Source: Zygnema cylindricum (taxonomy: Eukaryota; Streptophyta; Zygnematophyceae; Zygnematales; Zygnemataceae). From it: 64,000 nucleotides of DNA. Of this stretch, positions 1 through 64,000 are shown in pieces. The notes beneath the pieces are model-generated. The model worked only from the letters and a program-made list of their open reading frames with translations. It ran no database searches and was not told the origin of the DNA. The number at the start of each line of letters is the position of its first letter. Position 1 is the first letter of the stretch. The stretch lies in NCBI GenBank assembly GCA_037447655.1, contig JBBHKE010001521.1:186001-250000 (forward strand). Reading direction: 5' to 3'. The position numbers and the translations under genes were made by a program.

Positions 1-1257
1 CAGTTCAGTGAGAGTGATGATATAAGTGATTGTAGTGGGTGTGCTCAAGGTAAAGCACACAGATTACCCTTTCCAAAAACAGCCACCTACAAGGGAGAAA
101 AACTTCTAGATCTAGTACACACAGATATTTGGGGACCGGCTAGAGTGCCCTCACCGGGGGGGAAGAGATTTATGATGACTATAACTGATGATTGGTCTCG
201 GTATTCCCGAGTATATTTTTTGAAAAACAAGTCAGAAGCTGAGGACTGTTTTAGACAATATAAAGCATGGAGCGAAAAACTCCATGAAACTCTAATCAAG
301 AGAGTAAGGAGTGACAATGGTGGAGAGTATACTTCTAACCAGTTTGAGGATTTTTTGAGGGAAGATGGGGTTCAACACCAAAAGACAGTGCCAGAAAATC
401 CTGAACAGAATGGGGTAGCTGAAAGGTTAAATAGAACACTAAGTGATAGTGCTAGAAGTATGTTGTCGGATAAGAAGATAGGAAAAAGGTTTTGGGCAGA
501 AGCAATGAACTGTGCTAATTACCTCAAAAATAGAGTTCTTACTTCAGCTATAAAAGATCAAACACCTTATGAGAGATGGACAGGCCGGAAACCAGACTTA
601 TCTCATTTAAAGGTTTTCGGCAGTCAAGTATTCAGTCTAGATACTGATCGGTCCAATTGGAAGCTAGATCCTAAGGGAAAACCGGGATACTTATTAGGAT
701 ATGATGAGGATGTTAAAGGATATAGAGTTTATGATCTAAAAAGAGAAGATATAATCTTAGTAAAGCATCTAGTAGTTATGGATGAAGGAAAGTCTGTGGA
801 TCCCTTCAAATATACAAAGTCAGTAAAAATCAGATTTGAGTCAGAAAATTCTGATGACTTTGAGCTTCCTAACTATCCAGGTTTTAGAGACGATGACATT
901 CTTGCAGGAACAAATCAGACCGAAAAGGACTCGGCTGTGGAAACTCCAGTGACAACTCTACTCGAAGCGGAAGACGTGATGGAAATTGATTCGGAATCAA
1001 GGGATAGGGGAGAAGCCGAGTTTGTTCGAAAGAATCCACGAGAACCATCTATTCCGGCCTCAGATTTTGAGGGAGGGAGGAGAAGTAGCAAAAGACTGCA
1101 AGAAAAACAGGTTAATAACAAGGTAACTAAACTATCTCATCAAGATGAACCTCAAACTTATCGAGAGGCGATGACTTGTCCAGAAAGAAACCGGTGGAAG
1201 ACAGCCATCAATGAGGAGATGGCTTCAATCATGGCAGCCGATACTTGGGATTGGTGG
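1..1257 (+). pseudogene. Truncated Ty1/copia pol fragment (integrase to start of reverse transcriptase)
   Basis: The frame is open from base 1, so the element continues to the left of the window. It begins at the last two cysteines of the HHCC zinc-binding region (CSGC), followed by the integrase core with the D, D(35)E triad: D in HTDIWG, D in RSDNGGEY and E in NGVAERLNRTL. A Ser/Glu-rich linker follows, then the start of the reverse transcriptase (MASIMAADTW). Similarity to the outer copia element at 16-29 kb is close throughout, so this is the same family in the opposite orientation. Homology stops abruptly at about 1257, where the frame runs on into a purine-only tract as nonsense to 1365. 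Reverse transcriptase, RNase H and the 3' LTR are missing. It cannot be autonomous. Confidence 0.9.
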
Positions 1258-1945
1258 GACAAACGGGAGAGTTGGAGGGGGATAGTGGGAGAAGGGGAGG
1301 GTGGAAAAGAGAAGGTGAGAACGAGAGAGTGGGAAAAGGGGCGAAAGGGAGAGGGGGCGAGTTGAACCGAGAGTGAGGGGGATAGGGTGAGGGGAAGGCA
1401 GACGGGGAGAGAGGGTGTGGGATAAAGGAAGATAGGAGGGGAGAGGTAGGTGGATTGTGAGCGGGAGGGTTGGGAGAGAGAGACCGGGGGAGAGCGGGAG
1501 CCTTGTAGCGCGGGAGCGAGGGAGAGGCGGAAAGGGGGAGCGGGTGCCAGTGGGATAGCGGAAAAAGGGGAAGATTGGGAGAGGAGAGACAAAAAGGAGA
1601 TAAAGAGAAGTTAGAAAGAGATGGGAAAAACGAAGAATCAAAAGAGAGGATAAAAAGGGAGAGGGAAGAAAGGGTGGAGAGGGTGTAAAGGGGAGAGGGG
1701 AAGATAGGACGAAGCGAAGATGGGTAGAAGGGGAGGAGGCGAGATGGAGAGGTGGAGAGATAGGGAGAGGAAGAGCGGGACGTTAGGAAAGAAATGAAGG
1801 AGAAAGAAGAGGGGCCAGGAAAAAGAAATGATAGAGGTGGATTAGGAGAGATGCAGGACAGATAAAGGGTGAGGGCAGGTGGAGGCCGGGAAGAGGGAGA
1901 GGAGAGGTATAGAGGAGCAAAGGAAGGAGAGGAGAATGAAAGAGG
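1258..1945. repeat. Purine-rich (G/A) low-complexity block
   Basis: Almost pure G and A on the plus strand, mostly short runs such as GGGAGA and GAGAGG, with no fixed unit length. It starts exactly where copia homology ends. Long open frames on either strand here are composition artefacts. A similar block follows at 5.83-7.09 kb and a short one at 4.14-4.26 kb. Confidence 0.9.
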
Positions 1946-3450
1946 GTCAATTTATAATCAAAATTTAACAACTCAACGCTATATATCTAATAATCAAAAC
2001 CAAAACCTGGATAATAAAGAATAAATGATTAATAATTACTATCGAATAAATAATTTCCTAATTAACTTCTTAATCACCACTTAGAATTTGATTATCCGTA
2101 ATAAATGATTGTGAAAAATTATTTAAGAATATATTTATATTAATTAATTACTGAATGACAAACTGATAACTAATAACTAAAATTACCAGCAATTCATAGC
2201 TTATATTCCATAACAATCAACGTATAATGACTTAAAAATAGTGAATAATAATAAATACTTCATTATTTAATAATTAATTGTCAGCGACAGAAAAATACAT
2301 AAAAAATCAAAATTACAACACAATAAAAGAAAATTATAATATTAACCGGACGAAATATCAACAACAAATAATATTAGAATTATTTTTCACAACGACCAAA
2401 ATAATAATAGAATATAATTATAAGAACACAATAATAATAACAACAACACAACAATAAAACATAAATACCATACCAATAAATAATGACAACGATATCAATA
2501 ATATAACAATATTAAACAACAATAACAAAATTATTGATAAAATAATAACCATAATCATAATTTCAATAAGATAATAAAACAAGCACAATTTAAAACATAA
2601 TGGAATATAAAACATCATAATAATAAAAATAATATAATAATGTTATATAATATAGAATATAATACTAATTATAATAGATAAGAAACCCAAACAACAATAC
2701 AGCACATTTATGATACAATACACAGCCAATAACAGAGTAATTGAAACAATGAATTTTAATAAATACAAAAATAATAGAGAAGAATATTAGTAATAACAAT
2801 AAGTTTTAATATTCATTAATAATGACGATGACAAAATTATAACAGAACAATAATAATAATAATAACAATAACGATATTAGAAACTATAATAATAATAACA
2901 CAAGATAACAACAAGCCATCATAGTAATGACAAACAAAGATGACACACAATTAAAATAATAAAGAAAAAACAATAATGAAACAAAATAATAATATCGATA
3001 TAAAATAATCATATTAGTAATTATATTATAATAGTGATAATAAAATATTGTGTTATAATATAAATAACAACAATGGTAAATAAATGTAATAATGAATAAT
3101 GATAAAATCATAACAATAACAATATAATAATCATTATAATAAAAATTAAAATAATTATAATAAAGAGTAATAACACCAATAATAATAATGATATTAATCA
3201 TAATAAAACACAGTAACAATAATGATAAAATTAACATTAATAACAGCACAATAAAAAAATATAAGAGAAATTTGCATTTTGATGAAAGTTAAGTAATACG
3301 TAATTATATACATAATCATAAATACGGAAAAGTGAACAGTTGATAAGAAATATTCATAGAAAGAAATAAACAGTAAAAATTAATCAATTACAAAATTATC
3401 TATAGTATTTTTTATTGAAATTAGATAATAATGTTCTATAACCGATAAAA
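1946..3450. repeat. Very AT-rich low-complexity block
   Basis: Composed largely of AATAAT, ATAATA and AACAAT strings with very low GC, and biased toward A on the plus strand between about 2400 and 3250. No coding signal; the hydrophobic minus-strand frames only reflect TTA, ATT and TAT codons. It lies between a purine block and the first LRR exon, so it is probably intronic. Confidence 0.85.
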
Positions 3451-3620
3451 GATAAATATTTTATATGACAAATCGTGGCAAAACCAGGGAGGATGGGGGA
3501 TGCATGTAAATAAATAACAATTTTGTGTCTGAAAGTAAGATTTGGATTTTTTTTTCCTTTGATGTCTTTTTTTTATCAATATTTTTTTTTGATTGGTTAT
3601 TTAGATGATTATTGTCACAG

Positions 3621-3692
3621 ATATCTATTTGAGAACCAGTTGAGCGGAAGCATTCCATTGTCCATCGGTAAAATGACATCCCTCGAATTCTT
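3621..3692 (+). CDS. Leucine-rich-repeat exon (72 nt), copy 1
   Basis: A T-rich stretch ends in an acceptor (GTCACAG) and a donor (GTAAGACAC) follows at 3693. Exactly 72 nt lie between them, one 24-residue plant LRR. With one nt completing the previous codon the exon reads YLFENQLSGSIPLSIGKMTS followed by LEF and a split Leu codon. This fits the plant extracellular LRR consensus LxLxxNxLSGxIPxxIGxLxxL. Plant LRR receptors commonly have 72-nt LRR exons in one phase. The protein probably acts at the cell surface as a receptor-like protein or kinase. No kinase domain is visible in the window, so the class is inferred. Confidence 0.75.
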
Positions 3693-3852
3693 GTAAGACA
3701 CATGACACTATGGTCTAAATGGAAATGGTTTGTGCCAAAAATACTTCATCGAATTAAAATTTGTAAAAAAAAACACTTGTTATTTTTATCATATAAACAA
3801 TGAAAAAATTAGAGAAAAGAAATCAAATCGGTCATTAAGGCGGCAGCTTTGT

Positions 3853-4153
3853 AGATCAAAATCAAAATCCGGCGTTAATCAAATCGATCGTCCGACCAAT
3901 CAGAATCGATCGATCAATCCAAAATCCAAAATCAGGATCGCGGATCGGGATCATCGAGATAATCACGAAGATAATCCGACAAATCGGCATCGGATCGTCA
4001 AAAATCAGGCAATCGGCGATCAGCATTTCATCGACGTCACAATCAGGATCACGTCAAAGGATCAAAGTCGGGTAATCCATCGATCGAAATCAAATCAACC
4101 TGCGGATCATCGATCAAATCCAGCGATCCGCCACGTTTTCATGATCAGAGATC
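3853..4153. repeat. GATC-dense cryptically simple region
   Basis: I count 17 GATC tetramers in about 300 bases, against roughly one expected by chance. They are interleaved with AATC and ATCG words, including GATCGATC. There is no fixed period. A 195-codon open frame across it has no recognisable domain and is probably a by-product of the composition. It lies in the presumed intron between the two LRR exons. Confidence 0.8.
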
Positions 4154-5608
4154 ATCAGAGGAGAGAGAGGAAGAGGAAGGAAAAGGATAGAAGGGGAAAA
4201 GAAAGAAGTCGAGGAGGAGAGGAAAGGAAGAGTAGAGAGAGGGAGAGAGGGAGAGGGAGATTTTTATCCGATATGACAGTTATTAACATAATGCTATCAC
4301 TACCTAATCATCAATAATTTATACAGTCATTAACATTATACTATCAATACCAAATCATCAATAATTTATACATCATACTAATAAATGTTGCTAATTATTA
4401 ATGCCAATAGCTAATCAAAATTTTATATTTAATTACGCTATATGTGAATGAACATTACAAATTTATTAATTATATATTAATATTTAATAGTCCATGCTTA
4501 ATATCTATTACCTAATATTATATAATCTGTAATTAGTACTTAATAATTTATGATTTTTTATTACAAACTAATAATCTATAATTCATATAGGTTTTTAAGA
4601 CTTCATAATTAATAACTAATACTTAGAACTCAATACGTAATACCTAATACTTATATCTTAATACTTTCCAATTGATATTTATGTTTAACATAAAATCTTT
4701 ATTAATTAATTCGTTATAATTAATGGTTAATGAATATATTTAAATACTTATATTTATAATAAATAGTTAGAGTTAATACACGATTTTTAATAATCATTAC
4801 TTTAAAATCGATTATCACTCCTATGAAATTTATATTTATTAAGGAGAAATAAATACTTAATACATAATATTTATTGCGTTATAATCAACAAAGAATAGTT
4901 TAGACATAATTTTCAACACTTAAATACTTAATACTTACTAATCAATATTCAATAAATAATGATTAATAATTAAAAATTAAAAATAAACAATTAACTATAA
5001 GAAATATACTTAATGAATAATTAGTGAAGGTAACTAATAATTAATAGCTGACTAATAATCAATCATCAATAATAGTTAATGAAAAATGTTTATTATAATA
5101 ATCCATAAGGTAAATTAAAAATCATTAAAAATAATTAATAACCAGTGATTTAATAAATAATAATCAGTAAATATCATAATAAAAACAATAACAATAGTAA
5201 ATACAACAAAAATAATAATTAGTAATATATAAAAAGAAAATTAACAGTATATAACATATATACTTAAAAAAAAAAATAATAATAGTATAATAATGTTTTT
5301 TTTTATTTTAAGTAATTCCTTGTGATAATGTTTTGTTGTTTAATTTTTGTTTCTATCTATCTAAATTTAATTGTAAAAATTCAAATGATTTATCTTTTCA
5401 AACAAACTGAAAAGAATAAGTGACGAATTGTGGCAAAGCGACGGAAGGTGAGAGAAGAGGGAAGAGTGGGGGCGGACAGTGGTTAAAAAGAAAATCGGAG
5501 AGGGTGTATGAAAAAAATGCGACTTTGTCTGTGAAGATAGTAAAGTTAATTATTTTTATTATTTCATTCATTTTTTAAGATTAATTTAGTGGATGCATGT
5601 TGTCGCAG
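4154..5608. repeat. Presumed intron: short purine tract then AT-rich block
   Basis: A GAGA-type purine tract at 4154-4262 is followed by about 1.1 kb of AT-rich sequence full of TAATAATT words, then unique sequence leading to the second LRR acceptor. The order purine tract, AT-rich block, LRR exon repeats the arrangement at 1258-3692. The bases just inside the two introns are also alike (GTAAGACAC then TGACA). I see no gene here. Confidence 0.65.
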
Positions 5609-5680
5609 ACTATTGAATTCCAACCAATTGAGTGGTTCCATTCCATCCTCCATCGGTCAACTGACATCCCTCCAAGACTT
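5609..5680 (+). CDS. Leucine-rich-repeat exon (72 nt), copy 2
   Basis: Acceptor GTCGCAG ends at 5608 and donor GTAAGACACG starts at 5681, leaving exactly 72 nt in the same phase as the exon at 3621. After the split first codon it reads LLNSNQLSGSIPSSIGQLTS then LQD and a split Leu, again an LxLxxNxLSGxIP repeat. Similarity to copy 1 covers the exon and the start of the intron, pointing to tandem exon duplication about 2 kb apart. The two exons can be spliced together in frame. Confidence 0.75.
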
Positions 5681-5829
5681 GTAAGACACGTGACAATATG
5701 GTAGCGCTACGCATAAAAAAATGGTCCCAATCAAAATGGTTTATCTCTTTGAAATTTGTTAAATTAAAAGTTTTTTTTTCAATTTTTATGTTAGTTTTAT
5801 CATCTAAAACCTAATTATAAAAATATACT

Positions 5830-7090
5830 TGACTTGATGGCCAAAAAAAATAGAGAGAGGGGGGAGGAGAGGCGGGTGGGGAGAGGGGGGAGGAGTGAGA
5901 GGTGGAGAGGTAAAAAAAATGGAAAAGAGGAGAGAGAGAGGGACATTAAAAGACGGGGGGAGAGGGGCAAAAGGGCGAAGAGGGAGAGGGATAAAACGTA
6001 GATGGGGAGAGCGGGGGAGGCGGAGAGGGAGAGATATGGGCGCGAGAGGGAGGAGAGGAGAAAAGGAAGAGAAAGAGATAGGGGGAGAGGGGGGCAAGAG
6101 GGGGGAGGGGGGGAGGGGAAGAAAGGTAGGGAGGGGGGGAGGAGGAATGAGTGAGAAGAGAGCATTTGAGCGGCAGGGGATGAGAGGGTAGGGAAAGAGG
6201 GGTTTAGCGGTAGGGGAGAGAGGGCAGGGAGATAAAAAAGGTAAAGGATGGCCGAGAACGAGAAAGAGATAGAGGCTGAGGAAGAGGGAAAGGAATAGAG
6301 GGAGCGGGAGGGGGCGTGGGAAGGGAAGGGGAAATAAATTGCAACTGTGGAGACGTGGGCGTTGGTGGAGCGTAGCGAGGTCAGAAGGGGTGGAGGGGTA
6401 GAGGTAGAGGAGGAGAGGGGGAGTTGGAGAAGGGGAAAAGAGCGAAGTACAGAGATAGGGAGAAGAGAATATGAGCGGAGGGAGATACGGATAAGGAAGG
6501 AAAGAGGAAGAGTGAGATGTAGAGGGGAAGGGAGAGAGGAAGGGGGGGTGGGAGGGGGAGGAGGAGGCGGCGAGGCAAATTGCGGGAGATGTGGAGCGGG
6601 AGGGGGAGGGAGGTGGAGGTGGGGGTGGTGGTGGGGATGGGGGTGGGTGTGGGAGTGTGGGAGAGGGAGGGGTAGGAAGTGGTGGGGAGTTTCAGAGGGT
6701 GGAGGGGAAGGAGAGGAGGGAGAGAGAGACGAAGAAGTAGAGCAAAAAAGGAGAGGGAGATAGGGAGGAGAGGGATAGGGTCAGAGGTGAGAAAAAGGCA
6801 GGGGAGTGGGAGATCTAAAGAGAGGCAAAAGATGAGGTGTGGAGCGGCAAGAAGAAAGAATAAGGACTAAAAGTAACGCAAGAGGGAGGTGGTGAGGTAA
6901 GGGAACATAACAGGTGAAAGGGGGGTAGTCGGCGAGGGGAGAGGGTGAGAGGGAAGGAGTGGGGGAGGCAGAGAGAGGTAGTGTTAGATAGAGAGGTAAA
7001 GGTAGAGGGAGAGGGAATGTGAGGGAAAGAGGGGATGAGATGGATGGCACGAGGAGGGTGAGGAAGAAAATGATAGAGGGGGAGAGAGCG
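5830..7090. repeat. Large purine-rich (G/A) block
   Basis: About 1.25 kb of nearly uninterrupted G and A on the plus strand with G runs up to six, including GGTGGGGGTGG stretches near 6610-6660. Frames in it encode only Arg, Gly, Glu and Lys (or Pro, Ser and Leu on the other strand) and are not genes. Its mirror-symmetric purine runs could form triplex or G-quadruplex structure. Confidence 0.9.
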
Positions 7091-7203
7091 AGTCATATAG
7101 ATTTAGAAAGGCTAACAGTAATAATTAACAGATGTTAGATCTCTAAAAATGATATCTTAATTTTATATGAAAATAATGTAGACCTTTTTTCGGCGAAATA
7201 TGT

Positions 7204-7234
<31 letters not shown>

Positions 7235-8160
7235 CCTTTGTAGCACTTAACTATTTTTTTTGTTTCTTTTTTTTTTGATAAATTTAAAAATTATTTGTTA
7301 TGCAAAAATGGATTTTTGGAGGAGAGGGCCTAAGCGGGTGAGGGTAGTGAGAGTGGCATCATCCTCCTATATTCTATTTGGGTTATTTTTCTGTAATAAG
7401 TTGTGGATTATTTTTTATTTTTATTTAGCAAAAAAAGGGTGGGTAAGGAAACATTTGACATATGCCACTTGGTACGGTGTTTTTTTTTTTTCTTTCTCTA
7501 TTTTCTTAGCGAGATTTTACATTATTTTTTTTTGTCGACTTGGATAGTTATTACCTGTCAAGGTGCGCACAAATGTTGATGGTTTATTCCCAAAAAATTT
7601 ACACCACAATGTATATTTGAACGAGTACGATTATCTAACAGATGATTTATTTGATGTAATAAATAAAAAACAACCTACACATTTGTTTTCACTTCTATTT
7701 TATTTTAAATGGAATTTCATCATTTTTGGCAGTCATTTCTAGTGTTTTTCAGATTTTTTAAGTTGTCCAAGCAACAAATCAAGAGTAGAGATTTTAAGAT
7801 AACATCACTATTTCAAAAATGCCAATAAAAAGTGAAGATTGTTGGTTGTGAAAACATTATCTATATTTCTAATAGAATTTCCGTTAATCAGTCTTAGTGT
7901 CAACGAATATTTCATGTGTAGTAAAGCGATCTTAACCAACATAGCTTATATAAAAAATATTTGTCATAAAAGGTTGTGTGTGCATGTTTTATGCGGCTTG
8001 TTGTACATGAATCAAGCTCGATGCCTTTCTTAAACATTTTTATTGTTTATACGCACTATCATGGATTTTTCTGGCTTGTCAAGTAATTTTCTTTTACGAT
8101 GGTGAAACCATAATCACAGTTTTATTTTAAGCAACTACATCACCGGGCCAGTTGCCACAG
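7091..8160. other. Presumed intron, no gene recognised
   Basis: T-rich unique sequence with a run of about 26 T at 7209-7234. It precedes the cysteine-rich exon. Phase arithmetic says at least one exon should lie between the LRR exon ending at 5680 and the exon at 8161, but I could not find it by eye. Confidence 0.5.
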
Positions 8161-8397
8161 TTAACGGGATTCCAAATTGTTACGATTTATCCACCAATTG
8201 CCTATTTGGCCCAAACCTCCCAACCGGGTGCCCATCCAGCAAACAACGAAGTAAAAGCGAATGTAAAGCATTTTGCAATGCGACCCAACCAGGAGGCCCT
8301 TGCGGGGGAGGCGGTATTTGCTCCCGAGGCAAAAACGGGACATCATGTGCATGCAAAAAAGGCTACAGCAACCGGGCGAGCAAGTTCATTTGCAAAT
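8161..8397 (+). CDS. Cysteine-rich (EGF-like) exon of a probable surface protein
   Basis: An acceptor (GTTGCCACAG) ends at 8160 and a donor (GTATATG) starts at 8398. With two nt completing the first codon the exon reads 78 codons without a stop and encodes about ten cysteines. Recognisable stretches are CYDLSTNCLFGPNLPTGC, SECKAFCNATQPGGPCGGGG and GKNGTSCACKKGYSN. The C-x-C-x2-GY spacing late in the exon resembles an EGF-like module. It ends in phase 1, which matches the two-nt start of the proline-rich exon at 9645. It is not phase-compatible with the LRR exons directly. The most economical reading is an extracellular module downstream of LRRs. No homolog was recognised and the domain call is tentative. 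Confidence 0.55.
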
Positions 8398-9644
8398 GTA
8401 TATGTTTTTTTTTTGTGCAAAGCGGGTTGATAACCCGTGTATTATCCACAAAAATAAAAATTGTTGGCTGATTTCTTTCCTTCATTCTCGTTCATGCTGT
8501 TTATCAGTTAGGAATTGATAGCAAACTCTTTGCTTGCAAGGGTAATATCGGGTTTTATAGTTTTATTAAACAACAAAAAAAAAGTCATAAGCTACTAGTT
8601 TCATCTAATCGATGAGGTATCTTCATTTCTATTAGTTGCAAATTGAAATTTTAGCGACTTAAGTGATATTATTTTCACTTGTACAAAACAACCACCACAA
8701 TTAACTAACGTAGGAGGGAAGATAAAAATTATATTTGAAATTTCGAAAAAAAGGCCGAAATTTCAAATTTCGGTTGTGTATTCTTTATTTAAGCAATTTC
8801 CGTTCCGCTGGTTTTTTGAACAAAACAACTTCAAGCTTTAAAAAACTTTCAGTCTTCATCTTGATTCAAATGTGATGGTCAATTTTGTACATGAAATCCA
8901 TCAATGTATGTTTTTTGATCTTGTTGGTCGAAAAATTATCCAGTTCAAAATAATAATAAAAATTGTTGACGACATATATAATGTAACCCTCGTTATATTT
9001 TTGCCCAAAATCTTAAAAAAAAAAAAAATAGTGAATTCATGTTGTCAAACACAAGATAACATAAAAACATACAGATTTTTAATAACAAAACAAATACACA
9101 ATTAAGGCTATGGTTTTTTACAATTTTCTGCAACTCAACGTGTGTTGTACGTAACTCACTAAAATATTTTAGAATTAAAAATAAGGCAAAATATATAGAT
9201 TGAAAGAGTCTTTTCAAAAATGGCATTAAAATTAAAGGTAGTCCATGCAAACGTATACATGAAAGATACCTCCATATTTTTAACATTTTGTTAATTCATT
9301 TCATCCTCTTCTCCCTTTTCTCTACACCCACGAATTTGCCTCCAATCAGCTTTCTCACATTGTTTTACTATCGATACCTCCACATTTCCCTTCACTTCAA
9401 CATTTTACCCGACCTTCTCCACCCATTACTGGTTTTTCCCCTACCTTTTTCTCAACCTCAATTGTATTTTTCTGCCTTGTAACTAAAGGTACTAGAAGGC
9501 TTAAGTGTGAAATAAAAAATGAATTCCTGTCTCCATAATACATATTGGGGCATCAATGGAGTCGTCTTTTTCCAAAGCATTGTTGTTTGAAGGCAAAAAA
9601 CAGTATGGCTGACAATGAATCTTCTTTTCTCAATGGTTTTGTAG
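8398..9644. other. Presumed intron between the cysteine-rich and proline-rich exons
   Basis: AT-rich unique sequence with many T runs and no coding signal I can support. A C/T-rich patch lies at 9288-9480. Confidence 0.4.
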
Positions 9645-9810
9645 TGGTGAAGAAACAACCACCTCCTCGTTCCCCTCCCCTTCTCTCACCTCGTTCAAAT
9701 TCCGTACCTCCACCCTCACCACCCTCAAAAATCCCACCTCCTCGCCCCCCTCTATCACCTGCTTCAAAATCCCCACCCCCTCGTCGCCGCCCCGTGTTGA
9801 GGAACAGAAC
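9645..9810 (+). CDS. Proline-rich (extensin-like) exon
   Basis: A T-rich acceptor (GGTTTTGTAG) ends at 9644 and a donor (GTGAGA) begins at 9811. Joined to the phase-1 end of the exon at 8161-8397, the split codon becomes TTG (Leu). The exon then reads VKKQPPPRSPPLLSPRSNSV, continues with PPPSPPSKIPPPRPPLSP and ends in a basic patch (PPPRRRPVLRNR). SP3-like and PPP motifs are typical of cell-wall-associated linkers in plant surface proteins. An extracellular stalk or a juxtamembrane linker would both fit. No transmembrane or kinase exon could be recognised downstream, so the gene is incomplete here. Confidence 0.5.
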
Positions 9811-11445
9811 GTGAGAATGAATTATATATTGTTGTTGGAACCCATATGGATTGAAGAACGTAACACATGAGATGATGAAGATTCAAACATTTTCACAATT
9901 ATACGGATCAATTAGACAGATAATATGGAGGATTAACTTGCCAGTTAAAGTCACGGCTTTCAATTAAAAAATTCGCTCGTGTTTTTTTTGCTAGTATTAT
10001 TTCAGCTCAGTCAAGTGTTTGTGTTACGCTTTTTTTTTGTTTATTTATAAATCATTTTACTTATTTTTTGTGTTGCTTGTTTATTGTGAGCGCGACAGGT
10101 GCCATACGATTTTAATTGTCTTAGTGATATATAACCTGCACAACATTTAATTTACAATTTTTATAAGTTTAGGTCTATTAATTTTCAATTGAAAGATATC
10201 TATGAAATGCCGTATACTTCACAATATTTGCAAACATTCGATCAAATCATTACATTTTATCATGACCTCATTTGTGCCTTTGAAAGGTAATGATGAACAA
10301 ACACTAAGATCCGAAAACAAGATGGATTTTCCCTTTTGCTATTAACTATCTGAGCACATTTGGTATATTTTAAGATATGTGACAAAGGGCTACCACGGGA
10401 CTCAAAGAACATTATGCAAATAAACAATAAAAAGTGCAACAACTTTCTGAAGTGAAACTAATAAAGCTGACATTAGTAAATATTCTAAGAAAAAAATAGT
10501 AGTTATTATAAGAACAAAATTGAAGAACAGCTGGTGATGACTCATGCAATTTGAGGAGTCATAGATGACAAATGGATAAATGACATAAGAGCACAAACTC
10601 ATCGTTGCAAAAAATGTGTTGTTTTTTAGCACTTGTAAGCCACAACTCCTACATTGATCGGCTTGACTTAGCCATCTAGCAATAGTAGGTGCAAGAGGGG
10701 GAAATAACATGTTATGCTTAAAAAATCAAAAAATGGAATGGAAAGTAAAGATTTACATATTGGTGGAAAATTTGACTGTGATGGCCTCTACAACATTAAA
10801 AAACTAGGCTATATCGATAATGAGAGAAAACAAAAATGGTTGACAATCAGATGTTTGAGGGAATAAAACTACATGATAAGTGTTGTCCGTAGCCATTTCT
10901 AGCCATGGATTCACCCTCGGAAGCACCACAGACTACCCCAAAAACAGCCTACTTTGGATACACACAGAATTCATCATAATTAACAAAAAAAACTGAAACT
11001 ACATTAACAGATATTATATAGGCTATAGAATAACCTCAAAATGTTTCAGACAAAAATAATAAACAGAGTGATCACATCATCTAGTCAAAGTTGCAGAAAA
11101 ACAGTCTGCCAGAACTTTGATATAACAGACTAACTTCACAATAAAGTAAAACACAGACCAGGCACACAATAGGCCCGCAAATCTTTTACAATATTAACAG
11201 TATATAGAGGAACACATATGCAGAATTTCAGACAATTCTGCCAACAGATGTGAGAGTAATCCTCGGATAAAATGACCAAAATAACCATAAACAGTTTTTG
11301 GTCCAGGAAGTTCCTAAGTCCTAAAATGACTAAGTCCTACAAATATATACAAGAACTTACTGCTGAATGTACGGAGGCATACCAGTTGTACGCTATCTAC
11401 CATCTACCTCTAATAATGTTGGTATACCCGAATACTTCAAGGTAT
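9811..11445. other. No gene recognised
   Basis: AT-rich unique sequence, possibly further intron of the LRR-type gene. The stretch near 10881 (TGTTGTCCGTAGCC, then a CCATGGATT word) resembles 32197-32260, so old LTR debris is present. Nothing else can be supported. Confidence 0.4.
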
Positions 11446-12690
11446 CTCAAAAAATGTATATCTACACTAATAATTAATGCACAAAAAGACAAAACAATGT
11501 TAAATCAAAATATTTACACCATAGTTCAAAAGTAGGTGACATTACACCCATACAATATGCCTATTGTACGTAAAACTTACAATACTACCTTAAGACCCAT
11601 ATTGTATTGGCCGCAAAATGAAATAAAATAGTAACAGGGTTGAGTTGCACATGGTTCGATAGAGAATCAAACGTCATGTCTGAATTTGAAAAAAAAACGG
11701 ACAAACAAAAAAAAAATTGTGAGTTTTGAGCGACTTTTTATTTAAACAGTCAGATTTGGACGATCTGGCGGTCGTTGATGAAATTAACCATCTAAAAAGA
11801 TCACATGAAAAGCCCATAACACAACTTACGACAGGACTATCGTCAGATTTGTCAGCGGGTTTTTATTTTTTTCCCGGTTTTTTTTCCCGCGCAATGTCAT
11901 CCTACGCCGTGTCAGTTCACTAAAAAATTTCGTTCGGCGGCGTGCGCTGTAATATAATCATACGCCAGGTTCGTACGCTCATACAGGGGTGTGCACAGCT
12001 CAAACACATACAGTATGCCTACGTTGCGCAAGTTTTGTGCCAAGCTTAGTTCGCCTACCAAAGGCCTACCTTAAAAATGCCTACTTTTGAACTATGATTT
12101 ACACCGACGCTTCCATAAAATCCGCGTACTGAGTATCAACTTGATTATTCACTTGTCGACAAAACCATGTAGTGAGTGGATATCACATACGTACGGTCCA
12201 TGTGATACCACGTCATCAAAATCGCGATCCTTTGAAAATATTGGCAGACGCCGTGCGCCCTCCAAATGTACCATGAACCACTTGACGAAATTAAACCGTA
12301 CCTTCAAAATCTTTTCCGTACTGAACCTGTGTCCTTTGCAATAAATGCGCGTGTCGCAAATGAAATACACCTGTCCAAATAAGACGCTCCGTACCGATGG
12401 CGTACATATTCAACATTTCGTACATTTCACATCGGATTGCTTCGCGATCCGCCGTCCATTGGCAGACGTATTCCGAGCCAATCAATTACTCCCTCACGTC
12501 CTTTTAATTCCAATCGTTCAATTACTTCCCCCCAATCCACAATTCCATTCGAACCTCCATTTGTACCACCACATTATTTCCGGTAATGATCTACGCACGA
12601 ACCGTCGCGTGCGCACAAAATGTAGCGTACGCGCGAAGCTAACATTTCAAAACAACAATAAGACAACCAGTAACATTAGTGAAGGGAGTG
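11446..12690. repeat. Dispersed repeat, copy 1 (split by a hAT-like MITE)
   Basis: The parts at 11446-11519 and 12097-12690 align with 15395-16090. Shared landmarks are ATTAATGCAC then ATATTTACAC, the GTACGGTCCA word, GCTTCGCGATCCGCCGTC and a GTCGCGTGCGCA motif. Both copies are rich in CGTACG and GTACGG words, like the copia LTRs nearby, so the repeat may be LTR-derived. Short frames inside it are not conserved as protein. Confidence 0.7.
11520..12096. mobile_element. Non-autonomous hAT-like MITE with 8-bp target duplication
   Basis: The element starts CATAGTTCAAAAGTAGG and ends with the inverted counterpart CCTACTTTTGAACTATG truncated by one base (GCCTACTTTTGAACTATG). It is flanked by a perfect 8-bp direct repeat, ATTTACAC, at 11512-11519 and 12097-12104. 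CA...TG ends and 8-bp duplications are features of the hAT superfamily. It encodes no transposase. The related repeat at 15.4 kb carries the unoccupied site (ATTTATAC at 15437-15444). A second member is at 59051. Confidence 0.85.
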
Positions 12691-15394
12691 CCTTGGGAAA
12701 ACCACGCAATTTTTTCTTCACATGTGAGAGAAGCCTAAAAGTCAAAACATATTAGAGCAAACCCACTCTAATTATAGGAGCGTATAGAAACTCCTATAGA
12801 TGGTGCCACTATATGCTAACTTTGACTCACAACTTCACCAAGTTTACTCAAACCAACTTTTTGAATGAAAAGAATGACATACACCCAAAGTTTAAAAATT
12901 TAAAATTTATGGAAAAAAATTAATAAAGGGTGTTTAAGTAAAACGGTAATGTTAACTTCTGAATCAAATAAATGTGGAAAACACGTATCTAAGGAGGTTT
13001 TCATGTCACATTGTCTCACGATGCGCTACTCATATGAACAAAATGTAATAGCAAGGAAAAAAATAGGTGGCATAGTGAATAAAACTTAAGTACACTTGAA
13101 AACACTTGAGCACTAGATAGAATGAGCATTTGCTTCAAAAACATATAATCGGACGGTCAAAGTTGTCGCTAAATTTTTTTTAGAATCTTTCTAAATCTCC
13201 AGTGAACATGTTTCAAAAAAACCAAAAAAAAATAGTATGGCATTTGTGCGAAAATGTATTTTTTCGATAAACTGCCACATTTTTCGCCTCCTAGAGGTTC
13301 ACCTTTACAGATTGGTTCACATGGAAAATGATACGGTGTACAAATTCAAAACATATCATGACCGCTTTTATAACGACAAAGCAATCGTTTGGCAAAGCGT
13401 CACCGGGGACGTGAGCCGTACCATGATTACTCGAACTTTTCAAGCAAACAAACAATTTGTACGGATATATACAAGAGAACAAGTGCAACGTCGTTGTAAT
13501 TTGTGGAGTTGCTTGTAATATATATGAATTTCTTCTGCCTAGTGGGGTTGGGTAATCAAATCATCTAAATTCACCCAATATTAATGGCTTGGGTAATCGA
13601 AAGCCTTGACGTTGCATTTCGTTCCGGTTGGATTGTTTTTTCTATTTTTATTTTTTTTTTGGGTTTTGTAAATCTTAACCCTCTTACATCTCTCACCACT
13701 CTTACAATCTCCATTCCTGACCAATTCACAACCACTTTACTTCTGATTCCACCACTCACACTTGTTTTTTTTTAGTTTTAGCCCTTACTTTCAGTTTTAC
13801 CCTCAATGCACTTTTTAGTTTACAATCAAAGCTACGTGTGCCTTTCTTCATAAACTCAAGCGCGCAAAACAAACTTATGTACCGCATACTGCCCAAGTCA
13901 ATGGAACATGCAATGCTAAAGTTAAATTATGTGTGAAGAACTCGTTTCACACATGAGCTTTATGAAAAAAAAAAAAAATTAAAGGCGTAATGTATTTTTA
14001 GCCCTTGAACAAAAGTGGTAACTTCAAACAACGAAACTCGCAACATCTTTAAGGGGGAGTCCCCATATATTGAAGTATTGACTTTTTTTTCGTTATTTTC
14101 CCCCAGAATTCAGTCCTCAAAAATAAAATCTTTTGCTTCACGAAAAAATCACTTTTAACACAATACAAATGAAAATCAGCTCAATACTTTGAATGTACTC
14201 TATATTTGTCGTTTTGTGAATTCATTGCGCATTTCTCTTTTTGACCCCTAAGCAAGAGAATCCAACTCATCAAAAAACTTCATCAAAAATCGCATAGTGA
14301 GGTTGTTTCTGTTAAAGTATCACTTGCACAACGAATGAAAAATGATTCACGCACGCGCCACAAGAGTGGGAAATTTTTAGGACGAGGGAGAGTACTCGTA
14401 ACTTTTCTCCCTGCCCCTTACGCGCATGTACGGAAAAAAATTGTAAGGGTCTCGGACCTCCACTTTCATTCATGGGTCCTTTGCCCAATTTTACGCCATC
14501 CTCACCCCTCCCCTCTCTTTCTTACACGATCGCTTTTATCTCACACATTTTAGAATGATACACGACAATATTGGTAGTAATTGAAAGATGGTTGAAAAAT
14601 AATTTTTTCTGACTACTTTTAGGTATATTTTTATGGTAGTTTGAGTGAGAAAAGTCGAAAAAACGAAACCGTGAAACCATGGTGGAAAGTTCTTGAATCA
14701 CCGACGTTGACGTTGTCACTGTTGTTCTTTGGTCTAAAATAGACCGCAGAAGCAACCCAAACTATCATGCAAGAAGCTAAGCAAAAATAGGTCGATAAAC
14801 AATCATATGAAATGCATCCTCGATATGCGTACACAGACGCAACAAACAACATTTAGGGTTTCATGGAATAATCAATATAAATAAACCTTATGACAACATC
14901 TAAGGTTTGATGGAATAATCGACATAAACAAACCCTATGACAAATGCATAAACAATGCATATCAAACATATATAAAAAACATAAATAAATAATAACACAC
15001 AAATGTGTGATGCACATAAACAAAAGTATAATCAAATAATCATTATATCATTCAAAGTGCATGACCTAATCGACAACCCTAAAACACTACATCTTTGGTC
15101 CCCACTTTACTAACCAGCATTGATAAAAAATTCCTTACAAAGCTCATTCCTATATATGTACACTTGTGAGCTGTCAATGAATCGCTACATGTCAAAATAG
15201 CCAACGTAACTTCCACTAAGTAGTATTACATCATGAGAACCTATTACGACAAATAATCCTAACTGTAAGTGTACACCTGAGAGTCGACCAATCATAAGAG
15301 TACAATTGTCTGCAAGTACGACACTGCATACACACAAATTAAAATACCGAAACCCTAATTGACCACCTAAATAGAAACTGTAATAAACAACACT
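12691..15394. other. No gene recognised
   Basis: AT-rich sequence with poly-T and poly-A runs. A 93-codon plus-strand frame at 13237-13518 has no recognised domain and no supporting context. A short direct repeat near 14855-14950 (unit about 47 bp, around GGTTTCATGGAATAATC) is the only structure I can point to. Confidence 0.4.
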
Positions 15395-16090
15395 AAAATA
15401 TTAATTCACGTAAGACAAGATAATGTTGTTTCAAATATTTATACTGACGTGTCCGCAAAATACGCGTCATAAGCGACAACTCGCTTAGTCACTCGTAGAT
15501 AAATCCACGTAGTGAACCGACATCGCATATGTACGGTCCACCTAAAAGATAATGAGATCCCTTGAAAATATCGGCGGCCTATATCCGCCGTCCGTCGCTC
15601 TTAATCGGCACCCTTGATGTCGCGCCGCGTGGTCATAAAAATCCACTTGTCGAAACCTCGTCAAACCATCCGAAATTGTCCGTACCGCAATTTTGTTCCT
15701 CGTCATAAATGCGCCTGCCAAAAATAAGTACACCTGTCCCCAAAAGATTCTATGTACTGGCGGCGTCCTTTTTATATATCCCACGTGTCGCATTATGTAC
15801 TTTACGTGCAACGTACCATTTTATCTTGTCGATTATCTCACATCGGATCGCTTCGCGATCCGCCGTCTATTTCTTCTCACATTTCGTGCCACTCAATTAC
15901 TCCATTAATTTTACTCGTACATTTAATTCCCTCGAACCGCAAACTGTTCAAAACTCCACAGTACATCATGTAAAATATATACGCACGAAACGTCGCGTGC
16001 GCATAAAATTTCACATACGCACGAAACTAAATCTTCAAAAACAACAGTCACAAGTGAGCATTACGTCACAATGTCACAAAACCCTAAACA
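15395..16090. repeat. Dispersed repeat, copy 2 (unoccupied MITE site)
   Basis: Aligns with the two halves of copy 1 at 11446-12690, with many point differences and small indels. The bases ATTTATAC at 15437-15444 correspond to the MITE target ATTTACAC and here continue uninterrupted into the flank. Its right end abuts the target duplication of the outer copia element at 16092. Confidence 0.7.
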
Positions 16091-16096
16091 TCTACG

Positions 16097-17141
16097 TGAA
16101 ACTCTGAAACCTCCATAAGTCCTCAGAGTGGACAGCTTCCAAGAAGCCTCTAGGATAATCCTAACCCCTTTGTGTTTAAGCAAAAATAACTGCCACCCTG
16201 GCAGACAAATACATTGACCACCTGCACTCCTATGAAGGCAAGACTCCTTTGAGTCGATAGCAAAAAGAATCTCTGAATTTGCTCCCCTGACTAGTAAGTT
16301 ATGGAGGGTCAAAGTTGACCTTTTGTACAGAAGCTCTCTGGGAGAGAGGATCCTATCTTCTAATTTTTCTAAGTCCTATCTCTCTCACAGACTCTATCTA
16401 CTGATGTACGGAACCAATCACAATGCAATTCCGTACGCAAAAGTACAGCTGCCGGTGTACTTTATGTACGGACATTGTACGACATGGCCTAAATGTCCAC
16501 ACGTGGAATATCCGGATTCGCTCCTTTAATCCTCGGAGATGCCGCGCTCCAATGTATCGCCACGTGTCATCCGATGTGGCGATGCCCACAAACCGCCAAA
16601 TTCTTCTTCCGCGATCTCGGCGCTAATTTCGGCCGTTCGATTAAACTCGCATTTGATCGTAGCCGTAATAAATACATGCGCGGTATTTGTTTCGCTTATG
16701 AAATCAATGCGCAATATTGATTTCTTATTCGTATCGCAATTCGTAATTTTACACTACCATATCTATGTATCTCGTTAACAGTTATAGTTAAATGATTTAT
16801 CCTACGTGTACATGTTTAAATCATTATCGTACTATATACTATGTAAGACTACTTCTAGACTTAACGGCTAAGGCTACCGGCTATCTACTCTCTGTCGGCC
16901 GGCAGGTACTAGGATCAAATCTTGTCGCCGGCACATACCTTTTAGTAATTAATCCCCTAACCAATATAAATTTCCCGTAAACCTCAGGATAGCCTAGGTA
17001 GCCATGGCTCTAGCTTCCTCTCCAATTTCTCAGTGACTGCGACAAGTTTGAGAGTTGGAGAGAGAAGTTAGAGGTAGACTGCCTTGGCTTCTTTATTTCT
17101 ATTCAGACCTAGAAAATACTTAAAAACCATTAATTTCTACA
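16097..17141 (-). repeat. 3' LTR of the outer copia element
   Basis: Begins TG and ends CA (plus-strand view TGAAACTCTG ... TTTCTACA). It is directly followed in the element by the polypurine tract. It carries a dense cluster of GTAC words at 16404-16490. Confidence 0.93.
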
Positions 17142-17156
17142 CTCCCCTTATTTTCT
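17142..17156 (-). other. Polypurine tract of the outer copia element
   Basis: Read on the minus strand it is AGAAAATAAGGGGAG, immediately before the 3' LTR. This is the expected plus-strand primer site. The inner element has the same tract at 21228. Confidence 0.85.
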
Positions 17157-20100
17157 AGTCAATCTTTAATTTTAGACCACACTTCTCCCTGCAGAAAATT
17201 AGCTTAGGGGAAGGCACAAGTTTGGTCATCATATCTGCTACCATCTCACTATCTGGTCGGTACTCTAAACTGATTATTTTATTTTCTACTTTCTCTCTAA
17301 CAAAGCTGAGTCTAATGTTTATATGTTTGGCTTTAAAATGATGTTTAGGATTGGCAGAAATAACAATTGCTGCCTCATTATCACAAAATATTTTCTGCAC
17401 ACCACTCATAAGATGACCAAGTTCACCAAGTAAAGACTTGACACACATCAATTCTTTTACAGCACAGCAAGAGGCCATATACTCAGCCTCCATGGTGGAC
17501 TGAGCAATAACCTTTTGTTGGTTGCTACTCCAACAGCAAGCCCCATCACCCACATATAATACATATCCAGAAGTGCATCACCTCATCGGAGCATCACCAT
17601 AACTAGCATCACTCCAAGTAGTGATGTCAGTATTCTCCCCACCCAAATGCAACCATAGATCCCTAGTTCCTATTAAGTATCTAAAGACTCTCTTAGCTGC
17701 CTTCCAATCCATCTTAGTGGGAGCATTTAGACTTCTACTTAGCACTCCTACAGCTGCAACTAAATCCGGCCGGGTACAATTCATAAAATAGATTAGACTT
17801 TTCACTACTTGCCTGTAAGGAATAGTCTGCATGAACTTATGTTCTTCAGGAGATAAATCCTCGTCTAAGACTATGACTCCTTCTTCCTCACTCCCCTCAC
17901 TTCCCTTCTTCAATTCAATTGGAGTTGTACAACTATTAGCTTTATCCATTTGAAATTTTTCAAGCATGTTCCCTATTGCTTCCTTTTGAGTCAATCTTAT
18001 AATTTTTCTTTTTCGGTCTCTCTCTACTTGAATTCCCAAAATAAATTTTGCTTCCCCCATATCTTTCATTTCAAATCTCCCCTTAAGATCGGTTTTTAGT
18101 TTATTAATATTTTCCATTGATTTACTTAAAACAAGCAAATCATCAACATAAATTGCAATAAATATAAAACCTTCCTCATCTTTGAAAACATAGATTGAGT
18201 GATCTCAGCTGATCCGGATATATCCCAGACCGGTAAGAAACTCATCAAGCTTCTTATTCCACTGTCGAGGCGCCTGTTTCAAACCATAAAGAGATTTAAT
18301 CAGCCGGCATACCTTACTCTCCTCTCCTTCTTCCACAAACCCTTCGGGTTGTCGCATGAAGATCTCCTCTTCCAATTCTCCATGCAAAAAGGTTGTTTTG
18401 ATGTCCATCTGGTGCACTTCCATGTCTTCCGCTGCTGCCAGGCTAAGAAGTATGCGGACGGAGGGAAATCTGACCACCGTGGCAAAGGTTTCCTCGTAGT
18501 CAATTCCCTCTTTTTGTGTAATTCCCTTTGCCACTAGTCGGGCCTTGTAGCGCTCGATTGTGGTATCTGGGTTCAGTTTTAATTTGAAAACCCACTTAAA
18601 CCCGATTGGTTTTCGGTTAGGTGGACAATCCACCAACTCCCAAGTATCGGCTGCCATAATTGAGGCCATCTCTTCATTGATGGCTGTCTTCCACCGATTT
18701 CTTTATGGACAAGTCATCGCCTCTCCATAAGTTTGAGGTTCATCTTGATGAGATAGTTTAGTTACCTTGTTATTAACCTTTTTTTCTTGCAGTCTTTTAC
18801 TACTTCTCCTTCCCCCCTCAAAATCTGAGGCCGAAATAGATGGTTCTCGTGGATTCTTTCGAACAAACTAGGTTTCTCCCCTATCCCTTGATTCCGAATC
18901 AATTTCCTCCACGTCTTCCGCTTCGAGTAGAGTTGTCACTAAAGTTTCCACAGCCAAGTCCTTTTCGGTCTGATTTGTACCTGCAAGAATGTCATTGTCT
19001 CTTAAACCTGGATAGTTAGGAAGCTCAAGTCATCAGAATTTTCTGACTCAAATCTGATTTTTACTGACTTCGTATATTTGAAGGGATCCACAAACTTTCC
19101 TTCATCCATAACTACTAGATGTTTTACTAAGATTGTATCTTCCCTTTTTAGATCATAAACTCTATATCTTTCAACATCTTCATCATATCCTAATAAGTAT
19201 CCCGGTTTTCCAGTAGGATCTAGCTTCCAATTAGACCGATCTGTATCTAGACTGAATACTTGACTGCCGAAAACCTTTAAGTGAGATATGTCTGGTTTCC
19301 AGCCTGTCCATCTCTCATAAGGTGTTTGATCTTTTATAGCTGAAGTAAGAACTCTATTTTTGAGTAATTAGCACAGTTCATTGCTTCTGCCCAAAATCTT
19401 TTTCCTATCTTTTTATCTGACAACATACTTCTAGCACTATCACTTAGTGTTCTATTTAACCTTTCAGCTACCCCATTCTGTTCCGGATTTTTTGGAACTG
19501 TCTTTTGGTGTTGGACCCCATCTTCCCTCAAAAAATCCTCAAACTGGTTAGAAGTATACTCTCCACCATTGTCACTCCTTACTCTCTTGATTGGAGTTTC
19601 ATGGAGTTTTTCGCTCCATGCTTTATATTGTCTAAAATAATCCTCAGCTTCTGACTTGTTTTTCAAAAAATACACCCGGGAATACCGAGACTAATCAACA
19701 GTTATAGTCATCATAAATCTCTTCCCCCCAGGTGAGGGCACTCTAGCCGGTCCCCAAATATCTGTGTGTACTAGATCTAGAAGTTTTTCTCCCTTATAGG
19801 TGGCTGTTTTAGGAAAGGGTAATCTGTGTGCTGTACCTTGAGCACACCCACTACAATCACTTATATCATCACTCTCACTGAACTGAATCCCTTCCACCAC
19901 TCCCATCTTTTTCATCTCTCTTAACTTATCTAGATTCACATGCCCAAGCCTCTTATGCCACATCATAATATCATGAACACCAGCATAATAAAGTTTATTC
20001 ATTTCATTACTTAAGATCAGCCTAAACATCCAATGGCTACCTTTCTCAACAATGAAATAGACATCCTCCTCAAAACTAGCAGTAAAGACTCCTTCCCTAG

Positions 20101-20191
20101 TGCTAGTGAAAAAACCCTTATCATCTAATACAGATGTAGAGATAAGGTTTTTGTTCAGCTCCGGAATAAACAATACATAGGAGAATGTTAA
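17155..20191 (-). pseudogene. Outer copia pol, 3' part (gag-pre-integrase to RNase H), broken
   Basis: From 20191 downward the frame encodes the HHCC region (WHKRLGH, then CSGC), integrase core (HTDIWG, RSDNGGEY, NGVAERLNRTL), reverse transcriptase (FKWVFKLKLNP, MDIKTTFLHGEL, SLYGLKQAPRQWN, YVDD near 18145-18156) and RNase H (TTWSDASYGDA, TMEAEYMAS, CDNEAA). It ends in the conserved MMTK...CREKCGL tail at 17155. Breaks include a Trp-to-TAG change in the DDWSR motif at about 19691, a one-base deletion near 19357 and in-frame TGA codons at 18205 and 17578. The first codons adjoin the inner insertion, which split an ILTF motif. Not functional. Confidence 0.92.
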
Positions 20192-21227
20192 TGCAATTCT
20201 GTGTCCTCCATTGGACTACAGAATACAGGAAGCCTCTAGATAGTATTTAACTAACCCACTTCAAGCCACAACCACTACTGCCCAAGAAGGCAAACTGACA
20301 ATTTGACTGCACCCCTGTGTAGCCTGGACTCCCCTGAGTCCGTAGAAAAAAGAATCACTGAAAAAGGCCAACCAGGCGATAAGTTATGAGGCAGTAAAAA
20401 TGCCAATTTGTACAAACTCTCAAAGGGAGAGGTGACCACCTACCAAAATTTTCTAAGTCCTGATTCTCTCTAATAACTCCTATCTACTGAAGTACGGACC
20501 AATCAGATTACTGTATCGTACACAAAAGTACTACTGCCGATGTACCTTTTGTACGGCCTATGTACGACAAGGCTATTAAGTGGATGCGTGTCCGCTTTTC
20601 ACTCGTCCGTACGTTTCTCGGAATTTCTATGACCGAATGTCATCTCTCCACGTGGCTCCAGGTTATGCCACGTCACAAAACGCCAAAGTGACCACTCCGG
20701 GATTTCGGCGATGATGTGCGCCGTTGGATTTTATGCGAAACGCAATCTTAGCCGTAATAAATATTTGCGCGATATTTGTTCCGATGTCGAAATAAAATGC
20801 GCGGTATCCGTTTTGAATTAGCGTCGTACGACGTACTATATAAAACTGAATCTATGTGCGTCGTACACAGTTCTAGTTTAATGGATTTAATTCTTCCTAA
20901 CTAAATATATATCTATCACATACCATAGCACTTAGCATTGGTCCTAGTCTATTAGGATAAAGCTGACCGCTACCGGTCAACTTGACGAACCGTAGGTACC
21001 GGGATCAAATCTCTGGTCCGTCAAGTATAATTTTTAGTAACCTACTAAAAATAGCTGTCTGTTGAACTAAAGGCAGCCATGGATCAACCTCTCTCTCTTA
21101 CCTTCAGTGACTACAACAAGTATGGGAGCTAGAGAGCGAGGTGGAGGCAGGCTGTCCGTCCTTTTTTTCCTTTTATTAAAACATATTTAAACCTAGAAAA
21201 TACTATAGAAATCTATAGATTTCAACA
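20192..21227 (-). repeat. 3' LTR of the inner copia element
   Basis: TG...CA ended and 1036 bp, same length as its partner. It includes a copy of the first 20 coding bases of gag because the gag start codon lies inside the LTR. GTAC words cluster at 20490-20575. Confidence 0.95.
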
Positions 21228-21242
21228 CTCCCCTTATTTTCT
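21228..21242 (-). other. Polypurine tract of the inner copia element
   Basis: Minus strand AGAAAATAAGGGGAG directly abuts the 3' LTR. It also overlaps the stop end of the pol frame (stop at 21241-21243). Confidence 0.85.
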
Positions 21243-23286
21243 AGTCTAATTTTAATTTTTCTTTCAACCCACATTTTTCCCGACAATATTTTAGTTTAGG
21301 AGAGGGCACAGGTTTGGTCATCATGTCAGCCACCATTTCTTCATCAGGTCTATACACAAGATTTAAAATTTTGTTTTCAACTTTTTCTCTTACGAAGCTT
21401 AATCTTATGTCCATATGTTTTGCTTTGAAATGATGTTTTGGATTGGCTGCGATTGCGATTGCAGCTTGATTATCGCAAAAAATTTCATGCACTCCCTCCT
21501 TCATATATCCCAGTTCTTGCAATAATGACTTCACCCACATTAGTTCTTTCACAGCAGAACAAGACGCCATATACTCAGCCTCCATAGTAGACTGAGCAAC
21601 CACCTTTTGTTGCTTACTGCTCCAACAGCAAGCACCTTCCCCAACATACAACACATACCCAGAAGTGCATCGTCTCATAGGTGCGTCCCCATAACTGGCA
21701 TCACTCCAAGTAGTGATGTCAGTGTGCTCCCCTCCCAAATGCAACCATAACTCTCTAGTTCCCACCAGATATCTCATGACTCTCTTGGCTGCCTCCCAAT
21801 CCCTCTTCCTAGGATCATTAAGACTCCTACTGAGTACACCAACTGCCGCCGCTATGTCCGGCCTGGTACAGTTCATAAAATAGATTAAGCTTCCTACGAC
21901 CTGTCTATAAGGGATAGACTTCATGAATTCTCTTTCCTCTGGACTCATCTGATCGTCTAAGATCATCACTCCTCCTTCTACACTCCCATCACTTCCTTTT
22001 TTCAAGTCCATGGGAGTGGTACAACTGTTAGCATTTTCCATCTGGAATTTCTCAAGCATATTACCTATTGCTTCTTTCTGAGTAAGTCTGATAATCTTCT
22101 TCCCCCTATCTCTTTCCATTTGGATCCCCAAAATATATTTTGCCTCCCCTAAATCCTTCATATCAAATCTGCCCCTAAGATCTTTCTTTAGCCTATTGAT
22201 ATTCTCTAAAGACTTACTTAACACAAGCAGATCATCCACATAAATTGCAATAAAAATGACACCATTCTCATCTTCAAACATATAGATAGAATGATCAGAG
22301 CTGATCCGGATGTATCCCAGATCGGTGAGAAACTCATCTAGTTTCTTATTCCACTGTCGGGGAGCCTGTTTCAGTCCATATAAAGACTTTATGAGTCTGC
22401 ACACTTTGCTCTCTTCTCCTTCTTCCACAAACCCCTCGGGTTGCCTCATAAAAATTTCTTCCTCTAACTCACCATTAAGAAAAGCAGTCTTAATATCCAT
22501 CTGGTGAATTTCCATGTCTTCCGCTGCGGCCAGACTGAGGAGAATCCTTACTGATGGGAACCGAACAACTGGAGCAAAGGTCTCCTCATAGTCAATACCC
22601 TCTTTTTGGGTGAACCCCTTCGCTACCAATCGAGCCTTATACCTCTCAATTGTATTATCTGGGTTCAGTTTTAGTTTAAATACCCATTTACATCCAATAG
22701 GTTTTCTGTCTGGAGGGCAATCCGCTAGTTCCCAAGTATTTGCTTCCATGATAGAAGCCATCTCATCATTTATGGCCCTAATCCATCTTTCTTTCTTTGG
22801 ACTATTCACTGCCTCTAAGTAAGACTGAGGCTCATCTGGGTGAGATAGCTTAGTTACCTTATGGGCAGCTTGTTTTTCCTGTATCCTTTTGCTGCTCCTC
22901 CTTCCTCCCTCAAACTCCGAAGCTGGAATGGATGGAAGTCTTGGATTTCTTCTCACTGTCTCATCGGCTCCCCTGTCCATAAAAACCGTATCTTGTCCCG
23001 CTTCTTCCATCTCCTCGAAGTCCATAGGAGTATGTGAGGTTTCCGGTGAGTCTCCTATATCTTCGATCTCCCCTGAGTCTGTAATCACAGTTTCACTCAT
23101 GTCTTTTTCGGGAACGACTGAGTTCTCCTCATTTTCAGACTCAAATCTGATCCTTATCCTTTTTGTATATTTGAAGGGGTCAAATGACTTCCCTTCATCC
23201 ATGACAACTAAGTGTTTGACCAGAATGATATCTTTCTTTGCTAAGTCATAGACTCTATATCCCTTAACATCCTCATCATATCCCAC
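21241..23286 (-). CDS. Inner copia Pol, C-terminal part (linker, reverse transcriptase, RNase H)
   Basis: 681 codons, in the same frame as the upstream 756-codon frame and separated from it by one TAG at 23317-23319. Residues 1-165 are the end of the integrase and an acidic Ser/Glu-rich linker. The copia reverse transcriptase spans about 185-430 (CKWVFKLKLNP, QMDIKTAFLNGEL near 262, SLYGLKQAPRQWN near 301, YVDD at 349-352). RNase H spans about 515-660 (WSDASYGDA near 527, TMEAEYMAS near 568, CDNQAA near 604), then the MMTK...CREKCGL tail. Catalytic residues visible to me are intact. The in-frame Met at the start is internal, not a true start. It makes cDNA in the virus-like particle. Confidence 0.93.
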   Translation of the reverse strand: MGYDEDVKGYRVYDLAKKDIILVKHLVVMDEGKSFDPFKYTKRIRIRFESENEENSVVPEKDMSETVITDSGEIEDIGDSPETSHTPMDFEEMEEAGQDTVFMDRGADETVRRNPRLPSIPASEFEGGRRSSKRIQEKQAAHKVTKLSHPDEPQSYLEAVNSPKKERWIRAINDEMASIMEANTWELADCPPDRKPIGCKWVFKLKLNPDNTIERYKARLVAKGFTQKEGIDYEETFAPVVRFPSVRILLSLAAAEDMEIHQMDIKTAFLNGELEEEIFMRQPEGFVEEGEESKVCRLIKSLYGLKQAPRQWNKKLDEFLTDLGYIRISSDHSIYMFEDENGVIFIAIYVDDLLVLSKSLENINRLKKDLRGRFDMKDLGEAKYILGIQMERDRGKKIIRLTQKEAIGNMLEKFQMENANSCTTPMDLKKGSDGSVEGGVMILDDQMSPEEREFMKSIPYRQVVGSLIYFMNCTRPDIAAAVGVLSRSLNDPRKRDWEAAKRVMRYLVGTRELWLHLGGEHTDITTWSDASYGDAPMRRCTSGYVLYVGEGACCWSSKQQKVVAQSTMEAEYMASCSAVKELMWVKSLLQELGYMKEGVHEIFCDNQAAIAIAANPKHHFKAKHMDIRLSFVREKVENKILNLVYRPDEEMVADMMTKPVPSPKLKYCREKCGLKEKLKLD

Positions 23287-23319
23287 AAAGTATCCAGGTT
23301 TTCCCTTAGCATCTAGTTT

Positions 23320-25590
23320 CTAGTTTTTCCTATCCGTATCAAGACTGTAAACTTGGCTACCAAATACTTTAAGGTGTGAGATATCTGGTTTCCTTCCAAC
23401 CCATCTCTCATAAGGTGTCACTCCCTTTACAGCTGAGGTAAGGACTCTATTTTTAATATAGTTTGCACAGTTCATGGCTTCTGCCCAAAATCTCTTTCCT
23501 ATTTTCTTGTCTGCCAACATACTGCATGCACTATCTCCTAGTGTTCGATTCAACCTCTCAGCTACCCCATTTTGTTCCGGGTTATATGGTACAGTTTTCT
23601 GGTGCTGCACTCCCTCATCTCTCAAATATTCCTCAAACTCGTTAGAGGTATATTCCCCCCCATTATCACTCCTTATCCTCTTAATGGGGGTTTCATGCAA
23701 CTTCTCACTCCAAGCTTTATATTCTTTGAAGTAAGTTGATGCTTCAGACTTATTTTTCAGAAAGTAGACCCTAGAGTATCTAGACCAATCATCAGTTATT
23801 GTCATCATAAATCTTTTTCCTCCAACCGAAGGTACTTTTGCAGGTCCCCAAATATCTGTGTGGACCAAATCTAACACTTTCTCACCTCTATATGTGGCGG
23901 CTTTGGGAAAGGGAAGTCTGTGAGCCTTACCTTGAGCACAACCACTACAATCATCCATCATTTCATTATCCCCAAACTGAATGCCATCTACTACCCCAAG
24001 CTTTTTCATTTCCCTTAACCTATCAAAATGTACATGCCCCAACCGCTTATGCCAAATCATCATCTTAGGGACACCAACATAGTAAGCATTCTTCTTTTCA
24101 TTACTCAAGTTAAGCCTAAACATTCCTTGGCTACCCTTATCTGCTGTGAAGTAAACTTCATCCCCATACTTAGCTGTAAAGACTCCCTTTCTGGTGAAGG
24201 TATCAAACTCTTTGTCATCTAACACAGACGTAGAGACAAGATTTTTACTCAGCTGAGGAATGTAAAGTACATCTGAGAATGTAAGTATAGAAGTCTTACC
24301 CTCCACTAAGACTTTCAGATCTACTGATCCCACTAGATCTGTAGTAACCACTCTCCCATCCCCATACTCTATCTCTACAGTAGGAATCTTTCTTAGCTTA
24401 GTGAAGAGTTCTTTATCACGACACATATGCATGGATGCACCTGAGTCGATGATCCATCCTTCCTGTGGAGCCTCCCGGATGGCTCCAAGGGCACACTTCT
24501 GCCTCCGAGGAATCTCCTTCTCCTCCAAACTCTCGTCAAGAAGAAGCTCCCCATCCTCCTCAGAGGACTCATCCTCGGTTTCTCCTGACACTTTTGTAAC
24601 CACAAGTGCCTTTTTCTTCCCTCCGGAAGAACCCCCTCCACGGTTCTCTTGGAGCCTCAGCTCTGATAGCTTGACACAATCTGCAATAAAGTGTCCCGGC
24701 TTTTTGCAATAATGACAAAGACCCTTTGGGGGCCTCTGTCCCCCTGAATGATCTCTTTCCCCTCTATAAGGTTTCTTCGGGTCCTTCCCCCATCGGTCCC
24801 CTCCTGCTGCTAGAGCTTGAATGCTCTTTCCTCCTCTCCTAATCTCCATTGTGTTCTCCTGCACAAGTATCATCCTGACTACTGTGTTCCATTTCCATGA
24901 ACTATCAGGCATTCCCTGTACTCGGTACACTAAGTTTTCGAACTCATTTGGTAATTTCATGATAAGGGTGTTAACTTTCATTTTCACTGTACCTATCCAC
25001 CCGGCACTTTCCATTTCGGTATACAAACAAGAAAGATCATTACAGTAATCTAGCATCTTTCCTCCTTTGTAAGTGTAACTCAGTAGCTTTTGCTCAGCCA
25101 ACTGGAGCTCTTGAATAGTTCCAGCTCTATAAATTTCCACCAAACTCACCCACAACTCCTCGGCCTTGTAAATGTGAAGATGAGGGGTGGCCAAACCTTG
25201 AGTGAGGTGCCTCAGAATGAAGTTCTTGGCAGCCATGTTTACATCCTCCCACATTTGAGTATCGTTCTCCACGGTCTTCACGATTGCCGCTCCCGATACT
25301 GTGGCAATAGGAGTGAGGGGTGTCTCCTTCCCTTTCCCCTTTTCGGACACACTGCTGTCCCCATCATCTGCCTCTTCCGCCGAGGCAGCCGTTGTTGCAG
25401 GAAACCTTACTCCCCCAAATCCTGGTGGAGTTCCCGAAGGTGGACGTTTCACTTGTCCACTGACGATACCCCAGTATCGTTTTTCACACAAAGCTCCCAT
25501 CATCATGGCTTCCCAATAGATGAACCCAGATCCATTGAAGGTGGGCACCCTAGAGGGTGGGCCCATAACCTGCAATTCTGTGTCCTCCAT
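23320..25590 (-). CDS. Inner copia Gag and Pol N-terminal part (Gag, protease, integrase)
   Basis: 756 codons starting MEDTELQVMGPPSRV. Gag occupies about residues 1-290, with a zinc knuckle C292-x2-C295-x4-H300-x4-C305. The aspartic protease active site is DSGAS at 382. The HHCC zinc site is H514, H519, C548 and C551. The integrase catalytic triad is D579, D642 and E678, a D,D(35)E spacing. The frame then ends at a TAG replacing a Trp codon that is TGG in the family A copy at position 655. The start codon lies inside the 5' LTR and the primer site is translated. A second Met (residue 9), inside the primer site, is an alternative start. Apart from the nonsense codon it looks functional. Confidence 0.94.
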   Translation of the reverse strand: MEDTELQVMGPPSRVPTFNGSGFIYWEAMMMGALCEKRYWGIVSGQVKRPPSGTPPGFGGVRFPATTAASAEEADDGDSSVSEKGKGKETPLTPIATVSGAAIVKTVENDTQMWEDVNMAAKNFILRHLTQGLATPHLHIYKAEELWVSLVEIYRAGTIQELQLAEQKLLSYTYKGGKMLDYCNDLSCLYTEMESAGWIGTVKMKVNTLIMKLPNEFENLVYRVQGMPDSSWKWNTVVRMILVQENTMEIRRGGKSIQALAAGGDRWGKDPKKPYRGERDHSGGQRPPKGLCHYCKKPGHFIADCVKLSELRLQENRGGGSSGGKKKALVVTKVSGETEDESSEEDGELLLDESLEEKEIPRRQKCALGAIREAPQEGWIIDSGASMHMCRDKELFTKLRKIPTVEIEYGDGRVVTTDLVGSVDLKVLVEGKTSILTFSDVLYIPQLSKNLVSTSVLDDKEFDTFTRKGVFTAKYGDEVYFTADKGSQGMFRLNLSNEKKNAYYVGVPKMMIWHKRLGHVHFDRLREMKKLGVVDGIQFGDNEMMDDCSGCAQGKAHRLPFPKAATYRGEKVLDLVHTDIWGPAKVPSVGGKRFMMTITDDWSRYSRVYFLKNKSEASTYFKEYKAWSEKLHETPIKRIRSDNGGEYTSNEFEEYLRDEGVQHQKTVPYNPEQNGVAERLNRTLGDSACSMLADKKIGKRFWAEAMNCANYIKNRVLTSAVKGVTPYERWVGRKPDISHLKVFGSQVYSLDTDRKN
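25556..25570 (-). promoter_or_regulatory. Primer-binding site complementary to the anticodon arm of initiator tRNA-Met (inner element)
   Basis: Directly after the 5' LTR the minus strand reads GGTTATGGGCCCACC. Its complement GGTGGGCCCATAACC is, from memory of plant initiator tRNA-Met, the 5' anticodon stem, the CAU loop and part of the 3' stem. The match is 15 of 15. Drosophila copia is known to be primed by a tRNA-iMet cleaved in the anticodon region. The site is also gag coding sequence (VMGPP). Confidence 0.8.
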
Positions 25591-26606
25591 TGGACTACAG
25601 AATACAGGAAGCCTCTAGATAGTATTTAACTAACCCACTTCAAGCCACAACCACTACTGCCCAAGAAGGCAAACTGACAATTTGACTGCACCCCTGTGTA
25701 GCCTGGACTCCCCTGAGTCCGTAGAAAAAAGAATCACTGAAAAAGGCCAACCAGGCGATAAGTTATGAGGCAGTAAAAATGCCAATTTGTACAAACTCTC
25801 AAAGGGAGAGGTGACCACCTACCAAAATTTTCTAAGTCCTGATTCTCTCTAATAACTCCTATCTACTGAAGTACGGACCAATCAGATTACTGTATCGTAC
25901 ACAAAAGTACTACTGCCGATGTACCTTTTGTACGGCCTATGTACGACAAGGCTATTAAGTGGACGCGTGTCCGTTTTTCACTCGTCCGTACGTTTCTCGG
26001 AATTTCTATGACCGAATGTCATCTCTCCACGTGGCTCCAGGTTATGCCACGTCACAAAACGCCAAAGTGACCACTCCGGGATTTCGGCGATGATGTGCGC
26101 CGTTGGATTTTATGCGAAACGCAATCTTAGCCGTAATAAATATTTGCGCGATATTTGTTCCGATGTCGAAATAAAATGCGCGGTATCCGTTTTGAATTAG
26201 CGTCGTACGACGTACTATATAAAACTGAATCTATGTGCGTCGTACACAGTTCTAGTTTAATGGATTTAATTCTTCCTAACTAAATATATATCTATCACAT
26301 ACCATAGCACTTAGCATTGGTCCTAGTCTATTAGGATAAAGCTGACCGCTACCGGTCAACTTGACGAACCGTAGGTACCGGGATCAAATCTCTGGTCCGT
26401 CAAGTATAATTTTTAGTAACCTACTAAAAATAGCTGTCTGTTGAACTAAAGGCAGCCATGGATCAACCTCTCTCTCTTACCTTCAGTGACTACAACAAGT
26501 ATGGGAGCTAGAGAGCGAGGTGGAGGCAGGCTGTCCGTCCTTTTTTTCCTTTTATTAAAACATATTTAAACCTAGAAAATACTATAGAAATCTATAGATT
26601 TCAACA
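25571..26606 (-). repeat. 5' LTR of the inner copia element
   Basis: Promoter-bearing LTR, TG...CA ended, 1036 bp. Its last 20 bases contain the gag ATG (25588-25590). Confidence 0.95.
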
Positions 26607-26611
26607 GTTAA

Positions 26612-27931
26612 TATGGATGTCTTTCTTTCTAGTAACACTTTCAGATCTACCAATCCTACAAGAGTAGTGGTGACTATCCTCCCATTCCCGTACTCTATCT
26701 CTACGGTGGGAATCTTTCTTATCTTAGTGAACAGGTGCCTATCCTTACACATGTGCATTGAGGCACCTGAATCTATAATCCAGCCTGCTTCACCTTTCAA
26801 TCCACCGGAAACACATTTCTACCTTCGTGGAATTTCGACAACGTTTTTCGCCTCCAACTCCTCATCCAAAATAAGCTCATCGTCATTGTCCTTGCATTCC
26901 GCCTCATATACCTGTGTCATAAAGGCCTTTTTTTTTCCTCTCGGGGTACCATCGGTATGCCCCTCCTTTAACCGAAGCTCGGTTAGCTTAGTGAACTCTG
27001 CCATATAGTGCCCCGGTTTCTTACAAAAATGACATAAACCTTTGGGAGCCCTTGGTTCGAACTCGTCAACCTGTTTTTTTTGCTCCCTACCCCCATAGTT
27101 TCCGACTGGTTTCCGGGAATCCTTGTTCCTCCAATCGGTCACTGTTTCCAAGGCTAGGCCACTCTTTCCTCCCCTTCAGATCTCAATCGTATTCTCTCGA
27201 ACGAGAATCATCCCTACCACTGAGTTCCATATCCACCTTGAGTCAGGTAAGTCCTGCACACGGTTGACTATGTTCTCGAACTCATCAGGTAACTTCATCA
27301 GTAAACAGTTAACCTTTTCTTTTTCACTAAAAACTTTTCCCGCACTCTCTAGCTCCATGAAGAGTGTAGCAAGCTCATAGCAAAAATCCAACATATTTCC
27401 CCTTTTGTATACATACTCCTTAACTTTTTGATCAGCCAACTGTTATTGCTGAATCGTACCACTTCGGTACATCTCTATGAGAGCCATCCAAAGATCGGAT
27501 GCCCTTTCTACCTGCAAATGAGGACATGCAAGTCCTTGAGTGATATGGCGTTGGATGAAATGCTTTGCCGCCATATTGTTCAAGTCCCAGGTTTCAGTAT
27601 CATTCTCCTCGTTCCTCGGAATACGTGACATGAATGCTAAACCAGTTGCTATTGGTGTGGTCGCCTCCTTCTCCTTTCCTTTGTCCACCAACTCTCCTTC
27701 CTTTGTTTCCTCCGTTGAAGGTGAATCCTCTTTCCTGGTGAATCTGTTTCCTCCAAACCCTGGTGGAATTCCAAGACTTGATGGACGCCCCAATCGTTCA
27801 CTCACTATCCCCCAAAACCTTTTTTCGCATAGAGCTCCTATCATCATACTTTCCAAGTATATGAAGCCGGTTCCATTAAAGATTGGTACCCTAGAGGGTG
27901 GGCCCATAACCTGAAACTCTGAGACCTCCAT
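26612..27931 (-). pseudogene. Outer copia gag and protease, split by stop codons and the inner insertion
   Basis: A single frame from MEVSEFQVMGPPSRV (ATG in the 5' LTR, as in the inner element) through Gag, a zinc knuckle (CHFCKKPGHYMAEF, whose last Cys is replaced by Phe) and the protease motif DSGAS, to ILT where the inner element begins. Three in-frame stops interrupt it: TAA at about 27440, TGA at about 27173 and TAG at about 26816. The inner element has coding triplets there (Arg at the TGA position, Gln at the TAG position). Conservation of the LTR-located start between the two families supports it as the real start. Confidence 0.9.
27897..27911 (-). promoter_or_regulatory. Primer-binding site complementary to the initiator tRNA-Met anticodon arm (outer element)
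   Basis: Identical to the inner element: GGTTATGGGCCCACC on the minus strand next to the LTR end. The flanking LTRs have diverged while this stretch has not, which argues for function. Confidence 0.8.
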
Positions 27932-28959
27932 AAGTCCTCAGAGTGGACAGCTTCCAAGAAGCCTCTAGGATAATCGTGACCCCTTTGTGTTTAAGCAAAA
28001 ATAACTGCCACCGTGGCAGACAAATACTCTGACCACGTGCACCCCTATGAAGGCAAGACTCCTCTGAGTCGATAGCAAAAAGAACCTCTGAATTTGCTCC
28101 CCTGAGCAGTAAGTTATAGAGGGTCAAAGTTGACCTTTTGTACAGAAGCTCTCTGGGAGAGAGGATCCTATCTTCTAATTTTTCTAAGTCTTATCTCTCT
28201 CACAAACTCTATCTACTGATGTACGGAACCAATCACAATGCAGTTCCGTACGCAAAAGTACAGCTGCTGGTGTACTTTTTGTACGGACATTGTACGACAT
28301 GGCCTAAATGTCCACACGTGGAATATCCGGATTCGCTCCTTTAATCCTCGGAGATGCCGCGCTCCAATGTTGTATCGCCACGTGTCATCCGATGTGGCGA
28401 TGCCCACAAACCGCCGAATTCTTCTTCCGCGATCTCGGCGCTAATTCCGACCGTTCGATTAAACTCGCATTTGATCGTAGCCGTAATAATTACATGCGCG
28501 GTATTTGTTTCGCTTACGAAATCAATGCGCGGTATTGATTTCTTATCCGTACCGCTATTCGTACTTTTACACTACCATATCTATGTATCCCGTTAACAGT
28601 TATAGTTAAATGATTTATCCTACGTGTACATGTTTAAATCATTATCGTACTGTATACTATGTAAGACTACTTCTAGACTTAACGGCTAAGGCTACCGGCT
28701 ATCTACTCTCTGTTGGCCGGTAGGTACCAGGATCAAATCCTGTCGCCGGCATATACCTTTTAGTAATTAATCCCCTAACCAATATAAATTTCTCGTAAAC
28801 CTCAGGATAGCCTAGGTAGCCATGGCTCTAGCTTCCTCTCCAATTTCTCAGTGACTGCGACAAGTTTGAGAGTTGGAGAGAGAAGTTAGAGGTAGACTGC
28901 CTTGGCTTCTTTATTTCTATTCAGACCTAGAAAATAGTTAAAAACCATTAATTTCTACA
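27912..28959 (-). repeat. 5' LTR of the outer copia element
   Basis: 1048 bp versus 1045 bp for the partner at 16097, with scattered substitutions and small indels, for example an extra TTG near 28370. TG...CA ended, followed by the CTACG duplication. Confidence 0.93.
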
Positions 28960-28964
28960 CTACG

Positions 28965-31915
28965 ATATCAAAAAAAATCGACATCTACAATCATCATTGT
29001 TTTTGTAGACGTCACCAATTGTCAGACTTTTCGAAGTCGTATTTAATCGTTACAAGTTGTACCCACGTCTACAACCGTCACATTTCAAAGTTGCGATTTC
29101 ATTTTAGCACATTGCAACGCTTTTTAAAGTAATACTTAAAAACTTCACTAAAACCCAAAGTTTTTTCAGAGTAACGATCACGTGAGGATAACCCTACCTG
29201 CAAAACTTTGCATGTTGGCCTTTGTAAAACCGAGAAAATCTTTATCACAAAAAATGCAATGGACTGATCATCGGGGTACAAAATGGGTTAAAAATGAAAA
29301 AAATAAAAAGTGAAAAATCTTACAAAATAATAAACCTTAAACATATAACTTAAAACTAAAAAAAACTTGAAAAAAAAAACAAATTAAATAAATAAATAAA
29401 AAACTTAAATCCTATTAACTTAAATCTTGTACGGATATTGTGCATGAATTTATAATAGACATTTTTGTACAATACGAAATCATACAAAAGATATAGTAAT
29501 AAATCAAATTATATATCAACGAAAATTTTACGTACACTGTTTTCGAGTCTCCCAATGTGTAACAACAAAATTTTGAATTACGAGTGTGACAATTGTGTAC
29601 ATCGATGTCAATTTCTACAATTTGTGATGACGTACGCTATTTTTTGCAATTGCTTGTGACCTTGCATGTCTTTCCATGACATTGTAGACGTATCGCCTTC
29701 CAATCTGTGTCATTTCATAGATGAAGAAGATGCGCTTTGCCCTTGCGTCTGCTCTCCACTCGATGTGAAATGGCATCAGAATCTCGAGACCCTTGAAAAA
29801 AAATTCCGTACCAGGTTTGATTGGCCAATGTCCGAGATAGCCTCAATTTCCAAAATTCGGTGAAAATCCAATTTTTTCTTTAATGTTTAGGATTTTTGGA
29901 TTTAAAAATTAGTACTTTATAATATATTGTTTTTCTCTGTATAAAGCAGGGCATGCCACGTGAGTACTCTGTATAATATAAGAACAAAAGTACAGTACAA
30001 CAAAATAAACCGTACAAATGTACGGTATGAATCGTAAAAATATCGCCAATAGTTATTGAACCGGTGTTATCGGAATAGAAAACCGACACTATCGATTTTT
30101 TATCGCAATAACACTGGTGCTGATATATCGTGAGCATATATATATTATCTGTAGGCCAAAAAAATGTGCATATCGATTAACGACAAATGGCTACTGATAC
30201 ACAACACTACTATTTTCTTTCGTTTGACATAATTAGCCAAGGCAAGTTTAGACAATCGAGATCTTCGTTGTAGAATATCCCTTTGACGTTAATTGCTTAA
30301 ATATAGCGTAATAACACATCTTTTTTGCTAGATTAACTGAAAAACTTTAATTTATTGATGGCATTCTATATTTCGTGGAATGATCTGTGGCCTTATTATA
30401 TGCCTTAACAAAACGTGATTTTGCAACAGATTACGTATACAAACAAGAAAGGTTATTAAATCTATGAGTACCAAATTAACTCACGTAAATAATGAACCAA
30501 CAACTGATTTAAGACATAACCAATACCACAATCTCCTCAAAGAGTGCGTTATGTAATACCATGATCCAAACAAATAATTTAGGTCATATTAAAGTTGCTC
30601 TTGTACAATAGGTGAGTTAGATACTATTTATATTGATGTAAGTATGTTTATACTCAAGTATTATATGTGAAAAGCTACGCTGCGTGCATGGTAGCAAGAA
30701 AAGTGGAGAATTACATCTTCATAACATTTGCGTCAAAGTAAGGTAGCTTCATAAGACAGTACCCCATAGTAAAAGAAGCTATGTGGAATCAAGCAAAAAC
30801 ATTTCTCAACAATAACCAACATATTTAGAAAAAAACATGTAAAGATTTTTACATGGGATTTTCAAACCGGGGGAGTGAGGGGCAAAGCTTAATAAAAATA
30901 ACAAAATGAAATGAAGATAAAGCATTTTAGAAACAACAAAATGACAGTTGGAAAAAGAATACGCCATTAGATCGAGGATTTGGAAAGATAACAAAGATGT
31001 AGTACGTCCGTCAAGATGGTTGGCGACATTCACGAATGTATTCGCTACGATATAAGGAATAAGTGAAAGATTATATATGAGCACAACAGTCACAGAAAAA
31101 AAAAAATGCACACGAAAGCATATTTTATTATCATAATAGAAGAAAAGAAGTTTGACACCAATATATTCAACAATAAGGTTTTTCTTTAGAACAAAGATTC
31201 ACTCTCCAATACATTCTCTTTTAAACATGTACATAGTGTATTACTAAATACATACATTTTTTGGTGCCTCACTAAAATGAATTACCCTAATCTTCACTTC
31301 CTACTAACTCCACTAACTCATATCCGAAACTTACAAGCCGAAGTGTATACACAGACCTTTAATAAAACACCTTTAGATTGAAACTGAATCTTGCGCTAGA
31401 CCAAATCTTGTTCTATGATCGTAGAAACTAAAAGATTATAAAACGCATGACTATTATCTTGTAGTACACATCAATCGTGACAAAAATTAGTGAATTCCAA
31501 AAAAAAACAAGTCGTAGAATGCTCTTTTGACATATTAACTTTTCATGTGTTATTGATTTCACTACTTCAAGACGAATAATTTCATACATTTAATAACATA
31601 CAAGAATTCCTTATTCTTATTTCAATAAAAAATATATGTAAACCTTGTTTATGTGGCTGAAAGGTACAGTATTAATGGCACTATCCAAACAAGGCGATGT
31701 TTTTTATTCACCTTTTTCGGAAACGGTTTTGGTGTGTTGTGAATTTGTCTCTTGTGTTTCCATTTGCAGCCATTCTAATCGCTACAACTCATTCGCCCAA
31801 ATAGCACAAACGAATTCGAGTAAGGTTGAAAGTTTCAATCCAAAAACTTGATTCTATTTCTTTCTTACAATTGCTTACTGTACCTACATGTGTAATTTTG
31901 TGACTTCCATTAATA
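28965..31915. other. No gene recognised
   Basis: AT-rich unique sequence. Words such as TTGTAGACGT near 28998 and 29680 recur near 37090, hinting at an old dispersed repeat. Short frames here have no recognisable domain. Confidence 0.4.
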
Positions 31916-32290
31916 CAGATAATGTCCAGCTTATATGAAGCCTCTATAATAATATATGCAATTTTTATTTTGAAAATGAATAAGTCCCACCCAAGGATGC
32001 AAAAACTCTGACCGACTATACCCCTATGTAGCCTGGACAACCTTGATTCCGTTGCAAAAAAAATCACTGAAATTGCTCCATTGAGAATTAAGTTATCATT
32101 GGTCAAAGATGACCTATTTATACAGATGCTCTCTGGGAGAAAGGGTGGAAACCAAGAAATATTCTAAGTCCTAAGCTACCTCTCTAAGCCTACTACTGTT
32201 GTCCATAGCCTATTTCAGCCATGGATTACTCTCGAAAGCACCATAGACTACCTTCAAACAGCTGAAAAAGTCGTAGTTTTGATCGGAGTT
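31916..32290. repeat. Decayed copia LTR fragment
   Basis: Aligns in order with the interior of the family A LTR: GAAGCCTCTA, CCCCTATG with a GACTC-like word, CAAAAAAAATCACTGAA, GCTCTCTGGGAGA and TTCTAAGTCCTA. Ends are not preserved, so it is an old fragment. Confidence 0.7.
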
Positions 32291-32619
32291 TTCTGTGTTA
32301 ATGGATCTTTTTTCACCTTCCATCCTTTCCAATAGGAACCTGTTTCACACGCTTTTTTATACAAAGGACAAAATTTGTATAGATAACCATTGTTATAACA
32401 AGAGACACACCTTTTCCTTGAAATCTAGTATCTTTTTGAAACTAAGCATTGTAAGGTACAGCCGTTGGCTTTCTATAATTAATACTAGCTGAATTGCATC
32501 TTATTCTAGCCCATACTCTATAGCTGTAGCTAGATTCCAATATGTCTTTTCCAATCTTTTTAGTTTATTATAGCCTTCTTTTTACTTTGTAGGAAGACCC
32601 TTCACTATAATCATTACTT

Positions 32620-33029
32620 GGTGCTAAGGAAAAGAACCACCTGAGCATGCAATTTTTGCAACCAAAAGTCTGAATTTATTGCAATATTCTGCCATGCTTT
32701 TCCCCTTATACTTATATTCCCAAAAATACCTAGCAGTTATAATCTCATGTTGTGCATTAGCTCTAGAATAAGTATTTTTAAAAGCATCCCAAACTTCTGA
32801 TGCTTTAGTAGCCTGAGTATATGTTATGTGCAGCTCCCTAGATATTATTAACTTTATTAAATGAAGAGCTTGCTCATTTTTTTGATCAAAACTAGGATCT
32901 GTGTCAGCCAGCGATCCATTAACAACATTAAAAAGCTTCACATGTACAAACTAAGACCTGACAAGATATGCCCAATACAGATATTCTCTCCTATCAAAAA
33001 TCGGAATTCGTCAAGGGGAGCCAGTGACC
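32620..33029 (-). pseudogene. Copia-type gag fragment of a third family
   Basis: The minus strand from about 33029 encodes the start of a UBN2-like copia Gag: a VTGSP stretch where families A and B have VMGPP, then KLFNVVNGSLADTDP, KASEVWDAFKNTYSRANAQH and YKGKSMAEYCNKFRLLV. The last of these corresponds to YKGGKMLDYCNDLSCLY of the inner element. The frame ends at 32624 and no zinc knuckle or pol follows, so the element is truncated. Confidence 0.8.
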
Positions 33030-33560
33030 TGTTGTTCTGAGACAACTGCCGGAACCGAAGACGATTCGTGACGATGAGGACTCAGGAGTAGTCATCTTAT
33101 AACTAAAACAAGCATGAAACTTTCACAAAAATCGGTCTGAAATGCAGCAACTTCAGCAGTTGATAAATCGCAAACCAGATACTCAATAGCTCTATAACTA
33201 TACAAAAGCTTAAATAACAAAAATATGAAGACATTCACAAAATTTCAATTTATTTTGCTCACAGATATCTGAGAAATTTACAGATAAACATTACCAAAAA
33301 CAGCATGTACAGATTTTAATATTAAATGTTAATTCCTACATAGTTGTCTATATCCTACACATATACACTGAAGCCTATGCTGTTGAACGTTTGGAGGAAT
33401 ACCAGTCGTACAATAAATACCTAACACATTTAGTACTGCGAGTATAATCGAATAAAACAAGGTACGTCATATAAAAAGAATCCTACACTAATCAGCTAAC
33501 CATAGAAAGACAAGAATTTGTTGAACCAAATATTTAAAATGGAGTGGTATTTTGTATTGT
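33030..33560 (-). repeat. Probable LTR of the third copia family
   Basis: Begins TGTTGTTCTGAG directly beside the gag fragment. The adjoining minus strand, GGTCACTGGCTCCCC, matches the half-tRNA primer site at 10 of 15 positions. The stretch near 33390 (GGAGGAATACCAGTCGTAC) resembles 11370 in the dispersed repeat. The right boundary is uncertain. Confidence 0.45.
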
Positions 33561-34483
33561 TGTGTATGTGGTCCACACGGACTATATTTTTTTGGCGGAT
33601 TCATTCCGCCACCTACATATAAGATTTGGTATCCTAGAAAAATCTCCATGTGTCATTTCGTCCTGAAGTGTATCTATGCACCAAAAACTAATTTTTTTGG
33701 AGTATCCTCTTTCTTGTAGTGATGTGTGTCTCAGGAGTGTTTACAAAGGTGTACTCCCTGCCGATCTACTGTTACATCAATTACGGTTTGTACTAAACCG
33801 AACTTACAACCAAAAATATGCTAAGTCGTGAAACTCTCTCTCACTCACACTCAAAGCATAAAGAGGACTAAAGCTTTCCAAAACAAAAGATAAAGCATAG
33901 ATACCCCCTAAGATACCAAAAAATACCCATAAAATGACAAAACAAGATGAAAAATATTTTTTTCTCTCCCCTCTCTCTCTCCCTCCCACCCTCCTATCCC
34001 TCCGCCATAGTGGCTGCCCTCTCTCCGAACCAAAGATAATCCTAATTTCCCCACCTGATGACGTGTAACCCTTGTCTTCATATCCCTTCCCTTCCTCCCT
34101 CCCTCCCTCCCAATCTACCTCCCAACCTCTCTCCCTCTCCATGCCTCCCTCTGCCACTTACTTCCTTTTCTTGAGAAGCCGCCTTGTTGCCTCGGGGCTC
34201 CATAGGTTCCTCTCCCCGCCTCCCTCCCCCCCTCCCCTCCTCCCTCCCCCCCCCGCACAAGCATGCCCTAGAAGCAGCGCTGCGATACAGCTTCCCTGTT
34301 TGCTCGCTAATGAGGGGGGGAATGGAAGGAATGGAGGGAAGGGAGAGTAGGAAAGAAAGGGAGAGGGAGGGGAGGGAGGGGAGGGAAGAGAAGAAAAAGG
34401 AGGGATGGAGGGGAGGTAAAGGTGGGAATTGACGGGAGGGAGGGAAGGGAGGAAAGAGAGGGAAAGAGGGAAGATATAGAAGG
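33561..34483. repeat. C/T-rich then G/A-rich low-complexity DNA
   Basis: After about 400 bp of unique sequence, a pyrimidine-rich block (33960-34255) switches to a purine-rich block (34310-34480). Together they form an imperfect mirror that could fold. No gene. Confidence 0.7.
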
Positions 34484-36655
34484 TGTTAGGATATGGTAAT
34501 TAGAACTCTTTTAGCGACGTGTCATTCTCGTAGCTAAAGTAGCGACGACCAGCGACGAAGTAGTTTCGTCGCAGGATATTTGAAGTACCAGCGAGGAAGA
34601 AGTTTCATCGCTGGATATTTGAAGTGACGTAGAAATAAAATGTTCATTTCGTTTCACATATGTTTGAATAGTACTATAAAAGTGACATGGAAATTGCTTG
34701 GTAGTTTCGGTTCACGCAAGTTCAAGTCGTACCGTGTGATTCAAGTTGGTTCGCGGTTGACTTTCCTAGTCATACCGTGTTGTTTTCAACTTAACTCACT
34801 CAATAACTTTCCTACAAAAAAGAAAGGTTGTTTGTCTTTATGAGGAGTCTTCCAAGCAAGTTTGCGGTAGCAAAAGTGGTTATCAAGGGGCGAGAGAAAC
34901 CAACAATGGCATACACTATCAATCACTTCAAGAGTACGGAGAAGGAGAAAGCAACATCGAAAGAGGAAAACAAGGGGTCATCCTATCAAAGTTATCAGGA
35001 GGAGGATGACGGAGGAGCTTACAACTTTAGGGGATCTAGGGGGAGCGGAGGTGGACATCGTGGATGAGGAGGCAGGTCACAGGGCCCAGGGAGAGGCTCA
35101 TATCAACGTGAAACCTATCAGATGACTTGTTACAATTGTAACGAGATTGGGCATGGCTCTTTTGAATGCCCAGACAAAAGCAAGCAGTGTAACGTTTGTC
35201 ATAAATGGGGACACACTGGTCGCGGTTGTTATCAAAACAAGGGAAACAATCGCGGAGGGGGACAATTTAGAGGCGGAGGAAGTGGAGGAATTGGTTCATC
35301 AGGTAGAGGGGATTTGTTGGGGATGGGCCAATGGGAAAGGATCAAGAATTTTTCGTTTCACTTATCGAGGAATCACAGGAAAAGAAGGAGGATATCCTAT
35401 TTCACACACGAGGCAAGGAGAGCAAGGGAAAATTTAACAGTGGATCATATATTCAAATGCTACACATCACATGTGTTCAGACCAAGGACTATTCAGTGAC
35501 ATTAGAAAACTCACTATACCAAAATCTATCATAGTGGCTAATGGTTCGATGATGGTCATCGATATAGTGGGAACAGTACGGTTGGATCTACCGACACAAG
35601 ATAGGGAAAGGAAAACTAGAGTCAATAGAGTACGCTTTAACAATGTGTTTTATAATCCGGGGGGGTGCATTAATCTCTTCAGTGTCCCACAAGTTCAAAA
35701 GAAAGTAGGAAGTGCCACATGATTGGAAGGAGGTAGGATCAAACAGGGCCATTTGCAGAAGGCATTGTGACTGAAAATATGTAAAGTAGGTTGATTTGGA
35801 GAAAACCTGAAAATAGGACGGCGGATGAAGAAGGTAATCTCCATTCAGCAGAGGTTAACAAGGAGGACCTCACGTTCTGGCACCATCGTATGTGTCACAC
35901 TTCAGAGAGTAACATTAAAAAGATGATTCGTAATAGGGAGGTTCGAGGACTAGATGTGGCAACAGGAGAGAAGGTTATTGGATGTGATGGATGCACAAAA
36001 GGGAAGCATAAAAAGATGCCTCATCCGGTGAAAGATTTGCAATTCAAAGCGAATGCCACTCTAGATATAGTCCATGTAGATCTTTGTGGGGACACAAATC
36101 TAGAAACCATTGGAAAAAATAAATACATTATGGTGTTAGTTGATGATTTTAGCATTAAGACATGGGTATATCTTTTAAAAGCTAAGTCAGACGCTCTTTA
36201 AACATTTAAAGACTTTGTGGTTATGGCTGAGAGGGAAAGAGGGAGGCAGGTAAAGGAGGTACGCTCGGACCGCGGAGGTGAATTTCTTGCTTTCGCTGAT
36301 TATTGTAAAGAGACGGGGATTAAGCAACACTTCACGGCTCTTTATTCCCCACAATCAAATGGAATAGGTGAAAGGAAGAACCGGACATTGTAAGAGATGG
36401 TGCGAGCCATGCTCCATACGACAAAACTCACACATTGTCTTTGGGGAGAAGCAATCAAGGCAGCTAACCATATTACCAACAGGAGAACAAACTCTGCTTT
36501 GGGCAACAAAACACCGGAGGAACCTTGGAGTGGACAAATACCTACGGTAAAACACTTAAGGATTTGGGGATGTGAGGCCATGGGATACATGGAGGAAAGA
36601 AATCGGGAGGGAAAGTTTGTTGCACGGTCATGGGAAGGATATTTTGTGGGATGTA
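34484..36655 (+). mobile_element. Truncated Ty1/copia element (family C) with internal deletion
   Basis: Starts with the LTR end TGTTAGG, also found at 46426 and 52105. LTR sequence runs to about 34787 and then jumps straight into gag (TTAACTCACTCAATAAC), deleting the LTR remainder, primer site and gag start present in the full copy at 46426. The right end breaks off in the integrase C-terminal region at about 36653, where the full copy continues. Confidence 0.85.
34792..36653 (+). pseudogene. Family C copia gag-pol remnant
   Basis: Gag C-terminus (SLPSKFAVAKVVIKG), then two adjacent CCHC knuckles: CYNCNEIGHGSFEC and CNVCHKWGHTGRGC near 35128-35215. A Gly-rich region follows. A changed protease region and the gag-pre-integrase HHCC (WHHRMCH, CDGCTKGKH near 35878-36005) lead to the integrase core (VHVDLCGD, RSDRGGEF, NGIGERKNRTL). 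Stop codons at about 36199 and 36390 and several frame changes break it. Confidence 0.85.
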
Positions 36656-39600
36656 TTAGTGTTAATAGCAATATTCATTCAAATGGTGCACATCATAAAA
36701 CTTTGCTATACATAATTTAATGTTTTTTTTTTTAATAAACAGTGAACGTTAAGGTGAAAACTATTTGAAATAGTTCAAAAAAATGTTTAAATTTTTTGAA
36801 CCAAATCAAATTGGATATTGCTAAACCGATTGGCCCAAACCAGTAAATCGTTAAAATATGTTAAGCTCTTTAAAGTACGCTGGAAAATTATAAGGTTGTG
36901 TACCATGTTACCGAAACTTTGAAACGTAACTTTGGATTTTAGCGGAGATTCCTCGTACTACTTTGCAGAGATACAATGTGTAAATATGAACTTGAAAATT
37001 GTATTTTGACGATCATAAACGTGAGTAAAAATTGAGACGGTTGTAGACAACTAAAATTTTTGGAAAAATTGTTGAGGTCTACAAATACAATGACTATTGT
37101 AGACGCCGAGTTTTTTGTGACATTGCAGATGTGACATTGCGAACTCATGCTCACTTGTGACTTCACAAAGTAACAAAAAATTTTGCCATATCTTTTCCAA
37201 ATTTTTAAAAGTTTTCTTATTCTTCGCTCAACGGTTACTTTTAATAAATTCTCCTCATGGGTCGATTTTAGTAGAAGTTTGAAGGCGACCTAGCAAGCTG
37301 CGGTAGTGGGTCAAAAAGATAATAAAGACGAATTCGAGTGAATTCTAAATTTCAATATGACGCTTCTTTTGACACATTTTTCATACGGTGAAATATTTTT
37401 TTGTTGCATGTTCAATTTCGGAGGGAAATAACAAAAATAAAACCCTTCCTTAAACACATGGGCACACAATATTATTAAAAAAATTTAATAATTGCTTCGT
37501 CAAACTTAACCTACTATTTTATACACCAATTGTAGATTGATACAACTTTTTTGTGTACTACAACGTAAATCACTTATAGTCTTAGTAACACCGTATCTGC
37601 GCCCCTATATTTGACTCTCAAAAATAAAATAAAAATAATAATAGATTTTTCTTCCATTACACAAATATAAGTATGGTTTATTTAACATGAATTACACTAA
37701 TTTGGACAACTTTAAACAGTATAGTTTATGAAGTATCTTAGAACTTACCAAATGTTTTCGCAATTTTAGACTATAGTAAAAAAAAAGTGTTGGATAACAA
37801 TTTCAATACAGTAAAGTGAGTGGCGTCGCATGAAAGCGTACTCAAATTTTATTCTTGTAGATAAAGATTGACGAAAATTGTGCGAAGTGGTGCTATCATG
37901 TTCAAACGTCGAATATGTAAAATTTCGGTAAGTCATATACACTTTGGAACATGTATCCAAGTTAGTGTTATGTGTGTTAATTAGAGTTGTTGATTCTTTG
38001 GCTCCACGTCAAAAAACCCAATACAAGATTAATAATACTATTTATTCTTTACACTAACAATATCAACACCACAAACATTTTTTGATGTACGTTTACACAT
38101 ACCTCTAAGACTCTCACACCTTTATGTAAATTTTCCTTATGCACGTACAATGGATAACACGTGTTTCGGCTTTATCGGGCAGAATCGATTTTTTGTGAAA
38201 AACCGAAATGACAAAAAACGAAAAACAAATTCGTCAAGTAAAATGGTAGAAAAACCGTGTTTGTTCAACTCAATTAGGTCCACTCTAAACGAGGATGAGT
38301 GCCACGCATCACAATCTGACCGTGCATCATATTACACAAGTACAGTGCCCCAATCCGTACTTTGGCATTTGCAGTCAAAGAGAATAATTTTCCTTCGACG
38401 ATTTTCTCGAATACATGCTTGTAGTTTGACTAACCGATATTGTGTAGGATTAGTGGAATATATATATATATATATAAATATATATGTTTTGTCATAAGCC
38501 TTTGATACAATTGGAAGACTTCAAAATTTGCTTTAATCAAATTTTTCTCTAAACGTGTTTGACATGACGTTTATGCGACAAAAGAAATTGTAGGTTAAAC
38601 CAATTATGATATTGTATTTTTTGTTGTCTTCGGACGCTTCATAGTTTTTTGACACATTGTGGATAAATGAGCTGTGCATAAAAGTAATAAAACCCAACAA
38701 AACCCTACGAATCGTTATAAGAGTCAACCATCACAATACAAATGTATTGGTACGCCAGACCGATATATTAGCAATATGTCGTATTAATTTGTAAGGGATG
38801 TATATCGTACCACCATATTACTCTCAATAAACCAAAACAACTTAAATGATGATTATCTATAAGTAGTTATCAATAGATAACCCTACCCTATTTATCGCTA
38901 TTAGTGCTCCACATTTTTTTGACAATTAAATCATCTTTCTTGAGTGTACACTTGTTAAGTTGTTGCTTTCACGGTTGCAATTGAAATTTAGGATTCTTAC
39001 CATTTAGTTTTGGATTAGAAAACAAAAAATGGCATTTGTGCATTGGGAAAATATAGTCTAAACAACGAAAGAATCATAAGCGATTTAGTGTTCTTGATTC
39101 AACGAAGTGATAAACCCGAGCTAAAACTTAACCAGCCGTTTTCATGATTACACCTCCTATCGCTGGTAGAGTTAGTGAATTATTGCATTGATAGTTCATT
39201 AAAAATACCTACACTAAACTATGTTTTATAATGCAACTTAATTTGGGCCACTTCTTCAACTATATTTTATTAAAACAAATGTATGAGCTGATGTAAAGAA
39301 AAATTCTACTTGGAATAGAGGATTAATTCTACTAGCATATGCAGGCGTAGTCACGATATCGACATATAGAGCTGATAAATCAGTAAAACATAGTGATATT
39401 GAGCTTCTCCATATATAGAATCGATATATTGATTATCAGGTACCCAAAGTAGGTACATATCGAATATCTCAAAGGGGCCTTCAATACACAAAACTACATA
39501 TTGTATCGCTATTAATGCTAAAAAAAATTTCCAACTTAAAACATTTTTCTCCTTGCAAAGTTGTCAGATTGTTAATTTAACAGTTGCAATTGAAAGGTGA

Positions 39601-41260
39601 GATTTCCACCATTTGATCGGCAGTCTCCCACCAAAATTCCGACATGTGTGTACGGAGAAAGGATGCTTTAAGTGGCTAAAAAAATAGCAAACCTAAAAAC
39701 CCCATAAAAAACCCTGAAAAACCTTAAAAAACCCTAACTGGAAACAACTACGGAAATGCACCTATTGCCAATCAAGCTTGAGTGGTCCGCCTCTTATGCA
39801 TTATGAACGGTATAGTTTTGTGTATTTATAATTATAAGTACTAATTATAGTACTTTATAAACGTCGTGCGAAACGAGTGTAATACAGTATAATACAGCGT
39901 GTATCGCTATCTGGTAAATTCATAGCGCGATAATTTTGATATTCGATATATCGAATATCGATCGAGCACTATCCTCAATATATCGTACCGAGACCAAAAT
40001 AAATTATCGCGATATATAATATCTTTTAAATTTAATATTTCATATTTTTATATAATGTGTTATTTTAGCGAAAAAGACAAATTGCCTTATACGCCACGTA
40101 CAATGTGATTTTCGTTGCGTGACTTAAAGGCCGCAAAACGTAACCGACAGAAAAAGTAAGACTTATGTTATTTATATAGTTAATTATTTAGGATATGGTT
40201 ACATCAAGAGGTCTTTGTAATAGTACGGACAGCAAAATTTATGTATTACAGAGGCCTCGGTTACATCCCGTATCGTGTGTAAATAATTTTTTAGGTACGT
40301 GTTCTGATTTAAGTGCTCCACGTAAGCTGCCGATCAAATCTTAAAATCGTCAAAGATTTGGAAACCGACCATTTTCGTCTGGAAATCCGTACTTGCGAAT
40401 TCCGTACATGTACTTCGCAAGTGTACCGCCTCAATGTACCTCAAAGATCTCCTTCACTCTGCTGACTTTCAAAAAAAAACCGTTTTACTTTTCGGCAAAG
40501 AATTTACGGTCACCTTGCCAAAAGCACATGACTTTAGAGACCTGTGAAAACTTTCATTTGTTTTTTTTAATGCTTCAATACATCGAAGATACGATAAATT
40601 GGCGATATATCGCGATATTTTGATTTTCGATATATCGAAGCGATACATCGATTATCGGGCACCTGAAATTTGATATATATCGAATATCGGCAAATGGTCC
40701 TCGATACCCAACACTAGCTATTAGGATTGATAATTATTTTGTCGCTTAAAACATCTTTTCTCCATACCCATTTGTCCAATTTTAGATTTGAGACTGCCAA
40801 TCGGGAGGTAAGAATCTTGCCTCTTAATCACAGCCTTCAAATCCACAATCCGACAATTGTTTACGGAGGAAAGATGTTTTAGGGGACCAAAAAAACCTTA
40901 ATAGTAATAGCGATTCACGTTGTACTGTGCCGTACTAACAGTAAAGTAATGGCGCAAACGAAATCTGGTACATAAAGAATTAGGGATTGTATACGTTTGA
41001 AACACTAAGGGTACGGTCAGTCTTGCGTACCTGCGAACGCAAAGTGTACGAAAAGTATTTCCGTACGTTAAGTACGAACTAATCTTCCATAGTGCATACC
41101 ATAGTTCCATTTAGGCTCAAATATCGACGATATCAATTTGTCGTATTATCCATATCAGCATTCTTTTCATACAAACTTAGAGTGATGGAAGCTTCAAAGA
41201 CTTGTTTAGCAAACACTCCACTACTAGATACATTTCGCATATTGGAAATGGAACATGTTG
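36656..41260. other. No gene recognised
   Basis: AT-rich DNA. A (TA)n run lies at about 38459-38486. Clusters of ATATCG and CGATAT words at 39350-40020 and 40590-40700 look like an old dispersed or simple repeat. No frame with a recognisable domain. Confidence 0.4.
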
Positions 41261-41264
41261 TTGG

Positions 41265-41614
41265 AGGAGCAAGCCACAGTATTTGACTACTCAGTCAACG
41301 ATGGAGGTCGAGTAAATGGCTAGTAGCTCAGCTCTTAAGGAGCTTCTATTTGTAAAAATTTTACGTCAGGGCATGGCTTTTTGCAATCTAGACCCCAAGT
41401 TGTACGGTGTCACAATCAGGCTACAATTGTTATTGCTTGTATTCTAGTCACGATTTTAAAGGCAAACATGTTAATACAAAAATTCACTTTGTCAAAGAAA
41501 AGGTTAAAATTGAGTTATCAGCAAGATGAGAAAATAATAATAGATATGATGACCAAAACACTCATTGTACGTAAATTACAATTTTGCAAAGAAACATGTG
41601 GCTTAAGTGAATAG
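41265..41614 (+). pseudogene. Decayed copia RNase H remnant
   Basis: Reading across frame changes gives TQSTMEVE, a TAA, MASSSALKELLFVKILRQ, then CHNQATIVIA and IDMMTK...LQFCKETCGL. These align in order with the RNase H end of the inner copia (QSTMEAEYMAS, CDNQAAIAIA, ADMMTK, YCREKCGL). Only the last domain of a pol survives, and no LTR is obvious beyond it. Confidence 0.75.
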
Positions 41615-42960
41615 CATAGTCTAAGGCTTTAGAGGATTGTTGTTTTAAAGCCTTAGTTCTCTTAGTAATGAAGTTGTGAAAGAAAGAGATTTGGGACTTA
41701 GAATATATATTTAAGTCTTGAGTTACTATGTACCACATTATGGGTGTCGATAGTAGAATACGGAGAACATCTAAAGGTGCACTCTCAAGACACAAGTTAA
41801 TATATGATAAAGTCTCATTTTATGGATGTTAAAAGAAACCTAAAAGATAGATGTCGATGGAAACTCGAGGGATTTCGTTTGGGATCTTTGCAACACAAAA
41901 CACATGATCAACTGTGCCAAATGGAATTGTGGACGTTGGATGAAGTCCGACGTTATTTTGGAAATATAATGTATTGTGAATCCCATCCGCTGTCAAATTG
42001 TGATAAGTTGAATGCCTACGAATATTTATGGAATTCGGAAAGAATTCCAAAGATTTTTTGGCTAACGAAGAGTACAAGTGACATGGACAACTAATGACTC
42101 AGAAGTGATGAAACTAAAATGAATATTACTACAATTATACATGTAGGATCGCCAAAAGTACGTGATTACGTTCTTTGGTGTAATAATTTTTAATTCTTTA
42201 AATGATTCCTATTAGCTCAATGACCAGAAACTCTCTAAGTGTATAAATTTTTAGAATAAAGCATTTTCAGATAGGAACAACTTTTGTGTGATAAACACAT
42301 ATTAGTGTTTTTGTTAACATAGATTGGAGACATCTTTAAGTTTTATAAAAGATTTTTGTTTATGCATTTTTAATTGTATCTTCGACACTTTCACAAATTT
42401 TGGGGCAGGTTTAGTGCCTTCATTTCCTATTGTTGTTGTTAAAATTGCTTGTTCAAACTGTTTCTCCTAAAGGCTGTCAGTTTTTGTACTTATGGGATGG
42501 CTTTTGCATCATATTTTTTTGCTGCTCCAGGTGTCTCAAAACAACTGTTTTCTTCTTTTATGCCCACCGATTGGGACAATCAAGGTTATCGTCTTGGGTC
42601 TATTGATAATGGTGTAGCTTTTTGACTATCGCTAATAGACCAACCTGATTTACCGAGTCCTTTCACCTTGCCTATGATTTCTGTCCAGCTGTTAAAACCA
42701 TCATCTCTCCCATCTATATTGACAACAATCTCATCATTTTTCTTTGTCTCATCTACGTTATCAGTTGAGGAGATTGACTATGAAAATTGCAAGGTATCCA
42801 ACTCGCATTTCTTTTCTTTTTAGTTTTCTCCAGTTCTTGTATTTGATCAATCTTGTTCATCCTCACCTTTTGATAGTTCCTCGTCGTCGAAAATACTTAT
42901 GAATAAACCTCATTTTTGTTTTTCAATGAATAAGGATACTATGTCCTAATCTCATTTTAA
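41615..42960. other. No gene recognised
   Basis: Follows the RNase H remnant and may include its old LTR, but I cannot define ends. The frame at 41804-42094 has no recognised domain. Confidence 0.35.
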
Positions 42961-44960
42961 GATGTTATACGATGTGGAAATGTAAGACCTCACATTTTTA
43001 TATCTAAATAACTTTGACCTTTGCTTCGCATACCCTCTAATTGGTTGGTACCTCTAAGGTTCGACCTTCACTTTATATTATTGCAAGATGACGGAATATT
43101 CCCTTCCTTTTACACACGTTAGTGTGCGAGAGATCATCGACCGGGTAAATATTCCATGCCTGGCTGATGTTGTCGAGGTATTGGATGCACAAGGTAACGT
43201 AATTTATGTCGTTGTCCTAAAGATCAACAGAAAATTTGTTGTTGCCAAGCGTGTTGTTGCCCAATCACGACCAAGTATGACGATACCGTAGTGGGATCCT
43301 TTTTTTTCATGAATGATCTTTTATAAAAATATAACTGAATGCATAATCCGGATCAGATGGAAAAGTTATTGATATTGAAAGTAAATCACCATGTTTAATG
43401 TGCTCTCACGGGAAGCGTTACCAAACCAAATGTCTAATGCAGAAGCTGTTCAAATATTTAGTGGATACTTTCGTGTTCATTTGAAGAGATGTATACAAAG
43501 CCATCTCACTAAGACACACGGATTGAAATTTAGCTTTGTTTAGGCTGCCCAATTTGATTTGCGGTGGGGTAAGAGATGCTGTCACGTTGGTGAGAGGCTC
43601 ACGATAATCCAAAAGTGGTTCCTAAAGAATCGGTCGCAACCATTTGCCTTAATTGTTGTAACCATTTGCCAAATAATCGACCTCTTAAGGTGTCACCATG
43701 GGCATATTGTGTATTCCACCAAGAAATAGGATTTTTTCTCCTTGTGGCTAAACCATACATGATTCAAGGTTCTGTCCGAAAAAATCGACCACTTGTGCCC
43801 ATTGTAAGAAAATTGGACCTTTTTTCCATCGTTATTATATTAAGAACCATTAGTTCTTATATCAAAACCAAAAGTGTAGCAGTGATGTTCTTGCTTATGT
43901 CGCTAAGGTGTTTACCTTTTGAAAATAAAATGAAAAGATGCACCACCAAAAGGATAAAGGTGTGAGGAAGAACACTTGGAGGTGTAAGCCCAAATAGCCA
44001 CTATGATGAAGGAGAAATAAGAATCCTTCATGTCTGGTGAAGCGTGAGCTCACCGAGATGGCAAGTAAAGTCGTCAATACTCCCACGTTGGCTGGTTGAA
44101 GCTTACAGGGGTCTACTATACAACAACCAACCTCCACATTTGACAAGGGTACTATGGACCATAACCCCGATGGGAAGGCTCCCTACATTTGTATTCATCT
44201 ACCTTTCACAAACGAGGCTGTGCTTGTGCCTCCTTTGGTGTAAACAGCTTTGAGTTTCACTATTGAATCCCTTGTCATCTTTGATTGTACCATTTAGGAC
44301 AACCATTTAGAGTTAGAGAATGTCATCTTTGATCATACCATTTAGGACAACCATATAGAGTTAGAGAACGTCTCTGTATAATGTCCACGATGTTAACTAG
44401 ATCTTGGAGAAATCTTCTCTTCCTAAGGATGAGAAAATGACATCGGTAGTTTTGAAAGCATTTTATCAGAAGTGATTTATCACTGCCATGCACCTAATTC
44501 ACATCACGAGCGTAACACATTATACCCACACATGGACTTTCTTGATAATAGGGCAAAGTCTTTCCCCATTAATGGAGTCGCTTTCTTTCTCTTTCTCGTG
44601 GATATGGGGGCTAAGCTTGTTATATTACGGGCTACCTACTCAATTTTAGCAGTTGGAATCCTGCCACTCAATTATCCCATTCCAAAGATAATTGACAATC
44701 TCGATTTCGTTATTGATTTTCGTAAATTCGATGGAAATTACAAACATACCTTGCAAATTCCACTCTCTCCCATTTCTACACCTTCGTTGGCTCCTTGTGA
44801 TCCTTTAGGATATTCTCTAATCAATTGGGAATTGTTTCACCTTAATCCTCACCACGACGACTTTGTCATTTTTGATCTTTTTCGTCATTTTAAAAAAAAA
44901 TCTAGAATTTTATGTAATTTGGCCAATACCTCAATTGCGGATTTCAGATTTTTATAGAAA
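42961..44960 (+). pseudogene. Possible decayed retroelement gag region
   Basis: The only landmark is near 43784-43835, where one frame reads TCAHCKKIGPFFHRYYIK. That resembles a CCHC zinc knuckle with the His and last Cys positions altered. Frames at 43088 and 44472 have no domain I recognise. A 48-bp tandem duplication sits at 44277-44372. It could equally be unrelated sequence. Confidence 0.3.
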
Positions 44961-45052
44961 TTTTTATTTCTTGATTCGACGACTGTATGGCGAACCGGAT
45001 CATGTACTCGGTAAAGATTACATTTCGAACTATATCCAAAAAAGGTTATCTT

Positions 45053-45860
45053 CTAACTTCTTACCGAAATGTTTTCTAAAATTTTTTGTGATTCTACATA
45101 AAAAGTGGCTCGACACTCCCAAATCCGAAGATGGTGAAGTGTAGGCTTCAGGTTGTACCACATCATGAAGAGTTTCGAAATTGACGTAAGCCGCCGATTA
45201 CAGATGTAATTTGAGGTCAAGATTGCATCTCCCCATAGCAACATTGAATGACCAAAAGAGTACAACATTGAACAAACCATTTCTTTTACTATTCGATTTT
45301 TGCGTTCGGCAACTCCATTAGATTCTAAGGAGTAAGATGCCGTAAACTGATGCCTGATTTCCCATTCTCGACAGTATCCATCAAATGTGATGAATTCACC
45401 ACCGTTTTTTGACCGAATTGATTTCAATTTTCTTTCGCATTAGCTATCGGCCCAGACATGCCACTCCTTACATCTCTCAAGTGCTTCAGATTTTGATTTC
45501 AAAAGGATTACCCAAGAGAACCGAGAGTAATCATCAATAATGACCAAGATATATCTATTTCCCCAAATATTCTCCGGTTTGATGTCACCGCGTAAATCAG
45601 CATGGATTAATTCAAGGGAATTTTGTGATCTGAATTTAATTTCTTTAATCGGATGAGGATTCCAAATTTTCCTCCCTTGACCACACCCTTCGCATCCGTT
45701 CACTTTTTCTCCCTAGACCAAATCCAAGACTCTTGCACACCCCTTTTTCATTATTCGTTTTACGCTACCCTCGGATGTTTGGCACATCCGATGATGTCAA
45801 AGAGTTAAATCTCCCAAAAATTTTGAAATTTGGCCGCTTAAACTATCCGGTTGCAAATCA
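45053..45860 (-). pseudogene. Copia integrase fragment (family D)
   Basis: From about 45860 downward: HHCC site (WHHRMCQTSEG-like, then CEGCGQGRK), integrase core with HADLRGD, IIDDYSRFSWV, RSKNGGEF (usual Asp of RSDNGGEF replaced by Lys, inactivating) and NGVAERKNRIV. The frame shifts once at about 45430. It ends near NISVRS at 45053 with no reverse transcriptase beyond. It is closer to family C than to A or B. Confidence 0.8.
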
Positions 45861-46420
45861 GTTTTCGAAAAATAATCCTAAGATACGTAGTCTCCACTAT
45901 TGTTTGATTTTGAGTCTTAACATTAATTGACCTTGTAAGTTGAGCTAATTCAATTCCTTAAATTTGGGACCTCAATTTTATCCCTTATAAGCTAGATTTG
46001 AGTAAACTTGGTGAAGTCACGATTCATACACCACACTTAGAAGGTGTTTCTATAGGGTCCACTAATATAGGTCAGCTTTAGTCATTTTTCAACTACATGT
46101 CTGCTCTCGAATGAAAAGAAAGTTTGTTTGGCTTTTCGAAGGAACTTCCTTCACAAAATGTTATTGGTTTTCTTGTCTTTTAGTTTTACTTCTTCAAACA
46201 TCTGTTTGTCAATCATTTTTTATACTCTCTCATAACCTATATGGTCTAATTTTCTACACAGTAGAAGCCATGACCATAAAACTTGCCACCTAGATTTAAA
46301 CTTTACTTTTCATTTCATCTTTGGCTCTTTTATGCCTTAACATGTTATTTCCTCCTCTTATACTTAGAATTGCTATCTTACATTGCTTGCTGGCTACTTG
46401 GTTTCTAATTTTAAGTACTA
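45861..46420. other. No gene recognised
   Basis: Short AT-rich stretch between the integrase remnant and the next LTR. No support for a gene. Confidence 0.4.
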
Positions 46421-46425
46421 TCTCT

Positions 46426-46954
46426 TGTTAGGTTTTGATATGAGAACTCTTTTAGCAACGAGTCATTCTTGTAGCTAAAGCAGCGACGACCAGCGACGAA
46501 GTAGTTTCGTCGGTGGATATTTGAAGTGACGTAGAAGTTAAATGTCCGTTTCGTGTCACGTATGTTTGAATAGTACACCGTGAATTGTTATTAGCCTTAT
46601 GTACTCTATATCGACACCCCAAAATTTTGACATTGTTATCTTAAATATAATAAATTACACTATTTAAGGACGTGGACCATAATCTGCCACGTCTGCTAAC
46701 ATTAAATTAGAATTAATGACACTAATTTTTTCTTTACACTAATAATTTGTATACGCTAATAACGATTCAAGGTGTATTATAGAAGTGAAGTGGAAATTGC
46801 TTGGTAGTTTCGGTTCAATTAAGTTCAAGTCGTACCGTGTGATTCAAGTTGGTTCGCGGTTGACTTTTTCTAATCGTAACGTGTTGTTCAAGTCGGTTCA
46901 ACCTGTCGGTCGTTCATTTCACCACGTTGACTCTTACGCATTTGTAGTCGTGTA

Positions 46955-46991
<37 letters not shown>

Positions 46992-47167
46992 AGACTTTGT
47001 GGTAAAATTTTCTTTTTGGAGGCGTAGCATATAAAGGAGGCGTAGAAAGGTCAAAAAGGAAAAGGAAGGAAGAAAAGGAGTTGTATTTGCATTGTGCTTA
47101 ATATATTGAATGTTTTTAGAGGAACACCGTTGTTGTATGAATATTTAAATTGGTTTGTAATCTTTCA
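46426..47167 (+). repeat. 5' LTR of the family C copia
   Basis: 742 bp including the MITE at 46576-46774 and a TA microsatellite at about 46957-46985. One hairpin unit (CGACGAAGTAGTTTCGTCG) is present near 46495. Confidence 0.92.
46576..46774. mobile_element. Stowaway-like MITE inside the 5' LTR
   Basis: 199 bp with imperfect terminal inverted repeats: CACCGTGAATTGTTATTAGC on the left and GCTAATAACGATTCAAGGTG on the right. It is flanked by TA dinucleotides (46574-46575 and 46775-46776). The other LTR (52293-52294) and the family C fragment (34672-34673) have a single TA at the same place and no insert. TA duplications point to the Tc1/mariner group. Confidence 0.88.
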
Positions 47168-47169
47168 AT

Positions 47170-47182
47170 TGGTATCTGAGCG
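47170..47182 (+). promoter_or_regulatory. Primer-binding site matching the 3' end of initiator tRNA-Met
   Basis: TGGTATCTGAGCG lies three bases after the LTR. It differs at one or two positions from the common plant site TGGTATCAGAGCC. This is the usual mode, unlike families A and B in this window. Confidence 0.75.
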
Positions 47183-47205
47183 AGTTACTGGCAACATTTG
47201 CCGGT

Positions 47206-48600
47206 ATGGCGGAGAAAGGAAAATCCTCGGTGGAACCTAGTGGAAGAGCTAGTGGGGGAGTTAGTGGAGGAGGAGTTACAGTGACACAATATGATAAGTA
47301 TGACAAATGGGGGGAGAAAAATGTGAAGATGGATGAGGGAACGTTTGAACGCTTTCAAGAGTTTCTCAACACACAAGAAGATGATAGAGATGGAGGAGTA
47401 AGTGGAGACTCACACAACTCTAAGAATATAAAGAAAAATAAGGGGAAACCCAAATTTTATGAGGAAGAGGAGGAGAGCGAAGATGATGATCTTAAAGTGT
47501 TTAATAAAACCATCGTCTTCACTCGTTCCAACTATTCAATTCGGAAGAGAAACATTCGAGGAGCATTGAAACCGAAAAACTTTGGGACATCGTTATCAGG
47601 GAAGAAACACGATTGGATCCTTCCGTGGATCCAGCCGGAGCACATAAGTGGGACAATAAAGATATGGGGGCCTCTACCGCACTTATACAAAGTTGTGTTA
47701 GTTCTATGCATAAACATCTTCTAACTCATGATAGGGCTTTTGATTATTGGACCGCTTTGCAAAATGCGTTTAAAAAAAGGATTTGAGGCAAATGAAAATT
47801 ATCTCATTGAAGAATATATTGGGTTTAGAATGAAGGAGAATGAGTCCATTGATGATGGAGTCAAAAGGTTTAATGTCATCATTGAACAACTTAACTCACT
47901 CAATAACTTCCCTACAAAAAAAGAGAGGTTGTTTGTCTTTACGAGGAGTCTTCCAAGCAAGTTTGCGGTAGCAAACGAGGTCATCAAGGGGCGAGATAAA
48001 CTGATAATGGCATACGCTATCAATCACTTGAAAAGTACGGAGGAGGAGAAAGCAACACCAAAAGAGGAAACCAAGGGGTCATCTTATCAGAGTTTATCAA
48101 GAGGAGGATGACGAAGGAGCTTACAGCTTTAGGGGGTCTAGGGGGAGAGGAGGTGGACATCGTGGATGAGGAGGCAGGTCACAAGGCCCAGGGAGAGGCT
48201 CATATCAACGTGGTACCTCTCAGATGACTTGTTACAATTGTAACGAGATTGGGCATGGCTTTTTTGAATACCCAGGCAATAGTAAACAATGTAACATCTG
48301 TCATAAATGGGGACACATTGGTCCCGGTTGTTATAAAAACAAGGGAAACAATCGCGGAGGGGGACAATTTAGAGGCAGAGGAAGTGGAGGAATCGGTTCA
48401 TCCGGCAGAAGGGATTTTATTGGGGATGGGCCAGTGGGACAAGATCAAGAATTCTTCGTTTCACTCATAGAGGAATCACAAGAAGAAGAGGATATCCTAT
48501 TTCACACACAGGCAAAGAGAGTAAAGGAAAATTTAACATTTGGATCATAGACTCAGGTGCTACCGATCACATGTGTTCAAACCCAACACTATTCCGTGAT
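47206..48600 (+). pseudogene. Family C copia gag, broken
   Basis: ATG at 47206 starts MAEKGKSSVEPSGRAS, then an acidic Lys/Glu-rich region. After stops and frame changes a Gag core follows (FEANENYLIEEYIGFRMKEN, SLPSKFAVANEVIKG). Two CCHC-type knuckles come next, CYNCNEIGHGFFEY (last Cys changed to Tyr) and CNICHKWGHIGPGC. A Gly/Arg-rich tail and a remnant of the protease (IDSGATDHMCS, coding near 48548-48580) follow, in a different frame from the preceding knuckle frame. Confidence 0.85.
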
Positions 48601-51600
48601 GTTTGAAAACTCACTATACCAAAATCCATCATAGTGGCTAACAGTTCGATGATGGTTATTGATATAGTAGGAACAATACGATTGGATCTAGCGACATAAG
48701 ATAGGGAAGGGAAAACTAGAGTCAATAGAGTACGTTTTAATAATGTGCTTTAAAATCCGGGGGGTGCATCAATCTCTTAAGTGTCCCGCAACTTCAGAGG
48801 AAAGGTGGAAGAGCCACATGCATGGAAGGGGGTAGAATCATTTTGCGTAGTAAAACATGACCATTTGCAAAGGGGCTTGGAACTAAAAATATGCAAAGTA
48901 GGCTGATTTGGAGACAACTAGAAAATAGGACGGCGAACGAACAAAGGAACCTTCATTTGGCGAGGTCAACATGGAGGACCTCGCGTTGTGGCATCGTCGC
49001 ATGTGTCACACTTCAGAAAGTAGTATCTAAGACATGATTCGTCATGGTGCGGTTTGGGGACTAGACATGAGGATATGAGAAAAGGTTATCGGATGTGTCG
49101 GATGCACAAAAGTGAAGCATGAAAAGAAGCCTCGTCTGGTTCAAGACCTTCACTTCAAGGCGAATGCCCCTTAAAACCTAGTTCATGTAGACCTTTGTGG
49201 TGACATATATCTAAAAACCATTGGAAAAAGGAAATACATTATGGTGATAGTTAATGATTTCAGCAAGAAGACATTGGTGTACCTTTTAAAGGCAAAGTCA
49301 AAAGCATTTGAGACATTTAAAGATTTTGTACTTATGGCTGAGAGGGAAAGTGGTGAAAGACCTTCATTTCAAGGCGAATGCCCCTTTAGACCAAGTTCAT
49401 GTAGACCTTTGTGGTGACATACATCTAAAAAACATTGGAAAAAATAAATACATTATGGTGATAGTTGATGATTTGAGCAAGAAGACATTGGTGTACCTTT
49501 TAATGGCAAAGTCAAAAGCATATAAGACATTTAAAGATTTTTTGGTTATGGTTGAGAGGGGAAGTGGGAGGCAAGTATAAGCAGTACGATTGGACCGTGG
49601 AGGAAGATTTCTTGCCTTCACTGCATATTGTAAAGAAACGGGGATTAAGCAGTTGTTCACGGCTCCTTATTCCCCACAATCAAATGGAATAGCAGAGAGG
49701 AAAAATCACACATTGCAAGAGATGGTGAGGGCCATGCTCCATTCAACAAAACTCACTCATCTTCTTTAGGGAGTGGCAATCAGGTCGGCTAATCATGTTA
49801 CAAACCGGAGAATCAACTCGGCTTTAGGTATTAAAACATCCAGAGAACTTTGGTGAAGATAAGTGCCTACGGTAAAACATTTAAGGATTTCGGGATGTGA
49901 GGCTATGGGGTATGTAGAGGAAAGAAACCAGGAGGGGAAGTTTGCAGCACGGTCATGGGAAGGATACTTTGTGGGGTATAAAAACTCGATGCAGAATCGG
50001 ATTTATAACCCCGTTACTAGGAGGGTTCGAGAGTCTAAAATAGTGGAGTTCAATGAAAATTTGGAATGGATGGTGAAAAGAGCTAATGAGTCTAAACAGG
50101 CCCAAGATTACGAGGAGGATAATCATTATGAAAAATTCATAGGAGAGGAGGAAGAAAAGGTCTAAATAGAGGTAGGGAAAAAGAAAAAAAATGAAATTTG
50201 TAGAGAAAACTTTGGAGAAAGTTCAAAAACCTAAGCCCACCAGCAACGAATCACAAAGCGACAAGGTCATTAGCGAATCATCTACTCACACAAACAACAT
50301 GACACCAGAAGAGACCTTTAGAGAACGAGGGTGATGACAGATTGAGAGCAATGATTCGGATAAATAATTTGCACAGGACGTACGGAGAAGTAAGAGATCA
50401 ACAAAAGGGAAGTAATTCGAACGATTCTCACCAAAAAAGTCATATAAAAAGCAAACTAGTTGCCAGAGTGCAATTTCCAAACTTAGAGAAAGAATGGCGA
50501 AATCCTTCATCTTATGAAAGACAATAACAGAAAATTGTCCAGCCGATCCTTAATCGTATCAAGAGGCTAGAGACTCGGACGAATGGGAGGAGAAGTAGAA
50601 AGCGACATTTATAAAGAAGTTTAATTCTGTGAAAGCTAATGGGTGTTTTGAAGAAGTAGACTTACAAGTTGGTAAGAAGGCGATTGACTTGAAGTGGGTT
50701 TTTAAGACAAAGACAGTTGCCTCGGGAGAAATTCTTAAGTATAAGGTTCGTTGGTATGTAAAGGATTACAACAGAAGGAGGGTATTGATTATTCAGAGAC
50801 TTTTGCAACTGTGGTTAAGTTTGATTCTTTGCGAGCAATTATTGCAATGGCTGCGGTGGAAGGAATGCATATTCAACAGATGGATATAGAGACAACTTTC
50901 TTAAATGGAGAATTAATTGAGGAGATTTATATGAAAATTCCATAAAGAGTTCTTGGAAAGAATGGAAAAGTATGGAGGTTGTGGAAGGCTTTGTATGGTT
51001 TGAAGTAGGCACCAAGAACATGGAACCATAAGATTCACAAGGTTTTACTAATTTTAGGATTTAGGAGGTTTTTTGCAGATTGTGGAGTGTATATTTGGGG
51101 AGAAGGTAGGGACATGGTAATTTTAAGTGTTTACGTAGATGATTTCATTTCTATCCCTCACAACTTGGATTTACTTGGAGAAATAAAGATAGAATTTCAG
51201 AATCATTTTAGAATCACAGATTTAGCAAATGCACAATACATTGTGGGAATTCAAATTCAGAGGAGAAGGGACGGATATATGAAGTTGAGCCAAGAACAAT
51301 ATGCAAAACAGGTACTGGAAAGATTTGGGTTTTTAGATTGTAAGCCACTTATAACTCCCCTTGATCCTCGTGACAAGCTTTCTAATTTTTTTAAAAGTCC
51401 CGAGGTTGATGTTCCGTATAGGGAGGCGGTCGGTAGCTTGATGTATTTGAGTGTCGATACTAGACCTGACATTAGTGACGCAGTGAGTGTTGTTAGTGGG
51501 TATTATGGTAATCCGAAAAAGGTACATTGGGAGGCGGTGAAGAGAATATTAAGGTATTTGGTGGGAACACTTAGTCTTGGAATAGTTTATAAAAAAGATG

Positions 51601-52069
51601 CAAGCTTGAGTTGTTATGGATATTGTGATGCCGACTATGGAGGGGACCATGATACCAGAAGGTCTACGTCAAGATATGTGTTTTTCCTTGCAAGAGGAGC
51701 CATCTCGTGGAATTCCCGTTTGCAACCTACTGTGGCACTTTAATCTACGGAGGCGGAGTATATGGTCGCATGTCATGCTGCGAAGAATGTTGTGTGGATT
51801 AAAGATTTCTATCGGAGGTTGGAGTTGAAAAAAAATGCATACAAATATTAAGAGAAAACTTGTCCTCCATTGCACTTAGCAAAAATCCTATTTTATATAA
51901 GCGCACTAAACACATTAAAATTCAGTGGCATTTTGTTCGAGATTTGGTTTCGGAAAAGGAAGTTGAATTTACGTTTGTACCCAAAGAAGAACAAGTTATT
52001 GATATGTTAACCAAAGCAACACTAAGAGAAGTTTATGAGATGGGAAAAAAACTAGTTGGCATGGAGTAA
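48601..52069 (+). pseudogene. Family C copia pol (integrase, reverse transcriptase, RNase H), broken
   Basis: Integrase pieces (VHVDLCGD, NGIAERKNHTL) lie at 48960-49960, interrupted by stops and a 214-bp tandem duplication. The reverse transcriptase begins near 50629 (LKWVFKTKTV), continues in another frame (GIDYSETFATVVKFDSLR, MDIETTFLNGEL). Its best part is the 218-codon frame at 51087-51743 with VYVDDF, AVGSLMYLSVDTRPDI and the RNase H start (YGYCDADYGGD). The RNase H tail runs to 52069 (YKRTKHIKIQWHFVRD, VIDMLTKA). Multiple TAG and TAA codons, including one in the ALYGLK-APR motif, make it inactive. Confidence 0.88.
49145..49572 (+). repeat. 214-bp tandem duplication within the integrase
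   Basis: GACCTTCACTTCAAGGCGAAT at 49145 recurs as a near-identical copy at 49359, and similarity continues through the ATTATGGTGATAGTT and GCAAAGTCAAAAGCAT words. The second unit ends near 49560. The related fragment at 34484 has a single copy. Confidence 0.85.
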
Positions 52070-52090
52070 AAAGGGGGTTTTGAGTATCTC

Positions 52091-52104
52091 AATAAGAGGG
52101 GGAA
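52091..52104 (+). other. Polypurine tract of the family C copia
   Basis: AATAAGAGGGGGAA directly before the 3' LTR, the expected second-strand primer. Confidence 0.8.
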
Positions 52105-52666
52105 TGTTAGGTTTTGATACTGAGAACTCTTTTAGCAACGAGTCATTCTCGTAGCTAAAGCAGCGACGACCAGCGACGAAGTAGTTTCGTCGCTGGATAT
52201 TTGAAGTGCCGACGACGAAGTAGTTTTGTCGCTGGATATTTGAAGTGACGTAGAAGTTAAATGTTCGTTTCATATGACGTATGTTTGAATAGTACTATAG
52301 AAGCAACGTGGAAATTGCTTGGTAGTTTCGGTTGACTTAAGTTCAAGTCGTACCGTGTGATTCAAGTTGGTTCGCGTTTGACTTTTTCTATTCTTACCTT
52401 GTTGTTCAAGTCGGTTCAACCTGTCGGTCCTTCATTCCACCACGTTGACTCTTACGCGTTTGTAGTTGTGTACCTATATATATATTGGTTGCGACTTCGT
52501 GGTAAAATTATCTTTTTGGAGGCGTAGCATATTAAGGAGGCGTAGAAAGGTCAAATGTAAAAGGAAGGAAGAAAATGAGTTATATTTGCATTGTGCTTAA
52601 TATATTGAATGTTTTTGGAGGAACAACATTGTTGTGTGTATATTTCAATTGGTTTGTAATCTTTCA
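52105..52666 (+). repeat. 3' LTR of the family C copia
   Basis: 562 bp, without the MITE and with a short TA run. It has two hairpin units (near 52172 and 52212) where the 5' LTR has one. Confidence 0.92.
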
Positions 52667-53960
52667 TCTCGAACCCACTTTTTTCTATTGTGCAAAGGAT
52701 GTTCATATAAAATTCGAGAACAAGTACCGAATACATCATTGAGAACCCATTTCATATGTTTGATCCTCTTCTTAGCATCAAACTCCAATCTAGGTAAGCT
52801 TCCAAAAATGATTAGTGTAGGAGCTTTGGCTAAGAGGTGCTAGAGAAGATAATGATATTTGCAACAACGAGTTTATGCTCTTCTAATCCTTATCCATTCG
52901 TCATGCACCACTCTTTAAGTTGCATGATTCACTACTAAGAGTTCTTCAATTTTGTTCTTGGGCTACGGATGTTTGCTCTGTCAACTTCATTTCAAACAAA
53001 TGTTTGGCCTCATATGGCCCCTTTGCATAACATTCCTCATTGACAATTCACATAATTGATTTTTTCTTCTCAACCAACTTTATTCAAATAATTAATGGCT
53101 ATAAGAGTAAATTTTCTCCCATTTTATTTTGAGATCTTAGTGTTTATCATGAGTACCATCTTTCAGCATAAAAAAGGACCCATCATAATAAAATGTAAAC
53201 AACACAAAAACACAAGCAAAACGTTTTACAAACAAAAAAAGTATTTTGCCTAACATACACACATGACTAAACTAAAACAGTATTAGCAACAATAACACGA
53301 ATGACCTTTAGACTTAAAAGCCATGCCAGACGGTGGCAAGTTAATCTTCCATATAATCTGTCTAATTGATGTTTATAATCTTAAACATGCTTGAATAATC
53401 ACTATGTCCTTGTGTTATGTTCTTGTGTTATGTCCAGTGACTTAGGTCATAGCTGTTTTCTTTGAAAGTATGAAACGGTCCAACTTTGCAAAAGCGAAAT
53501 AATAACTCTAAAAGATAAACCAAATATCGACAACAAAAAACGAAAAAAAAATAAAAGAGTGAAAACCAAATCACTTTTTCAAATTACGACCATATTCAAG
53601 GATCAACATATTTCTAACCATACGTTATTGCTAATAGTTTTTATATTTAGATATACATTTTATTGCAAGAGTTAGGTAATAAATATTTATTATAAAATTT
53701 GAACATATATTTAATAAAAATTTTACATTCGTCAATGATATTATGTAATATCAATTTTATTTTTTAATATTGTTACAATTATAAAATTTTATTATCATTA
53801 AATTTAACATGCATTATCATCCACTAAAATTACTTAGTACATTTTGGGTACATTTGCAATTTTTATTTTATTACTTATTTCTACTTATGTTTTCTCGTTT
53901 ATCAATCAATCATTTTAATCATCATTACAAATCAACATTATTTCCTAATGAAACATTTAG
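52667..53960. other. No gene recognised
   Basis: AT-rich. The minus strand at 52680-52850 has an uninterrupted stretch reading FGSLPRLEFDAKKRIKHM, but I recognise no family and no further coding around it. Confidence 0.35.
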
Positions 53961-54264
53961 ATCTACTCCCCTTCCCCCTACCTACACCCTTTCCCTCTCC
54001 CTCTCTCTCCCTCTCCCTCTCCCTCTCCCTCTCCCACTCACCCTCCTCCCCCTCTCCCCCTCCCCTTCCCCCTCCCACAACATCTCCCCTCCCCCTCTCC
54101 CTCTACCTCCCCCATCTCTCTCCCTCTCCCTCCCCCTCTTTCTCCCACTCACTCTCTCTCTCTGCACCTCCCTCTCCATTCTCTCTCACTCCCTCTCCCT
54201 CAGACTATCCCTATCCCTCTCCCTCCCCCTCCCCCCCACCCCCCCCCCCCCCCCCCCCCCCCCC
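53961..54264. repeat. CT-rich microsatellite ending in a C homopolymer
   Basis: CCCTCT and CTCTCC runs over about 290 bp end in roughly 26 consecutive C. The gypsy fragment starts right after it. Frames through it encode only Pro, Leu and Ser. Confidence 0.9.
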
Positions 54265-54329
54265 CTCAGAGGTGGCAAGGGGCCACATTGATCTGATTCT
54301 CTTTATTTCTCCGACCATCTTTCCCCTAC

Positions 54330-55417
54330 AAAGTTCGAACTCCCTTGCTTGAAACTTTCACCACCTTCAAAATCACCCGTCTGGCAAAGATGTTAAGCGT
54401 ATCCTTCTTCTGTTGCATTCGATACACAAAGTCTCCCGGCATAAATTGTCCCTGTCGGGCACATAATTTCCCCTTCGACGCTGGGAATACCACAATTGAT
54501 CCTGGTGTTGTGCCACCTGTAAATTCCACATGGCAAGAGGTATCTCTTGAGGGAAAATTTTGGCACGGTCGGCGATCAGTTTTTCGACGGTTCCTTTCTC
54601 ATCCATTCCAGGGAAGACCACCGCTTAGGCCGAAGCAACCCCGAGCAGAATAGGATGTCGTCCGAATAAAATGAAGTAAAGACTATAGGAGTGGAGAGAA
54701 GCCTGTCTGCTGAATTTGTATCCCATGGCAATCCAAGGCACCCTTTTGTCCCACTCTCCCAAGTCCTCTTCAACTGCATATTTTCGTAGTGACCGCTTCA
54801 CTGTCTGTACGCACCTTTCGGCCAAACCGTCGGCTTAGGGGTGGTCGCGACTGGTAAGTCGATGGTTGATGAGGCATTTCTCCAAAAGATTGGTAAATTC
54901 TCCGTCGAATTCCGATCCCTGGTCTGTCAGAACCTCTGCTGGCGCCCCAAACTGTGACAAGACTCTCTGCAGAAAGGCGTCGGCAATGGACTTGGACTCC
55001 TTTCGAGGCAGGACCACAAGCTCTATCCATTTTGAGAAATGTTCAGTTATGACCAGAACGAAACGATTCCCACGTCTGCTGGTCGGAAGAGGTCCCAAAA
55101 GATCCAAAGACCACCAATAAAACATTCCCCTGAAGGGAAGAGAATGGAGCAGAGTCCCGCCCTTTTTTGTCAAAAGCTGCCTTAACTCGATCACAGGAAG
55201 AGCAAGTCTGTACAATTCGGTTGACTTGGGCCCGCAACCCGTGCCACCAGTATGAGCCTGTAACCAAGGAAGTGGTTCGCTTCTGTCCGAAGTGTCCACA
55301 TTGTTTATGGAGATTGGTGATCAGAGTTTCTCGATCTGAGGGAGGAGGAACCACTTTCCTAGTACCGTCTGACCATTTGTGGAGGAGCACTCCTCGGTCC
55401 CATTCATACGCCACCAT
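54330..55417 (-). pseudogene. Gypsy integrase, broken
   Basis: Zinc region (HKQCGHFGQKRT...WWHGLRAQV...CSSC) at about 55330-55190, then the core: LDLLGPLPTSRRGNRFV, LTDQGSEFDGEF and, after a TAA at 54835-54837, GLAERCVQTVKRSL. These give the D, D, E residues. The C-terminal GPY/F-like part (MPGDFVYRMQQKKDTLNIFA, RRVILKVVKVSSKGVRTL) reaches about 54330 in another frame. At least two frameshifts (near 55120 and 54600) and one stop are present. No chromodomain was recognised. Confidence 0.85.
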
Positions 55418-55438
55418 CCGGGTCTGAACTCGGGATAA

Positions 55439-57061
55439 TTAAATTCCAGCCAAATGGGGAAGAGGGGATCCCTGCTGAATATATTGGAGAGCTTTGGAGT
55501 CATTCCAAATATCTTTCCGTCCAGCTCCTATGGGTGCCTGCCCCTCAACATCTGCTGCAAAAGTTGAGAATTCCCCCCCAGATGGAGGAAGCCAAAGGAA
55601 GGCGGAGGATGCTTGAATGAGTCCCAAACTGATTTTCGGATCCTCGTTGTGCCAGCCCCGAAAATCAAGGGTAGAAGGATCAAGGTTTCGGCTTAGTCCG
55701 TCGGCATTCCCATGAATTTCCCCTGCCCGGTAGACAATGCTGAAATCATATTTCTGTAGGATATGAACCCATCTGGCGAGTTTGCTGGTCAACTTACTAT
55801 TTTCCAGGATCCACTTCAAGGGTTGGTGATCGGTGATCAGTGTGAAATGGACCCCGTACAAATAAGGTCTGAAATGCTGGATGGCCCAAACCGCGGCAAG
55901 AAGCTCCCCATGATAACTACTATAATTCCCCTCAGCTCGGTTATTGCTCCGGCTGGCGTAAGCCACCACATACTCGGCACCTGCGTCGTTAACTTGAGCC
56001 AAAACAGCTCCCAATCTCAACTTGCTCCAATCAGTGTAAAGGAGGAAAGGCCTCTGGTGATCAGGCATCCGGAGCACTGGGTGCTGCTTCAGGGCATCCT
56101 TTAAGAAATGGAAAGCAATTTGCTGTTCCTCGGCCCACTACCATTCTTGATCTTTCCGTAATAGCTTATTGAGGGGCTGGGCCTGACTACTGAACTCGGG
56201 AATAAACTTGCGATAGTAGTTAGCCAGGCCGAGAAAGGTGCACAAAGCAGAATTGTCCTACGGGGGAGGAAGAGCGTCGAGGGCTGCAACCTTCACCATA
56301 TGGGGACCCACTGTCCCACGAGTTACCTCATGTCCGAGGTAAATGATTTTTCTGCACCCCAAAAGTACCCTTGCCCGAGGGACATTTCAAGCCCGCTGCT
56401 TGAAGAGCCCGGAGAACGATCTCGATATGCTCTAGGTGTTCTTCAAAGGTCTTGGAAAATATTATCACATCGTCGATGTAGCACCTGGCACAATCGATTC
56501 CTTGGAGCGCTTCGTCCATGGCCCGCTGGAACTTTTCTGGTGCATTCTTCAGTCCGAAAGGCATGTAAATCCACTCATAAAGTCTGGATCCTGCTCAGAA
56601 TGTCGTTCTCTCCTGGTATTTTGGTTCCATGGCAATCTGGTGGAAACCATTCTTCATGTCCAGTGTGGAGAAAATAGTGGCCCCAGCAAGAGAGTCGAAT
56701 ATCTCTTCCGGAGTGGGCATTGGGTACCGGTCAGGAATGGTGGCCGTGTTCAACATGCGGTAGTCCCCACACATCAGAAGTCCACAGTTTTCCCGGATGA
56801 ATCTTTCTTATGAGGGTGAACTGTGGGGGAAGCAAACCCATGTAGTCCGGTACTTTCCTGAACCAACCTTGCGTCTACCAAAGTTTGAACCTTTGCAGTA
56901 ATAAACTCTTTCTCTTTCAAGCTGAGAGGATATTGTTTCTGCCAAACCGTTGCGGTTTCGTCGATCAAATCTATCCGGAAGGGGGTTCCTTTGTAGATTC
57001 CGACATCTGTTTCGGACCATGAGAAAACCTGAGTGTTTCTAGCCAAGAGTTCTGTTAGCTA
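55439..57061 (-). pseudogene. Gypsy reverse transcriptase and RNase H, broken
   Basis: From 57046: FSWSETDVGIYKGTPFRIDL and ASPTVHPHKKDSSGK; then, after a frame change near 56775, CGDYRMLNTATIPDRYPMPT, STLDMKNGFHQI, a TGA at 56595-56597 where an Arg is expected, MPFGLKNAPEKFQRAMDEAL and CYIDDVIIFSK (YIDD active site). RNase H runs 56077-55439: LLYTDWSKLRLGAVL, SSYHGELLAAVWAI, LITDHQPLKWIL, GEIHGNADGLSR. A TAG at 57059-57061 lies just upstream. These motifs place it firmly in Ty3/gypsy. Confidence 0.9.
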
Positions 57062-57096
57062 TTCTTTCTGCTGAGGGTCCAGCTGCTCCCCCAGAT

Positions 57097-58075
57097 TCAA
57101 GTCCATTTTTTCGGCTCGACCGCAGCCGAAGCTTCCGGTGGTCTTCCCCAGAGGTTGATGTCGAATTCTAGCACAACCTGTGGATCTGCCACTATTCCTC
57201 CGAAAAATACTTTACTGCTGACAACTTCCGCTAAGCCGTCTCCTTTTGATCTCCCGTTCCCCCCCGCTGAAGGAACTCTCGGGTGTAGAATTTTTCTCTT
57301 TTCTCTCCCCCCCTCAAGCTGCAAAGTTGCTTGCATGGACAAAAACTGTGGAGCTTGAAGGTAATTTCTGCGTGAATCTGGAGCGTGGAGACTGGAATAG
57401 GCAAGAGCATGTTTTACAACCCATGTAATGGCATTTAAATCCATGCTTTGCCCTATGAGGCTGCACCGCTGTAGGTTTGAAATACCTGGTGCTGCCGTGG
57501 TTTCCGGATGAAATCCCATCGCGTGTTCTCGTTCCGTTATTGTTGGTGCTGTCCAAAGTCTTTCCTTGCTGTCAAAAATCATTCTAGCGGCTCCGTTCCG
57601 GTAGGCGTGACTGTGAGGAAAAGATACCAACGTGGGGAGTGCTCGACGCGGGAATCCTAGGATATTGCATTGGAAGAAAGGTGTGCGATCCGGTTTGGTT
57701 ACAGGTGTCGCCATTCTCCCTTTTCGAAGTATTTGATGCACTGAAATCTGGGGGTCGGGGGTTTGTGTCTTTAACAGTTGCCAGAGGACAGGAAGAGGGA
57801 TCATATTGGTCCAATATGGCCGGAGTCTGTGCGCTCGAGATCCCACTTGAGCAGCGTCAAAAACTAAGGGAGCTCCCAGAATACGGGTTACCTGATTCCA
57901 ACTTTCTGCAACCTGCTTTCGTTTATCATCTCCCGGGTGGACATTCTCCAGAATGTACCCCACTGGGGTGTTTTGGAGCTGCTAAATCCACGATATCAAT
58001 GTAATCATCTGATAGAAGGTTCCACTTCGGTGGTCCTGATGCCCTCTTCCTTGTCCTGCATAAGACCCTCGAGGG
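57097..58075 (-). pseudogene. Retrotransposon-borne C5-cytosine DNA methyltransferase, C-terminal half (DNMT3-like), copy A
   Basis: Starting near 58075 the frame gives GQGRGHQD...FYQMITLISWI (region after motif IV), a TAG at 57982-57984, then motif VI (YILENVHPGDDKR), a motif VIII-like AHRLRPYWTN, motif IX (TITEREHAMGF) and motif X (QRCSLIGQSMDLNAITWVVK). AHR-x-R-xx-W and the ERE-MGF...LIGQS end resemble DNMT3 proteins, and the motif order is canonical, unlike plant DRM enzymes. A C-terminal extension of about 100 residues leads to the reverse transcriptase in another frame (offset at a T6/A6 run, 57106-57111). Predicted role is cytosine methylation of DNA. This copy is inactive. Confidence 0.85.
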
Positions 58076-58199
58076 AATCAAAAACTGCGACGAGTTCACC
58101 CTAGAGCTCGCGTGTCTGAGGCCGGTATAACCTGGTTATACTAGGGAGAAGGACAGGAGACCGTTGACAATTTCTGTGTTTGGGGGCTGGGGGTCTAAA
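58076..58199. other. Unassigned edge next to the gap
   Basis: Short unique sequence between the end of recognisable methyltransferase homology and the gap. I see no feature. Confidence 0.4.
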
Positions 58200-58209
58200 N
58201 NNNNNNNNN
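58200..58209. other. Assembly gap (10 N)
   Basis: Ten N. True size unknown. It is followed by GA-rich DNA, so the join may be unreliable. Confidence 0.99.
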
Positions 58210-58324
58210 GAGAGAGAGTTAGAGAGAGAGTGAGAGACAGGAGAGAGTTAAAGAAAGAATTTGGTCGAGAGAGTGGCGAGAGTGATTGGTTGAGAGAGCT
58301 GGTTTAAGAAAGAAATTGAGAGAG

Positions 58325-58406
<82 letters not shown>

Positions 58407-58450
58407 GAGAGATTGAAATAAATATGGCGAGAGAATTAATGCGAGAGTGT
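58210..58450. repeat. GA-rich microsatellite
   Basis: GAGAGA-rich throughout, with an unbroken (GA)n of about 75 bp at 58328-58402. Confidence 0.95.
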
Positions 58451-59042
58451 TAGAGAGATCAAAAGACTTCGGGAGAAAGGATTGAGCTGAAGCCTCTTCA
58501 AGATTGCACTCTGTTTTCTGTAACTCAAAATGGTCATTTTTGGGCCAAAGGTGGAGGGCAGCAGCCCTTTATGCTGCAATCCTTTTGGTTTTTTTTAGAG
58601 AAGTTGCACTAACCAATTTTTTTTTTTTGTTGCCCGTAATGCGGCTCCCCTCCGTGAGCCGTCGATGACGCGGGTTCGAAATCGAACGCATCCGCGTGAT
58701 TCTAAAATGGTATGCGTCATCTTGGTGATGGCCGTCGATCTCCAAAGTCAAAAAAAAACTTTTTCGTAGAAACTTCGCCGCTCACTTTCAAAAAATCCCG
58801 CCGAAAATTTCCGGCTCCTCCAGCGGTCACGTCTTGGAGTACCACTGTCCCTCCGTACGGTCGATCCACCAAAACTTCGCAACAAGGATTTATATCGTAG
58901 CGAGTCCACAAACGATACTCGACAATATCGCTACGCACCTAGAATGGATCGAAAGAACGACACTCACTGTCTCATTGTACAAGCGCTTTAGCGCTTTCGT
59001 GATCAGAGGACAAAAAGTAAAAACCGGCACCTGATTAAGGCT
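58451..59042. other. No gene recognised
   Basis: Moderate-GC unique sequence. A GGGTTCGAAATC word near 58667 resembles a tRNA B box, but no A box or cloverleaf is apparent. Confidence 0.4.
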
Positions 59043-59050
59043 ATTTGCGG

Positions 59051-59354
59051 CATAGTTCAAAAGTAGGTGAAAGTAGGCCCATAGAATATGCCTATGATAT
59101 GCAAAACATACAATATGACCTTAAGACCCATATTGTATTCGGACCTGTTGGACCAATAATACATTCAGAACAAAAATTGGACCAATTAAAACATTTGGAC
59201 AAAAAAAATATATTTTCACCGTCAAATTCAGAAGATCGGACAGTCGCTGATCAAAGTAGCGATCTAAGAAGATCACATGAAAATCCCATAACACAACTTA
59301 CGATAAAGGAGCCGACCAAAGGCCTACCATTAAAACGCCTGCTTTATAACTATA
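59051..59354. mobile_element. hAT-like MITE, second copy
   Basis: Same left end as the element at 11520 (CATAGTTCAAAAGTAGGT) and a diverged right end (GCTTTATAACTATA). The flanking 8-mers are ATTTGCGG (59043-59050) and ATTTGCGC (59355-59362), 7 of 8 matching. Internal similarity includes CCTTAAGACCCATATTGTATT and AAGATCACATGAAAA. It is 304 bp against 577 bp, so one is an internal-deletion form. Confidence 0.8.
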
Positions 59355-59400
59355 ATTTGCGCTAATAACAATTCACCGTGCATGCCTGCATGGTACAGCT

Positions 59401-59987
59401 CAGAGGTCGCAAAAGTCAAAATTTTACATAATCGAAACCGACCGTTTTTTTTTTTCAAAATCTGAGTAACCGACAACCGACCGGGTTATGTCACGCACCA
59501 AAATTGTTAACCGTTAACCGACCGGCGTTTACGAAAATAAAAGTTAACCGAAACTCGATTTCTCGCGACTAACCATGCCCGCCCGTAACTGAAAAAGTAC
59601 AAAATTACAACGCTCATTGTTATTAGCGTTAATGTACTTTGCAATAATGTACGACGTATAAATAAGCCAATAATTACGATTTGTCGCGTTCCCTAAGATT
59701 TGTGAAATGAATAGTGTTACTATCGTGTTAGATTTGGGACGCTAATCATGATGTCACGTACTTCCACGATACCAAAGTGTACAAAGTACAATAATGTTGA
59801 ATTGTATCAACAGTACAAAATTTTCAATATTTTTGGTTAACCGACCGTAACCAACTTTTTTTTCTGGTGAATCAACCGGCCGCAACCGCCCGACCCCCAA
59901 AATTTGGCAACCGAATCCGTTCCAGATCCAGCGCGGGCGGTCGGTTAACGGTCGGTCACTATTTCGGTTGACCGTTTGCGACCTCTG
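59401..59987. mobile_element. MITE with CAGAGGTCGCAAA ends
   Basis: Left end CAGAGGTCGCAAA, right end TTTGCGACCTCTG, a perfect 13-bp inverted repeat, with further imperfect pairing inside. Flanking 8-mers are GTACAGCT and ATACAGCT (7 of 8). CAG-type ends and 8-bp duplications suggest hAT. The interior is packed with AACCGACCG and CGGTTAACGG words. No coding region. Confidence 0.78.
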
Positions 59988-60158
59988 ATACAGCTCGAAA
60001 GCGATATTAGCATCACTTGAAACATCTACTGTAGTCTGCCCGATTTTATATTTGACGGTCGCGATGGAAAGAAGTGGATACTACACTGCAGTAACTTGTC
60101 TCTAACAGTCCAAAGCAAACGGCAACCGGACATGTTGGCACGGAAAAAAGGTTCAGTA

Positions 60159-60794
60159 CACCGCTAATCGTTATTAGCGTTAATAACACTATTTTTGTCG
60201 CGGTATTTTCCGGCCCGACATTAAATTAGTGTTACCAACATTAAAAAATAATTAGGCAAATATGAAAAGTAATTATTTAGTGTTAAGCCTTTATACTACG
60301 TTTGTCAAAATTAGTGTGATGTATGAGAAGCTTGTTTTCGTACATCGTGTCCACGTGCCATCTCATTTATACAATATTAATTGATTTTCGCATGGAAATT
60401 ACACTTCAATACCAGTTAGCGGCAGAAAGAGCGGAACATACAAAGCATAAAATAGCGTAAATTTTACTCATTTTACATGTTTCCTTCATCTCCCACTCCC
60501 CCTCACGCCCCCTCTCTCTTCCCCTCTCTCCCTCATCTCCCTCTCGCTTACCTTTTCAAAACCCCACAACTACTTAATTTGGCGAAAGCTGTCAAGGTAG
60601 TACACTTGTACTTGAGATAGTCTTGATGACAACTCAGCGTAGATGCTACGAAGTTGAAACAGGAATTGGATTTAAGTGCCAAATTAATGTTATTGATTTT
60701 TTTTCTTTTCGACACAAAATCATAAATTAACCTTACTAACACCAAATTAGCGTTTGCGTTATTTTTTCTTTAACACTAATAACAATTAGCGGTG
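60159..60794. mobile_element. Stowaway-like MITE, long form
   Basis: Inverted ends CACCGCTAATCGTTATTAG and CTAATAACAATTAGCGGTG, with TA at 60157-60158 and 60795-60796. The right part shares TTTTTTCTTTAACACTAATAA with the MITE at 46576, so they belong to one family. 636 bp, non-coding. Confidence 0.82.
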
Positions 60795-60918
60795 TAGTTA
60801 TTAGTGTTCTGTATCGAATAAAGATAAATACCAATAATTATCAGTTATTGAACGATGAAGGGTCGTGGTATATCCCTCAAGAACCAACAAATGTTTTATC
60901 GCCGCTAAGCAAAGGTCA

Positions 60919-61080
60919 CAATCGGGTACACAAACATGGTTGTACCCGAATGTGATTTTTTCCGTTTTTGAATAACCCAGCCGAATCTGGCCGGCCCCCA
61001 ATATTTGAAATCCGGATCCATTCCGAATCCGATGCAAACCGTTTGTGTACGGTTCGGGTACATATTTGAGTACCGGATTG
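60919..61080. mobile_element. Possible small inverted-repeat element
   Basis: Ends CAATCGGGTACACAAACATG and CATATTTGAGTACCGGATTG are an imperfect inverted pair of 162-bp span. The flanking bases do not form a clear duplication. Confidence 0.35.
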
Positions 61081-61568
61081 TGTAAAAGGGCAAGATAGTA
61101 ACCCACAACACACTATAAGGCACAGCGGAAAGACTCCAAGGATCCCCCAGTAGCAAGAACAAAAGTACACAGCACTCATAGATAAAGGTCCAACTTTATT
61201 AATCAAGAGGAAGATTACAAGTTGACAGCTCACTGTAAAGGTCTACTCAAAGAGTCTGTCTTTTATTACGCCTGTCCCACTATTTAAACTAACTAGCTGC
61301 TAGTGAACTTAACACTCTACAAGTGTACACGTGGACCTTCACGGTCAACCGAGATCTATCCAAAATATATTTCTAGAACTATACAGTTAAATTTACATTC
61401 TTCGGCGTTGCTACACTGCCACAGTGCGCTGCTATGCTACGCTACGCTATTCTACTTAGTTGCTATGTTACTATGTTGCGCTGATCTAGAATCGCAGCAG
61501 CGCTCCTCCGCAACCACAACCATAGCAGTCTGGTCTCTAGCCCTTAAGTACTCAACTCTGTAATGTCA
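61081..61568 (-). repeat. Possible solo LTR
   Basis: Starts TGTAAAAGGG and ends CTCTGTAATGTCA, giving TG...CA ends in either orientation. It contains TTTATTAATCAAG and TATTTAAA-like words. No target duplication found and no second copy in the window, so this is tentative. Confidence 0.3.
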
Positions 61569-61817
61569 AGCGTGCCCGAGAATCCCCGGGAAGGGCCCAC
61601 AGCCTGGGGTAGTTGGCCTCGGATTCCTGCAAAGAACCCCCCCCCCCTCCAAATGCGAAAGGCTTCCCAAAATAATGATCATGCCCCCTGCTGACCCCCC
61701 ATCTTTCCCATAGATATGCATACAAAGATAGGAGAGACACCGGAACCAGGAGTAAGAGAAAGTGCATGGGGGGGGGGGGGCGAAAAGATCTCGTTTCCCC
61801 CTTCCTTTCCCATTAGG
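61569..61817. other. No gene recognised
   Basis: GC-richer stretch with C10 and G13 homopolymers, between the possible LTR and the broken end of gypsy copy B. Confidence 0.4.
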
Positions 61818-62438
61818 TCAGGGAAAGGGATTCACTGGTGTGTCCTGGAGCTGCTGAATCCACGATATTAATGTAATCATATGGTAGAAGGTGCTACTCC
61901 TGCGGTCTTGATGCCCTTTTCCTTGACCTGTGAGGGAGTATCCATGACAAGGCGATCCTACCACAACCAGATCAATTCTGCCCAGATTTGCTAAATGGGG
62001 TGCCATAATGTTATCCACATTCTGGGGAAGACTCCGGTGAGCTTTGGAAATGGAAGACACGGGAAGCTGTTGAGGAAATAGGCGGTGCAGCTGATGAAGT
62101 CGATGTTCGCTGACAACTTGTGCTTCCGGCGAAATCTCCACTGTTGTATATGACTCCACCCGATATCGTGCTTTCAAAACTGCTTCCAGATCGGAACTGA
62201 TTCTTGAAAATAAAGATAAAATCCAAAGTCCGGTGTCGGGGACGGTCAATGACACCACTTGTCGATTGAAGTCCTTGTTACCTGTCTTGGTTGGGAAAAC
62301 ATCTGACAGGGTGGTCGAATCTATTTTCGGTAATAATAATAAGGCTGAGAATGCCTGATCTACTCTTTGCCGGAGTTTCGTTACCTGCAATAATCTATTT
62401 GTGTATTCCCCTTCCCACCGCTTGGAAATCGGGAATTG
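61818..62438 (-). pseudogene. Retrotransposon-borne C5-cytosine DNA methyltransferase, N-terminal half (DNMT3-like), copy B
   Basis: In the same frame as the protease upstream. After a linker, motif I reads LWILSLFSRISSDLEAVLKA (near residues 55-74 of the 61818-62390 frame), with Arg and Ser where Gly residues of the AdoMet-binding loop are expected. Motif II carries Glu in TTVEISPEA. Motif IV has the catalytic Pro-Cys in DLVVVGSPCHGYSLTGQGKG (PC at 147-148), followed by HQDRRSSTFYHMI. LSLF at motif I is typical of DNMT3 proteins. Homology to copy A stops after LQDTPV, where unrelated sequence supplies a stop. The expected product would methylate cytosine in DNA, possibly the element's own cDNA; that role is inference. 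Confidence 0.85.
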
Positions 62439-63020
62439 CTAGATGTCTCCTGCGATATCTATTGAACTGTCGAACAACTCCGCCGGAGAGGATGTGGAAT
62501 ACACTGGGTAACAGCCAGACACAGGAACATTGGTCTTTTCCCAGTTCCATAAATCCAAAGGAACCACAACTTTGGTGCCTTCGGGATTTCTGGGGTCCCG
62601 AACTGTACATTGCTCTTTCCAATCACTTAAACTCATATTCATCCGGGTCCAAGTAGCCATTCCCAACAGGATTTCAAACTGATTCCCTTCTACCACTAAG
62701 AAAGGAAGTTCAATTTTCACCTTCTGTCAAGCATCATCGGAGAATTCAATGTTCATGGCTTTGATGATTCCATGGACGGGCTGATTGTCGCCGCTGACCG
62801 TGCTTAAGCAGATGTTACTTGGGCAAATTTGGGGTCTGAGTTCACCCGACATTTTCTGCAATGCGGAAGTGGTGATAAGGTTTGGAAGTGCTCCGGTGTC
62901 GACCACATCGTCTTGGTACCCGCTGTACCCATTAAGCTTGAAGTTGCCCGTCCGGTTCAGAATGAGCGCTACAGACAAGGTTTTGTAGTCCATATCCACC
63001 ATAGGGGTTTTAGGCTCTGT
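62439..63020 (-). pseudogene. Gypsy aspartic protease domain
   Basis: The active-site loop is DDVVDTGALPNLIT (DTGA) near 62910, followed about 80 residues later by the retropepsin-style FEILLGMATWTRMN (ILLG). They are separated by one in-frame TGA at 62727. After it come about 50 residues with no recognised domain, ending at TAG 62439 before the methyltransferase. The role is cleavage of the polyprotein. Single-DTGA proteases of this kind act as dimers. Confidence 0.8.
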
Positions 63021-64000
63021 TCACAAATATACCGTCGTGGGTGTTGTTGCCCGGTTGACTTTTTCCTTGCCCGAATGAATTTCTTCTCCCAAGGCCTGAA
63101 TGAGGATATCTTCGGGCAAATTATGGGAGGAAGCGAGGGTCTTAACATGAGTCAAGGCATATGGCATAAGGTGCCGGACTAGCATGACAGCAGGCTTTGA
63201 GGAAGGGAGTGGGGCTCTTGGGGATGAAGCCAGCGAATCTGGCTCGCGATCCTTTTCGTTCCCCTCCTTGTAATCACTTTCAGAACCGGAATCGGGCATT
63301 GGTGGAGTTTTGGGTGCCCCCTCGTCCGGACGTTCGCCCATGAACCGTTCAAACCAATCTTGAGTGCTTTGTTTGTCCTCTTCCAGTGATTTCTTCTCCT
63401 GCTGTAGTTTCTTGCTCTTGTAACTTTCGAAACCGGGAGGCAGTTTAGGCTTAGGAGGAGGAGGAGGAGGTTGGGTGGGCTTGATTCCAAGACCTGTGTC
63501 ACTGTTCAGCACTACTGCCCGGGGCGTGAAAGATAAAGGCCCGATGGCCTTCCGGTTGTGGTCCATCTTGCTCATTTTCTGCTTGTCTCTCCTTTGATCA
63601 GAGGTTGAAGAGCGGAGTGGTCTACGACCATCTCCCACTCTCACATTCCACGCTCCGTGAAGTAAACTGCTAGCATGGTGGGCATTTGGGGGTTCCAAAT
63701 CCCAGCCCATCATCTCATCTTCGTTAGCACCCGATGTGCTTTGAAGCTCAAGCTCCGCTAGCTTTTGTAGTAACTCTTGCTTCTGTCTTTGTAGTCGTTG
63801 CCCTGCCGTAAGAGGAGCAAGCCGGTAAGTCGATCCCAAACGAAGAGCAGCCAATTCTGCAACCATGGCAGCCATCTGCTGACTCTGCTGTTGGATTATT
63901 ATCTCCGGTGTAAGTCTTGCTGGAGCAGTCGTTAATTGTTTTGGTGTCACTGGTGTAGGCAGCACTGGGCGCTCAAGGGTAAAGGAGTTGTAGGGGAAGA
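63021..64000 (-). pseudogene. Gypsy polyprotein N-terminal region with coiled coil and proline-rich linker
   Basis: The frame is open through the window edge, so no start codon can be chosen. It contains a Gln/Leu-rich helix likely to form a coiled coil (QQSQQMAAMVAELAALRLG, then LQRQKQELLQKLAELELQS), a PPPPPPKPKLPPGFE stretch, and an acidic Ser/Glu/Asp-rich tail. No CCHC knuckle is visible. It precedes the protease, so it is the end of Gag or a Gag-Pol linker. It stops at TGA 63021 in frame with the protease. Confidence 0.65.

What the first reader, a model, noticed from the sequence alone, without database searches (positions are those of the whole stretch)
57097..62438. DNMT3-like cytosine methyltransferase captured by a Ty3/gypsy retrotransposon
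Seen: two minus-strand gypsy fragments carry complementary halves of a C5 methyltransferase (motifs I, II and IV in copy B; VI, VIII, IX and X in copy A), overlapping by about 100 bp. The canonical motif order, LSLF at motif I and AHR-x-R-xx-W resemble DNMT3 rather than DRM, CMT or MET1. Known: methyltransferase capture by retrotransposons has been reported for charophytes and dinoflagellates, so the phenomenon has precedent; whether this family matches those is unknown to me. Inferred: an element that encodes its own de novo methyltransferase could mark its cDNA or influence host silencing.
Basis: partly seen in the sequence, partly recalled or inferred. Interest (0 to 1): 0.9.

Follow-up and report, generated by a model that had tools for sequence, protein, structure and literature searches.

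The report
Jumping gene carrying a DNA methyltransferase
Two damaged copies of a retrotransposon that carries its own DNMT3-like DNA-methylating enzyme lie in this window; the same genome holds many more, some with unbroken reading frames, and related proteins occur in a moss and a liverwort, which extends a phenomenon so far described in a few algae.

Summary
The window holds two degraded minus-strand copies of one Ty3/gypsy-type family carrying a DNMT3-type cytosine methyltransferase (MTase) between protease and reverse transcriptase. They overlap by 98 nt at 84.7% and differ unequally from a third copy, so they are two copies. The own 353-Mb genome gave 123 scored MTase matches. Of 26 loci fetched for MTase score, 19 have protease, MTase and RT in that order on one strand. 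The MTase matches DNMT3 best by profile and fold and is under purifying selection. Beyond what I read of the published Klebsormidium element: a stop codon at the protease/MTase border in 20 of 20 junctions of the window's family, 17 followed by CAATTC, suggesting leaky termination; a C-terminal PHD finger, clear in a second family, weaker in the window's; and related proteins in a liverwort and Sphagnum. One copy of the second family has split direct repeats. MTase capture itself is published (PMC5890265). Methylation of its own cDNA is the likeliest role, but inferred.

The parts
63021..63998 (-). Copy B: open frame upstream of the protease (linker region after gag); runs off the window
   Evidence: ORF; blastn homology to family I loci extends to about 63926
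62442..63020 (-). Copy B: aspartic protease (VDTGALPNL; core 62589-62948), with an internal stop
   Evidence: tblastn with the L013 protease, 78% identity; Pfam Asp_protease_2 in L013, E 2.1e-4, 22.3 bits, below its 24.3 cut-off; Pfam found nothing in the window's two protease pieces
62439..62441 (-). TAG followed by CAATTC at the protease/MTase border: candidate leaky stop codon
   Evidence: stop at this place in 20 of 20 junctions found (19 TAG, 1 TAA), 17 of 20 followed by CAATTC
61830..62438 (-). Copy B: N half of DNMT3-like MTase (motifs I and IV; a key glycine of motif I replaced)
   Evidence: homology breaks at 61833 in 13 alignments to fetched copies and at 61837 in one
61075..61620 (-). 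LTR-like stretch downstream of copy B; membership in this family not shown
   Evidence: read by eye (poly-G tract, polyadenylation signals); only match among fetched loci is L028 270-716, 75.8%; no match to 3' parts of ten family I loci
57097..58065 (-). Copy A: C half of DNMT3-like MTase plus tail; ends in a frameshift/TGA before RT
   Evidence: tblastn to L013 MTase over 57361-58065, 70%; 20 database relatives
56243..56977 (-). Copy A: reverse transcriptase, in three frame pieces
   Evidence: tblastn 83-89%; Pfam RVT_1 E 4.6e-15
55733..56212 (-). Copy A: RNase H
   Evidence: Pfam RT_RNaseH E 2.3e-35; 90% to L013
54628..55492 (-). Copy A: integrase (H2C2 zinc finger and rve core), one frameshift
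   Evidence: Pfam Integrase_H2C2 E 1.4e-16 and rve E 3.3e-12; 85-89% to L013
54263..54627 (-). Copy A: integrase C-terminal part, cut off just short of the PHD finger next to a poly-C tract
   Evidence: blastn alignment to L013 8669-4818 ends at 54263; the PHD ligands of L013 start at 8721

Best explanation
The window holds two decayed copies of a Ty3/gypsy-type retrotransposon family ('family I') that acquired a DNMT3-type de novo cytosine methyltransferase and keeps it between protease and reverse transcriptase. Shown: order gag, protease, UAG, then one frame MTase-RT-RNase H-integrase-PHD-like end; many copies; copies with that whole frame open; purifying selection on the MTase. Inferred: gag and protease are one frame; most ribosomes stop at the UAG and make Gag-protease; a minority read through and make the long product, so the MTase is packaged at Pol dosage in the virus-like particle. 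There it methylates the new cDNA (probably CG) before integration, so that the copy enters the genome already marked, either to pass as resident DNA or to be quiet and tolerated. The PHD finger on the integrase side would bind histone H3 tails and help choose the target chromatin.
For: Contiguity with pol. DNMT3 class. Window halves fall inside family I in the tree (set of 7 rows 100/99; that the halves pair at 95/81 says little, as they share few columns). Selection: Ka/Ks 0.15 for MTase against 0.11 for RT (L013-L012); family II pair L009-L034 has saturated synonymous sites (pS 0.82) with pN 0.134 in MTase and 0.042 in RT. The stop is held 20 of 20 across subgroups whose synonymous sites are saturated (L013-L031 MTase pS 0.83). 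In 7 of the 19 junctions no in-frame Met lies between stop and motif I, and 2 more have no Met in 110 codons (motif I not found there), so internal initiation cannot make a whole MTase in those copies. A hairpin is predicted just 3' of the stop (z -3.5 and -3.6 in two copies, -1.0 to -1.7 in three). PHD finger: Pfam 38.1 bits in L009, best PDB match PHF12 E 4e-16. Protease and MTase lie together in database proteins P0046 and P0088.
Against: No methylation, expression or enzymatic data. The isolated KnitGypsy-Dnmt3 enzyme gave no activity in yeast (PMC5890265; the authors call it inconclusive). CpG depletion is mild: whole family I loci have CpG o/e 0.58-0.77 in 18 of 19 (L033 0.87) beside GpC 0.72-0.94, family II loci 0.79-1.04, and the rest of the window is 0.76, so there is no clear self-methylation scar. 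The MTase evolves faster than RT; the median MTase Ka/Ks over 14 pairs is 0.26 against 0.11 for RT over 15. Decayed copies carry other stops near the border (within 50 codons upstream in 4 of 19, within 110 downstream in 4 of 19). The hexamer fits the textbook UAG-CARYYA (recalled) in 5 of 6 bases only. Family II has no stop there (L009), nor do P0046 and P0088, so the stop is family-specific. In family I the PHD match is below Pfam's cut-off. No fetched family I copy was seen with gag, protease and pol frames all unbroken; not all were checked.
Confidence: 0.62

Rival explanations
1. A host DNMT3 gene or pseudogene that gypsy elements happened to interrupt.
For: Two fragments with different flanks, as seen in the window alone.
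Against: 123 scored MTase matches in the genome; protease-MTase-RT in order in 19 of 26 loci; in L009-L013 open frames run through MTase and RT without introns.
Confidence: 0.02
2. The MTase acts as a brake: it methylates and silences the element's own or rival copies, so the element persists at tolerable activity.
For: Purifying selection fits any useful role; slowing of retrotransposition is one option in the Discussion of PMC5890265.
Against: No data on silencing here; many copies, and one family II copy with 931/931 identical repeats, argue against a strict brake.
Confidence: 0.2
3. The MTase alters host chromatin, or protects particle DNA from host nucleases or deaminases, rather than marking the element for the genome.
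For: Same anatomy; a PHD finger of H3-reading type in the same polyprotein; protection from editing is discussed in PMC5890265.
Against: No direct evidence.
Confidence: 0.15
4. Passenger domain without function, kept by chance.
For: Some copies lack parts of the MTase; one of four RT loci sampled had no MTase in the 1.1 kb upstream stretch.
Against: Ka/Ks 0.12-0.27 in the seven family I MTase pairs with a usable Ks, and 0.10 in family II pair L018-L009 (L009-L010 gives 0.32 on two differences only); catalytic Cys, EN and R-x-R invariant in the 14 rows of A4.
Confidence: 0.05
5. The UAG is not read through; the MTase-pol frame is reached by splicing or by reinitiation at an internal AUG.
For: Ten closely related copies have an in-frame Met 19 codons after the stop.
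Against: Seven of 19 junctions have no Met before motif I; codons CAA and TTC are kept where CAG and TTT would do. Splicing was not tested.
Confidence: 0.2

Closest known systems
KnitGypsy-Dnmt3 of Klebsormidium nitens (de Mendoza et al. 2018, PMC5890265; passages, outline and Discussion read)
   Same: Gypsy element with an unrearranged, intronless DNMT3-type MTase in the Pol frame, under purifying selection; DIRS-like repeat layout, as in the one family II copy tested here
   Different: Conserved stop before the MTase in family I and PHD finger here; the passages read mention neither. Its sequences were not at hand, so common descent and relative copy number are untested
SymbioDIRS-Dnmt3 and SymbioLINE-Dnmt of Symbiodinium (PMC5890265, passages)
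   Same: Retrotransposon-borne cytosine MTase with purifying selection; the DIRS enzyme methylates CG de novo in yeast
   Different: DIRS (tyrosine recombinase) and LINE elements, not gypsy with rve integrase
MuLV gag-pol and TMV/SIRE1 leaky UAG (recalled; two searches for SIRE1 failed)
   Same: UAG at an ORF border with in-frame continuation; CAA after the stop as in TMV
   Different: Here the border lies between protease and a methyltransferase, and the following hexamer is CAATTC
Chromoviruses (chromodomain on gypsy integrase; recalled)
   Same: Histone-reading type of domain at the integrase C end
   Different: PHD finger instead of chromodomain

Membership tests
DNMT3-type C5 methyltransferase | Best similarity to DNMT3 among C5 MTase classes | tested here: met
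   Profile A4 (own-genome and database copies, no window rows) against PDB: DNMT3A E 5.3e-22, DRM 2.1e-10, HaeIII/HhaI about 1e-8, DNMT2 2.7e-8, DNMT1 0.05 (best 60 of 84 shown); all 50 listed Foldseek rows are DNMT3. Window N half alone: bacterial enzymes slightly ahead. No tree with DNMT1, CMT, DRM or host DNMT3 was built
DNMT3-type C5 methyltransferase | Canonical motif order (not rearranged as in DRM), catalytic Cys, ENV, AHR-type motif | tested here: met
   A4 alignment: Cys, EN and R-x-R invariant in 14 rows; family II has E-C instead of P-C in motif IV; window copy B itself lacks a motif I glycine
DNMT3-type C5 methyltransferase | De novo methyltransferase activity | not testable with these tools
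   no assay
Ty3/gypsy retrotransposon | Order protease-RT-RNase H-integrase (rve) | tested here: met
   no RT tree against known gypsy clades was built
Ty3/gypsy retrotransposon | Plain long terminal repeats at both ends | tested here: inconclusive
   Ends of family I were not held. One family II copy has split repeats A1-coding-B1-A2-B2 (A 931/931 identical) and 4-bp TTGG flanks; B1 next to A2 is also seen in L010. A rearranged single copy is not excluded
KnitGypsy-Dnmt3 | DNMT3 in gypsy Pol with DIRS-like repeat structure | tested here: inconclusive
   Domain content met in both families; repeat structure met in the one family II copy tested; sequence homology to K. nitens elements not tested
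DIRS retrotransposon | Tyrosine recombinase | tested here: not met
   rve integrase present; no phage-integrase match in Pfam scans of L009, L012, L013
Type I leaky stop (UAG-CARYYA, recalled) | UAG with CARYYA at an ORF border, conserved | tested here: inconclusive
   UAG in 19 of 20, CAATTC in 17 of 20: last base differs from the consensus; readthrough not measured
PHD finger | C4HC3 zinc ligands and Pfam PHD above cut-off | tested here: met
   Family II (L009) 38.1 bits over the 24 cut-off; family I L012 21.5 and L013 17.5 bits, below it; ligand pattern complete in 11 of 26 loci, both families

The most novel reading that the evidence does not exclude
One ancient streptophyte retrotransposon lineage carries a full chromatin kit. 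It has a DNMT3 writer dosed through a leaky UAG as part of Gag-Pol and packaged to methylate the new cDNA, and a PHD reader on the integrase that steers insertion by histone H3 state. The capture happened once, before or near the origin of land plants, and the lineage still lives in algae, liverworts and mosses.
Probability: 0.27. Interest if true: 0.82.

Novelty: new variant of a known kind. Interest (0 to 1): 0.63.

Why it matters
Why a parasite of a methylating host would carry the host's own silencing enzyme is an open question. A lineage with many copies, open-frame members, two families in one genome, relatives in bryophytes, and a possible expression signal that ties the enzyme to Pol makes the question testable outside Symbiodinium and Klebsormidium. 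A PHD finger and a DNMT3 in one polyprotein echo the host DNMT3, whose ADD domain reads H3 (recalled). The relatives named Calypogeia fissa and Sphagnum, if they are elements, sit at odds with the published statement that methylase-encoding transposons are not present in 'land plants, such as tracheophytes' (PMC6338049, passages read), at least for bryophytes.

Tried and rejected
Host gene or pseudogene split by gypsy: rejected. One element interrupted by a later insertion: rejected, because copy B is 91.0% and copy A 83.3% identical to the same copy in L024 and their overlap is only 84.7%. The LTR-like stretch 61075-61620 as this family's LTR: not supported. CpG depletion as a scar of self-methylation: inconclusive. 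Other collections: no relative in viral contigs or genome contigs, where 18 and 25 stretches matched a pattern but none was confirmed; 29 phage records matched P0004 at under 60% identity. The N half alone found no database protein among 208 candidates. Literature: answered; 32 (bad argument), 112 and 115 (failed) not. None of the titles or passages I saw describes a PHD finger on a DNMT-carrying gypsy or a stop before its MTase; PMC6317226 holds none of six terms tried; passages of PMC9033089 concern host methyltransferases, and PMC12477816 reports a different (N4C/N6A) MTase domain in a DNA transposon. Host species: not identified; four attempts with an rRNA family did not complete.
Full report
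Observation. On the minus strand, copy B reads linker, protease (62948-62589), TAG at 62441-62439, and an open frame 62438-61818 with MTase motifs I and IV. Copy A reads the C half of the MTase (58065-57361; ORF 57981-57097), then RT, RNase H and integrase down to 54263. The two share 98 nt at 84.7%. Copy B is 91.0% and copy A 83.3% identical to one further copy, in L024, so they are two copies. Both are decayed: copy B has a replaced glycine in motif I, and copy A has frameshifts in RT and integrase and a TGA before RT. Taken alone the halves are weak: PDB E 0.16 to DNMT3A for the C half, and 0.045-0.12 to bacterial enzymes and DNMT3C for the N half.

Whole genome. The window's assembly has 352.8 Mb in 2689 contigs. 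Pfam DNA_methylase gave 123 scored matches of 782 first-look candidates, which may include host enzymes; 11 of the 123 lie in open frames of 900 aa or more with no stop inside the match. The family I RT gave 150 scored of 3297 candidates. One of the two family MTases was found in 25 of 26 (not L019); protease upstream on the same strand in 23, RT downstream in 21, all three in 19, and a PHD-like end by tblastn in 16 of 26. Four RT loci outside the MTase list were checked upstream: 3 of 4 have the MTase, L039 none in the 1.1 kb held.

Two families. Family I (the window's) has gag and protease parts, a stop, then a 1520-1525 aa frame MTase-RT-RNase H-integrase-PHD-like end (L012, L013). In those two copies the gag-protease side is broken. 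A subgroup (L017, L023, L028, L031, L032, L033) has an MTase about 51-58% identical to L013's. Family II (L009, L010, L011, L014, L018, L034) can have everything in one frame, 2395 aa in L009. Its motif IV reads ECQG, not PCQG, in L009, L011 and L034. One family II copy has split direct repeats. A1 and A2 are 931/931 identical; B1 follows a poly-G tract right after the ORF; B2 (99.6% to B1 over 243 nt) closes the element. The termini are TGTC...GACA and the flanks TTGG. The internal B1-A2 joint keeps two extra bases (GACA-GC-TGTC), as expected if integrase trimmed one base from each outer end; that reading is inference from one copy, and a 4-bp flank match can be chance. The legend of Fig. 4 in PMC5890265 gives a DIRS-like repeat layout for KnitGypsy-Dnmt3.

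Class of the enzyme. Profile A4 scores DNMT3A best (5.3e-22), far ahead of DRM, HaeIII/HhaI, DNMT2 and DNMT1. An AlphaFold model of a database relative (P0046; 29 of 34 ten-residue blocks over 341-680 above pLDDT 85; the protease part low; mean 64) matches DNMT3 structures in all 50 listed Foldseek rows, TM-score by target 0.41-0.83. In a 50-row tree the window halves sit in family I; families I and II join weakly (66/83) apart from most database relatives. The root is for drawing only, and no other MTase class is in that tree.

Selection. MTase Ka/Ks is 0.15 (L013-L012), 0.12 (L013-L029), 0.16 (L028-L031) and 0.10 (L018-L009, one stop in L018); RT is 0.11 in the first two pairs. Higher values also occur: MTase 0.24-0.27 in L012-L029, L020-L029 and L021-L013, RT up to 0.59 (L023-L032). 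Between family II lineages L009, L011 and L034 synonymous sites are saturated while pN is 0.10-0.14 in MTase and about 0.04 in RT. Medians over all usable pairs are 0.26 and 0.24 for the two MTase queries, 0.11 and 0.12 for the two RT queries. So the MTase is constrained, less than RT.

The stop. The junction search found 20 family I junctions (window, L012, L013, L015-L017, L020, L021, two in L024, L023, L025-L033), all with a stop at the same codon: 19 TAG, 1 TAA. The next six bases are CAATTC in 17 of 20 (one search lists 19 without L025, one search lists 19 without one of the L024 pair). L022 has no protease and gave no junction. Other stops near the border occur in some decayed copies: within 50 codons upstream in 4 of 19 and within 110 codons downstream in 4 of 19. 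Seven of 19 junctions have no Met between stop and motif I; two more have no Met in 110 codons but motif I was not found; ten have a Met at codon 19. RNA folding 3' of the stop gives z -3.5 and -3.6 in two copies and -1.0 to -1.7 in three, which is suggestive only. Readthrough is therefore the likeliest way to make the MTase and Pol; it is not shown.

PHD finger. Family II: Pfam 38.1 bits, best solved relatives PHF12, BAZ2B, WSTF, KDM5 (lid) and PHF21A PHD fingers. Family I is weaker (17.5-21.5 bits, below Pfam's cut-off of 24; best PDB E 1.3e-5), but the zinc-ligand pattern holds in seven family I loci of the 11 of 26 that show it. Binding to H3 is inferred from the relatives.

Relatives elsewhere. 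The C half found 20 proteins; a profile found 423 at E 1e-5 or better among the 7998 candidates scored, 120 listed. Rows with an organism name among the 120: Calypogeia fissa (P0043, P0115, on contigs of 8.8 and 13.3 Mb), Sphagnum troendelagicum (P0065, 23.2-Mb contig), and one bacterial MAG (P0066) that is probably a binning error. By eye, P0046 and P0088 carry a D-T/S-G protease before the MTase in one frame, and P0043, P0024, P0068 and P0069 carry its tail. I saw no RT in these proteins, so that they are elements is inferred from the protease; P0065 and P0115 show no protease.

Known and new. MTase capture by gypsy in K. nitens and by DIRS/LINE in Symbiodinium is published (PMC5890265: passages, outline and Discussion read). 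A 2025 paper refers to such elements again (PMC12344493, passages). New here, as far as searches show: the conserved UAG-CAATTC border, the PHD finger, two such families in one genome, and bryophyte relatives. Hence a new variant of a known kind.

Noticed in passing
L009 4849-5808 (+), L011, L034; also protein P0121: Family II MTases have E-C in place of the near-invariant P-C of motif IV (WECQG), with the catalytic Cys kept; the effect on activity is unknown.
   Followed up: partly
G000:C1344:85514-96154: Family II copy with split direct repeats, rve integrase and 4-bp flanking repeat: a DIRS-like layout in an element with a DDE integrase.
   Followed up: yes
L019 (G000:C514:126680-126928): A strong Pfam DNA_methylase match (E 5.7e-11) in a locus that matches neither MTase family at 1e-8: perhaps a host C5 methyltransferase exon or a third type.
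   Followed up: no
window 21241-25614, minus strand: A Ty1/copia polyprotein in two adjoining open frames (764 and 692 aa) separated by a stop codon, so nearly intact.
   Followed up: no
window 59042-59358 and 11511-12100: A repeated sequence, 82-85% identical, in the stretch between the two MTase copies; window 59400-59987 also matches L010 8402-7587.
   Followed up: no
G000:C961:71791-72525: A family I RT match reported in a 5743-aa open frame, perhaps because withheld stretches read N; not inspected.
   Followed up: no
protein P0066: A member of this MTase family filed under a Candidatus Obscuribacterales MAG, probably eukaryotic DNA binned by mistake.
   Followed up: no
window 49143-49567: Two 214-bp tandem copies, 91% matches by Tandem Repeats Finder.
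   Followed up: no
L028 2367-4231: A different gypsy RT/RNase H on the opposite strand lies between the MTase and PHD parts of a family I copy: a nested or rearranged insertion.
   Followed up: no
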